This document shows positions 1-41,931 of a stretch of DNA of 41,931 bases, piece after piece. A model generated the notes under the pieces. It was not told the DNA's origin. It saw only the letters and a program-made list of their open reading frames with translations, and searched no databases. The position numbers and the translations under genes were made by a program. Position 1 is the first letter of the stretch; each line of letters starts with the position of its first letter. This DNA is from Candidatus Aegiribacteria sp. (GTDB taxonomy: Bacteria; Fermentibacterota; Fermentibacteria; Fermentibacterales; JCC-6): assembly GCA_021108005.1 (NCBI GenBank), contig JAIORS010000229.1:1-41931 (forward strand). The letters are read 5' to 3'.

Positions 1-84
1 CATTTTACTTAGAACTCCTAAGAAGTCACAAGATTTGCAGAGTGTTACGTAGTTTCGTAGTATACAAGTAATGGAGGTGAAAAA

Positions 85-297
85 ATGCTAAGGTCTGTTG
101 AAGCCACAATCGAAGTTGATGGAAAAGTACACATTAGGGAAAGCATTCACCTGTCACATGCTTGCAGAGCAATAGTGACGATCATTGATGAGCCTAATAT
201 TCCAGAAACCGCCATTCTCAGCGAGGTTGCACTCGGAGAAGACTGGAACCGGCCGGAGGAGGAAGAGGCATGGTCGCACTTGCAGCAGGTTCGATAG
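85..297 (+). CDS. MazE-like antitoxin of a toxin-antitoxin pair
   Basis: A 70-residue acidic protein. Its N-terminus reads as short beta strands (VEATIEVDGKVHI, then AIVTIIDE), and its C-terminal tail is rich in Glu and Trp (LSEVALGEDWNRPEEEEAW). That tail is typical of antitoxins encoded just before PemK/MazF toxins, where it wraps the toxin. A strong Shine-Dalgarno (GGAGGTG, 74-80) precedes the ATG at 85. The gene overlaps the toxin frame by 28 bases, the usual coupled arrangement. I infer that it binds and neutralises the MazF-type RNase and represses its own promoter, as such antitoxins do. Because the toxin frame is broken, this antitoxin may be an orphan that still binds DNA or toxins encoded elsewhere. 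The family call rests on tail and context rather than on a catalytic motif. Confidence 0.72.
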   Translation: MLRSVEATIEVDGKVHIRESIHLSHACRAIVTIIDEPNIPETAILSEVALGEDWNRPEEEEAWSHLQQVR

Positions 298-602
298 TTC
301 TTGTTACTTTCCCATTTTCGGATTTATCCAAAAACAAGTTACGGCCAGCTGTTGTTCTGGCATCAGCAGAACGTGGAGATTGGATACTGTGCCAGATTAC
401 GAGTAATCCCTACTCTGATTCTCATGCAGTTCAGTTAAGCGAGATCGATTTTCAGTCTGGATCATTGTAACGCGTTAGTTATGCTCGCCCAGGGAAATTG
501 TTTACTGCAAACACAACTCTGATTAGCATGCAAGTCGGCAAGCTAAAAAAAGTTGCTTTTCAGAATGTGCTCAAGTCTGTAATGAATATTCTTAAGAGCT
601 AA
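270..602 (+). pseudogene. MazF/PemK-type endoribonuclease toxin, split by an in-frame TAA
   Basis: From the ATG at 270 the frame begins MVALAAGSIVLVTFPFSDLS, the opening strand of MazF/PemK toxins, followed by the family signature KLRPAVVLAS. It continues through CQITSNPYS and stops at TAA 468-470 after DFQSGSL. The same frame then continues for 43 codons with recognisable toxin C-terminus (YARPGKLFTANTTLI, then a helix ending NILKS) to a second TAA at 600-602. Homologues are about 110 residues without a break, so one nonsense codon has cut the protein to 66 residues and removed the last strand and helix. The simplest reading is an inactivated toxin. A sequencing error at one base, or stop-codon readthrough, cannot be excluded from sequence alone. 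Confidence 0.8.
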
Positions 603-694
603 AACATGCCAATGTGATTGTTTTCAATAATTCAATATCATGCGTAATCAGCCCGTTCGAAGATATATGATTTTTTCTTATCCGGTAAAGGATG

Positions 695-1381
695 TTAACT
701 GAAACTGGATTCCACGAATTCGCAGAATTCCTCCATGCCTTCGCCAGTTCTGGCGGAAATTGTGAAAACCTCAACGTCGGGACTAAGGCTTCTGCACTCC
801 TCAATTGCGCGGTTTACGTCGAAATCAAGGTAGGAGATGAGATCCGTCTTGTTAATCAGAAATACGTTGACACTGCTGAAAAGGCTGGGGTACTTGAGTA
901 TCTTATCGTCGCCTTCGGGAACGGATAAAAGACCGATTCGCATATCTTCACCAAGGTCGTAACCGCTTGGGCAGATAAGGTTGCCTACATTTTCAATTGC
1001 CAGTAATTCAAGTTCTGAATGCTCAAGATCCATATGTCCCAATGCGTGATTAACAGCCTGAGCGTCAAGATGGCAGGCGCCGCCCGTTTCTATCTGCCAT
1101 GCCTGGCATCCGGCCCTCTCAATTCTTTCAGCGTCTCTTCTTGTTTGCACATCACCTTCTATTACAGCCATTCTGGAACCGAAAAAACGCGCCATGGATT
1201 CCAGTACTGTAGTTTTACCCGCTCCTGGAGAACTTATAAGATTCAATGTATAGATACCTTTGTCGCTGAGGAGTTTCCGGTTTGCAGCAGCGAAGCGGTC
1301 GTTCTTATTCATTACAGGTGTTCCTATGTTCACTATTTTTTCGGATGCGTCATCGCACATACTAATTATCTCCTTCATCAA
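695..1381 (-). CDS. hypB: HypB, GTPase for nickel insertion into [NiFe]-hydrogenase
   Basis: A 228-residue SIMIBI-class GTPase that with HypA delivers nickel to the hydrogenase large subunit in the cytoplasm. The P-loop GAGKTT lies at residues 53-58 and the guanine-specificity motif NKTD at 177-180. The metal site shared by G1 domain and switch region is visible as Cys103-His104 and Cys137. The protein lacks both the N-terminal CxxCGC nickel site of Escherichia coli HypB and the His-rich nickel-storage stretch seen in some species, so it is a minimal form. It starts 20 bases inside the end of hypA, which implies translational coupling. An ATG three codons-worth downstream of the first (Met2 or Met8) could also serve as start. 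The assignment is firm. Confidence 0.96.
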   Translation of the reverse strand: MMKEIISMCDDASEKIVNIGTPVMNKNDRFAAANRKLLSDKGIYTLNLISSPGAGKTTVLESMARFFGSRMAVIEGDVQTRRDAERIERAGCQAWQIETGGACHLDAQAVNHALGHMDLEHSELELLAIENVGNLICPSGYDLGEDMRIGLLSVPEGDDKILKYPSLFSSVNVFLINKTDLISYLDFDVNRAIEECRSLSPDVEVFTISARTGEGMEEFCEFVESSFS

Positions 1382-1709
1382 TTTCTACGCTGTCCACGGT
1401 GAATTCCCTTCCTGAGAGGATATTCCTGCTGATCGACCCGCATTTCGGACAGCCCTCATAAAAATCCTTTGCCTGGTATTCTGTACTGCATTCAAGACAG
1501 ACGAGCTTCGCTTCGGTAAGGTTTATCACCAGTTCCGGTTCTCCGAATCCCTCCATTTTCGCGATCTCAGTGAAGCAGAACTTCAAAGATTCGGGGGAGA
1601 TTCCCGAAAGGGGTCCGACTGTAATATTAACACGGTCCAGGGGTACTTTTCTACCCAGAGTGTTGCCGATTATTCTGGTCATGTCGTAGGCAAGAGAAAT
1701 TTCATGCAT
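1362..1709 (-). CDS. hypA: HypA, zinc-containing nickel metallochaperone
   Basis: A 115-residue nickel chaperone for [NiFe]-hydrogenase maturation. The start was set at 1709 because HypA proteins begin MHEISLA, with the nickel ligand His2 directly after Met1. The longer frame upstream to 1796 would bury that motif and would overlap the promoter. The zinc loop has two CxxC pairs (CLEC and CPKC) about 20 residues apart. A GGTGG Shine-Dalgarno lies just upstream. The gene is first in a two-gene minus-strand unit with hypB, divergent from hypF. Length and motifs match the family fully. Confidence 0.96.
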   Translation of the reverse strand: MHEISLAYDMTRIIGNTLGRKVPLDRVNITVGPLSGISPESLKFCFTEIAKMEGFGEPELVINLTEAKLVCLECSTEYQAKDFYEGCPKCGSISRNILSGREFTVDSVEIDEGDN

Positions 1710-1768
1710 CGATAATCCACCGTTCATAAAATATGGAACCTGTGTGGTAAAAAAGCATTCAGAGTGGT

Positions 1769-1796
1769 AGAATATAACCTGTATTTCGTATGTCAA
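1769..1796 (-). promoter_or_regulatory. Candidate sigma70-type promoter of hypAB
   Basis: On the minus strand a perfect -35 TTGACA (1791-1796) is followed by a 16-base spacer and a -10-like TATTCT (1769-1774). Transcription would start about 50 bases ahead of the hypA ATG at 1709. It sits in the 117-base gap between the divergent hypA and hypF genes. I see no comparably good promoter pointing toward hypF. The call comes from consensus matching only. Confidence 0.5.
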
Positions 1797-1826
1797 TAAC
1801 AGGCAATTTTATCCCGGAAGATACAG

Positions 1827-4097
1827 ATGCAGCGTTTACGGCTTGAAATTAAAGGAGCGGTTCAGGGAGTGGGTTTCAGGCCCTTTGTATACCGTCTTGC
1901 CCATCGATTTAACCTTCAGGGCTGGGTGTCCAACACCTCAAAGGGTGTAGAGGTAGAGGTTGAGGGAAATACTGAGGTTCTCAAGAGGTTTGCTGAAGCG
2001 ATACTGAAAGAAAAACCGCCCGTATCCATCGTGCAGGATATACGCAGTGAGTATCTTGAAATAGTCGGATATACCAACTTCGAAATACGAAGTAGCAGCG
2101 GGGGAAGGAGGGAAGCTTTCGTACTTCCGGATCTTGCAATCTGCAGTGAGTGCACCCTTGAGATACTTGACCCGGATAATAGACGTTACAGATATCCTTT
2201 CACAAACTGTACGAACTGCGGCCCCAGGTATTCGATCATCAATTCAATTCCGTACGACAGACCTTCAACCACGATGTCCGGATTCAGGATGTGCGGTGAA
2301 TGCATGGAGGAGTATGAGAACCCGCTTGACCGAAGATTTCATGCTCAGCCCAATGCCTGCCCTGAATGCGGCCCCCATCTGGAATTGTGGGATTCCTCTG
2401 GAGCTGTTATAGCGGAGCGGGACGATGCCCTCAGAAGAACCGCGGAGGAGATACTTGAAGGCAGAATACTGGCGGTAAAGGGGCTTGGCGGCTTTCATCT
2501 TATGGCACTTGCCCGATCCGATAAAACTGTTCAAACACTCCGTTCCCGCAAGGGAAGGAAGATGAAGCCCCTGGCCATGATGTTTCCATCATTCCCGATG
2601 ATTTCAGAAGTCTGCCATGTATCAACGGTTGAAAGAGATATCCTTGAATCATCCAGCTCGCCGATAGTTCTTCTAAGAAAGCTCGATAATGGGAGTGGAG
2701 CAGTACATATCTCGGAACTGGTTTCACCTTCCAATCCTGAATACGGAATAATGCTGCCGTATACTCCTCTTCATATTCTTCTAATGATGGAGATAGGAGA
2801 ACCTGTAATAGCCACAAGCGGAAATCTGAGCGATGAACCGATCTGCATCGATGAAAAAGAGGCTATTGAGAGGCTATCAGGCGTTGCGGATATTTTTCTT
2901 GTTCATAACCGACCGATAGCCCGGCATGTCGATGATTCTATTGTCAGAATTTTCAACAACAGGGAAATGGTACTGCGGAGGGCGAGAGGTTACGCACCAT
3001 TGCCTTTGAGAATGGAATACGATGAATCTGCATCAGTTATTGCCACAGGAGGGCATCTGAAGAATACACTGGCCCTGTCAATCGGAAGGAACGTATTTAC
3101 CAGTCAGCACATAGGGGATCTGGAATCACCGCAGGCCATAAGGGCTTTCGGTGAAGTCTGGAACAGTATAGAAGATCTGTACGATGCTCATCCCGATACT
3201 ATCGCCTACGATATGCACCCGGACTATATCTCATCTGTACGGGCAAGAGAATCACAACTCAGGGGTATTCCGGTTCAGCATCATATTGCCCATGTGTTCT
3301 CGTGCATGCTGGACAGGGGAATCGTACCCCCTCTGCTTGGTGTTTCCTGGGATGGAACCGGATACGGCCCGGATGGAACAGTATGGGGTGGCGAGTTCTT
3401 CCACATCACGGACGGTACTGTGAAAAGGATAGCTCACCTGAAACGGTTTCCGCTGCCTGGCGGAGATAAAGCCGCACGGGAACCAAGAAGATCAGCACTG
3501 GGGCTTCTTTCAAGGCTATACAATGATCCGGTGAAGTACCTTCCGGCTGGTACATTTTCCACAAAAGAGACCGATGTAATAAGGCAGATGCTGGCGTCGG
3601 AGGTGAATTCTCCCCTTACTTCAAGTGCTGGAAGGCTGTTCGATGCAGTTGCCTCGATCCTCGATCTTTATCAGACTATTGAGTTCGAGGGGCAGGCGGC
3701 GATGGCTCTTGAGCACGCGATAGGGGGTGTCAAGACTGAGGAATTTTATTCTGTTGACATGATTCAGGCTACTGGAGAACCTATCGTACTCGACTGGGCT
3801 CCCCTTATCAAAGGTGTTATCATGGATGTTGCGGAAGGGATGAGCAACGGTATCATTTCGGCTAAATTTCATAATGCCCTTGCTGCCGGAATCGTTGCGG
3901 TAGCGCATAGGGTTGGAGAGAAGAAGGTCGTCTTCAGTGGAGGCTGCTTTCAGAACGTTTACCTTCTGCGGAGAGTTTTGAATTTACTCGAAAATCTAGG
4001 TTATGAACCGGTTATTCACAGAAGCCTTCCCGCTAACGATGGAGGTATCGCGCCTGGTCAAGTAGTGGCAGCTATATTTATGAAATCAAAGGAATGA
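1827..4097 (+). CDS. hypF: HypF carbamoyltransferase for the hydrogenase cyanide ligands
   Basis: A 756-residue enzyme that makes carbamoyl-adenylate from carbamoyl phosphate and ATP and passes the carbamoyl group to the C-terminal Cys of HypE. Domains in order: an acylphosphatase-like domain (residues 1-90, with QGVGFRPF); two zinc-finger blocks with four CxxC pairs (Cys106/109, 128/131, 156/159, 178/181); a YrdC-like adenylation domain (about 200-370); and a Kae1/HypF C-terminal domain with the metal-binding HHIAH motif. The length matches intact HypF. It leads the plus-strand unit hypFCDE and diverges from hypAB. No frameshift or missing domain is seen. Confidence 0.97.
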   Translation: MQRLRLEIKGAVQGVGFRPFVYRLAHRFNLQGWVSNTSKGVEVEVEGNTEVLKRFAEAILKEKPPVSIVQDIRSEYLEIVGYTNFEIRSSSGGRREAFVLPDLAICSECTLEILDPDNRRYRYPFTNCTNCGPRYSIINSIPYDRPSTTMSGFRMCGECMEEYENPLDRRFHAQPNACPECGPHLELWDSSGAVIAERDDALRRTAEEILEGRILAVKGLGGFHLMALARSDKTVQTLRSRKGRKMKPLAMMFPSFPMISEVCHVSTVERDILESSSSPIVLLRKLDNGSGAVHISELVSPSNPEYGIMLPYTPLHILLMMEIGEPVIATSGNLSDEPICIDEKEAIERLSGVADIFLVHNRPIARHVDDSIVRIFNNREMVLRRARGYAPLPLRMEYDESASVIATGGHLKNTLALSIGRNVFTSQHIGDLESPQAIRAFGEVWNSIEDLYDAHPDTIAYDMHPDYISSVRARESQLRGIPVQHHIAHVFSCMLDRGIVPPLLGVSWDGTGYGPDGTVWGGEFFHITDGTVKRIAHLKRFPLPGGDKAAREPRRSALGLLSRLYNDPVKYLPAGTFSTKETDVIRQMLASEVNSPLTSSAGRLFDAVASILDLYQTIEFEGQAAMALEHAIGGVKTEEFYSVDMIQATGEPIVLDWAPLIKGVIMDVAEGMSNGIISAKFHNALAAGIVAVAHRVGEKKVVFSGGCFQNVYLLRRVLNLLENLGYEPVIHRSLPANDGGIAPGQVVAAIFMKSKE

Positions 4098-4110
4098 TGG
4101 GGGTATACTG

Positions 4111-4407
4111 ATGTGCCTGGGAGTTCCCGGAAAGATCGAGAAGATATCGGGAAGTGATGATCCTGTTTTCGTAACCGGCATGGTGAATTTCGGAGGTGTA
4201 CTGAGAGAAGTCTGCCTTGCCGGTGTCCGGAATGCAAAGGTTGGTGATTGGGTGATTGTCCATGCTGGCTTTGCTCTTAACAAGCTCAAAGAGGAGGAGG
4301 CTTTTGAAGTTTTCGATTACCTGAGGCAGATATCCGAATTCGGACGGGAAGAACTTGACGATGGGAAAGACACATTCGATCAAACAGAAAAGATTGAGAC
4401 ACGTTGA
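4111..4407 (+). CDS. hypC: HypC, hydrogenase maturation chaperone
   Basis: A 98-residue chaperone of the HypC/HybG/HupF family. It begins MCLGVPGKI; Cys2, exposed after Met removal, carries the Fe(CN)2CO unit together with HypD and contacts the hydrogenase large subunit. The family's second half is also clear ([15 protein letters not shown], then [13 protein letters not shown]). It starts 13 bases after the hypF stop, with a G-rich Shine-Dalgarno (GGGGGT) at a suitable distance. Its stop codon overlaps the TTG start of hypD. The C-terminal 20 residues are longer and more charged than in a minimal HypC. Confidence 0.96.
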
Positions 4408-5504
4408 AGTACGTATCTGAATACCGCGACAGGGACACCGCTCTTAAGTACGCTGATCTTATAAAACAGCTTGTAACCCAAAAATGGAGCATAATGGAAG
4501 TCTGCGGCGGGCAGACTCATTCCATTGTCAAGTACGGTATAGATCAGCTTCTTCCGGATACTGTAACTCTTATCCACGGTCCAGGGTGCCCCGTGTGTGT
4601 AACTCCAGTAGAGCTGATTGATCAAGCTGTTTTGATCGCCAGCCTTGAAAACGTTATCTTCTGTTCGTTCGGTGATATGCTGCGGGTTCCGGGCAGCTCT
4701 GGTGATCTTCTTGGAGCTAAAGCATCAGGTGGAGATGTCCGAATGGTGTATTCTCCGATTGACGCGGTACAGATAGCTGCCGGTAATCCGGAAAGAGAAG
4801 TTGTTTTCTTCGCTGTGGGTTTCGAGACCACCGCTCCCGTAACTGCCGCCGCAGTGCTTCAGGCTGAACGTCTCGGACTCGGTAACTTCTCGATGCTTGT
4901 GTCTCATGTTCTGGTTCCTCCAGCGATTGAAACCATTCTTTCCAGCCCTGACTGCGTTGTCCAGGGCTTTCTTGCGGCCGGGCATGTATGTGCCGTAATG
5001 GGCTATACCGAATACGAACCTGTTGCTGAGAAGTATAGTGTTCCAATTGTCGTTACAGGTTTTGAACCCCTTGATATTCTTGAAGGCATTTACATGTGTC
5101 TGCAACAGCTTGAACAGGGCAGAACGGAAGTCGAGAATCAGTACCTCAGGGCTGTTTCCCGAGAAGGCAATCCGGCTGCTATTGAACTGATGCGAAGAGT
5201 TTTCGAAATAGCAGACCGGAAATGGAGGGGAATAGGGGGAATCCAGGACAGCGGCCTCAGCCTCAGAGACAGCTTTTCGAAGTTCGATGCCGGCAGGAAG
5301 TTCAAAGTCAGCAGCTATGAAGTCGAGGAACCGGAAATCTGTATTTCTGGAGAAGTTCTTAGAGGAAATAAGAAGCCACATGAATGTTCTGCGTTTGGAA
5401 CGGAATGTACACCGGAGCATCCTCTTGGAGCACCGATGGTTTCCTCAGAGGGAGCCTGTGCTGCATATTACCGCTACAGATGTGTAAGGAAACCCGATGA
5501 ATAA
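4404..5504 (+). CDS. hypD: HypD, Fe-S scaffold for Fe(CN)2CO assembly
   Basis: A 366-residue [4Fe-4S] protein that forms the scaffold complex with HypC on which cyanide groups are reduced and attached to iron. Conserved motifs are CGGQTH (Cys34) and GPGCPVC (Cys62, Cys65), plus C-terminal Cys residues (CSAFGTEC and [10 protein letters not shown]) for the cluster. The start is TTG at 4404. The translated start KYVSEYR aligns with the beginning of other HypD proteins and the TTG overlaps the hypC TGA, so no upstream ATG is needed. The last eight bases overlap hypE, indicating tight coupling. Confidence 0.96.
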
Positions 5505-6552
5505 CCGCGATATTTCACAAATGACATGCCCTATTCCACTTGCCGATTACCCTGAGGTGACCATGGCGCATGGCGGTGGAGGAAGGTTGATGAACGATCT
5601 TATCGACAGGGTCATACTGAAGGCTTTCTCGAATCCCATTCTTGAAGCCAGACACGATGGAGCAGTTCTTGCGACAGAGGCGGGAAAATTGGCCTTCGCC
5701 ACGGATTCACATGTTATTACGCCTTTATTCTTTCCCGGAGGTGATATAGGCGCTCTTGCCGTATACGGAACCGTTAACGACCTTGCCATGTGCGGAGCCC
5801 GTCCCAGGTGGCTCAGTGCGAGTTTCATCATCGAAGAAGGGTTTTCCATGGAAACCCTCTGGAGGGTTGTTGTCTCGATGGCTGAAGCGTCGAAAAAGAC
5901 TGGCATTTCAATAGTCACCGGTGATACGAAAGTCGTGGACAATGGCAAGGGCGACGGTATTTACATCAATACCTCTGGAATCGGTATCATCCGTCCAGGT
6001 ATCGAGATCGCTCCTTCAAGGATAAGGAAAGGCGATGCGGTGGTTCTCAGCGGTGATATAGGCAGGCACGGTATAGCTGTTCTGGCCGTTCGAGAAGGGA
6101 TACATCTGGAAAGTGGAATCCGAAGCGATCTGGCTCCACTTGATTCCATGGTTGAAGACCTGCTGGACGCGGATCTGGATGTACACTGCATGAGGGATCT
6201 TACGAGAGGAGGCCTGGCAAGCGGACTTAACGAGATAGCTTCCATGACCAACTGTTCAATCAGGTTAGAAGAGAATCTTATTCCGGTTCACGATGAAGTT
6301 CAGGGCGCCTGTGAAATACTGGGCTTTGATCCGATTTACGTAGCTAACGAGGGCAAGTTCGTGGTTATCCTCCCTCGGGAAAACGGCAAAAAGGCAGTGG
6401 AAATCCTGAGACATCATGAAAGCGGTCATCAGGCTGAGATAATAGGTTACGTCGAAAAATCTACCTACGCTGATGTACTGATGAACAGCAGTATAGGATC
6501 AGAGAGAATTGTCGATATGATGAGCGGTGAACAACTGCCCAGAATCTGCTGA
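5497..6552 (+). CDS. hypE: HypE, carbamoyl dehydratase (thiocyanate-forming)
   Basis: A 351-residue PurM/AIR-synthase-family enzyme. It accepts the carbamoyl group from HypF on its C-terminal Cys and dehydrates it with ATP to a thiocyanate, the source of the CN ligands. The C-terminus ends PRIC, with the essential Cys as last residue (351). The N-terminal [14 protein letters not shown] and the FATDSHVI segment are family signatures. The ATG at 5497 overlaps the end of hypD by eight bases. This is the last gene of the hyp unit; the structural hydrogenase genes must lie outside the window. Confidence 0.96.
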
Positions 6553-6631
6553 TAGCTGAGTTAACAGCTGGTGCTCGGAAGAGCTAGTGTACTAGCAGAA
6601 TGCGATTATTTATGCTGTACAGAGTACTAGT

Positions 6632-7840
6632 CTATTCAGGGATATACCCCTTCACCGGTACACTTTCCTCAGAAACTCTGAGAGCCGGCCTGATTAATGG
6701 TCCATTATCACCTGGGCAGGAGTGAAGAAGGATACCGAATGTACTGCCCTTTCCGGGTTCACTGATAACGTAGGCTTTTCCACCATGCATATTGATAATC
6801 CTTTTTACTATCGAAAGCCCGAGGCCTATTCCACCGACTTTCTGGCCAGCGACATTGTTATCTTTGATCCTGACGAATTCCTTGAAGAGTTTTTTCTGAT
6901 CCTTCTCGGAAATACCTATGCCATCATCCTCAACTTCCACAGATACCACGCAGTCGCCCATGGTTATACTTCGAACGATTATATTTCCGTTTTCAGGGGT
7001 ATATTTAATGGCATTGGTTACAAGATTCGAGATGACTTCGCGGATGAGCCGCTCAACGCCTCCGGCGGTCGAGAGGTTTTCTTCAAGATCACATGTCAGC
7101 TTTTGGTTCTTGTTGTGTGCTATATCCTGATTTACATTGACGACATCACTGATAAGATCGTTAAGGTTTATTTCCGTGGCCTGCTTCCTTATCTGGGAAG
7201 GATCCTCCAGCTGTGCGAAAAGCTGAAAATCATGCAGGAAGGATGTTGCTTCATCGAGTCTGGAATGCATTCTGTTTATCAGGTACTCCTGCTCATCTGT
7301 AAGAGAACTGTCGAGGAGTGTCTGAAGGCTGTGCAGCAGCATAGTTGTAGCGGAAACCGGGGATTTCATGTCATGTATGGCAATATGCAGGAAAGCCTTT
7401 CTGAGTTTAGCGAATTCTCTGAGTGAGGAATTGGTTTTACGAACTCTATCCTCCCGCTCCCGCAATGCCCTGTGCGTCTTCAGCAGTTCGTTACTAAGCT
7501 CTCCGATGACGAAGGCAACTATAAGAAAGGATAGAACACGAATACTATCAGCCCACAATGGGCTTGCGGAATTGGAAAAGATGCTGAAACCAAGCACATC
7601 CATCCCAAGTATTATAGCAACGTATATAGCCTTCCTGCCCCACCAGAAACCTGCGAATATGATGGGTATGTAAGCAAAATGTGAGTACCCGATTCCCTCG
7701 TGGCGATCAAGATGGAAATACATGCTGAGAAGAATGAAAGCAAGAACGAGAACACAAATGATAACGAATTTATTGGTGGGACTTGGAATACTCTCACTGA
7801 TCATTCCCGGATTTAATGATCTGTTTTTATTATCAGTCAT
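6632..7840 (-). CDS. Membrane-bound sensor histidine kinase
   Basis: A 402-residue kinase with three to four N-terminal membrane segments (about residues 24-43, 53-66, 71-90 and 100-113) and no recognisable periplasmic sensor domain. A short helical linker leads to a HisKA domain with phospho-acceptor His156 in the H-box HDMKSP. The HATPase domain shows an N-box (NLVTNAIKYTP, residues 272-282), G1 (DDGIGI, 305-310) and G2 (GGIGLGLS, 336-343). All catalytic motifs are intact. No response regulator gene is adjacent, so it is an orphan kinase here. It lies convergent with hypE and 73 bases downstream of the membrane protein gene on the same strand. The signal it senses cannot be told from sequence. 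Confidence 0.9.
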   Translation of the reverse strand: MTDNKNRSLNPGMISESIPSPTNKFVIICVLVLAFILLSMYFHLDRHEGIGYSHFAYIPIIFAGFWWGRKAIYVAIILGMDVLGFSIFSNSASPLWADSIRVLSFLIVAFVIGELSNELLKTHRALREREDRVRKTNSSLREFAKLRKAFLHIAIHDMKSPVSATTMLLHSLQTLLDSSLTDEQEYLINRMHSRLDEATSFLHDFQLFAQLEDPSQIRKQATEINLNDLISDVVNVNQDIAHNKNQKLTCDLEENLSTAGGVERLIREVISNLVTNAIKYTPENGNIIVRSITMGDCVVSVEVEDDGIGISEKDQKKLFKEFVRIKDNNVAGQKVGGIGLGLSIVKRIINMHGGKAYVISEPGKGSTFGILLHSCPGDNGPLIRPALRVSEESVPVKGYIPE

Positions 7841-7913
7841 ATCCTGTCCATTCTCAAATATCGGTTGATCTTACAACAAGATAAAATAGTTTGAAACAGG
7901 GGCAATTGTCCAG

Positions 7914-9287
7914 CTAAAGGATTCGCCACAAAGCAACCGAGTCCTCGCCGCAGATGACGTTTTTGTCGCTTCCGAATCCTGTAAGGAATTCCAGTGAATC
8001 CCCGGCTTCCGATATCAGGCTTGAATACTGGTCTGGGAAGGCAAGGAGGTATTCCGCTCTGACCGATATCCATTGCCAGCCCTGTCTGCCGGAACCGGGC
8101 AATCTTTCCGCCGTAACCAGGCCGTCGAGGTCAAGTATTTCCATACCGGTTATCCACTTTACCGCTCCAATATCCGCCGCTGCAACCGTTTGTTCAGTCG
8201 ATGCTATGCTGGAAAGGTATCGGGCAGGACTGACATCTATTGAATGGACATCAAATGAAGCATCCGCTCTTCTTCCAGCGAAGATGATAAGACCCGGCAG
8301 CATGGAAGCAGCAAGAATATAGGCGTTCAGTCTCCGGCGTCTCAACCCCCTGAGCCAGTATCCTGTAGCAAGAATTATGGCAGTAAGAGAAGGAACGTGG
8401 TATCTCATCTGGAAGAAACTGTTAGGCTGAAGATAAATTGATATAGCGAAAAGAAGCAGCGGAATAAGTGCCATCGACACACTGCGACGTTTTTCCTTTT
8501 TGCATTTAAGCAGTCCGGTAATTGAAGCAGCTGCCGTAAAAAGCAGAAGGGGTGAAGTAATCAAAAGGCCTTTCAGTAGACCGGGCAGTCCGGAAAATGC
8601 TGAGGTGAACCATGATACGGGTTGTTTCGCGTAGAATGTTGAAGGTAGAAGAAGTCCCGTTGAATGAATATTCCAAAGCATCCAGATAAGACCAGCTATC
8701 AGTGAAGGTGCCGCAAGGCGCACGATATTACCCGGAGTCATGTTTTTCATGGAAACAACTAAGGGTATTCCAAGAACTGCCAGTTCGGGCCTGACAAGGA
8801 AGGCTCCAGCAAGAACAAAAGAAGCTGCTGTGATTCCAGATCCGTTTACTATACATCTCCATACAGCGATTACAGCAAGGCATGAAAGAGCTGTCTCCAT
8901 CCCGCTGGACGCATGGAAAAAGAAAGGCCCTGCTGTAAGCAGGAGCACAGCCGTAATGGGAGGCAATAGAAGAAGAGCCGCAGCTGCAGCAAGTAAGGAG
9001 AACCCCATAAGTACGATTGGAGCTCCTGTGGTTCCTGCAATAGAGGCCAGTGCAGAGGGAAGAAGCCATAGGGGGCTTGTGAACCCCGATGATGGTTCAG
9101 AATCGTTGAAGCTGAGGGGATCTGAAGAAAAGAGGCTTTGTCCGTAGACCAGGTGTATATAGGTATCATCCATTGGGGGAATGTTGATATTGCATTCAAA
9201 CAGTAGAAACAGGAGAATTACTGCCGCCATCAGTAAAAGCGGAGCGGCGAGCAAAGCGGATTTCTTTTTCTTCATGGGCTTTTTCAT
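7914..9287 (-). CDS. Polytopic membrane protein, probable GT-C-type glycosyltransferase
   Basis: A 457-residue very hydrophobic protein with about ten membrane segments. After the first segment comes MDDTYIHLVYG, an acidic pair followed by Tyr/His in the first extracytoplasmic loop. This resembles the DD/DxD catalytic loop of GT-C enzymes (ArnT/PMT-like) that use polyprenyl-phosphate sugars. A second loop contains SSGMETAL. The C-terminal 110 residues are soluble and probably periplasmic. The N-terminus is Lys-rich (MKKPMKKKKS), with a second possible start at Met5. No neighbouring sugar or polyprenol genes support the call, so the exact reaction is open. A short hairpin lies directly before the ATG. 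Confidence 0.6.
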   Translation of the reverse strand: MKKPMKKKKSALLAAPLLLMAAVILLFLLFECNINIPPMDDTYIHLVYGQSLFSSDPLSFNDSEPSSGFTSPLWLLPSALASIAGTTGAPIVLMGFSLLAAAAALLLLPPITAVLLLTAGPFFFHASSGMETALSCLAVIAVWRCIVNGSGITAASFVLAGAFLVRPELAVLGIPLVVSMKNMTPGNIVRLAAPSLIAGLIWMLWNIHSTGLLLPSTFYAKQPVSWFTSAFSGLPGLLKGLLITSPLLLFTAAASITGLLKCKKEKRRSVSMALIPLLLFAISIYLQPNSFFQMRYHVPSLTAIILATGYWLRGLRRRRLNAYILAASMLPGLIIFAGRRADASFDVHSIDVSPARYLSSIASTEQTVAAADIGAVKWITGMEILDLDGLVTAERLPGSGRQGWQWISVRAEYLLAFPDQYSSLISEAGDSLEFLTGFGSDKNVICGEDSVALWRIL

Positions 9288-9288
9288 A

Positions 9289-9355
9289 CCGATTCTATCA
9301 CCCGAATCGGGCTTTCCGTCAAGTGCGGAAAGTAGCTCCGTGCTGTGGACACAGC
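9289..9355. other. Three consecutive hairpins between divergent genes
   Basis: Three short inverted repeats lie in tandem between the minus-strand gene starting at 9287 and acpS. They are CCGATTC/GAATCGG (9289-9295 with 9304-9310), CTTTCCG/CGGAAAG (9312-9318 with 9326-9332) and GCTGT/ACAGC (9342-9346 with 9351-9355). The first ends one base before the minus-strand ATG, so folding in that mRNA could mask its start. They could equally be protein-binding sites for the divergent genes. No T-run follows them, so they are not obvious terminators. Confidence 0.45.
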
Positions 9356-9423
9356 CCCTTCGTCATGTTAAGATTATGTTGTCTATTTATACAGGTAACT
9401 GAATTACCCGGGAGACTGATTAC

Positions 9424-9795
9424 TTGAGAATAATCGGGGTTGGCATAGACATCGTTGACATTGATGTTTTCAGAAACCGTCTGGATGCTGGAATGGTAAA
9501 CGAACTGTTCCTTCCCGGAGAAATTGAATACTGCTCATCCAGAGCTCGCCCATGGGAAAGCTATGCGGCTAGATTCGCAGCCAAGGAAGCTTCCTTCAAA
9601 GCACTTGGCGTTGGCCTTTCCCACGGATTGCGCTGGAAAGATGTCGAGATAATTAAAGAAGAAACCGGTGCTGTATCCGTTCAGTTAAGCGGTAAGGCAC
9701 TGGAACATGCAAGGAATAAGCACGTAAAACAGGTTCATCTTTCCATCAGCCATTCAGGTGAGAACGCCATAGCCGTTGTTACAATGGAAAGCTGA
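9424..9795 (+). CDS. acpS: Holo-[acyl-carrier-protein] synthase (AcpS)
   Basis: A 123-residue 4'-phosphopantetheinyl transferase that moves the phosphopantetheine arm from CoA to a Ser on acyl carrier proteins. It shows the N-terminal GVGIDIVDI motif (Asp metal ligand) and the second motif FAAKEASFKALG (Glu ligand), with the usual C-terminal HLSISHSGENAIAVV. The start is TTG at 9424, preceded by GGGAG at 9410-9414; translation from there gives the canonical RIIGVGID beginning. It opens a five-gene run that includes an acyl carrier protein gene, so it probably loads that carrier, and possibly also the fatty-acid carrier of the cell. Confidence 0.95.
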   Translation: MRIIGVGIDIVDIDVFRNRLDAGMVNELFLPGEIEYCSSRARPWESYAARFAAKEASFKALGVGLSHGLRWKDVEIIKEETGAVSVQLSGKALEHARNKHVKQVHLSISHSGENAIAVVTMES

Positions 9796-9824
9796 CGGAG
9801 AACCAGAGGATTGGAGGAGACCAC

Positions 9825-11573
9825 TTGAGCAATATCGGATCCTATGAAAAGAGGAAAGAGAGTTTTAACTGGGATATCTCAAAGGATGTCCTTGACTGGA
9901 AGGATGGAGAACTCCTGAATATTGGAGCTATCTGTTCCGACAGAATCTGCAGCAGAGGTGACGGAGATAAAACAGCACTCATATGGGAAGGCTTCGGGGA
10001 TAAGAAAGCGAAGTACACTTTCGATGACTTGAGGGTCTTTTCAAACGCATTCGCGAAGTTCCTGAAGGATGAGGGGATTGAACCAGGAGACAGGGTTTGC
10101 ATATTCATGGACAAGATCCCGAGTCTCTATTTCTCCTTCCTGGGTATTCTTAAACTGGGGGCAATAGCGCAGCCGCTTTTCTCGGCATTCGGCGATGAAT
10201 CTCTTGAAGTAAGACTTGCCAGCGCAGAAACAAAGGCAATTCTCACAACCCGCAAGCATGTGAAGAAAGTTCGGAAAATAAAGGACAGACTCCCAGCTCT
10301 GAAGAAGATAATAGTCGTAGAGGGCAATCCCGACAAATTAAAGGAAGACGAAATTTTCTTCGATGTGGAGAACAGCCCCAGGGTAGAGGAATTCGATGTT
10401 TACAAGTCCGGGCCTGAAACGCCTTCCGTTCTTCATTATACTTCCGGAACGACCGGTCAGCCGAAAGGCGCACTTCATGTTCACAATTCAGTATGGGGAC
10501 AGGCGCTTACAACCAGCTGGGTGCTTGACCTTCAGGATGATGATATCTACTGGTGCACAGCGGATCCCGGATGGGTTACAGGAACCAGCTACGGCATCAT
10601 AGGACCCTGGGCTCTTGGTGCCACGCAGTGTGTTCTGGACTCAGGATTTACATCTTCAAGATGGTATAAATTTATACAGGACAATAAAATATCCGTATGG
10701 TACTCTGCCCCCACCGCCATAAGGGCACTTATGAAAGATGGTGATGAGATTGTAGGGACCTTCGATCATTCATCACTCCGTCACCTTGCTTCAGTTGGTG
10801 AGCCTCTGAACGCTGAGGCGGTCATATGGAGCGGGGAAGTATTCGACGGTTTGAAATTCCATGATACCTTCTGGCAGACGGAAACCGGCTCGATGATGAT
10901 AACTAACTATCCTGGAATGGAGATACGGCCGGGCTCAATGGGTATGCCTTTTCCGGGTATAGAGGCCGCTGTACTGGACCTTGCCACCCATGTTCCCATC
11001 GATGAACCTGGAAAGGTGGGACTGATAGCTTTCCGTCCCGGATGGCCGTCAATGTTCAGACAGTACTGGAAGAAGCCGGATATATACAGAAGCAAGTTCG
11101 TAGGGGCTTCCGAGGACGACATGCCTGATGAACTCAGAACAAATCCCGACCTCTGGTACGTTTCAGGCGACAGGGCCAGTATCGACAAGGATGGATACTA
11201 CTGGTTCGTGGGTAGAGACGATGATGTGATAAATACCGGAGGCCATCTTGTTGGCCCCTTCGAGATAGAGTCAGCCCTTGTTGAGCATGAAGCCATAGCC
11301 GAGGCTGCCGCGGTGGGCAAACCGGACGAAGTTAATATGGAAGTTGTAAAGGCGTTCGTTACGCTGAAACCAGGTTACGAGCCCTCGAATGACCTTGAAC
11401 TGAACATTATGAATTTTATCAGAAAAAGGCTTTCTCCTCTGGCAATGCCACAGGAGATCGAGTACATGGACAAGCTTCCTAAAACGCGTTCAGGCAAGAT
11501 TGTCAGAAGATATCTTAAAGCAATTGAATGGGGAGAAGATGTTGGCGATATGTCAACACTTTCCGATGAATAA
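9825..11573 (+). CDS. acsA: AMP-forming acetyl-CoA synthetase (AcsA type)
   Basis: A 582-residue ANL-superfamily ligase: acetate + ATP + CoA to acetyl-CoA via acetyl-AMP. Motifs: YTSGTTGQPKG (205-215), DTFWQTETG (347-355), SGDRA, GRDDDVINTGGHLV, and PKTRSGK with the adenylation Lys558. Trp350 in the FWQTE motif corresponds to the Trp that closes the acyl pocket of acetyl-CoA synthetases to two- or three-carbon acids, so a short acid is the likely substrate rather than a fatty acid. Like Bacillus AcsA it lacks the long N-terminal region of enterobacterial Acs. The start is TTG at 9825 with GGAGGAG at 9812-9818. Gaps of 29 and 19 bases to neighbours place it inside the operon. PKTRSGK is also the typical site of inhibitory Lys acetylation. 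Confidence 0.9.
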   Translation: MSNIGSYEKRKESFNWDISKDVLDWKDGELLNIGAICSDRICSRGDGDKTALIWEGFGDKKAKYTFDDLRVFSNAFAKFLKDEGIEPGDRVCIFMDKIPSLYFSFLGILKLGAIAQPLFSAFGDESLEVRLASAETKAILTTRKHVKKVRKIKDRLPALKKIIVVEGNPDKLKEDEIFFDVENSPRVEEFDVYKSGPETPSVLHYTSGTTGQPKGALHVHNSVWGQALTTSWVLDLQDDDIYWCTADPGWVTGTSYGIIGPWALGATQCVLDSGFTSSRWYKFIQDNKISVWYSAPTAIRALMKDGDEIVGTFDHSSLRHLASVGEPLNAEAVIWSGEVFDGLKFHDTFWQTETGSMMITNYPGMEIRPGSMGMPFPGIEAAVLDLATHVPIDEPGKVGLIAFRPGWPSMFRQYWKKPDIYRSKFVGASEDDMPDELRTNPDLWYVSGDRASIDKDGYYWFVGRDDDVINTGGHLVGPFEIESALVEHEAIAEAAAVGKPDEVNMEVVKAFVTLKPGYEPSNDLELNIMNFIRKRLSPLAMPQEIEYMDKLPKTRSGKIVRRYLKAIEWGEDVGDMSTLSDE

Positions 11574-11592
11574 TTCTACGAAAGGAGCTGGA

Positions 11593-11841
11593 ATGGATAA
11601 GATGAAGGAAGCAGTACTTGAGTACATAGTAGATGAGTACCTTGATGAAGATGAAGATGATGAGGTTTCCTTTGATTCTCCGCTGATCTCATCAGGAATC
11701 GTAGACAGTTTTTCAATGGTTTCCCTTAAAAGATTCCTTGAGAATAAATACAGTATCAAACTTCCCGATGAAGAAGCTTCACCGGAGGCTTTCGATACGG
11801 TGAACTCAATTTGTATACTGGTTAATAAACATCTGGGATAA
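11593..11841 (+). CDS. Stand-alone acyl carrier protein
   Basis: An 82-residue acidic four-helix carrier protein. The attachment Ser is Ser39 in the motif GIVDSFSM, a DSF/DSL-type phosphopantetheine site. Helix I is preceded by an unusually acidic run (YLDEDEDDE). The chosen ATG at 11593 follows AAAGGAG at an ideal distance; an upstream in-frame ATG at 11500 lies inside acsA and is not used. DSF in place of DSL, and position between an acyl-activating enzyme and an alpha-oxoamine synthase, suggest a dedicated carrier rather than the fatty-acid ACP. Stand-alone carriers also accompany serine palmitoyltransferases in some bacterial sphingolipid loci. Cargo is unknown; acetyl is my inference from the neighbour's pocket. 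Confidence 0.88.
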   Translation: MDKMKEAVLEYIVDEYLDEDEDDEVSFDSPLISSGIVDSFSMVSLKRFLENKYSIKLPDEEASPEAFDTVNSICILVNKHLG

Positions 11842-11857
11842 TCGGGGGTAGAACAGT

Positions 11858-13105
11858 ATGGCGTTTTCAGACAGTACTAGAGGCCTGTTTACAGATGAAA
11901 TAGAGAAAATCAAGGAAGATGGTCTCTTCAAAGAAAAAAGGTTCATCTGCTCAGAGCAGGACGCGGAAATTGAAGTTGAGTATCCCGAGGGCGCAGCCCA
12001 CAAGAAAGTTCTCAATTTCTGCGCGAATAATTACCTGGGCCTTTCAAGTCACCCCGATGTAATCAAGGCGGCCCACGAAGGCCTCGATGCCCGTGGTTAC
12101 GGCATGAGTTCCGTAAGGTTCATATGCGGCACGCAGGACATACACAGAGAACTCCAGGACAAGGTATCAGCCTTCCTGGGGATGGAGGATACCCTTCTGT
12201 TTCCCTCATGCATGGATGCGAATTCGGGTGTTTTTGAGGCGATACTTGGCCAGGAAGACGTGATCATAGCCGACAGGCTCATCCATGCATCACTTGTTGA
12301 CGGTATACGTCTATGTTCGGCCGAGTACGATACATTCAAACATATGGATATGAAGCATCTTGAAAAGAAGCTTAAGCTGCATCAGGATAAAAGAACCAGA
12401 CTGGTTGTGACCGACGGTGTGTTTTCGATGGATGGCGATCTCGCTCCACTTGATGAAATGGTCGCGCTTTGCAACCGTTACGATGCTATGCTTCTGGTCG
12501 ATGACTCCCATGCATCGGGTTTCATAGGAAAGACCGGCAGGGGAACACACGAGTATTACGACGTGATCGATAGTATTGATATTATCACAACTACATTCGG
12601 AAAGGGACTTGGAGGAGCTTCCGGAGGTTGCGTATCCGGTCGGAGCGAGCTAATTGAACTCTGCCGCCAGAAGGCAAGACCGTACCTGTTCAGTAATTCC
12701 CTCGCGCCCCCTATCGTTAACGGATCGATCAAAGTAATTGATCTCATATCGAGTAACACTGAACGCCGTGACAAGCTTGAATGGAATACGAAGTACTTCC
12801 GTGAGAAGATGGAAGAGGCTGGCCTGAACATGCGTCCCGGCGTTACTCCAATAGTTCCCGTGATGCTGTACAACGCAAAGCTGGCTAACGATATGGCCAG
12901 GGATATGTACGCAGAAGGTATTTATGTGATAGGATTCTGTTTCCCTGTAGTCCCCGCGGGAAAAGCGAGGATTCGCGTCCAGCTTTCAGCCGCCCATGAA
13001 AAGGAACACCTCGATAAGTGTGTTGAGGCTTTCAAGAAGGTTGGGGAGAAGTACGGAATACTCGGTCTTGGCAAGAAAGAGATAATCGAGAAATACGGCA
13101 ATTAG
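11858..13105 (+). CDS. KBL-like alpha-oxoamine synthase, divergent paralogue
   Basis: A 415-residue PLP enzyme of the family that condenses an acyl thioester with an amino acid and loses CO2 (KBL, AONS, ALAS, SPT). PLP Lys249 lies in TTTFGKGLGGASGG, the ring-binding Asp/His in VDDSHASGF (213-221) and the ring-stacking His143 in LIHASLVDG. It resembles glycine C-acetyltransferase overall, but differs from the canonical Kbl at 22839-24041 around the active site: PSCMDANSG replaces SSCFDANGG, LIHAS replaces LNHAS, and SAEYDTF replaces KAKRYRY. It also has an N-terminal insert and a longer C-terminus. Its place right after an ACP gene suggests an acyl-ACP or different amino-acid substrate. Automatic annotation would call it kbl; I leave the symbol open. 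Confidence 0.85.
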   Translation: MAFSDSTRGLFTDEIEKIKEDGLFKEKRFICSEQDAEIEVEYPEGAAHKKVLNFCANNYLGLSSHPDVIKAAHEGLDARGYGMSSVRFICGTQDIHRELQDKVSAFLGMEDTLLFPSCMDANSGVFEAILGQEDVIIADRLIHASLVDGIRLCSAEYDTFKHMDMKHLEKKLKLHQDKRTRLVVTDGVFSMDGDLAPLDEMVALCNRYDAMLLVDDSHASGFIGKTGRGTHEYYDVIDSIDIITTTFGKGLGGASGGCVSGRSELIELCRQKARPYLFSNSLAPPIVNGSIKVIDLISSNTERRDKLEWNTKYFREKMEEAGLNMRPGVTPIVPVMLYNAKLANDMARDMYAEGIYVIGFCFPVVPAGKARIRVQLSAAHEKEHLDKCVEAFKKVGEKYGILGLGKKEIIEKYGN

Positions 13106-13151
13106 GGAATAACCTGGCATGTCGATGGTTTCCCGAAGAAAAGGAGAATGA

Positions 13152-13715
13152 ATGAAAGATACTCTTGCCAATCCGGCCCCCCTGGGGCTAATGGGTTTCG
13201 GGATGACAACCGTCCTTCTGAATATGCACAACGCCGGATTTTTTGGTAACGATATCATGATACTTGCCATGGGTATTTTCTACGGCGGCCTGGCGCAGGT
13301 AATTGCAGGGATAATGGAATTCAGGAAGGGTAACACATTCGGCACGACCGCGTTCACAAGCTTCGGACTATTCTGGCTGTCTCTGGTTTTCATTCTACTA
13401 GGGGCCAGATATAAGTGGTTCGACTTCGATGCGGTATTTCTGGGATGGTACCTTTTCATGTGGGGGCTTTTCACGTTTTTCATGTGGATTGCCACCTGGA
13501 AAACGAATCGTTCACTGCAGTTCGTTTTCCTCAGTTTAACCGTTCTCTTCTGGCTTCTTGCAATGGGTCACTGGTTCGAAATGCCGCTATGGTTCAATGT
13601 CATGACCGGAATAGAGGGTATAGTATGCGGACTGTCCGCCATATATCTTGCGGCAGCCGGTGTTATTAATGAAGCCAGGGGCAGAACTGTTCTTCCCATC
13701 TGCCCCAGAGACTGA
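13152..13715 (+). CDS. satP: Acetate/succinate transporter, GPR1/FUN34/YaaH family
   Basis: A 187-residue integral membrane protein with six predicted helices and the family signature NPAPLGL at residues 7-13. Known members (SatP/YaaH) import acetate and succinate with protons across the inner membrane. The start at 13152 has AAGGAG a few bases ahead. An overlapping ATG four bases earlier is out of frame. It is the last gene of the acpS-acsA-acp-kbl-like run, 46 bases after the preceding stop and directly before a strong hairpin terminator. Importer plus AcsA makes acetate the natural input for this operon. Confidence 0.9.
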   Translation: MKDTLANPAPLGLMGFGMTTVLLNMHNAGFFGNDIMILAMGIFYGGLAQVIAGIMEFRKGNTFGTTAFTSFGLFWLSLVFILLGARYKWFDFDAVFLGWYLFMWGLFTFFMWIATWKTNRSLQFVFLSLTVLFWLLAMGHWFEMPLWFNVMTGIEGIVCGLSAIYLAAAGVINEARGRTVLPICPRD

Positions 13716-13733
13716 AAAAAGGTCGCATGGTGC

Positions 13734-13763
13734 GCAGGGGGCGTTTACGCGCCCCCTGCTTTG
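13734..13763 (+). terminator. Rho-independent terminator of the acpS-satP operon
   Basis: A perfect ten-base stem, GCAGGGGGCG (13734-13743) with CGCCCCCTGC (13750-13759), around a six-base loop, followed by TTTG. The stem is very GC-rich and begins 18 bases after the satP stop. The T-run is short, but the stem is the strongest hairpin in the window. It marks the end of the five-gene unit. Confidence 0.8.
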
Positions 13764-13850
13764 TACATTGATGATGTTAACGCGGATCAATGCTGACTAT
13801 GTATTTAAGGAAGGAATTCTCGTCACTCATCTCGATATCGGTGGAGGAGC

Positions 13851-14762
13851 TTAGCCGGGCTGGATAGAATGAACTCCTGTTTCATCGGGATGATGTCGAA
13901 GGTAATAATCGATGCATGCGTAGACAAGAAGGTTAATGATCAGTCCCCATATCGCTGTAAGCTGGGACTGGTAGAACAGGAATACCTGCGTCACGAATAT
14001 ATTCACCAGGATTGCTCGTTTGAACCAGTGGACAGCCTTGTTTCTGGAGGATTTCAGCACCAGAAGCCCGGTAAGCACCAGCACACTGCTGGAGAAAACT
14101 CCGACAAGCGATAATCCGGATACGTTTCTTGTTGGAATCCACCCGGGGTTTATCCAGCCCAGTATAGCAGCGAACTGGCAAAGGCTTGTGAATACGAAAA
14201 GGATCATTACACCGGGGATTATTCTGGGAATGGCCAGGATGCGCATCAGAAAAGCTTCAGACCGTTTTTTCACATAATCGTAGCTTCTCAGCCAGCGGGA
14301 TTCGTAATTGCTTTCCAGTTCATTTCTGATAGTTTCGTTCACCGTGATCTCCCGCTGTGAAAGAGGGTGAAGTTCCACCAGTCTATTGAAGATAAGATAC
14401 ATAGCAACGAAAATCACATAGATTATTGCTATGGTCGGTTTGAAGAAGTAATCGTTATCGCTGGTTACAAACTTGCCCAGTTCATCGATGAACAGTCCAA
14501 AACCAATCCCGCTGATGAAAGCAGCAAGACGCCGTATCGAAGGATTCCAGAAGTGGAAAAGCAACACCAGGGAAACCAGCATGAGAAGGCCTCCCCATAG
14601 CATATGGGCGATATGGAGTGAACCGAATGCGATTTGTGGATAACCGGTTAAGGCAAGGAAGGCTCGGTTAATAAGAATGGTGGCAACCGCGATTACCAGG
14701 AGAAGCTCAAACATGTCGCCTGAGTCGGCATCTCTTACAAGACCGTTATTTCCTGACTTCAT
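13851..14762 (-). CDS. Conserved-looking polytopic membrane protein of unknown function
   Basis: A 303-residue protein with about eight to nine membrane segments in two groups, separated by a charged cytoplasmic stretch of about 55 residues (around 130-185). The first half carries a striking block: HIAHMLWGGLLM, then GFGLFIDELGKFVTSDNDYFF. It combines His, Trp, Asp/Glu and Lys within or next to membrane segments. Such charged residues in a membrane core usually mean a catalytic or transport role, but I do not recognise a named family. It lies 34 bases downstream of the small barrel gene on the same strand and may be co-transcribed with it. It is convergent with the satP operon. Confidence 0.75.
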   Translation of the reverse strand: MKSGNNGLVRDADSGDMFELLLVIAVATILINRAFLALTGYPQIAFGSLHIAHMLWGGLLMLVSLVLLFHFWNPSIRRLAAFISGIGFGLFIDELGKFVTSDNDYFFKPTIAIIYVIFVAMYLIFNRLVELHPLSQREITVNETIRNELESNYESRWLRSYDYVKKRSEAFLMRILAIPRIIPGVMILFVFTSLCQFAAILGWINPGWIPTRNVSGLSLVGVFSSSVLVLTGLLVLKSSRNKAVHWFKRAILVNIFVTQVFLFYQSQLTAIWGLIINLLVYACIDYYLRHHPDETGVHSIQPG

Positions 14763-14796
14763 GATAACTTGCGGCTTTCCGAATGAGTGTTCTATA

Positions 14797-15243
14797 TCAG
14801 AAAATGAATCTGATCCCTATTCCGCCGTTCATATCGAATTCAGTCTCCGGGATTATATCCAGTATAACCGCTGCTTCTATAAACAGATCCAATGGTGCTC
14901 CGCCAAGCAGCCAGGAGATACCCAGCGGCACTCTGGCTCCAAGCCTTGTATCGTTAGCTAGAATAATTCTTCCGCCAATGCCGTAATAAACCGGTAGCAG
15001 CCCGCTGGGATCATCGATAAGGCTGTAATTGTGCCAAAGAAAATCAGCGTGCAGATGAAGGTCTTCATCTTTGTCTTTCAGCGACCAGGATACAGCTCCG
15101 TCAAAGGCGGCATTCCGGTCAAACCACATTTTTACGCTGATGCCTGTAGGCTCTCCAACTATTACGCCAAGTTCAAAATGCCCCGGTCCAGTGGAAGAAA
15201 ACAGAAGTGAGGTGAGTAGTATAACAATCACAATAGACTCCAT
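14797..15243 (-). CDS. Small outer-membrane-like beta-barrel protein
   Basis: A 148-residue protein with an N-terminal signal peptide (MESIVIVILLTSLLFSSTG) followed by alternating hydrophobic/polar segments typical of a small barrel: GPGHFELGVIVGEPTGIS, HLHADFLWHNYSL and LPVYYGIGGRII. It ends GIRFIF, an aromatic C-terminal residue as required by the BAM insertion signal. The repeated GVxxGEPTG and YYGIGG elements resemble small barrels annotated as DUF3996-like or OmpA-like. Function is unknown. Together with the lipoproteins it supports a two-membrane envelope. Confidence 0.68.
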   Translation of the reverse strand: MESIVIVILLTSLLFSSTGPGHFELGVIVGEPTGISVKMWFDRNAAFDGAVSWSLKDKDEDLHLHADFLWHNYSLIDDPSGLLPVYYGIGGRIILANDTRLGARVPLGISWLLGGAPLDLFIEAAVILDIIPETEFDMNGGIGIRFIF

Positions 15244-15767
15244 TCCGCAGTTCTCGGTGACAATTTACAAACCAGGTACGCAGGTACCAATCGTAAAGAT
15301 TATAGCTTTGTATCGTAAGCAGGCAAGAGCAGAGGATTGGGATGTTTTCATAAAATTCGCTGCAGCATGTATATATAATAGTAAAACATCCTTTATTAAT
15401 TGTGCTTGTTTACCTTTTACGGGGTTGAAAAAGGCCGTTTCGAAGACTGTTTCACTGAGAAAATTACAGAATATGTTCATTGTTATGCTGTACGGAAGTC
15501 CGCAGGCATGATATTCAAGCATGGAAAGCACTGGACAATTGTCTATCGACAATTATGAATATATACTGTTAGTATATGAATGGTTGCTGAAGGCGCACTC
15601 TCATCACGGTTATTCAAATAGAAAGAGAACTTGAAACAGCGAAATTCCGGTTACTGGATCCGTTGAAATTAGAAGGCAAGGAAGTGATGAAAGCGCTGCT
15701 GGTTGTAAGTACGGAGAGTATGAAGCGTATTCGAATAAGCTGATACGGAAAGGAACGTATTTCTTTT
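15244..15767. other. 524-base stretch without a supported gene
   Basis: This gap separates the minus-strand barrel gene from the plus-strand signalling genes. It is AT-richer than its surroundings. I see short inverted repeats (GACAATTGTC at 15536-15545, ATATAC/GTATAT at 15561-15577). An open plus-strand frame of 50 codons between stops (15591-15740) reads as IQIERELETAKFRLL with no ATG near its beginning; it could be a small gene remnant or a GTG/TTG-started peptide. A 95-codon minus frame at 15265-15552 has poor composition and no Shine-Dalgarno. The GGAAAGGAA at 15747-15755 is the ribosome site of the next gene. Confidence 0.5.
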
Positions 15768-16457
15768 ATGACCATTAACGGTACACTTAGCGATATAGGT
15801 TTGGTTTCACTGCTCCAGTTTCCGAATTCCAGCGGGAAGACAGGTATGCTTACAGTGATATCCATTGATGGCAAGGCTGACTTCTACTATCGGAAGGGCG
15901 AGCTTGTACATGCCAGGTATGGTAAGAAGACCGGTAAGTATGTTCTTGTGGATACAGTCGATTGGAATGAAGGACGGTTTACTTTCGAGACTGGAATGGA
16001 ACCGGAAGAAACAACCATCCATGATGATCTTCACAATATTCTGATCTGGGCTCTTAGAGAGAGAGACGACAAAAAGAGGAATCAGGATGAGGAGGATATC
16101 GGTTCTGCAGAATTCGATACTGAACTATCAAAAAAACTCGATGGTCTTCTGAAATCAGCTATAGATATCCAGTACATTGGCATATTCTCTAATGCCGGGC
16201 AGCTCCTGGCCAGATCGAATTTCGAGAGGAGTTGTCTTCAGGAAATTGAGCCATTCATGGAATCTGTGACCAGCTTTATTAGTAGCTATCCAGGAAAGGT
16301 TACAGGAAAAGCATTGATAGAAGCGTCTGATATCTCAATTGCGATAGAAGGAATTGATGAAACAGAAACCGTAGTTATATCTACCGGACCCGAAATCAAA
16401 TTTGACAAATTGTCTATGGTTCTCTTTGAAATAGTATGTGAACTAAGAGGAGTGTAA
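15768..16457 (+). CDS. DUF4388 (PATAN)-roadblock/LC7 signalling protein
   Basis: A 229-residue cytoplasmic protein with two domains. Residues 3-100 match DUF4388/PATAN (ingtLSDIGLVSLLQF opening, GKADFYYRKGELVHARYG core, then WNEGRFTFE), a domain found in PatA-like and gliding-related regulators. Residues 120-229 look like a roadblock/LC7 domain (LLKSAIDIQYIGIFSNAGQLLA, then SIAIEGIDETETVVIS), which binds small Ras-like GTPases such as MglA. No GTPase gene is nearby. It is 83 bases ahead of a cyclic-nucleotide-binding gene and belongs to a three-gene signalling set. Its partners are inferred. Confidence 0.8.
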   Translation: MTINGTLSDIGLVSLLQFPNSSGKTGMLTVISIDGKADFYYRKGELVHARYGKKTGKYVLVDTVDWNEGRFTFETGMEPEETTIHDDLHNILIWALRERDDKKRNQDEEDIGSAEFDTELSKKLDGLLKSAIDIQYIGIFSNAGQLLARSNFERSCLQEIEPFMESVTSFISSYPGKVTGKALIEASDISIAIEGIDETETVVISTGPEIKFDKLSMVLFEIVCELRGV

Positions 16458-16540
16458 CGAAGATAGAGGATACGGAAGAAAGAATCTTACAAAATTGTGT
16501 TTGAACAACTTGAGAATACCTTACACGAAAGGACCGTTAA

Positions 16541-17065
16541 ATGGATTATGATGATAGCATTTTTACGCCTGTGGAATTTCTTGAAGAAAAGAGCTTTGTT
16601 GATGCCTGCAGTACTCACAGTACTGAAGAGCAGGAAATAATAATCGATCAGGGTTCATTCAGTAACGATCTGTATATCATAAGAAGTGGTCGATTCGTGG
16701 TGAGCGATTCAATGGGTGAAGAATTTGTACTCGCAGCTCTGTCTGCAGGTGATGTCTTCGGTGAAATGGCATTCTTCAGAAGCGGAATTAGATCGGCCAG
16801 CGTAACCTGTGTTGCTCCCGGTGAGATTCTCTCCATAAGCAGGGAAACTTTCAAGAAACTGCACGAGACGAATCCTGATCTGGCAATACGGGTTACATGC
16901 ACTCTTGCGGGAATGCTCTCGGACAGGCTTAAGCATGCTGATGCAACCCTCAGCCTTTTATCAGACGACAGCGAACTAAGACAGAGGTATGAAATCCGGA
17001 GGCTGATAAGGGAGCTGAAAAGCACGATACACAAGCTGGGCAACGAAGATTCAGAAGAGAGTTAG
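16541..17065 (+). CDS. Cyclic-nucleotide-binding-domain protein
   Basis: A 174-residue protein with one CAP-type nucleotide-binding fold (about residues 10-125). The phosphate-binding cassette is visible as GDVFGEMAFFRSGIRSASVT, close to the FGE(x)AL...RSA consensus; the phosphate-gripping Arg and preceding Glu are present. There is no helix-turn-helix, only a C-terminal helical tail of about 45 residues rich in Arg and Leu, probably for dimerisation or partner contact. It is therefore a receptor rather than a transcription factor. AAAGGA precedes the ATG. It sits between the roadblock protein and the GGDEF-ATPase-TPR protein. Confidence 0.85.
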   Translation: MDYDDSIFTPVEFLEEKSFVDACSTHSTEEQEIIIDQGSFSNDLYIIRSGRFVVSDSMGEEFVLAALSAGDVFGEMAFFRSGIRSASVTCVAPGEILSISRETFKKLHETNPDLAIRVTCTLAGMLSDRLKHADATLSLLSDDSELRQRYEIRRLIRELKSTIHKLGNEDSEES

Positions 17066-17155
17066 TATCAGCGTATTTTCTGAACCGCTGAACCGGATAG
17101 GGTTAGGTACACTGTACTGGACATCTGGAAAAACCTCGATTAGTAAGTAATCATT

Positions 17156-20100
17156 ATGAACAGAGATGTTACCGGCAGTTTCAGCAGTATGGGGATTGAC
17201 GCCCTGACAGGTCTTAACAACAGATCTTATCTCGATACCATTAATGAGACGTATATCCGCAGGGAGGTTGAGTGGTCGCTTCTCATGCTTGATGTTGATC
17301 ACTTCAAGCTTATAAACGATATCTATGGACATTTGACCGGGGACAAGGTTTTAAGGCAGACAGCACTCACCGTACAGGTCAATCTGAAGGAATCAGACAC
17401 AGCAGTAAGATTCGGCGGTGATGAATTCATTGTAGTTCTTCCCGACACAGGGGAAGAGGGGGCATTGGATTTGGCCCAGCGTCTGATCTTCGAAATAAAG
17501 CGTATTTCATTTAAATCAGGTATTCATGTCAGTGTTTCCATAGGAGTAAGCCATAGCAGAACTACCGACGTCTCCATTACGGATATCGTATCACGTGCCG
17601 ATAAAGCTCTTTACAAGGCCAAGGAAACTGGCAGGGGCAGGTTCTTTTTCTTCACTGAGGATTTGACCGAAAACGATATTCCGGAAATCAACTTTTCACA
17701 TCTTGTGGGGCGGAGACCGGAGATTCAGAAACTCAGGCAGCTGCTCGAGGAATCCGTGACCGATTCCAGCAGATTTGCAATTGTTTCCGGAGAGGCCGGT
17801 GTAGGTAAAACAAGACTGGTGGATGAACTGCTGAATTACTGTGATTTCATGAAATCAGTTGTCGTGAAGAACTCGGTAATGGAGCATACACAATATCAGT
17901 CATTTTCCCTTCTGATAGATCCACTCAGGGAAGTGCTGTCCGGTCTTAGCGACAGCGAGTTAACTACTGTACGTATGGCTGTTGAACCCGTTCACCCGGC
18001 TACGCTCGACCTTTTTCCCGAGCTTCAGGCCTCCGTCATGGACGATACTATTTACTTCCGCGAAGAAAGGCTCAGATTCAGGATATTCAGGGATATTTCA
18101 GTTCTTTTTGCGGTCCTGTCCACGATTCATCCAATTACACTGATTCTGGATAATCTGCAATGGATCGCAGAGCCTGATCTGGCAATACTTTCCTTTGTAG
18201 CGAGGAATACCCCGGAGGCTAATATTCTCTATCTATGCATTATGCGAAGGGATGAAACCTCTGAGGATATATTTAAGAAACTCTCGTCAATAAAATCTTC
18301 CCTGCCACTTCTGAGCCTTGAGATTAGTAAAATGACCACTGAAGAAACACGGAACATGATACTCTTCGCGCTGAAGGATCCAAACATACCACAAGATGTA
18401 CAGGAATTCCTGATAGCTCAATCCGGAGGAAACCCGCTGTTTCTTCGCGAACTGCTGACATCATGCGTGGATTCGGGGTACATTTCCTGCAGCAAATCAG
18501 GAGAAAAAAACTATAACCTGCCCGACGATGTTGAAGTGCCTGACAGTATTGGACAGATCATTACGATGAAACTCTCAAACATAAGCACTGAAGCCGGTGA
18601 ATTGCTAAAAATCGTATCCCTTACGCCTGATCAGTTCAACCTTTCACTTCTTGAGGGCATGACAGGCCGCGACAGGGTGGAACTTGCCCGAAGACTGGAT
18701 GAGTGCATAAAAGCCGGGATTATTGAAGAGATCAGCGATGGAAGGAATAACATAAGTTTCAGATTCACAAACGGTGCTGTACGATATTACTTATCCTCAG
18801 ACCTCCCAGGATCACTGAAAGGAACCTACCACCAGAGAATGGCAGCCTATTTTGAAGGATTTTACGAGAAGGGTAGAAAGGAACTTCTTACTGCCGTTGC
18901 GTATCACTATTCCAGAAGCCAGGACAATAGTCATGCTGCCAGGTACGCTCTACTCGCGGCAAATCAGGCCTTAAACACTGGAGCAAACGGAGATGCTATA
19001 CATTGGTACGCGATCTATCTGGACAGGACTCCTGTTGATTCGGAACATGCCAGCATTTTCTCCGTCCAGATTAATCTGGGATCTTTGTATTCGATTACCG
19101 GTGAGGTTGAAAAGGCGGACAATTATCTGAAGAAGGCTCTGGAACTGTCTTCAAGCCCCAAAGAGCTTGCGGCTGTTCATTTAAGGCTTGGAAGGAATAA
19201 TCTTAACAGAAGCCTCTATCCGGAGACTCTTGAGAACTACGATAATGCAGTAAAGATGTGCATGGAAGACGATTCAGCAGATCCAATAGTTTTCAGAACA
19301 CTGATTGAGACACTTTTAGAAACATCTTTTGTGCACAGGCTTCAGGGGAACTACGATAAAGCCTTTTCGTGTCTTGACAGGACTGAAAATATTATGGGTG
19401 AGAACGATGCTGAAATACCTGAGGATATCTTCGCCCTGTACTGCACAAGGAAAGCCGACGTTATCTCGGAACTGGGTTCAGAGGATGAGGCTCTGGAACT
19501 TTATGAAAACGCAATGAAGATATTCGAAGAAATCGATGACATGCCGGGTCAGGCAACAGTACTGAATAATATGCACGAGATCTATTCCCACCAGGGAAAT
19601 TACAGCAGGAGTCTCAGTACACTGGAAGAGGTTATCCGGATGAATATGAAACTGGATGACAAGATGGGCCTGGCAATAGGGTACTACAATATCGCTGGAT
19701 ACTATATGGAAATAAATATGCTTGACCTTGCAATGGAATACTACGATAAATACATGGAAATCAACGATATAATTAAAAATGAACTTGGAAATGGGTATGG
19801 AAAATTCGGTCTTGGCAACCTTTACTGGCTGGAGAGTCAACTGGAAAAATCCAGGTTTTGTCTGGAGGAGGCTTCTGAGATATTCGAAAAGCTGCGGTGC
19901 AATCAGATGGGGACCAAATGTGATCTTTTAATAACCAACATCTTCGTGCGGATGGATGAATTCGAAAAGGCGCAGGAGATACTGGATTCAATCGATATCG
20001 AAACGAGCAATCCTTCAACTGAGATGGAAACACTGTATCTGAGGGGACTTCTGCGGATCTCCCGCGGGGATTCGGATAGAGAATCTCTGGATACTGCAGT

Positions 20101-20392
20101 TACACATTTCAGAACGGTTATTGATTCTTCGGATGAACACTCCGAAGTTGATATTGCGACATACTATTCAGCACTTGCAACTGCCCTTCGAAAACTTGAC
20201 AGGAACGAAGATATGTTTTTGGCTCTAAGAGAAGGTTCTGAGAAATTGGCGAAAGAACTCCAGCGTGTTAGGCCCTACTCTATAAGGAACAGCATGATGA
20301 CAAGACGGGAAATAGCTGAGTTCATCGATACTTGCCGGAACAGTGGTCTTCCATTCCCCCCCGACGGGTTCATTTTCAGTACAGACCGATGA
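17156..20392 (+). CDS. GGDEF-ATPase-TPR signalling protein
   Basis: A 1078-residue multidomain protein. Residues 12-168 are a diguanylate cyclase domain with DALTGLNNR, the DVDHFKLIND metal motif and an intact RFGGDEF (GGDEF 87-91). The inhibitory RxxD site reads KESD (78-81), so product inhibition may be weakened. From 181 comes VGRRPEIQKL and an AAA_16/STAND-type ATPase with P-loop GEAGVGKT (212-219) and a Walker-B-like LILDNLQWI. Residues about 600-1050 are tandem TPR repeats (for example INLGSLYSITGEVEKADNYL). The order GGDEF first, then ATPase and TPR, is unlike LuxR-type MalT regulators because no DNA-binding domain follows. It is probably a c-di-GMP producer gated by a nucleotide-dependent TPR sensor. 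No strong Shine-Dalgarno precedes the ATG. Confidence 0.88.
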   Translation: MNRDVTGSFSSMGIDALTGLNNRSYLDTINETYIRREVEWSLLMLDVDHFKLINDIYGHLTGDKVLRQTALTVQVNLKESDTAVRFGGDEFIVVLPDTGEEGALDLAQRLIFEIKRISFKSGIHVSVSIGVSHSRTTDVSITDIVSRADKALYKAKETGRGRFFFFTEDLTENDIPEINFSHLVGRRPEIQKLRQLLEESVTDSSRFAIVSGEAGVGKTRLVDELLNYCDFMKSVVVKNSVMEHTQYQSFSLLIDPLREVLSGLSDSELTTVRMAVEPVHPATLDLFPELQASVMDDTIYFREERLRFRIFRDISVLFAVLSTIHPITLILDNLQWIAEPDLAILSFVARNTPEANILYLCIMRRDETSEDIFKKLSSIKSSLPLLSLEISKMTTEETRNMILFALKDPNIPQDVQEFLIAQSGGNPLFLRELLTSCVDSGYISCSKSGEKNYNLPDDVEVPDSIGQIITMKLSNISTEAGELLKIVSLTPDQFNLSLLEGMTGRDRVELARRLDECIKAGIIEEISDGRNNISFRFTNGAVRYYLSSDLPGSLKGTYHQRMAAYFEGFYEKGRKELLTAVAYHYSRSQDNSHAARYALLAANQALNTGANGDAIHWYAIYLDRTPVDSEHASIFSVQINLGSLYSITGEVEKADNYLKKALELSSSPKELAAVHLRLGRNNLNRSLYPETLENYDNAVKMCMEDDSADPIVFRTLIETLLETSFVHRLQGNYDKAFSCLDRTENIMGENDAEIPEDIFALYCTRKADVISELGSEDEALELYENAMKIFEEIDDMPGQATVLNNMHEIYSHQGNYSRSLSTLEEVIRMNMKLDDKMGLAIGYYNIAGYYMEINMLDLAMEYYDKYMEINDIIKNELGNGYGKFGLGNLYWLESQLEKSRFCLEEASEIFEKLRCNQMGTKCDLLITNIFVRMDEFEKAQEILDSIDIETSNPSTEMETLYLRGLLRISRGDSDRESLDTAVTHFRTVIDSSDEHSEVDIATYYSALATALRKLDRNEDMFLALREGSEKLAKELQRVRPYSIRNSMMTRREIAEFIDTCRNSGLPFPPDGFIFSTDR

Positions 20393-20498
20393 AACATCCT
20401 CAGAGATTCTGTGATTCAGAAGGCAAGCCCTGTTCAATCAGGAAGGTTTTTGAATGACTTTCGACTTCGGCCTGGTAAACGACTGGTCAGGTTAAAGT

Positions 20499-21245
20499 TT
20501 GACCCTTGAGAAACTGAACCGGCAGCTGAGACAGTGCAAAGAGTGCAAATTATCCCTTACGCGAAGCAACGTTATCTGTGGGGAAGGCAGTCCGCAAGCA
20601 CATCTGATGCTTGTTGCACAGGCTCCAGGAGAGCATGAGGATATTAAAAACAGGATGTTTATCGGTCCATCCGGTCATATCCTCAATCGTTTTCTTGCGA
20701 AGGGTGGAATCAAAAAAAAAGATATTTACATGACCAATCTTGTTAAATGCAACCTTCCGGGTAATAGGAAACCGAAGAAGGTTGAAATAGACCTTTGCTG
20801 CAGATACCTTGAAAAAGAAATTGAACTGGTGAATCCGTCGGTAATCGCGACCATGGGTTATTATGCTGCAAGATACATTTTCGGGAAGTACGGTATTGAT
20901 TTTCCCGAATCAAAAGTGGATGTTCCGGAAATCTTCGGAAAACTCTTCCACGCAGGCTCCGTGAACCTGTATCCAATGGGCCATACCGCTGTGATACTCT
21001 ATCATCCCGCCTTAGAAACCGGTATGGAAAAGCACTACCGCAAGCTGTATGTTCTATCAAGAAGATGTAAGTGGTTCGATGTCTGTCCCATGAAATATTT
21101 CAGTGATAATGGAATGATAGAGAAGAAGTGGACAGCATACTACTGCAAAGGAGACTGGGAAAGCTGTGTAAGGTACTGGAAAGAGGAAAATGGCGAGTAT
21201 CATCCGGACGAGATGTTACCCGACGGATCGATTATGAAAAAATAG
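20499..21245 (+). CDS. Family-4-like uracil-DNA glycosylase with extra C-terminal domain
   Basis: A 248-residue Fe-S uracil-DNA glycosylase, removing uracil from DNA for base excision repair. The four cluster cysteines match family 4: Cys13, Cys16, Cys84 and Cys100. Motif A is VAQAPGEHED and the later His motif is ILYHPAL. Family-4 enzymes usually have GEAPG, so Gln replaces the Glu before APG. After about residue 190 there is an added Cys-containing region (CKWFDVCP, then YYCKGDWESCVRYW, and HPDEMLPDGSI), which could bind another metal. The start is probably TTG at 20499, as no ATG fits before the first cysteine. The stop lies inside the left arm of an inverted repeat, 78 bases before the DNA methyltransferase gene. 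Confidence 0.85.
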   Translation: MTLEKLNRQLRQCKECKLSLTRSNVICGEGSPQAHLMLVAQAPGEHEDIKNRMFIGPSGHILNRFLAKGGIKKKDIYMTNLVKCNLPGNRKPKKVEIDLCCRYLEKEIELVNPSVIATMGYYAARYIFGKYGIDFPESKVDVPEIFGKLFHAGSVNLYPMGHTAVILYHPALETGMEKHYRKLYVLSRRCKWFDVCPMKYFSDNGMIEKKWTAYYCKGDWESCVRYWKEENGEYHPDEMLPDGSIMKK

Positions 21246-21349
21246 GGACGGAGGCTTTTTAAACTAAAATGGTGAATAAAATACACAAATATCTTTCATT
21301 AGATACGTATTATTAGCTAATCATGAATAAAATGCCTCCGTCCCTATTT
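21240..21349. repeat. Inverted repeat with 16-base perfect arms (110 bp)
   Basis: The left arm AAATAGGGACGGAGGC (21240-21255) is the exact reverse complement of GCCTCCGTCCCTATTT (21334-21349). Past one mismatch a few further bases pair (TTTTA with TAAAA). The 78-base centre is AT-rich. The left arm contains the stop of the uracil-DNA glycosylase gene; the right arm begins within the first codons of the next gene. The shape is that of a small palindromic mobile element (MITE or REP-like) or a long stem-loop between two repair genes. No target-site duplication is obvious. Confidence 0.8.
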
Positions 21350-21898
21350 AATTACAGTCTGCGGACTCAATTCAACGAAGTATGCATTGTATGGAATGAG
21401 ACCGGCAGCAGAACAACAGTAAGAAGGATCTTTCTCAGCGGTGAAAACAAATCAGCCTCAGCGTTTGCTTCAGCTAATTTTCCTGGAGTATTGCCTTCTG
21501 CAAATCATGCCATAAAGCGGCTTGCCGATGAAATAATAATCATGCTGTCAGGACATGTACCGGATTTCAATGAAGATATCCTCGACTTCAGAGTATGCTC
21601 CGGCTTTCAGCGAAAAGTGCTAATGGAGGAGAGGAAGATTCCAGGAGGAGTAGTACTCAGCTACAGCCAGCTTGCACTGAAGCTGGGCATACCGAGCAGC
21701 GCGAGAGCAGCAGGTAACGCGCTGGCCACAAATCCGTTCCCCCTGGTGATTCCGTGCCATAGAACGATAAGGGCAGACGGCAGAGTCGGAAACTATCAGG
21801 GTGGCTCGACCATGAAACGCGCACTGCTTGAAATGGAGGGAATATCCTTCAGCGCATCAGGTAAGGTGCTCGAAGAAAGATCTAAATCTCCAGGATGA
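21323..21898 (+). CDS. ogt: Methylated-DNA-protein-cysteine methyltransferase
   Basis: A 191-residue suicide repair protein that transfers the methyl group of O6-methylguanine in DNA to its own Cys. The active site IPCHRTI places acceptor Cys145, followed by GRVGNYQGG and KRALLEMEG as in the family. The helix-turn-helix part is SYSQLALKLGIPSSARAAGNALATNP. The beginning is uncertain: ATG 21323 or ATG 21332 both lack a Shine-Dalgarno, and the right arm of the inverted repeat encodes residues MPPSLF. Insertion of that element may have changed the native N-terminus. The 3' end overlaps the next gene by ATGA. Confidence 0.92.
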   Translation: MNKMPPSLFNYSLRTQFNEVCIVWNETGSRTTVRRIFLSGENKSASAFASANFPGVLPSANHAIKRLADEIIIMLSGHVPDFNEDILDFRVCSGFQRKVLMEERKIPGGVVLSYSQLALKLGIPSSARAAGNALATNPFPLVIPCHRTIRADGRVGNYQGGSTMKRALLEMEGISFSASGKVLEERSKSPG

Positions 21899-22362
21899 TT
21901 ATGCAATTGTCAGCAGCTGTTTCTGAAGAGCTTCGGAATAAGGTAAAGGAACCCTCTTTCTTCCGGGATGTAATGAACCTTATTAAAGAGAATAACATTT
22001 CACTTTCATCAATGGGTGACGATCATGCTGTAAGGGAACGTTTTTCTGTCCTCTTCGAAGAACAGAAGCGGAGGCTTGATAACTGGGTGAAAACCAAAGG
22101 CGTTGATGCTGCCAGTGAAAAACTCCTTGCTTACCTTGAATCGAAATCCTTCTGGTTCTGGCTTCAAAAGCAACTGGATTCAGCGATCGGAAAACTCAGA
22201 GAAATGACCGAGCAGAAAATTCATTCTGAGGAGTTCAGGAAAACCGTAAATGATCTTATGCTGCAGTTCGCCGCCAAAATCATTTTGAATGCGAAGAAGA
22301 ATGCCTGGGTACAGGTAACAGAGATCTTAGTAGATATAACCGGAATTGGAGAAGTAAAATGA
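21895..22362 (+). CDS. Small helical cytoplasmic protein of unknown function
   Basis: A 155-residue protein predicted to be almost all alpha helix, charged and without membrane segments or signal peptide. A central segment SKSFWFWLQKQLDSAIGKL is aromatic and amphipathic, and the last third (LMLQFAAKIILNAKKNAWVQVTEILV) is an amphipathic helix that might lie on a membrane. I do not recognise the family. It overlaps both neighbours by ATGA (with the methyltransferase at 21895-21898 and with the DUF1232 gene at 22359-22362), so it is part of one coupled unit. A partner role for the DUF1232 membrane protein is the simplest guess. Confidence 0.7.
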   Translation: MIMQLSAAVSEELRNKVKEPSFFRDVMNLIKENNISLSSMGDDHAVRERFSVLFEEQKRRLDNWVKTKGVDAASEKLLAYLESKSFWFWLQKQLDSAIGKLREMTEQKIHSEEFRKTVNDLMLQFAAKIILNAKKNAWVQVTEILVDITGIGEVK

Positions 22363-22754
22363 CCAGGAGGAATATCTCCGAGGAAGAAGCAAGGGGAGCT
22401 CTTGAGAAGGGTGCCAGGAACGTTAGTGATGAAGACGTTACAAAGGTGGTGAAGAAGGCTGAGGAAATAGAAGGCAAATTCAGAACGAAGGGACCGCTTA
22501 AGAGATTCATAGACGATGTGAAGCTGATGATCTCCCTCGTGAAGGATTACGCTAACGGTAACTACAGGTCAATCCCCTACTGGACAATTGCCGCGGTAGT
22601 AGCTGCGCTAATCTATGTGATTAATCCCGTTGACCTTATTCCAGATTTTATCCCTGTAATCGGGTTTGTGGATGATGCAGCCGTTGTAAGTGTTTGTCTT
22701 CTTCTGGTAGAGCAGGATCTTGTGAAGTACAGGGAATGGAAAGCAAAGCAGTAG
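22359..22754 (+). CDS. YkvA-type DUF1232 membrane protein
   Basis: A 131-residue protein. The C-terminal half is the DUF1232 domain with its signature: AALIYVINPVDLIPDFIPVI followed by GFVDDAAVV. It forms two hydrophobic segments around a Pro/Asp-rich turn (PVDLIPDFIP). The N-terminal 50 residues are charged and helical (SEEEARGALEKGARNVSDED). Biochemical function of the family is not established. The start codon overlaps the preceding stop (ATGA), so translation is coupled to the helical protein. No terminator is visible after the stop. Confidence 0.88.
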   Translation: MTRRNISEEEARGALEKGARNVSDEDVTKVVKKAEEIEGKFRTKGPLKRFIDDVKLMISLVKDYANGNYRSIPYWTIAAVVAALIYVINPVDLIPDFIPVIGFVDDAAVVSVCLLLVEQDLVKYREWKAKQ

Positions 22755-22838
22755 CTCGCCTTCTAACACTTGACATAATACTATATTCCATTCTTCGGTT
22801 ACAGTTTGTGAAAATTGATATTGAAAGGTTACTGGAAT

Positions 22839-24041
22839 ATGTATACTGACAGCTTTCGTGAGGCACTGATATCGAAGCTTGAAAAGACCGCGGAGAACGG
22901 TACTTTCAAGAGGGAACGGATCATTACCACAAGGCAGGGAACGGAAGTAGGAGTTCAGAATTCGGGAGAAGTCCTGAATTTCTGCGCAAATAACTACCTT
23001 GGGCTTTCAGGCGATCAGAGGTTGGTTGAGAAGGCCTGCGAGATACTTGAGGAGCGTGGCTTTGGTCTTTCATCGGTTCGCTTCATATGTGGTACGCAGG
23101 ATATTCATAAAGAACTGGAAAAGAAGATAGCGGATTTCCTCCTCAAGGATGATACAATACTCTATTCGAGCTGCTTTGATGCCAACGGAGGGCTTTTTGA
23201 ACCTCTGCTGACGGATGCTGACGCCATTATCTCCGACCAGTTGAACCATGCTTCAATCATCGATGGTGTAAGGCTCTGTAAGGCAAAAAGGTATCGCTAC
23301 AGCCATGCCGATCTTGAAGATCTTGAAGCGGTGCTTGTTCACGCCCGCAGGGCCAGGATTAAAGCCATCGTTACTGACGGCGTCTTCTCCATGGACGGGG
23401 AAATAGCTCCTCTACCGGGCATATGCGATCTCGCGGAAAAATACGGAGCACTTCTTATTGTCGATGACTCACATGCAACTGGATTCATAGGTGATTCGGG
23501 AAGAGGCAGTATTGAATACCATGGAGTTATGGAGAGGGTGGATATCGTGACATCGACCTTCGGAAAGGCTCTTGGTGGTGCCTCAGGCGGGTTCACTTCC
23601 GGACCATCGGAGGTAATAGAGATGCTCCGGCAGCGATCCAGACCGTACCTTTTCTCAAATACACTCGCCCCTGTAGTTGCAGGGACAACCCTTGCCGTCA
23701 TTGACCTGATCGAGAAATCAAGCGAAGAAAGAGACAAACTCAGGGATAACCAGAGACGCTTCAGAAAGAAGATGACCGAAGCGGGATTCAGGATTATTAA
23801 AAGTGATCATCCTATAGTACCTGTGCTTTTCGGCCATCTGCCTGATGATGCGGCGCTTGCCCAGAAATTCGCGGATGAACTGCTTCGAAAAGGGATATAC
23901 GCGATAGGATTCTTCTATCCAGTTGTTCCAAAGGGGGAATCCAGGATAAGGGTTCAACTGTCGGCGGCCCATACAACAGAACAGGTTGATATCTGTGTTG
24001 AAGCGTTCAGGGATGTCGGTAGAAAACTTGAAGTACTGTAG
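22839..24041 (+). CDS. kbl: Glycine C-acetyltransferase (2-amino-3-ketobutyrate CoA ligase)
   Basis: A 400-residue PLP enzyme that cleaves 2-amino-3-ketobutyrate with CoA to glycine and acetyl-CoA, second step of threonine degradation. It matches the Escherichia coli enzyme along its whole length: NFCANNYLGL, SVRFICGTQDIHKELE, SSCFDANGG, NHASIIDGVRLCKAKRYRY, VDDSHATGF (208-216), PLP Lys243 in TFGKALGGASGG, and GFFYPVVPKGESRIR. I chose ATG 22839 because the protein then begins MYTDSFREAL like its relatives; a TTG 24 bases upstream (22815) is the alternative. Its first-step partner, threonine 3-dehydrogenase, is encoded about 10 kb downstream. It differs clearly from the paralogue at 11858-13105. 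Confidence 0.95.
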   Translation: MYTDSFREALISKLEKTAENGTFKRERIITTRQGTEVGVQNSGEVLNFCANNYLGLSGDQRLVEKACEILEERGFGLSSVRFICGTQDIHKELEKKIADFLLKDDTILYSSCFDANGGLFEPLLTDADAIISDQLNHASIIDGVRLCKAKRYRYSHADLEDLEAVLVHARRARIKAIVTDGVFSMDGEIAPLPGICDLAEKYGALLIVDDSHATGFIGDSGRGSIEYHGVMERVDIVTSTFGKALGGASGGFTSGPSEVIEMLRQRSRPYLFSNTLAPVVAGTTLAVIDLIEKSSEERDKLRDNQRRFRKKMTEAGFRIIKSDHPIVPVLFGHLPDDAALAQKFADELLRKGIYAIGFFYPVVPKGESRIRVQLSAAHTTEQVDICVEAFRDVGRKLEVL

Positions 24042-24059
24042 CCTAAGTATTTGTCCCAC

Positions 24060-24094
24060 TTGACATAGGGTGCTCTGTATTACAGATACCCTAT
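24060..24094 (+). promoter_or_regulatory. Promoter with palindromic operator before the winged-helix gene
   Basis: A perfect -35 TTGACA (24060-24065) is followed by a -10-like TACAGA (24081-24086, spacing 15). A nested dyad covers the promoter: the outer arms ATAGGGT (24065-24071) and ACCCTAT (24088-24094) are inverted copies, and inside lies the perfect 13-base palindrome TCTGTATTACAGA (24074-24086). The right arm abuts the ATG at 24095, so a transcript would have almost no leader. The layout suggests autoregulation by the winged-helix protein that follows. Confidence 0.6.
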
Positions 24095-24739
24095 ATGAGT
24101 ACAAAATCTATTGACGAATCGTTGTTCGGCAGGATACGACGTGAACTTCTCCAACTCTTCTTTCTGAATCCGGGGAGATCGTTTTTTCTGCTTGAACTTG
24201 TGGATATTCTCCGAACGGGAAGGGGAGGGGTTCAGCGGGAGCTTTCCAACCTTGTTGAATCCGGGATTATTACAAGAGAAAAATCAGGCATGAAGGTTCT
24301 TTTCAGCCTTTCGGAAAGCTGTCCCATTACCGATGAGATGCAGAAACTCCTTGTTAAACTTGTGGATTATGAGGATATGCTATCTCTTGCGGTCAGTGAT
24401 CATGCGACGTTTATTAAAACCGCTGCTATGTACTCACCGCAAGAAGGGGAGTACTCACCTTCACTGAAACTGCTGGTGTCATGCGATGATTCCTGTGAAG
24501 AATTCCTCAAGGAAATCAAAAGAATAGAACTGCTTATCGGCAGGAAAATCGAATTGATGATAGTAAGAACTTACGAGCTGAAAGAATACATCAGAAGCAG
24601 AACTGAGGCGCAGTGGATATTGAATGGGACATGGACATTGCTTGCGGGAACTGAGAAGGATCTCGAGCCTGAGCAAATTCGGAAGGAAAGCGTCATCAGT
24701 GAACCCGATCTGTTCTCGGGAACGGATTTCAGCTGGTAA
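24095..24739 (+). CDS. Winged-helix regulator with degenerate nucleotidyltransferase-like tail
   Basis: A 214-residue protein. Residues 8-75 form an ArsR-like winged helix (RRELLQLFFLNPGRSFFLLE, then GGVQRELSNLVESGIITREK and the wing KVLFSL). Many such proteins carry a MNT-type nucleotidyltransferase domain behind it; here the C-terminal part (LKLLVSCDD, then IGRKIELMIVRTYELKEYI) has that fold's spacing but no GSxxxG and no clear metal Asp pair, so it is probably a non-catalytic ligand-binding or remnant domain. It sits downstream of a palindromic operator and 12 bases before an MFS transporter gene, which it may control. Effector unknown. Confidence 0.75.
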   Translation: MSTKSIDESLFGRIRRELLQLFFLNPGRSFFLLELVDILRTGRGGVQRELSNLVESGIITREKSGMKVLFSLSESCPITDEMQKLLVKLVDYEDMLSLAVSDHATFIKTAAMYSPQEGEYSPSLKLLVSCDDSCEEFLKEIKRIELLIGRKIELMIVRTYELKEYIRSRTEAQWILNGTWTLLAGTEKDLEPEQIRKESVISEPDLFSGTDFSW

Positions 24740-24751
24740 TGGAATAGAGTT

Positions 24752-25996
24752 TTGAGTTTCATAAGGGACACACAGTTCTACAAATTCTCGGCTTACGGAT
24801 TTCTGAAGAATCTGCGTTTTTTTGAGCCTTTCATCATACTGTATTTCAGGGAGATAGGGTTTTCATTCCTCGATATTGGCATCCTATTCGCAATAAGAGA
24901 GATATCAACAGTATTTCTTGAGGTGCCTACGGGTTTTGTAGCGGATATCGGTGGGAGAAAAACCTCCATGATATTCTCCATGGCAGCATACATCATCAGT
25001 TTTCTCACTTTCTTCTTCTTCCGGTCCTACACCGCGGCGGCGAGTGCCATGGTGCTTTTCGCGTGTGGGGAAGCATTCAGAACGGGTACACACAAAGCCA
25101 TGATACTTGAATACCTGAACCTTACCGGGCAGCAGGAGTGGAAGCCCGATTACTACGGGGCCACCAGAGCTGCCTCAAAGATTGGCTCAGCGGTCAACGC
25201 GCTTATAGCTGCAACTCTTGTATTGATTACGGGAAGCTTCAGGTACGTATTTTTAGCCGCAGCGTTTCCATGTGTCCTGAACATGATGAACCTCGCTTCG
25301 TACCCTTCGGTTTTGAATGGAACCGATGTGGAAAAAGGCTACGCCAGGCCCGGCATTAAGGATACAATGCGCTATTTCGCATCGGTATTCAGGAAGAGTG
25401 ATGCCCGCCTCAGTATCATAAATTCCGCAACTTTTGATGGATTTTTCAAGGTTCTTAAGGAATACCTCCAGCCTGTACTGAAAGCTCTTGCCATCGGATT
25501 GCCGGTTTTCACCGCAATGAGTGGCAACAGAAGAACGGCCATAGTTACTGGTCTTGTCTATTTTGTGCTTTTCCTTGCGGCAAGTACGGCATCAAGATAC
25601 TCCGGGAGATTCAGCAGGAGGTTAAAAGGTGTTGTTCAGTCCATTAATATCACCTGGATAATTGGCTTCAGTATGCTGATAATTGCCGGTATTTTTCAGG
25701 AACTGTCAGTATACGTGGTTACCATTGGGGCTTACCTTGTTCTCTTTGTCCTGCAGAACCTCAGGAGGCCGCTCTGCGTTACCTATATCAGTGATAAAGT
25801 TCCTCACAGGATAATGGCTTCGGGGCTTTCTGTTGAATCACTTATAAAAATGCTCGTTATGACGGTTCTGGCCCCGGTGTGCGGTTGGGTTGCAGATATG
25901 GCCGGGATAGGTATTGCAGTTGCCGGAGCAGGAGTACTGATGGGGCTTCTGTACATTCCTCTGAGACTGAAGAGACCGGAGTTCGTGGTGAAATAA
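24752..25996 (+). CDS. MFS transporter, 12 helices
   Basis: A 414-residue membrane protein of the major facilitator superfamily with about twelve helices in two halves. The loop between helices 2 and 3 holds the MFS signature variant EVPTGFVADIGGRKTSM (motif A form G-x-x-A-D-x-x-G-R-K/R). A long soluble connector of about 60 residues follows helix 6 (near VEKGYARPGIKDTMRYF). It starts at TTG 24752, 12 bases after the winged-helix gene stop; no ATG is available before the first helix. The substrate cannot be told. The pairing with an adjacent regulator is typical of drug or metabolite exporters. Confidence 0.85.
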   Translation: MSFIRDTQFYKFSAYGFLKNLRFFEPFIILYFREIGFSFLDIGILFAIREISTVFLEVPTGFVADIGGRKTSMIFSMAAYIISFLTFFFFRSYTAAASAMVLFACGEAFRTGTHKAMILEYLNLTGQQEWKPDYYGATRAASKIGSAVNALIAATLVLITGSFRYVFLAAAFPCVLNMMNLASYPSVLNGTDVEKGYARPGIKDTMRYFASVFRKSDARLSIINSATFDGFFKVLKEYLQPVLKALAIGLPVFTAMSGNRRTAIVTGLVYFVLFLAASTASRYSGRFSRRLKGVVQSINITWIIGFSMLIIAGIFQELSVYVVTIGAYLVLFVLQNLRRPLCVTYISDKVPHRIMASGLSVESLIKMLVMTVLAPVCGWVADMAGIGIAVAGAGVLMGLLYIPLRLKRPEFVVK

Positions 25997-26187
25997 TACT
26001 GACTTAAATTGAATATTGTAATCGAGGTTAAAGAAAAACCCATTCAAAAACTGAAAGAAAATGGTCATTTGAAATACGATACATTTTTTCTGATATAAAC
26101 AGGAATTTAAGCTATTTAGATAAGAAATATCGAGAGGATGGACTTGCCCTGAAATATCACGACTCGCAGACCTATAGTTAGCACGAG

Positions 26188-26436
26188 ATGAATAAAGGTA
26201 CCAAACGAGCTGTATTTCTAGATCTCAATGGAACGTTGGTCATGCCAATCAAGGTTAGCTTTCTTTCAGATTCCGATGTTTTAGCAGCGAAATCCTTTGG
26301 CGGACTTGGATGTTTCGTCAAAACAGGATGGGGGAAAAAGAAATCGGAATTGGAGGCGGCTCGACCATACGCAGATTTTATCGGGAGCAATCTCGATGAA
26401 GTCGCAGATTGGATCTTATCGACAAATGATCTGTAG
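26188..26436 (+). pseudogene. HAD-family phosphatase remnant with internal deletion
   Basis: An 82-codon open frame that joins the two ends of a HAD hydrolase. The N-terminus is motif I (KRAVFLDLNGTLV, with the nucleophile Asp). The rest is the C-terminal core: SDSDVLAAKSFGGLGCFVKT, then GWG and ADFIGSNLDEVADWIL, which contains the motif-IV acidic residues. Intact HAD phosphatases of the heptose/histidinol-phosphate type have about 170-190 residues, so about 90-100 residues with motifs II and III are missing between MPIKV and SFLSD. The reading frame is kept across the junction. It cannot be an active phosphatase as it stands; a weak Shine-Dalgarno also argues for decay. Confidence 0.7.
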
Positions 26437-26473
26437 CTGGCTTCCGTTCTCTGAATTCTATTCCGGTTTCCAA

Positions 26474-26511
26474 GCGATGATATCGGATAAAATTCGCCTG
26501 AGGCTTCAGGT
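26474..26511 (-). pseudogene. Possible fragment related to the small gene at 27991-28308
   Basis: Thirty of 38 bases here match 28096-28133, inside the small minus-strand gene downstream. The first 15 bases (AGCGATGATATCGGA) are identical. Read on the minus strand, both encode SLR, a variable stretch, then SDIIA. In-frame stops flank the copy at 26474-26511, so it would be a decayed fragment of a paralogue. The match is short, so a chance or convergent similarity is possible. Confidence 0.4.
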
Positions 26512-26656
26512 TTTGATATGTGCTTGACAGTGAGGGTTTGCTGTATGTATTCTCTTACTACATGGAATAGCACCGGTTAGCAGTATATTTAGCAGTGTTA
26601 TTCCAGACCGTAGAGGGTAGTGCGAAGTTCAGTTTCTATTGGGGTTATAAGATTAA

Positions 26657-27964
26657 ATGAAAAAGAAAGATAGCAGTAAGAACTCTATCAAATCATCCTC
26701 TATAATTACTGAACCGGATTATATCAAAAAAGATTTACTTTCTGCAGAAATTCCAGAACAGCTTCACTCGATCTTTTCAAAAGCTCAAATTTACATTGAT
26801 CGCTATTTCAACAGTCGAAAAGAGAATGCAAAAGAGGGGATGATAAGCATTTCAGGTGAACGGTATCTTCTTCTCAGAGCTGATACTCTGGCTTTGGATT
26901 TTTTTGATAGTGTACACAGCATCTATGGTGCAAGTAATGAAGCACACAGTGTTATCAATGCCCTTCTTTTTGACATTTCATATACAATGGGTCGATCAGA
27001 TGCAAGACTATTTCATGAAAGTATGGGACTAACCAACCCGCTCGAAAAACTTTCAGCCGGTCCACTTCATTTTGCTCACACTGGCTGGGCCAAAGTTCGT
27101 ATTGAACCTGAATCAAATCCAACTCCCGATGAGAATTACATTCTTTATTTTGAGCATAGTTACTCTTTTGAAGCGGATAGTTGGATAAGGAAAAAACGTC
27201 ATTCAAGAACACCCGTTTGTATCATGAGTTCAGGATATTCTTCGGGATGGTGTTCAGAAAGTTTTGGTTTACCACTTGTTACCGTTGAATATTCATGTCG
27301 TGCTAGAGGTGACGCGTCCTGCAGTTTCATAATGGCTCCGGCAAATCGTATTAAGGAACATGTTACGCGTTTATTAGGGAAAGACAAATTGTATGGTCTT
27401 TATTTTCCTCGTTATTTCAGTCGTCGGGATCATGAAGAAAAACTTTGGCTTATGGCATTTTTTGACCCGCTTACGGGATTGGCAAACCGTGTTCGATTCA
27501 GGGAGAAAATTGTTGTGGCATTCAAACGTGCTGATCGCTATCATCATTTGACTGTTATACTATTTATTGATCTTGATGACTTTAAACATATCAATGACAA
27601 ATACGGACATGGAGTTGGTGATGCTGTTCTGAAGGAAATTGCAAAACGATTAAAACATAATATCCGTTCTACTGATACGATTGCCAGAATTGGAGGAGAT
27701 GAGTTTACTGTTCTGCTTTCACAGGTTAAAGAGAAAACAAATATCTGCTCTATTGTTGAAAAAATACTTTCAGAAATTAAACAAACGATTAATCACAATG
27801 GTAATAGTATTTATGTAACCGCGAGCATTGGGATCAGTATTTATCCATTTGATGGGAGTTCACCGGAGATGTTGATCAGTGATGCGGATGATGCGATGTA
27901 TAAAGCTAAACAAAAGGGGAAGGATTGTTACAGTTTTTCAGATTCAGATACTCCTTCTTCCTGA
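26657..27964 (+). CDS. V4R-GGDEF diguanylate cyclase
   Basis: A 435-residue protein. Residues 65-230 form a V4R/XylR-N-like ligand-binding domain (SSGYSSGWCSESFGLPLVTV, then EYSCRARGDASCSFIMAP), a fold that senses small hydrocarbons in XylR-type regulators. The conserved Cys residues (199, 214, 222) could bind a metal or heme. Residues 268-428 are a GGDEF domain with DPLTGLANR, the metal motif LDDFKHIND and GGDEF at 346-350. The inhibitory RxxD (Arg337-Asp340) is intact, so product feedback is expected. It should make c-di-GMP in response to a bound ligand. The gene is AT-richer (many AAA and ATT codons) than its neighbours and lies among gene remnants, which suggests recent gain. Confidence 0.88.
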   Translation: MKKKDSSKNSIKSSSIITEPDYIKKDLLSAEIPEQLHSIFSKAQIYIDRYFNSRKENAKEGMISISGERYLLLRADTLALDFFDSVHSIYGASNEAHSVINALLFDISYTMGRSDARLFHESMGLTNPLEKLSAGPLHFAHTGWAKVRIEPESNPTPDENYILYFEHSYSFEADSWIRKKRHSRTPVCIMSSGYSSGWCSESFGLPLVTVEYSCRARGDASCSFIMAPANRIKEHVTRLLGKDKLYGLYFPRYFSRRDHEEKLWLMAFFDPLTGLANRVRFREKIVVAFKRADRYHHLTVILFIDLDDFKHINDKYGHGVGDAVLKEIAKRLKHNIRSTDTIARIGGDEFTVLLSQVKEKTNICSIVEKILSEIKQTINHNGNSIYVTASIGISIYPFDGSSPEMLISDADDAMYKAKQKGKDCYSFSDSDTPSS

Positions 27965-27990
27965 TTCAAAACAGAACTGAATTTGTTTCC

Positions 27991-28308
27991 TTAGTCTTTT
28001 TCAGGTTCATCATCAATTCTTCTCTTCATTATAAGAAGCGTACTGCCTAAACATGCGCCGATAGTGGCGACTTTCCAGCCATCATCCTGTTTTTCAGCGA
28101 TGATATCGGAGACTTTGCTCCTGAGGCTCCAGAATATCTGAATAACCTCATGTTCGTATTTGTAACCGTTATTGGCAAGGATCAGCATATTTCCACCTGA
28201 GATATCCCCAAGCGCAACTACGTTCCAATTGTCCTTTTCTTTGTCCTTTATAGTTTTTTTCATGGCTGTTGCGCTTTTCCAGGAAGCAGGAATCATAAGG
28301 TGTTTCAA
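27991..28308 (-). CDS. Small protein of two similar halves, unknown function
   Basis: A 105-residue protein made of two related units. The first has KEKDNWNVVALGDISGGNML (residues 22-41), the second EKQDDGWKVATIGACLGSTL (72-91), with their central Trp residues 50 apart. Each unit reads as a charged helix followed by a beta hairpin, a pattern similar to DUF4177-like proteins (W-x-V-x-x-x-G). The start is TTG at 28308, preceded by AGGGG at 28316-28320 at good spacing; Met5 would lose part of the first unit. It is convergent with the V4R-GGDEF gene and 23 bases downstream of another small gene on its strand. No function can be assigned. Confidence 0.65.
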   Translation of the reverse strand: MKHLMIPASWKSATAMKKTIKDKEKDNWNVVALGDISGGNMLILANNGYKYEHEVIQIFWSLRSKVSDIIAEKQDDGWKVATIGACLGSTLLIMKRRIDDEPEKD

Positions 28309-28331
28309 GGTTTATCCCCTTTCATTATCTG

Positions 28332-28646
28332 TTAGCTGGGGATCCATATTTTATTGGCCAGTATAGTCTCGGTACCTTTAGGAAGGATTATCTGTTCTTT
28401 TGTTTCACAGAAGAATACAAAACCCTTCCAGGAGAAGAGGTATCGGGTTTTTCTCTTTTTGAAACCGGTGGGCGAAACTACAATCAGCGGATCCGTAGTT
28501 TTAGAGAGAATTTTCGAGAATTCACCGGGTTGAAGCTTTATTATTGCCCCGGACGCCTTTACAGCATTTGCGATTGCATTTGCAGCTGAAGTGGCCACTG
28601 TTGTGCCAACACTAATCATCGCAGCCGTTAGTGCGGGATCAGCCAT
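28332..28646 (-). CDS. Small protein with hydrophobic N-terminus, unknown function
   Basis: A protein of 104 residues from the ATG at 28646. I prefer that ATG because AGGAGA (28655-28660) is spaced eight bases from it, whereas the upstream ATG at 28655 overlaps the ribosome site. Residues 1-30 form a small-residue helix (ADPALTAAMISVGTTVATSA) that might be membrane-inserted or amphipathic. The rest is beta-rich and basic (GFKKRKTRYLFSWKGFVFFC, then IILPKGTETILANKIWIPS), suggestive of a small barrel-like domain. I do not recognise a family. Its neighbour downstream is the two-unit protein. Confidence 0.6.
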   Translation of the reverse strand: MADPALTAAMISVGTTVATSAANAIANAVKASGAIIKLQPGEFSKILSKTTDPLIVVSPTGFKKRKTRYLFSWKGFVFFCETKEQIILPKGTETILANKIWIPS

Positions 28647-28706
28647 TTGATACATCTCCTATCCATTTAAATAAATAGTTCCTGCAGGATGGATAAGCAA
28701 TAGCGA

Positions 28707-30062
28707 TTACCTGACATAACCAAGATCCTGCAGAGTTCTGTCCATGCTCTCGGCAAAGGGTACTATTTCCGGAAATCCCTTTTGCGGGAGTGACCAGTAG
28801 TAGTAGAGCTGATTAATTGTCTCTCTGCTTGGAGTGATGGGGTTTAATTCATGGGGATCATTCTGCAGGTCGTAAAGGACCGGCTCAGCTTCCTGCGGAT
28901 TTCCGATTACCACTCTGTGCTCAAGTCTTACTGCCGCAAGATCCGGAGTTGCCCAGATGAGGTTGCTCGAAGGTATGTATCTCAATGTTCGTTCGGAATC
29001 GATACGGAGGATATCCCTTCCTTCTGCCCAGATTGGAATATCAAATCCCAGCATGACCAGTAAAGTGGGTAAAATGTCTATCTGAGCAGTTACTTCATTG
29101 TTTACACTGACTGGTATGTGTCTGCCGGAAATTATTAGTGGTATATCGAGTAACTCCTGGTATAGTGTATGTCCGTGACCCATGCCGCCGTGTTCCAGGA
29201 ATTCTTCTCCATGATCGCCGATAATAACGAAGACGGTGTTTTCAAGAGTGCCCCTGGTCTCCAGTTCGGTTATCATCCGGCCGATCTGGTTGTCCGTGAA
29301 GGCCAGCTCGCCATCGTAAAGGCCAATCATGATCTCAAGCTGGGTTGAATCCATTTCGACAAGACCCTGATTGAAGTCCAGAACATCGTCCATTGTTCCC
29401 CAGAATTTATTGAAAAGAGTATCAGCTTTCGGGTTGGAGTAAAGGGTATCCCACGGATGCGGCGGAGAGTAGGGAAGATGCAGATCGAAAAAGTGAATGG
29501 CTGTGAAGAGAGGTTTTGCCGGATCTCTATTAGCATCGTACCAATCGATGTAATCGTTCACCGTTTCCTCTGCGTTCCGTAGGCTTGCTATGCCTGTAAA
29601 ACCTTGACAGTCAAAATGATCGAAACCCTGATGGAAGCCGAAGTCTTCGTTCATGAAGATGACATTGAAAAAGGCGGCTGTCTGGTATCCCGCTCCACGT
29701 TTAAGCAGCAGCGGAATGGTTGGAAGTGCAGAATCAATACCATAGAATTCGCCGTTTGAATGGCCAGCTCCATGGGATCGCTGTGAAAGACCTGTCATGA
29801 TGGTTGTCATTGCGGGTAAAGTCCAACCGCTCTGACTCTGGACACGGGTCCACATTGTTCCGCTTGCGGCAAGACTGTCCAGCACAGGAGTGGTTTCTCT
29901 GTAGTATCCGTTCACTGACAGGTGATCAGCTCTAATTGTGTCAATAAGAACAAGAACTATATCGGGATATTTGTTCAAAGAGATTTCTTCACTTCCGCAT
30001 CCTGACAGGATGAGAAACGAGATAACCGAAACGAATGTAAGAACATTTGCCAGTTTTTTCAT
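28707..30062 (-). CDS. Sulfatase/alkaline-phosphatase-superfamily lipoprotein
   Basis: A 451-residue exported hydrolase. A signal peptide ends in the lipobox LSGC (Cys22), so it is a lipoprotein. The first metal site is in VLVLIDTIRADHLS (Asp41); the second in VIIGDHGEEFLEHGGMGHGH. The nucleophile region reads GWTLPAMTTIMTG: sulfatases have Cys or Ser there (C/S-x-P-S-R), while this has Thr81 and no Arg, so formylglycine cannot form. That favours a phosphatase, phosphodiesterase or phosphotransferase rather than a sulfatase. The ATG overlaps the thiC stop by four bases (ATGA), so it is translated from the thiC message and placed under its TPP riboswitch. A role in cleaving thiamine phosphates outside the cell is a plausible but unproven idea. 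Confidence 0.85.
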   Translation of the reverse strand: MKKLANVLTFVSVISFLILSGCGSEEISLNKYPDIVLVLIDTIRADHLSVNGYYRETTPVLDSLAASGTMWTRVQSQSGWTLPAMTTIMTGLSQRSHGAGHSNGEFYGIDSALPTIPLLLKRGAGYQTAAFFNVIFMNEDFGFHQGFDHFDCQGFTGIASLRNAEETVNDYIDWYDANRDPAKPLFTAIHFFDLHLPYSPPHPWDTLYSNPKADTLFNKFWGTMDDVLDFNQGLVEMDSTQLEIMIGLYDGELAFTDNQIGRMITELETRGTLENTVFVIIGDHGEEFLEHGGMGHGHTLYQELLDIPLIISGRHIPVSVNNEVTAQIDILPTLLVMLGFDIPIWAEGRDILRIDSERTLRYIPSSNLIWATPDLAAVRLEHRVVIGNPQEAEPVLYDLQNDPHELNPITPSRETINQLYYYWSLPQKGFPEIVPFAESMDRTLQDLGYVR

Positions 30063-31366
30063 TTTCTCTGTTTCTCCAGATTCTTTTCAAAAGCTCTTTT
30101 GGTTGTTTTAAGGGCACATAGATGACCACACATCGAACATACATCATTATCGGAAGGAAGGGCTTCGTCCCTCTCTTTCCTTGCCGTGAGGGGATCCATT
30201 GCAAGTTCGTATTGCGCATCCCAGTCGAAATTGTTCCTGGCTTCCGCCATCAGATTATCGGGTTCCATTGCTCCTTTGATACCACGTGCGATATCAGCTG
30301 CGTGGGCAGCTATTCTTGCTGAGATTACACCTGTTCTTACATCGTCAGCGTCGGGAAGCCTCAGATGCTCCGCAGGGGTCACATAGCACAGAAAATCAGC
30401 GCCGTACCAGGCTGCCAGCGCGCCGCCTATCGCGGAAGTTATATGATCATACCCAGGGGCTATATCCGTGACTATTGGACCAAGAACGTAGAAAGGCGCA
30501 TTGTTGCAGAGGCTTTTCTGTATTCTGATATTCTCGGCAATTTTGTCCAGCTGAACGTGACCCGGTCCTTCTATCATCACCTGAACTCCAGCATTATGCG
30601 AGAGTTTCTGTAGTTCACCAAGTGATATGAGTTCCTCAATCTGAGCCTGATCAGAAGCGTCCGCAAGGCATCCTGGCCTCAGACCGTCACCAAGTGAGAA
30701 AGTAACATCGTACTCATGAAGAATTTCAATCAGTCGGTCAAAATGATCGTACAGAGGGTTTTCCTTCCCTCTCTTTTCCATCCATTCCGCAAGAAGAGAA
30801 CCGCCCCTTGAGACTATTCCGAGCTTCCTTCCCTGGTTTTTAAGGAGGCTCAGGGCTCGTTCCGTTACGCCACAGTGAAGTGTCAGGTAGTCTACGCCCA
30901 TTCTGCAGTGATCCTCTACAGCGGAGAATATTTCATCCTCTGAAACATCACTTACATCTCTTTCCGCTCTCATCGCTTCGCCGAATACCTGATAAAGAGG
31001 GACAGTACCTATGGGCACCGGGCTCATCTCCATTATCCTGGTAAGTATTGATTTCCATTGAGGGCCGGTTGAAAGATCCATAACGGTGTGGGCTCCGTAT
31101 GAAACTGCGATCTGGAGTTTTTCAAGTTCAGCTTTTGCTGACTCTAAATCTTCCGAACTGCCGATATTCGCATTGATCTTGATGGTCATGCCCCTGCCAA
31201 TCGCGATGGGCCTGCGGATATCATGTGTATTGTTGGCGGGGATTACAATTGTTCCGTCTGCAAGGCCGCCTGTCAACACGGCAGTGTCAACTCCTTCAAG
31301 ATCAGCCGTTCTGCCTACTATTTCAAGGGCTTTCCCGTTCTTTGCTGCTTCTATTACTGTAGTCAT
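30059..31366 (-). CDS. thiC: Phosphomethylpyrimidine synthase ThiC
   Basis: A 435-residue radical-SAM enzyme that rearranges 5-aminoimidazole ribotide into hydroxymethylpyrimidine phosphate for thiamine synthesis. The C-terminal Fe-S motif CSMCGHLC (CxxCxxxxC form) is intact, as are INANIGSS, YGAHTVMDLSTG, TLHCGV, EGPGHV and GPIVTDIAPGYDHITSAIGG. It is the short bacterial form without the N-terminal domain of the roughly 600-residue enzymes. The ATG at 31366 follows a TPP riboswitch by about 14 bases, so translation control is likely. Other thi genes are absent from the window. Its stop overlaps the phosphatase-like lipoprotein gene. Confidence 0.97.
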   Translation of the reverse strand: MTTVIEAAKNGKALEIVGRTADLEGVDTAVLTGGLADGTIVIPANNTHDIRRPIAIGRGMTIKINANIGSSEDLESAKAELEKLQIAVSYGAHTVMDLSTGPQWKSILTRIMEMSPVPIGTVPLYQVFGEAMRAERDVSDVSEDEIFSAVEDHCRMGVDYLTLHCGVTERALSLLKNQGRKLGIVSRGGSLLAEWMEKRGKENPLYDHFDRLIEILHEYDVTFSLGDGLRPGCLADASDQAQIEELISLGELQKLSHNAGVQVMIEGPGHVQLDKIAENIRIQKSLCNNAPFYVLGPIVTDIAPGYDHITSAIGGALAAWYGADFLCYVTPAEHLRLPDADDVRTGVISARIAAHAADIARGIKGAMEPDNLMAEARNNFDWDAQYELAMDPLTARKERDEALPSDNDVCSMCGHLCALKTTKRAFEKNLEKQRK

Positions 31367-31380
31367 GCCTGCTCTTTCAT

Positions 31381-31450
31381 TTTCCCTTCGCTGGTGCTAA
31401 CCAGATCAGGTTCATTGGGTGTATTCTCAGCCAGTACTGGCACCCCCCAT
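31381..31450 (-). promoter_or_regulatory. TPP riboswitch (THI box) of thiC
   Basis: On the minus strand, reading from 31450 down, the element begins GGGGGGTGCC, followed by CTGAGAATACACCC, then the core GAACCTGATCTGGTTAG and ACCAGCG, and ends AGGGAAA. These are the conserved pyrimidine-binding (CUGAGA) and diphosphate-binding parts of the TPP aptamer. It lies 14 bases ahead of the thiC ATG, leaving no room for a separate terminator, so I infer control of ribosome access: TPP binding would shut off thiC and the coupled downstream gene. Confidence 0.95.
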
Positions 31451-31544
31451 AATTGCTAACTCCATCATCTATTCTTAACGGTTTAATTCAGAAGTCAAGT
31501 GCGTATATAATATATTTTCATTATTATTCTGCAGGAGGTGAGGG

Positions 31545-31844
31545 ATGACTGAGAAGAGCGACAATGAAGGCAAGCTGGTTACGGTTCTTGAAGCCAAGAA
31601 TGAGATTGAAGCTATTACCATACAGGCATTTCTTGAAAGCCAGGGAATCGACGCAGCTATAAGAAGCAGGCAGATACCTATGTACGATGGAATTGCCAGG
31701 GTATGGAATCCTGTCTGGGGTTACGTAATGGTAATGGAGTACGACAGCGAAAGAGCGAAACGGCTGATAGTTGAGTACCTTGATTCATGCATCGACGATG
31801 AAGATTCAGGTTATTATGAAGGTGTGGATGAGGGGATGGATTAA
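31545..31844 (+). CDS. DUF2007 domain protein
   Basis: A 99-residue protein that fits DUF2007 (putative signal-transducing protein): LVTVLEAKNEIEAITIQAFL, then ESQGIDAAIRSRQIPMYDG, and WGYVMVMEYDSERAKRLI. The fold is a small alpha/beta sandwich related to PII-like and ACT-like proteins; the family's ligand is unknown. The C-terminal tail is acidic (DDEDSGYYEGVDEGMD). A strong Shine-Dalgarno (AGGAGGTGAGGG) precedes the ATG. The stop overlaps the start of the cyclophilin gene (TAATG), so the two are translated as a unit. It diverges from thiC. Confidence 0.8.
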   Translation: MTEKSDNEGKLVTVLEAKNEIEAITIQAFLESQGIDAAIRSRQIPMYDGIARVWNPVWGYVMVMEYDSERAKRLIVEYLDSCIDDEDSGYYEGVDEGMD

Positions 31845-33523
31845 TGACTGCATTTCTTCTCATTCAATGTATCTATCTGGGAATTTCTTCATGGTATACC
31901 TCACCGGTTCCTCCCGATTCAACGATTTTTTACGAGTTCATTACGGTAAGACCCGTTGATGCTCTCGTATTCATGGCAAGAAGCGGCTACAGACCCGAAT
32001 TATTTAACGTCAACAATTTCGCTGGCGCAGTTCTTCTAGCATTCCCCTCAGATTCTACCAGTATAGCCTGGGCGGCTTCGATACTCGAAGAGCCTTTTCA
32101 GTGCGAAATGACCCCACTGCTGGTGGAGTACGGTGATTCCTGCACCGTACCTGAAGTGGAATTTGTTAAAGATACACCGCTTTTACTGGACGCTTTCCTC
32201 AGACGGGTTCAGCATATCATATCAACCGGTGATGAACCCGGGGAACAGGAGAAGCTGGTGGAGGCGGTGTGTGCTTCCTGGGTTTACATTCCGGACGCAA
32301 CGAAGGCTCTTTCTCTGGAAGTCCTCGGCAAACTGGGGGTCGATATTACCGGTGATTTAATCATCGAAGAGCTTGAAAGAGCTGGAATCAGAGCGGCCGC
32401 AAGGTATTTCAGCGAACTTGGCAGGGTTCAAACTTTTAACACAAGCGGTAACGAAACGCCACTTGAAAGAATTTATTTAGCCTCATGCAGCCCTCCGCAG
32501 GAAGCCGCGCTCATGCTATCCGATCCACTGTGGGCTGTGCGGTACAATGCGGTTACAGCATGCGATCCTGCGCTGCTTGAACCGATGCTTGACGATTCAA
32601 CTCCATATGTAGTCCTGGCTGCAGCAATTGCCAGAAGGGATGCTGGATATCCCGATGGCGCCGCGAAATTGAGTGAAATCTCGCTGATGACAGGGCCCGT
32701 CGGACACATGGCAGCGAAGGAACTTGGTGCTTCCGATAGTATTCTTTTAATGGAACTGATGATACACCAGGAACCTGGCAGAAGAGCAGCCGCGCAGACC
32801 GCATGGCTCAGCGATTCGTTGCCGGTGGATTCCCTGATGGAGGAAGCATGGCTTTTAGATCCCTACTGGCTGGTTCCCGTTTCCTGGGCATGGTATCTGG
32901 TGGATATTTCTGATTTCATTCACGCTGAAACCGTTCTTCAGGATATCCTGTCCCACCGCGAGAGCTATACCGACCCGGAGACGATCGATGAATATGCGGT
33001 CATACTGCGAAGCCGCCTTGAAAGCGGGGAGGAAGAGGAGAGTGTTGAGAATTTCATCTGGACGCAGTATGAATTTCCTTATGATATAGAGATCTCGATA
33101 CACGATACGGTAACAATCAGAACGGATGCGGGGGATCTGACAATTGTTTTATGGGATGATACAGCCCCGATTGCATGCAGCAGTTTTCTGAACCTTGCAG
33201 AGAGTGGATTCTACGATGGAATAAGGTTTCACAGAGTGATTCCGGGGTTTGTGGCTCAGGCGGGATGCCCCGAGGGAGTAGGAACGGAGGGGCCGGGCTA
33301 TATACTACCTAACGAAAGAAGCCCATCGCATTTTGGCAGAGGAGTACTGGGCATGGCTGACGCGGGGCTCAATACAGCCGGCAGCCAGTTCTTCATTATG
33401 CTTGATGATCATGGGAGACTGGATGGAAGGTACACAGCCTTCGGCCGCGTCATAAACACTGAATTCCTTGATGAGATAACAGTTGGCACAACCATTAACG
33501 AAGTAGTGCGCAGCATCGAATGA
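31844..33523 (+). CDS. Secreted cyclophilin-type peptidyl-prolyl isomerase with long N-terminal region
   Basis: A 559-residue protein. A hydrophobic start (MTAFLLIQCIYLGISSW) looks like a signal peptide or anchor. Residues 25-405 are helical and repetitive, with HEAT-like pairs (for example SDPLWAVRYNAVTACDPALL, then LDDSTPYVVLAAAIARRDAG). Residues about 420-559 are a cyclophilin domain: FHRVIPGFVAQAG, GVLGMADAGLNTAGSQFFIM, and DGRYTAFGRV, including the catalytic Arg of FHR and the Gln-Phe-Phe stretch. It probably speeds proline isomerisation of exported proteins, using the HEAT part to hold clients. Start and upstream stop overlap in TAATG. The domain pairing is unusual. Confidence 0.85.
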   Translation: MTAFLLIQCIYLGISSWYTSPVPPDSTIFYEFITVRPVDALVFMARSGYRPELFNVNNFAGAVLLAFPSDSTSIAWAASILEEPFQCEMTPLLVEYGDSCTVPEVEFVKDTPLLLDAFLRRVQHIISTGDEPGEQEKLVEAVCASWVYIPDATKALSLEVLGKLGVDITGDLIIEELERAGIRAAARYFSELGRVQTFNTSGNETPLERIYLASCSPPQEAALMLSDPLWAVRYNAVTACDPALLEPMLDDSTPYVVLAAAIARRDAGYPDGAAKLSEISLMTGPVGHMAAKELGASDSILLMELMIHQEPGRRAAAQTAWLSDSLPVDSLMEEAWLLDPYWLVPVSWAWYLVDISDFIHAETVLQDILSHRESYTDPETIDEYAVILRSRLESGEEEESVENFIWTQYEFPYDIEISIHDTVTIRTDAGDLTIVLWDDTAPIACSSFLNLAESGFYDGIRFHRVIPGFVAQAGCPEGVGTEGPGYILPNERSPSHFGRGVLGMADAGLNTAGSQFFIMLDDHGRLDGRYTAFGRVINTEFLDEITVGTTINEVVRSIE

Positions 33524-33602
33524 ACCCTTGCAGAATAAGTTAGTTTGTGCTAATTTCCGAACTGAAATTTTTAAGAATTCAAGCCTCTCCGAAAGGTAAA
33601 AA

Positions 33603-34565
33603 ATGACCGGAAAAATGAACAGAGTCCTTGTTACAGGTGCCCTTGGACAGATTGGTTCCGAACTTACCGAAGAACTGCGGAAGCGGTACGGCAGAGACAA
33701 CGTTGTCGCATCGGATATAAGATCCGATGAAAGCAGTCCATTGGTAACTGGAGGCCCATGGATAGAACTTGATGTTACAGATGCGGAAACTGTTGAAAAA
33801 GCAATAATTGACAATAGAATAGACTCTATATTTCACATGGCTGCCATACTTTCGGCCACCGGCGAGCATTATCCCCAGCTTTGCTGGAAAGTTAACATGG
33901 ATGGCACACTTAATATCCTGGAGGCTGCCAGGAAGAACGATCTGACAAGGATTATCATACCCAGTTCAATAGCCGCCTTTGGTCCCGAGACGCCAAGAAT
34001 TAACACGCCCCAGGAGACGATACTGCGGCCGAGAACCATATACGGTGTAACCAAGGTTTCAGGGGAGCTGCTTTGCGATTACTACGTTCAGAAATTCAAC
34101 CTTGATGTCAGAGGATTGCGTTATCCCGGGATAATTTCATCGGAAACCCTTCCAGGAGGGGGAACCACCGATTATGCAGTGGACATCTACTACAAAGCCA
34201 TAGAAGACGGCAAATACACCTGTTTCGTAAAAGAGGATACCATGCTTCCCATGATGTATATGCCTGACTGCATAAAGGCCACACTTGATCTTGCCGAAGC
34301 CGATCCTGATAATCTTGTTCACCACAGCGATTTCAATGTTGGGGCGCTCTCAGTGACCGCGGGGGATATAGCTGAAAGCATAAGGAAGCATATCACTGAT
34401 TTTAAGGTTGATTACGAACCGGATTACCGCCAGGCGATAGCGGATACATGGCCAACATGTGTAGACGATTCGGCTGCTCGTGAGGAGTGGGGCTGGAAAG
34501 CTGACTGGGATCTTGACTCAATGACAGAAGACATGCTGGAGAAGCTCAGAAAAAAACTAATGTAA
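33603..34565 (+). CDS. L-threonine 3-dehydrogenase, SDR (UDP-epimerase-like) type
   Basis: A 320-residue NAD-dependent enzyme oxidising L-threonine to 2-amino-3-ketobutyrate. The Rossmann motif is VTGALGQIGSEL, and the SDR catalytic residues lie in SSIAAFG and YGVTKVSGE (Tyr-x3-Lys). The segment RYPGIISSETLPGGGTTDYA followed by DTMLPMMYMPDCI is characteristic of the short-chain type threonine dehydrogenase, unrelated to the zinc-dependent Tdh of Escherichia coli. Its product is the substrate of Kbl (22839-24041), so the window encodes the full threonine-to-glycine route. It is a separate unit, 79 bases after the cyclophilin gene, with AAGGT before the ATG. Confidence 0.88.
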   Translation: MTGKMNRVLVTGALGQIGSELTEELRKRYGRDNVVASDIRSDESSPLVTGGPWIELDVTDAETVEKAIIDNRIDSIFHMAAILSATGEHYPQLCWKVNMDGTLNILEAARKNDLTRIIIPSSIAAFGPETPRINTPQETILRPRTIYGVTKVSGELLCDYYVQKFNLDVRGLRYPGIISSETLPGGGTTDYAVDIYYKAIEDGKYTCFVKEDTMLPMMYMPDCIKATLDLAEADPDNLVHHSDFNVGALSVTAGDIAESIRKHITDFKVDYEPDYRQAIADTWPTCVDDSAAREEWGWKADWDLDSMTEDMLEKLRKKLM

Positions 34566-34583
34566 CAGACGGTTATTCCCGAT

Positions 34584-37500
34584 TCAAAGCGGCCTGGCAA
34601 GAATCACTACATCACACATTTCGCGGTATTCACCCGTATCTTCTGCCCGTGCATTGAGATAAATGATATACCTTCCCACCGGAAGCCTTCCTCCGTTCTC
34701 GTTCGTTCCATCCCATGTGACAACCCTGGATGAACCGCACGGTTCATTCTTTAGAAGCTGAAGCAGAAGTCTTCCCTGAACGTTATAGATTTCGAGTGTT
34801 ACTTCATTCTCCGTATGCTGGAAGTTCATTTCTATTGTAAGAACATCGTTCCTGCCGTTTCCGTCGGGGGAGAAAGGGTCAGGGTAATAATCAAGGAATT
34901 TCCCTGAGCTGCTGCCGCCTGCAGCGCAGCAGCTGTTGCATTTACCCGGAGTTCCACCTGCTGAGCAGCTGGCCCAGCTCGAAGCTTCGTATCCGCTGAA
35001 ATCCGGATTAATCTTCTCAAGGCTTACACCTGACGAACCGCCCCATTCGTCATCGTACGGCACGTAATCCATTACGTTTCCAGAGGAATTTCTGAGCATC
35101 AGTATATCCGCCCATTCCTCCCCCTGTTGCGTTGTATTGTTCAGTGTTGGCCAGTCTGGAGGCTGCAGAAGCGGGCATTGAACGTATGGCCAGATCGTTC
35201 TGAAAGCGGAGGAATCGGAGACAAGAACGGCGAAACTGTCAGGTTTTATTGTTGTGCTATCACTGCAGAACACGAACATTTCTCTGGAATCCTCGAAGGT
35301 CCAGCCCTCAAGCTGAACCGGACTGGAAGATCTGTTCACAATTTCAACCCATTCAGGATTGCCGGGGGAGGGGCTGTACATAATTTCATTAATGATAACC
35401 GGTCCGGATTCGTTCCATACGCACGAAGTAGAATCGTTTGAAGGGAAAGAATCCTCCGGACAGACGGCTACAGCAAAGAGAAGCATATCCCCGCTGCAGG
35501 AATTCCACTCGCAGTTGGCCAGGACAGTATCTCCCGGGACTATTACACCGCAGACATAACTGTCTATCAGTTCACTGCCAGATGGCGTTCCGCTTTCATC
35601 GATATCGCTGTAGAAGAAAACGGTCATTTCACTCGAAGGTATTGTGTCCGTTCCGGAGTTGGTGAACTCCGCAAGCAGGACAATATACTCGTCTCCAGGG
35701 CCCATGGGCGGCATGCATTCCATGTCTGCAGCCTCTGCGTCAATGCCATCTACGAAGAAAGGTGAAGGGTTTCCTGGAGTAGGGCCTTCAGGTGACGCGA
35801 ACCAGTTTTCTTCGGTGTCCGGTTCGATGGTTTCTTTTCTTTGAACGCTGTTGTCCTCACCCGGGTCAAAGGGGATTTCGTCCAGTTCGTCATCGTCTCT
35901 CATAAGGGGATCGTCGTAATCAAGCGGAGTGCCAAAGGTGGACATCACATTACAGGAGGCTGTTCCGGCAGATGAGTATAGAGTTACGGGATCATTACTG
36001 GAGAGACCATCGCCCAGCGTTGTATTGCCCGTAGCAAGCACTATGGTGCCCTGCGGAAAATCCCAGGGCTGGCTTCCTGTTGTGTATTCGCGGTCAAGGA
36101 TTACACCGTAACAACCTGCCAGCAGGTAGGGGGATTCAACTGCGTCAGGATCCTGCAGAATTCCGAACTCATCGTTCCATTGAACAATTTCATCAACGGC
36201 GTCGCCATCTGTGAAGCGGCACCCGGAGATGTCAAAAACGCCTGGACCCGGATAGTAGATTTCAATGAACTCATCGTAATCCTCTGCCGAGGGGTTGCAT
36301 ACAACTTCGGTCACAACCAGAGAGACGCCTTCACCTGTCATAAAACTCTTATGAAGAACATCATTTTCCGGAACCAGGTCTCCTGGAAGGTAAACCCCTG
36401 CAGCGGCAAGGTAGCACCCTTCTGCAGGGGTGCTTACCGTAACCGTCACGGTATAGGTCTCGTTGGGGTAGAGGGAGTCAGCCATTTCAATGCAGCATAT
36501 TTCATCGGGTTGTGGAAGCGAATCCGCGTTGGAATCAATGAAGATCGTCACTTCTATCCCGTAAGCTGTGGCTGTACCCCGGTTTGACACTACCGATGAT
36601 ATCTGCAAGGGTTGACCGGGCTGGGGCTGGGAAGGGGTTAGAATAAGAGAATCGACCGAGGCATCAGAAGTATCTGCGAATACTGCAGGACACCCCGGTG
36701 TTCCTCCCTCGGGTGAAACAGTCCAGCAGTATTCTTCGTCCGGAAGGTCCGATGACTTTCTTTCCACACTATGATATTCTCCTGGATCGAAGGGTATACC
36801 GTCAAGGCCGTCGTCATCGCAGAGCAGAGGGTCATCGTATTGAAGAGGAGTTCCGTAGGTTGAAAGGACATTCACCTGAGCAGAGCCGGACATGCTGTAC
36901 AGCGTGATCGGATCGTTGCCCGTCAAGCCATTGCCTATGGTTGTATTTTCAATGGTGAATACATAGGTGGATTCTCCCAGATTGTATTCCTGCATGCTCT
37001 CAGCATATTCTGGGTCCATAATTAGCCCGTAGTGTCCGGCAGGTATACAGCAGCCGTAAACCGCGTCAGGATCGCTTAGAAGCGCCTCGTACCATTCACA
37101 GATATAATCAAGGGCATCACCGTCCGTGAAAGAACATCCGATAACAGGAAAAACACCCGGACCGGGGTAGAAAACCTCAATGAATTCGCCGGTATCCTCA
37201 TCAAGAGGATTGCACATAACTTCGGTAATCACGGGGTTTATTCCGCCTCCTACGGCTGTAGGACAGGACGCGAAATCGTCTTCCGGATATTCGTCCTCCG
37301 GAACGATCGAGACAGCAGAGGGGAGGAACCAGCCCTGCTCAAGCGATATTGAAGCATTGAATGTTTCAGTGAATCCTGGTTGAAGCAATTCCGCGGAAAA
37401 CTCCGCCAGAATCTCATCTGGAGATGCGACGGAATCCCCCTGACTGTCAAGGAACAGGACAAGTGTACCTGAGGAGGGTGAAGTGTTTCCCCAGCATGTG

Positions 37501-38207
37501 AAGGAAGCGCTGAGCTGGAACAGCTCGCCGGGAGATGGTTCCGAAGGGACCGTCCATACGCTATCACACGAAATGTTCAGTGTATCCGGAGGCGCCTCAG
37601 CGTGAGAGCCTGGAGAGCCACCTTCAGGACCCGTTATCCAGTAACCTTCCTGGTCGGGTGAGTACCAGGGAAAACGTTCAACCGTAAAGCCCTCGCCGGG
37701 ATCGAAAGGAATATCGTCAAGGCCGTCATCGTCACGGTTCTGCCAGGCATCAGAGGGTACGGGTGTTCCATACGTGCTTACTGCGTTGCTGTTCGTGGTC
37801 CCGCCCTGATTGAAAAGCGTTAGCGGATCAGATGAAGCCGCAAAACCGTTGCATATGGAATGGTCGCCTGTTGTCAGTATCAGGGTTCCGGAGGGGATAT
37901 TGTAGACAGGATGATCGAGGTAGTCCAGTTCGAAGATCAATGCGAAGCTCTCTGCGGGTAATGTATCTGTGCCAAGCAGCATGCCCGGGTGGGGAAAGGG
38001 CCCGTAGGCAGCTTCGTTCCACAATAGCAATTCATCAAGGGCGTCGCCGTCTGTAATAGAATATCCTTCAAGACATATCGGCTCGGACGAGGGATTGTAT
38101 ATCTCGACGAATTCGCCGGATGCTTCGTGAAGCGGGTTCGTAGTGATTTCAGTTATCACAGGGGACTGTGAAAGCAGTACGAACTGCAGGATTGCATAAA
38201 ATATCAT
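34584..38207 (-). CDS. Lamin-tail repeat secreted protein with FlgD-like C-terminal domain
   Basis: A 1207-residue extracellular protein. A short hydrophobic start (MIFYAILQFVLLSQS) serves as signal peptide. Three units of about 305 residues begin near 16, 325 and 629 (each PVITE/VVTE, then GEF(V/I)EI, FTDGDA, and a DDDGLDDIPFDPGE-type acidic loop at 159-172, 464-477 and 771-784), each made of a lamin-tail domain and a CARDB-like beta domain. A fourth, divergent lamin-tail domain starts near 936. Residues about 1115-1207 form a FlgD-like Ig domain (YYPDPFSPDGNGRNDVLTIE, then GTNENGGRLPVGRYIIYL), which in many FCB bacteria is the sorting or anchoring end. It is rich in Asp/Glu/Ser and has many Cys. 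It may bind calcium or DNA-like polymers; function not established. A consensus promoter lies right at its start. Confidence 0.85.
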   Translation of the reverse strand: MIFYAILQFVLLSQSPVITEITTNPLHEASGEFVEIYNPSSEPICLEGYSITDGDALDELLLWNEAAYGPFPHPGMLLGTDTLPAESFALIFELDYLDHPVYNIPSGTLILTTGDHSICNGFAASSDPLTLFNQGGTTNSNAVSTYGTPVPSDAWQNRDDDGLDDIPFDPGEGFTVERFPWYSPDQEGYWITGPEGGSPGSHAEAPPDTLNISCDSVWTVPSEPSPGELFQLSASFTCWGNTSPSSGTLVLFLDSQGDSVASPDEILAEFSAELLQPGFTETFNASISLEQGWFLPSAVSIVPEDEYPEDDFASCPTAVGGGINPVITEVMCNPLDEDTGEFIEVFYPGPGVFPVIGCSFTDGDALDYICEWYEALLSDPDAVYGCCIPAGHYGLIMDPEYAESMQEYNLGESTYVFTIENTTIGNGLTGNDPITLYSMSGSAQVNVLSTYGTPLQYDDPLLCDDDGLDGIPFDPGEYHSVERKSSDLPDEEYCWTVSPEGGTPGCPAVFADTSDASVDSLILTPSQPQPGQPLQISSVVSNRGTATAYGIEVTIFIDSNADSLPQPDEICCIEMADSLYPNETYTVTVTVSTPAEGCYLAAAGVYLPGDLVPENDVLHKSFMTGEGVSLVVTEVVCNPSAEDYDEFIEIYYPGPGVFDISGCRFTDGDAVDEIVQWNDEFGILQDPDAVESPYLLAGCYGVILDREYTTGSQPWDFPQGTIVLATGNTTLGDGLSSNDPVTLYSSAGTASCNVMSTFGTPLDYDDPLMRDDDELDEIPFDPGEDNSVQRKETIEPDTEENWFASPEGPTPGNPSPFFVDGIDAEAADMECMPPMGPGDEYIVLLAEFTNSGTDTIPSSEMTVFFYSDIDESGTPSGSELIDSYVCGVIVPGDTVLANCEWNSCSGDMLLFAVAVCPEDSFPSNDSTSCVWNESGPVIINEIMYSPSPGNPEWVEIVNRSSSPVQLEGWTFEDSREMFVFCSDSTTIKPDSFAVLVSDSSAFRTIWPYVQCPLLQPPDWPTLNNTTQQGEEWADILMLRNSSGNVMDYVPYDDEWGGSSGVSLEKINPDFSGYEASSWASCSAGGTPGKCNSCCAAGGSSSGKFLDYYPDPFSPDGNGRNDVLTIEMNFQHTENEVTLEIYNVQGRLLLQLLKNEPCGSSRVVTWDGTNENGGRLPVGRYIIYLNARAEDTGEYREMCDVVILARPL

Positions 38208-38218
38208 ATTGCTATGAG

Positions 38219-38246
38219 TTTATCCGGAAAAATCCATATCTGTCAA
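38219..38246 (-). promoter_or_regulatory. Candidate promoter directly before the lamin-tail gene
   Basis: On the minus strand a perfect TTGACA (38241-38246), a 16-base spacer and GATAAA (38219-38224) fit a sigma70-type promoter. Transcription would begin about 5 bases before the ATG at 38207, and no Shine-Dalgarno exists there. The message would thus be leaderless or nearly so, like that of the winged-helix gene at 24095. Confidence 0.5.
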
Positions 38247-38485
38247 GCTTTGAAATGAACTATCGACCGAAAGGAAGAGGAGTAATAAGGGCTGGAATAT
38301 CCTCAAATGCGCCAATAAGGTGCTTCAGGAGTATTATGCGATATGTGGTATTGTTTTGAGACAATGGAGCAGTAAGCAATAAAATGAATAAATTATCTGA
38401 GTCTACACCTGCGAAGACCGTCTATTAGCGGATTGTTGCTTTCAAGGTTCTAGTTACGAGGGATTGCATAAAAGGATATTTCTCG

Positions 38486-39094
38486 TTAAAGCTCTTTTCT
38501 TGCGATCACTCTGCTTATGGCATGTTGATGCTGCACACCGCTCGACATGCAGTCGAATATCTCCTCTGTCGTGAACTCTATCCTCCAGTCATGATAATGA
38601 GTGAGCAATTCTCCGGATATCCAACTGTGAGAGGTTTGTTCTTCATCAGGCGCCCGGGCGATGAACGGTTTATTCACGAAAACGGACAGAGCGTTTATAC
38701 CTCCGGGATTTGTGAACTGACGGTAGTTCCCGAGAACCTCCGGCCGGAGGTTCTCCGGAATGTACTGCAGCACCCCTGTGGAGAAGATGATGTCATATGT
38801 ATCAGTCAATCGGAATTCATTAATATCAGCCAGGAACACATCAAGTGAGACCTCCGCTTTGCCCGCGAGCTGCCTTGCCTTCTCGATGCCAATGGGAGAT
38901 ATGTCGAACGCTGTGACGGTGTAACCCCTGCTTGCGAAGAATACAGCATCCCGACCTTCACCGCAGCCTACGTCAAGCAGTTTCAGCGGACGATCAGGCG
39001 GGATAATCTCAAGCACTCTGAAGCAGTTCGATGAAGGCTTCAGTCCCCAGTAATACTCGTCCTGATCGTACCTTTTATCGTATATGTTGTTCAT
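38486..39094 (-). CDS. Class I SAM-dependent methyltransferase, TehB-like
   Basis: A 202-residue Rossmann-fold methyltransferase. Motif I is LLDVGCGEGRDAVFFA, followed by the acidic ribose-binding residue in VTAFDISPIG and the Asp-Ile-Asn of motif II (VFLADINEFRL). Motif IV is IIFSTGVLQYIP. Similarity of layout to the TehB tellurite/thiopurine group is noted, but the substrate is unknown. A perfect 24-base palindrome (38732-38755) lies inside the frame at the codons for ENLRPEVLG. It has no clear Shine-Dalgarno. It is the first of the six small minus-strand genes at the right end, none of which suggests a common pathway. Confidence 0.85.
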   Translation of the reverse strand: MNNIYDKRYDQDEYYWGLKPSSNCFRVLEIIPPDRPLKLLDVGCGEGRDAVFFASRGYTVTAFDISPIGIEKARQLAGKAEVSLDVFLADINEFRLTDTYDIIFSTGVLQYIPENLRPEVLGNYRQFTNPGGINALSVFVNKPFIARAPDEEQTSHSWISGELLTHYHDWRIEFTTEEIFDCMSSGVQHQHAISRVIARKEL

Positions 39095-39129
39095 GCGGAT
39101 AGAATGCTAAACATTTGCAAATACCTGGA

Positions 39130-39507
39130 CTAGACCTGTTGCCAGTTATTCCATGCAAGACGACAGAAATAAATAATTAGTATTCCCTGTATCCATGGGA
39201 ATACAGGGTACCACCAGATGCCATTCTGGTCAGGATTAGCAAGAATAATATGAACAAGGATCGGTTGGAATATCATAAATGCGCCATCTACAACACCAAG
39301 GATCAATCCCCATTTGTTTCGCAAGAAGAGCAGTATTATGCCGATTACAAGCATTCCCGCAAATATCGGAACTGCTACCGTACCTGGTCCTCCCAATTTT
39401 ATCGCCCCCGGTATCTCACGGACGATTTTGTGAACAAGTTGTATGAGCATCAGTGCTATTGCAGTCTGAATGTATATTGAGGGTAATACTTTTTTCTCCG
39501 CATTCAT
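39130..39507 (-). CDS. Small four-helix membrane protein
   Basis: A 125-residue protein with four predicted membrane helices (about residues 10-30, 42-62, 67-90 and 100-118), short loops and basic ends. The Asn-Lys loop FLRNKWGLILGVVDGAF and the terminal WNNW are distinctive, but I do not recognise the family. AAGGATGA precedes the ATG. It is 35 bases downstream of no minus-strand partner except the methyltransferase that follows it. No functional claim can be made. Confidence 0.65.
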   Translation of the reverse strand: MNAEKKVLPSIYIQTAIALMLIQLVHKIVREIPGAIKLGGPGTVAVPIFAGMLVIGIILLFLRNKWGLILGVVDGAFMIFQPILVHIILANPDQNGIWWYPVFPWIQGILIIYFCRLAWNNWQQV

Positions 39508-39621
39508 CCTTTTTCTCCCTTCTTGACGCTTAAGTCTTTTCTAACAACAGAAATATAGCAGGCTTCCTTTGTTCCCGCTGTTCCTGGCATCAGGCTCGGC
39601 ATTCTGCCTTCTTTTCAATAT

Positions 39622-39996
39622 CTAACAAAAAACAGGAATCAGATAAAGACCACCACCTACCGCGAAAGTAATTGTTAAAGCAATTGAAACTGAGTTTTTT
39701 CGATCGAAGAAAATAAGCTGCTCGGTAGCTCTCATTAACCAGAAGATTGAAATAAAAATCAGAACTATTTCTCCAAGTGGAGTAGATAAAAGTGCCTTTT
39801 GCTGAAAGAAAGAAACGTATGCAAAGAAAAGGAAAACGTAAATAAGCCGTAGATTCAAAACCTGCATTATTCCTCGATTGATTCGAGTTATTGATCGCAA
39901 ATTGGTTTTCCATTTGAATATTTTCCAGAACATCACATGAAAGATAGCAAAACCAATACTGTAGATTGCACCGATTGTAAGTAGTATTTCACCCAT
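39622..39996 (-). CDS. Small membrane protein of unknown function
   Basis: A 124-residue protein with four predicted helices (about residues 4-24, 48-66, 74-92 and 102-120). The first loop is basic (KIFKWKTNLRSITRINRGIM), pointing to the cytoplasm by the positive-inside rule. AGGAG stands at good distance before the ATG at 39996. Its size and layout resemble the other small membrane protein at 39130-39507, though sequence similarity is not evident by eye. The family is not recognised. Confidence 0.65.
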   Translation of the reverse strand: MGEILLTIGAIYSIGFAIFHVMFWKIFKWKTNLRSITRINRGIMQVLNLRLIYVFLFFAYVSFFQQKALLSTPLGEIVLIFISIFWLMRATEQLIFFDRKNSVSIALTITFAVGGGLYLIPVFC

Positions 39997-40066
39997 TCGA
40001 TCTCCTGTTCTTCTGATACCTGTTATCAGTCATATAACTATCCTGGAAAGTCATTCCGCTTCAATG

Positions 40067-40690
40067 TTATAAGTATTCAACTTGCTGATACGAAGGGTCG
40101 GCTGTTCTATAGTAGAACAGAAGCGCAGCGTACAGGATATCTAATTGCTGTTCATGTCCTGTTTCTGAACCGCTTAAAAAAGACATGTACTCGAAACCTG
40201 TTTCCGGATAAGGCAGAATATAGACATCGCTCCTTGTGAATATCCCCGCATTCGATGTGGTAGTATGCACCATTATTACGTTCTCTTGGGTGAGAACAAC
40301 GTCTGTCTTGTCATACACATCCATATCGTATCTTATCTGAACCACCGCTGATATATCCTCATGTGGTATGATGTATTCTTCTACCTGCCTGATATTCTCA
40401 AACACAAGGAACACCAATCCGCTATCAACCCTTCTTTCCGCGGCATATGTATCGGTCAGGGGAACGCTTGAAAATGCTTCAGCCACATAATCCTGGTTGG
40501 CGACTTCATGATCTAAGGTTATAACAAAATCGATCCCTTCCACATCGCTGGGAGTTCTTACGATAAATTTGGAAGGTTGCTCATCTGTCATTTCCGGTAC
40601 ACCCAAGCTTTTACTTTGTGAACATGAGAGGACAATCAAGAACAGAAGGACCAGGGTCACTGCAGCTACACTTTCTTTCATTTTTCTCAT
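40067..40690 (-). CDS. Predicted lipoprotein, unknown function
   Basis: A 207-residue protein with a lipoprotein signal: basic start (MRKMKES), hydrophobic core and lipobox IVLSC, giving a lipidated Cys at about position 23. The mature part is beta-rich and acidic (FIVRTPSDVEGIDFVITLDH, then VVQIRYDMDVYDKTDVVLTQ), with no catalytic motif I can name. It ends PSYQQVEYL. Residue 24-25 after the Cys are Ser-Gln, not Asp, so outer-membrane sorting is possible. It stands alone, 52 bases after the SnoaL-like gene on the same strand. Confidence 0.7.
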   Translation of the reverse strand: MRKMKESVAAVTLVLLFLIVLSCSQSKSLGVPEMTDEQPSKFIVRTPSDVEGIDFVITLDHEVANQDYVAEAFSSVPLTDTYAAERRVDSGLVFLVFENIRQVEEYIIPHEDISAVVQIRYDMDVYDKTDVVLTQENVIMVHTTTSNAGIFTRSDVYILPYPETGFEYMSFLSGSETGHEQQLDILYAALLFYYRTADPSYQQVEYL

Positions 40691-40742
40691 TCTGATCCAT
40701 TCAACACTTTAAATGAGTAACCTGCTGGATGATCCAGCACGA

Positions 40743-41129
40743 TTACAATACTTGTTTCACATTTTTAACCCACTGTTGCCGCCACTCCGGAGCATCGTAG
40801 TTATCCGGCCAGAATTCCGTTTGTCTGGTGATTAACCCGTTCTCAACCGTATGGAATGTTATCGCTCTGGCGATAACTTCGCCATCGGTGATACTTACAT
40901 CGGTAACCACCTGATTGCCTTCGCAGACAATTGAATTGACGCAAAACCTCCAGGGGCCGTTTGCAGGATAATTTGTATTTATCTCAGCGAAGTTCTTTCT
41001 GCCGATGATCAATTCCGACGATTGAGGCCAGTAGCACTCAAAACCTTCAGATAACCACTCGCTGCCTTTGTAAAAATCATTACTTCCCATTGACTTCCAG
41101 AAGGCAAGCACAACTTCTTTTGCTGTCAT
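40743..41129 (-). CDS. SnoaL/NTF2-like protein
   Basis: A 128-residue protein of the cone-shaped NTF2-like fold: a first helix pair (EVVLAFWKSMGSNDFYKGSE, then WLSEGFECYWPQSSELIIGR) followed by curved beta strands (VNSIVCEGNQVVTDVSITDG and AITFHTVENGLITRQTEFWP). The pattern GRKNFAEIN and the tail EFWPDNYDAPEWR are common in SnoaL-like proteins encoded singly in bacterial genomes. Members are isomerases, hydrolases or just binding proteins; nothing here decides between them. No clear Shine-Dalgarno. Confidence 0.78.
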   Translation of the reverse strand: MTAKEVVLAFWKSMGSNDFYKGSEWLSEGFECYWPQSSELIIGRKNFAEINTNYPANGPWRFCVNSIVCEGNQVVTDVSITDGEVIARAITFHTVENGLITRQTEFWPDNYDAPEWRQQWVKNVKQVL

Positions 41130-41222
41130 TACAACCGTACTTTCTGTTTATTCATCTTCCCGCATAGTGTAAATTCTGTACTTCCTGCTTATCTCAGAGG
41201 TTCTTTTCTTTTCGTTCTGGTA

Positions 41223-41840
41223 TCACCGGCACCTGGTGATCATTACTGAAAACATCATGTTGTAGCTGGTCTTGTCCGCACTCTTCAGCAGTAGTCTCTG
41301 TTCTTTTATCAGTTCCAGGCCGTTCTCGTATAGCAGGTCATTAATGTACTGTGGGGAATGTTTGAACATTGATACTTCCCAGTCAGTCGGCTCTTCAATG
41401 TAACCCGCATCCGTTTCCTGAGGCGCGGTTGTAAAGGCGAATATCCCACCTTCTCTCATGACTCTTCTTGCATCAGTGAGGATGTCTGACAGATCCCCGA
41501 TGAAATGGAAGACTCCACAGCAGATGACATGATTGAAATATTTATTTTTATAAGGGATCTTATCACAGGTAATATCGAAACGCTTCAGCTCTTCCGTGAA
41601 CGATTTTGACTGACATGCACTCAGCATTTCCTGTGATTTATCAAGCCCATAGATCTTCAGGCCGGCTCTTGCGAAGTGTATGGAGGAAAGGCCGGTACCA
41701 ATGCCAATATCGAGCAGCTTCTCATCTGCTTTGACATAATCATAGCTCATCCCGAAAAGCACATCATGACCGTAACTGTCATACTCTTTAACCTGACTGT
41801 CATAATTACTTGCCGTTTCGCTGTAATCGGATTCATTCAT
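41223..41840 (-). CDS. Class I SAM-dependent methyltransferase
   Basis: A 205-residue methyltransferase of the Methyltransf_11/25 type. Motif I is LLDIGIGTGLSSIHFA, the acidic post-I residue is in IYGLDKSQEML, and motif IV is HVICCGVFHFIGD. Then comes MREGGIFAFTT, a typical motif V/VI. The C-terminal half (FKHSPQYINDLLYENGLELI) is the usual helical cap deciding substrate, which remains unknown. It is not a close copy of the other methyltransferase in this region (38486-39094). Ninety-one bases of upstream sequence to the window end hold no gene. Confidence 0.85.
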   Translation of the reverse strand: MNESDYSETASNYDSQVKEYDSYGHDVLFGMSYDYVKADEKLLDIGIGTGLSSIHFARAGLKIYGLDKSQEMLSACQSKSFTEELKRFDITCDKIPYKNKYFNHVICCGVFHFIGDLSDILTDARRVMREGGIFAFTTAPQETDAGYIEEPTDWEVSMFKHSPQYINDLLYENGLELIKEQRLLLKSADKTSYNMMFSVMITRCR

Positions 41841-41931
41841 ACTTTGATCTTTCTCACTTTCCGTCTACGTTGTATACGTTACACAACCTGCCGGGAGTTT
41901 TCACACCAGATCTGTGAACGTTTGCATAACA

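Follow-up and report, generated by a model that had tools for sequence, protein, structure and literature searches.

A three-gene signalling cluster in Candidatus Aegiribacteria is probably the remainder of a twelve-gene operon containing an MglA-type GTPase and a [NiFe]-hydrogenase

Introduction

STAND ATPases carry hhGRxxE, Walker A and GxP-type motifs ahead of a repeat sensor, and their Walker B motif has two acidic residues. Those with a TPR sensor, such as MalT and PH0952, place an N-terminal effector before the hhGRxxE/Walker A/GGNP core and the TPR after it, and are the model for ATP-gated TPR STANDs (accessible portions of PMC6468293). The TOMM system kinase/cyclase fusions (TIGR03903) join a class III cyclase to an ATPase and TPR. 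GTPase-based systems include the MglA/MglB polarity switch and the actinobacterial conservons and G protein systems (CvnA-D). Among the [NiFe]-hydrogenases classified in HydDB, group 3c contains the Mvh/Vhu enzymes, and group 2c is described as 'diguanylate cyclase-linked, putative', the idea of signalling from hydrogenase to c-di-GMP having been published (accessible portions of PMC5037454).

A stretch of 41 931 nucleotides from a Candidatus Aegiribacteria genome (hereafter the window; genome G000) was analysed, in which three adjacent genes encode a DUF4388-Roadblock protein (protein 1), a cyclic-nucleotide-binding (CNB) protein (protein 2) and a GGDEF-ATPase-TPR protein (protein 3). The genome groups with Fermentibacteraceae/Aegiribacteria. 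Protein 3 shares the layout of MalT and PH0952, but its effector is a diguanylate cyclase domain and the second acid of Walker B is replaced by N in most rows. Residues 181-617 match TIGR03903 (3.3e-31, below the family cut-off), and these fusions presumably resemble protein 3 in their order of cyclase, ATPase and repeats; protein 3 has a GGDEF domain rather than a kinase and a class III cyclase, and its predicted product is c-di-GMP. In relatives the first two genes belong to a longer operon, which is like the MglA/MglB switch in that its GTPase matches solved MglA (2.6e-55) and its Roadblock proteins match PF03259, but which, at the loci read, ties the GTPase genetically to a hydrogenase and not to known motility genes. 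Unlike CvnA-D, this operon has no histidine kinase, and it contains two Roadblocks in addition to the DUF4388-Roadblock, a DnaA-like ATPase and the hydrogenase; the window has lost the GTPase. The hydrogenase large subunit is nearest to MvhA/Vhu of group 3c (VhuA 295 bits, against a family cut-off of 800), retains the metal-ligand motifs CGVC and DPCLAC, and is accompanied by no recognised hdr gene in the operon run of locus L195. It differs from group 2c in its 3c-like sequence, its linkage to an MglA/Roadblock module and the STAND type of its cyclase.

Results

Domain content of the three proteins

The three genes are genuine, correctly bounded reading frames with ATG starts, all on the + strand and separated by 83 and 90 bp. 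The domain content proposed for their products in the initial annotation was supported by Pfam and by predicted fold. The first gene (15768..16457) encodes 229 amino acids, with DUF4388, which we take to be the PATAN domain, at residues 5-102 (Pfam, E 2e-16) and the Roadblock/LC7-fold region at ~117-229. The latter was unmatched by PF03259 at E<=1 in the Pfam search, and profile-profile alignment (hhalign) with the Roadblock proteins of the operon yielded a weak match (E 0.014, probability 3%). The predicted model of this C-terminal half (pLDDT mostly ~65-75) has the order helix-strand-strand-helix-three strands-helix and matched solved MglB/Roadblock chains at E 6e-5 to 7e-4 (prob 1.00, Foldseek). 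Because of this match the Roadblock assignment made earlier is upheld, with DUF4388 preceding Roadblock; the half is predicted to adopt the Roadblock fold, sequence support being absent (Pfam) or weak (hhalign). We refer to protein 1 as 'adaptor-like'.

The second gene (16541..17065) encodes 174 amino acids containing a single cNMP_binding domain (Pfam, E 2.2e-19) and a short C-terminal tail. No HTH or other DNA-binding family was matched at E<=1 in the Pfam search; protein 2 lacks the pairing of a cNMP-binding with a DNA-binding domain seen in CRP/FNR regulators.

The third gene (17156..20392) encodes 1078 amino acids, divided into a GGDEF domain (1-165), a STAND-like ATPase (183-~620) and TPR (~630-1036). 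Pfam placed GGDEF at residues 14-161 (6.4e-38; PF00990 130.5 bits, cut-off 23.8), AAA_16 at 183-358 (2.2e-18) and TPR families from ~638 on. The GGDEF motif itself (residues 87-91) is intact, as had been noted, and is invariant in 16/16 aligned rows. KESD (17387..17398) lies exactly at the expected position of the RxxD product-inhibition site, ahead of RFGGDEF, as read earlier. Of the 34 rows of the family alignment, 26 have KxxD, seven RxxD and one GxxD. The suggestion that output may thereby escape product inhibition was too strong: the one tested KxxD cyclase found, from elsewhere, had a Ki of 16.0 uM, compared with 2.4 and 3.7 uM for RxxD enzymes, so that feedback inhibition was weakened, not abolished, and RxxD was dispensable for activity (accessible portions of PMC13075795). 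Protein 3 looks, from its motifs, like a functional diguanylate cyclase with an attached ATPase and repeat sensor.

The STAND-like assignment of the ATPase was likewise borne out by LVGRRPEI (hhGRxxE), GEAGVGKT (Walker A) and GGNPLF (GGNP), followed by the TPR. Walker B reads LDN in the window protein and most relatives, with LDD or LED in other rows, and the Walker A of the G021 orthologue is broken (GKN); ATP gating is therefore insecure. The full-length model, built from 3 sequences, had a pLDDT of 47, too poor for judging domain contacts or a NOD fold.

This architecture, thought rare in the initial annotation, is uncommon but not unique. Full-length N-terminal matches were found in 32/42 genomes of the order and 10/343 outside it, and relatives also occur in Rokubacteria and Acidobacteria. 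Scanning the contigs of named genomes returned two close relatives (L068, L069) and, at greater distance, two proteins with the full architecture (L070, L071), the remaining matches being mostly GGDEF-only. No literature on an N-terminal GGDEF with STAND/AAA and TPR was found among the matches listed. BcsE was set aside as a GGDEF-NTPase parallel, its GGDEF being degenerate and the NTPase being a separate partner, BcsQ (accessible portions of PMC7439463).

The full-length operon in relatives

Nineteen genomes of the genus were compared, including that of the window and its separately assembled sister, G013. The gene order in relatives is Roadblock, Roadblock, MglA-type GTPase, DUF4388-Roadblock, DnaA-like ATPase, a 161-aa protein, [NiFe]-hydrogenase small and large subunits, ferredoxin, maturation protease, CNB and GGDEF-ATPase-TPR. 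All 12 genes are contiguous in five genomes (G012, G017, G016, G003 and G009) and genes 1-11 in two (G001 and G006), while G002 and the broken contigs of G007, G010, G011 and G014 carry fragments compatible with this order. The hydrogenase cassette thus lies between the DUF4388-Roadblock and CNB genes, which are ~5.5 kb apart. G039 and G041, which belong to a different family of the order, have a ten-gene core that lacks the CNB and GGDEF genes; this argues that the long form is old.

Fourteen of the genus genomes carry both the DUF4388 and the CNB gene, five carry neither and none has one alone; in this count the CNB gene of G002 and the DUF4388 gene of G010 are cut by contig ends. The contiguous trio is present only in G000 and G013 (2/19), so it is not a conserved unit. 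What had been described as a signalling set is, in the window, three adjacent genes on one strand, but it is not self-contained.

The GGDEF-ATPase-TPR gene is a loose associate of the operon. It lies downstream of CNB in 10 genus genomes, operon-bearing ones included, at 33-90 bp in the three loci measured and with one extra reading frame between them in G014. Its orthologue is away from the other two genes in five genus genomes (G004, G006, G008, G015 and G018) and missing from G001, G005 and G011, and no such gene stands beside CNB in G001, G006 and G011. Because of these arrangements the gene may be a mere neighbour with its own signal, leaving only DUF4388 and CNB as operon remnants. Orthologues without the operon in G004, G008, G015, G018 and G019, the G006 copy away from its operon and the GGDEF-free core of G039/G041 agree with this reading, and its recurrence after CNB in the 10 genomes speaks against it; we consider it possible, at somewhat less than an even chance.

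Deletion scars in the window

Nine of the 12 operon genes are absent from the window and from G013, and the tails of two of them are still present, both on the + strand. At 15617..15754, abutting the DUF4388 gene, lies the 3' end of an mglA-type GTPase gene, which aligned with L195 4755-4893 at a local score of 91 (maximum 32 in 30 shuffles) and whose translation ends as intact MglA does. At 16494..16535, just before the CNB gene, lies the 3' end of the hydrogenase-maturation-protease gene (L195 11057-11099; score 54, maximum 30 in 30 shuffles); its translation ends IVFEQLENT, the intact protease ending IIFEQFENT. Matching remnants of both genes are present in G013. The MglA-type partner that the initial annotation proposed to look for is therefore found in the relatives' operon, where the gene is complete; in the window just its tail is left.

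Upstream, the block CTGGACA...AATATATA (15531..15575, + strand), whose CTGGACA core is invariant in 10/10 aligned upstream regions, is probably the promoter of the old operon, retained after deletion. To see whether the lost genes had moved, the hydrogenase large subunit and MglA were searched for elsewhere in G000 (96.9% complete). No operon-type hydrogenase of at least 55% identity (best 34%) and no close MglA (best 45%) turned up. In the DUF4388 tree, the G000 and G013 pair branches amid genomes that carry the operon. Given the persisting mglA and protease-gene tails and the presence of the long form in outgroup families, the trio arose by loss, and an insertion creating the long form is rejected.

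These data also bear on whether the trio evolved as a dedicated unit of GTPase sensing, cyclic-nucleotide sensing and c-di-GMP output. The shared strand, the 83 and 90 bp gaps and the constant co-occurrence of DUF4388 and CNB would suit such a unit, but the deleted genes' tails sit exactly at the joins, adjacency is confined to two of the 19 genomes and the GGDEF gene also occurs without the other two. As the origin of the trio it is refuted, and we regard it as highly improbable.

Selection on the surviving genes

The reading frames of the trio are intact in both short-form genomes. dN/dS was 0.105 for the N half of protein 1, 0.108 for the CNB gene and 0.110, 0.110, 0.117 and 0.184 along the GGDEF-ATPase-TPR protein; the surviving genes are under purifying selection at ~0.1, the Roadblock half excepted. 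In that half the value was 0.451, compared with 0.135-0.440 between operon-bearing genomes (29 of 36 pairs gave finite values), and relaxation is marginal. A functionless, decaying trio that is next to be lost would fit the loss of nine of its twelve partners and the Roadblock half having the highest dN/dS among the finite pairs compared. This is very unlikely, given intact frames in two genomes, dN/dS of 0.105-0.184 in all other parts and the retention of the GGDEF, Walker A and cNMP motifs and of the upstream block.

Discussion

The trio is probably the surviving rest of a 12-gene operon, its members being still selected and presumably still working. The complete operon of the relatives brings together a GTPase switch of MglA/Roadblock type, a DUF4388-Roadblock adaptor, a DnaA-like ATPase, an Mvh/Vhu-like [NiFe]-hydrogenase, ferredoxin, a maturation protease, CNB and, in some members of the genus, a diguanylate cyclase of STAND type. 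Nine genes were lost, with the tails of two left behind, through two deletions in the ancestor shared by the window and G013.

By analogy with MalT and PH0952, the resting GGDEF-ATPase-TPR protein would be an inactive ADP-bound monomer. A presumed inducer acting on the TPR/sensor part may allow the ATPase to bind ATP and oligomerise; oligomerisation would pair the GGDEF domains and c-di-GMP would be made, with KxxD weakening feedback inhibition. The CNB protein, which lacks an output domain, is likely to gate the GGDEF-ATPase-TPR protein or another partner by cyclic-nucleotide level. The DUF4388-Roadblock protein is left without its cognate GTPase, and drift appears to have begun in its Roadblock half.

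Linkage of a Ras-like GTPase, Roadblock proteins and the [NiFe]-hydrogenase is consistent in 17/20 genomes carrying this hydrogenase (one outside the order). Full-text searches found no literature on an MglA/Roadblock GTPase-hydrogenase gene partnership, and the accessible portions of the Syntrophobacterium and Geobacter literature that mention both MglA and hydrogenases draw no link between them; the partnership looks undescribed. The published hydrogenase-to-c-di-GMP link concerns a different hydrogenase group, 2c (accessible portions of PMC5037454). Only tentatively do we suggest that the MglA/Roadblock switch is functionally coupled to the soluble Mvh/Vhu-like [NiFe]-hydrogenase, either reading hydrogen or redox state or controlling the enzyme. 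Cyclic-nucleotide and STAND-gated c-di-GMP branches may have been added in the genus, and the window lineage would have discarded hydrogenase and GTPase while the second-messenger branch stayed under selection.

The window thus represents a signalling operon that has probably been pared down, with some of its parts still selected and its deletion scars readable, and comparison with its relatives uncovers a conserved partnership of a Ras-like GTPase, Roadblock proteins and a [NiFe]-hydrogenase.

Three signalling genes and their host genome

The three forward-strand genes recognised in the initial annotation were confirmed, in domain content and delimitation, on the open reading frames of the window. 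The first (15768-16457) encodes DUF4388 and a C-terminal domain for which Pfam named no family, and whose predicted fold matched MglB/Roadblock chains. By Pfam, the second (16541-17065) encodes a single cyclic-nucleotide-binding (CNB) domain and nothing else, and the third (17156-20392) a GGDEF domain, an AAA_16-type ATPase and TPRs. The nearest named genomes were Candidatus Fermentibacteraceae and Candidatus Aegiribacteria MAGs (L068, L069). Because the host assembly (G000; 231 contigs, completeness 96.9%) contains 18 GGDEF matches with E<=0.001, of which 17 exceed the cut-off, four further full GGDEF-ATPase-TPR paralogues (26-30% identity) and one PilZ protein, c-di-GMP signalling is, judged from gene content, probably in use in this organism.

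A second diguanylate cyclase (26657-27964) has a V4R-like stretch N-terminal to its GGDEF domain, and a 1207-aa protein (34584-38207) combines lamin-tail domains with a type IX secretion-type C-terminal signal. On another contig, a 326-aa protein (L033, L034; G000:C134 39395-40336) with a tandem pair of cyclic-nucleotide-binding stretches occurs in most genus genomes searched.

Gene order in the genus

Co-occurrence was assessed among 19 genus genomes (G000-G018) at thresholds of at least 57% (DUF4388), 73% (CNB) and 60% (GGDEF-ATPase-TPR). DUF4388 and CNB relatives were found together in 14, including G002 and G010, in which the CNB gene is cut by a contig end and the DUF4388 gene is cut, respectively; neither was found at these thresholds in G004, G005, G008, G015 or G018. 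Co-conservation of a contiguous trio was not borne out: the DUF4388 and CNB genes adjoin only in G000 and G013, and a hydrogenase cassette separates them elsewhere. The distance is ∼5.5 kb in G012, G017, G016, G003 and G009, a stretch coding for a DnaA-like ATPase, a 161-aa protein, [NiFe]-hydrogenase small and large subunits, a ferredoxin and a maturation protease. In these long-form relatives DUF4388 is preceded by genes for a pair of Roadblock proteins and for an MglA-type GTPase, which was also matched in PDB. The same run extends as far as CNB in G001 and G006, with no GGDEF gene behind it, and reaches a contig end within CNB in G002; pieces on broken contigs in G007, G010, G011 and G014 agree with the long form.

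In the operon-bearing reference locus L195, the DnaA-domain ATPase (5611-6963) is retained within the operon across the order, the 161-aa protein (6999-7484) had no Pfam or NCBIfam match, and the C-terminal half of the ferredoxin (9837-10565) shows weak likeness to PF14196.

The GGDEF-ATPase-TPR orthologue was present in 16 of the 19 genomes (a fragment in G002) and was not found at its threshold in G001, G005 or G011. It follows CNB in 10 genomes and lies elsewhere in G004, G006, G008, G015 and G018. An aminotransferase-class gene stands immediately 3' of it in these five and in G019; two paralogues of this class, which we take to be 2-amino-3-ketobutyrate-CoA-ligase-like, flank the trio in the window (11858-13105 and 22815-24041).

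Deletion scars

The 524 bp 5' of the DUF4388 gene retain the 3' end of mglA (15617-15754), scoring 91 where 30 shuffles reached 32 at most, and the 83 bp between the DUF4388 and CNB genes retain the 3'-terminal part of the protease gene (16494-16535), scoring 54 where 30 shuffles reached 30 at most. Matching remnants in G013, a separate assembly, scored 78 and 55, against shuffle maxima of 35 and 27. Before the join stands a conserved block whose CTGGACA core did not vary across 10 of 10 upstream regions, and a ribosome-binding-like GAAAG is also kept there. Sized against L195, the missing DNA amounts to ∼1.3 kb and ∼5.4 kb. The best hydrogenase and MglA matches left in G000 reach 34% and 45%, respectively. 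The trio arose by deletion of genes from the long form. An MglA-type partner had been anticipated; its gene does lie upstream of DUF4388 in relatives, and the window keeps only the 3' end. The observation of three genes was right, and their reading as a free-standing set was wrong, given the scars and the gene order in relatives.

The long form is old, since G039 and G041, from another family, carry the run from Roadblock through protease contiguously, without CNB and GGDEF. Both trees recovered the pair G000 and G013 and differed in its exact neighbour: for DUF4388 it fell among operon-bearing genomes beside G001 and G007 (support 100), and for CNB it was sister to the remaining genus sequences apart from G001 and G007 (support 85).

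Genes for hydrogenase maturation (hypF, hypD and a hypE-like AIRS gene) lie at 1827-6552, ∼9 kb upstream of the trio. The distant hydrogenase (34%) persists on another G000 contig and may need them.

Selection on the surviving genes

Pairwise Nei-Gojobori dN/dS between G000 and G013 was 0.105 for the DUF4388 half and 0.451 for the Roadblock half of the first protein, 0.108 for the CNB protein, and 0.110 (GGDEF), 0.110 (ATPase), 0.117 (residues 431-625) and 0.184 (TPR) for the third. For the Roadblock half, pairs of operon-bearing genomes already span 0.135-0.440 (29 finite of 36 pairs), so that relaxed selection there is no more than suggested; many of these pairs have dS near or above 1, where the method is rough.

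The cyclase protein

GGDEF and the other invariant residues were retained in 16 of 16 aligned proteins. KxxD (KESD in the window) occupies the place of the RxxD product-inhibition site in 26 of 34 rows, a set that excludes L068 and L069 (repeats of L046 and L039) and L065 (a fragment lacking GGDEF); RxxD was read in paralogues L002-L005 and rows L059 and L067 (two proteins), and GxxD in L066. The cyanobacterial KxxD cyclase Alr3599 has a Ki of 16.0 µM, versus 3.7 and 2.4 µM for two RxxD enzymes (PMC13075795). The ATPase part has STAND-type motifs, with Walker B reading LDN; in the G021 orthologue (L054) Walker A ends GKN, not GKS/T. By analogy with TPR STANDs (PMC6468293), the protein could undergo ATP-gated assembly.

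Full-length N-terminal matches (query start <=46 and end >=562; three candidates scored per genome, in a listing that ended among the weak matches) occurred in at least 32 of the 42 genomes from the order and at least 10 of 343 outside it (G044, G166, G189, G214, G237, G260, G269, G327, G331 and G368). AGDEF-ATPase proteins were seen in Rokubacteria (L070, 1409 aa) and Acidobacteria (L071, 1288 aa).

A GTPase-hydrogenase operon beyond the genus

A search of 385 genomes found the operon-type hydrogenase large subunit (at least 55% identity) in 20: 12 genus genomes, G021, G028, G029, G033, G035, G039, G041 and G327. It retains CGVC and DPCLAC with the C-terminal tail, and its nearest solved structure is MvhA. 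Roadblock and/or MglA genes share a contig with the hydrogenase genes in 14 carriers; linkage is consistent in 17 when counting G007 and G014, whose contigs break within the intervening DnaA-like gene, and G010, where DUF4388 adjoins that gene. Among the other three (G033 left out), G028 and G029 showed no Roadblock/MglA module within the 12 and 18 kb read. In G327, outside the order, the hydrogenase run lies head to head with five genes: Roadblock, a second DUF4388 gene supported by a weak match, Roadblock, MglA and DUF4388. Control hydrogenases at 38-40% identity (G119, G184, G202 and G362; a fifth, G261, left out) had no Roadblock/MglA match at E<=1e-3 within 15-16 kb. Full-text searches of a limited library, where absence is no proof, found no hydrogenase link to Roadblock or MglA.

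On this comparative evidence, the trio is what survives, still under selection, of a GTPase-hydrogenase operon. The parent operon is a more interesting discovery than the remnant, whose interest is moderate.
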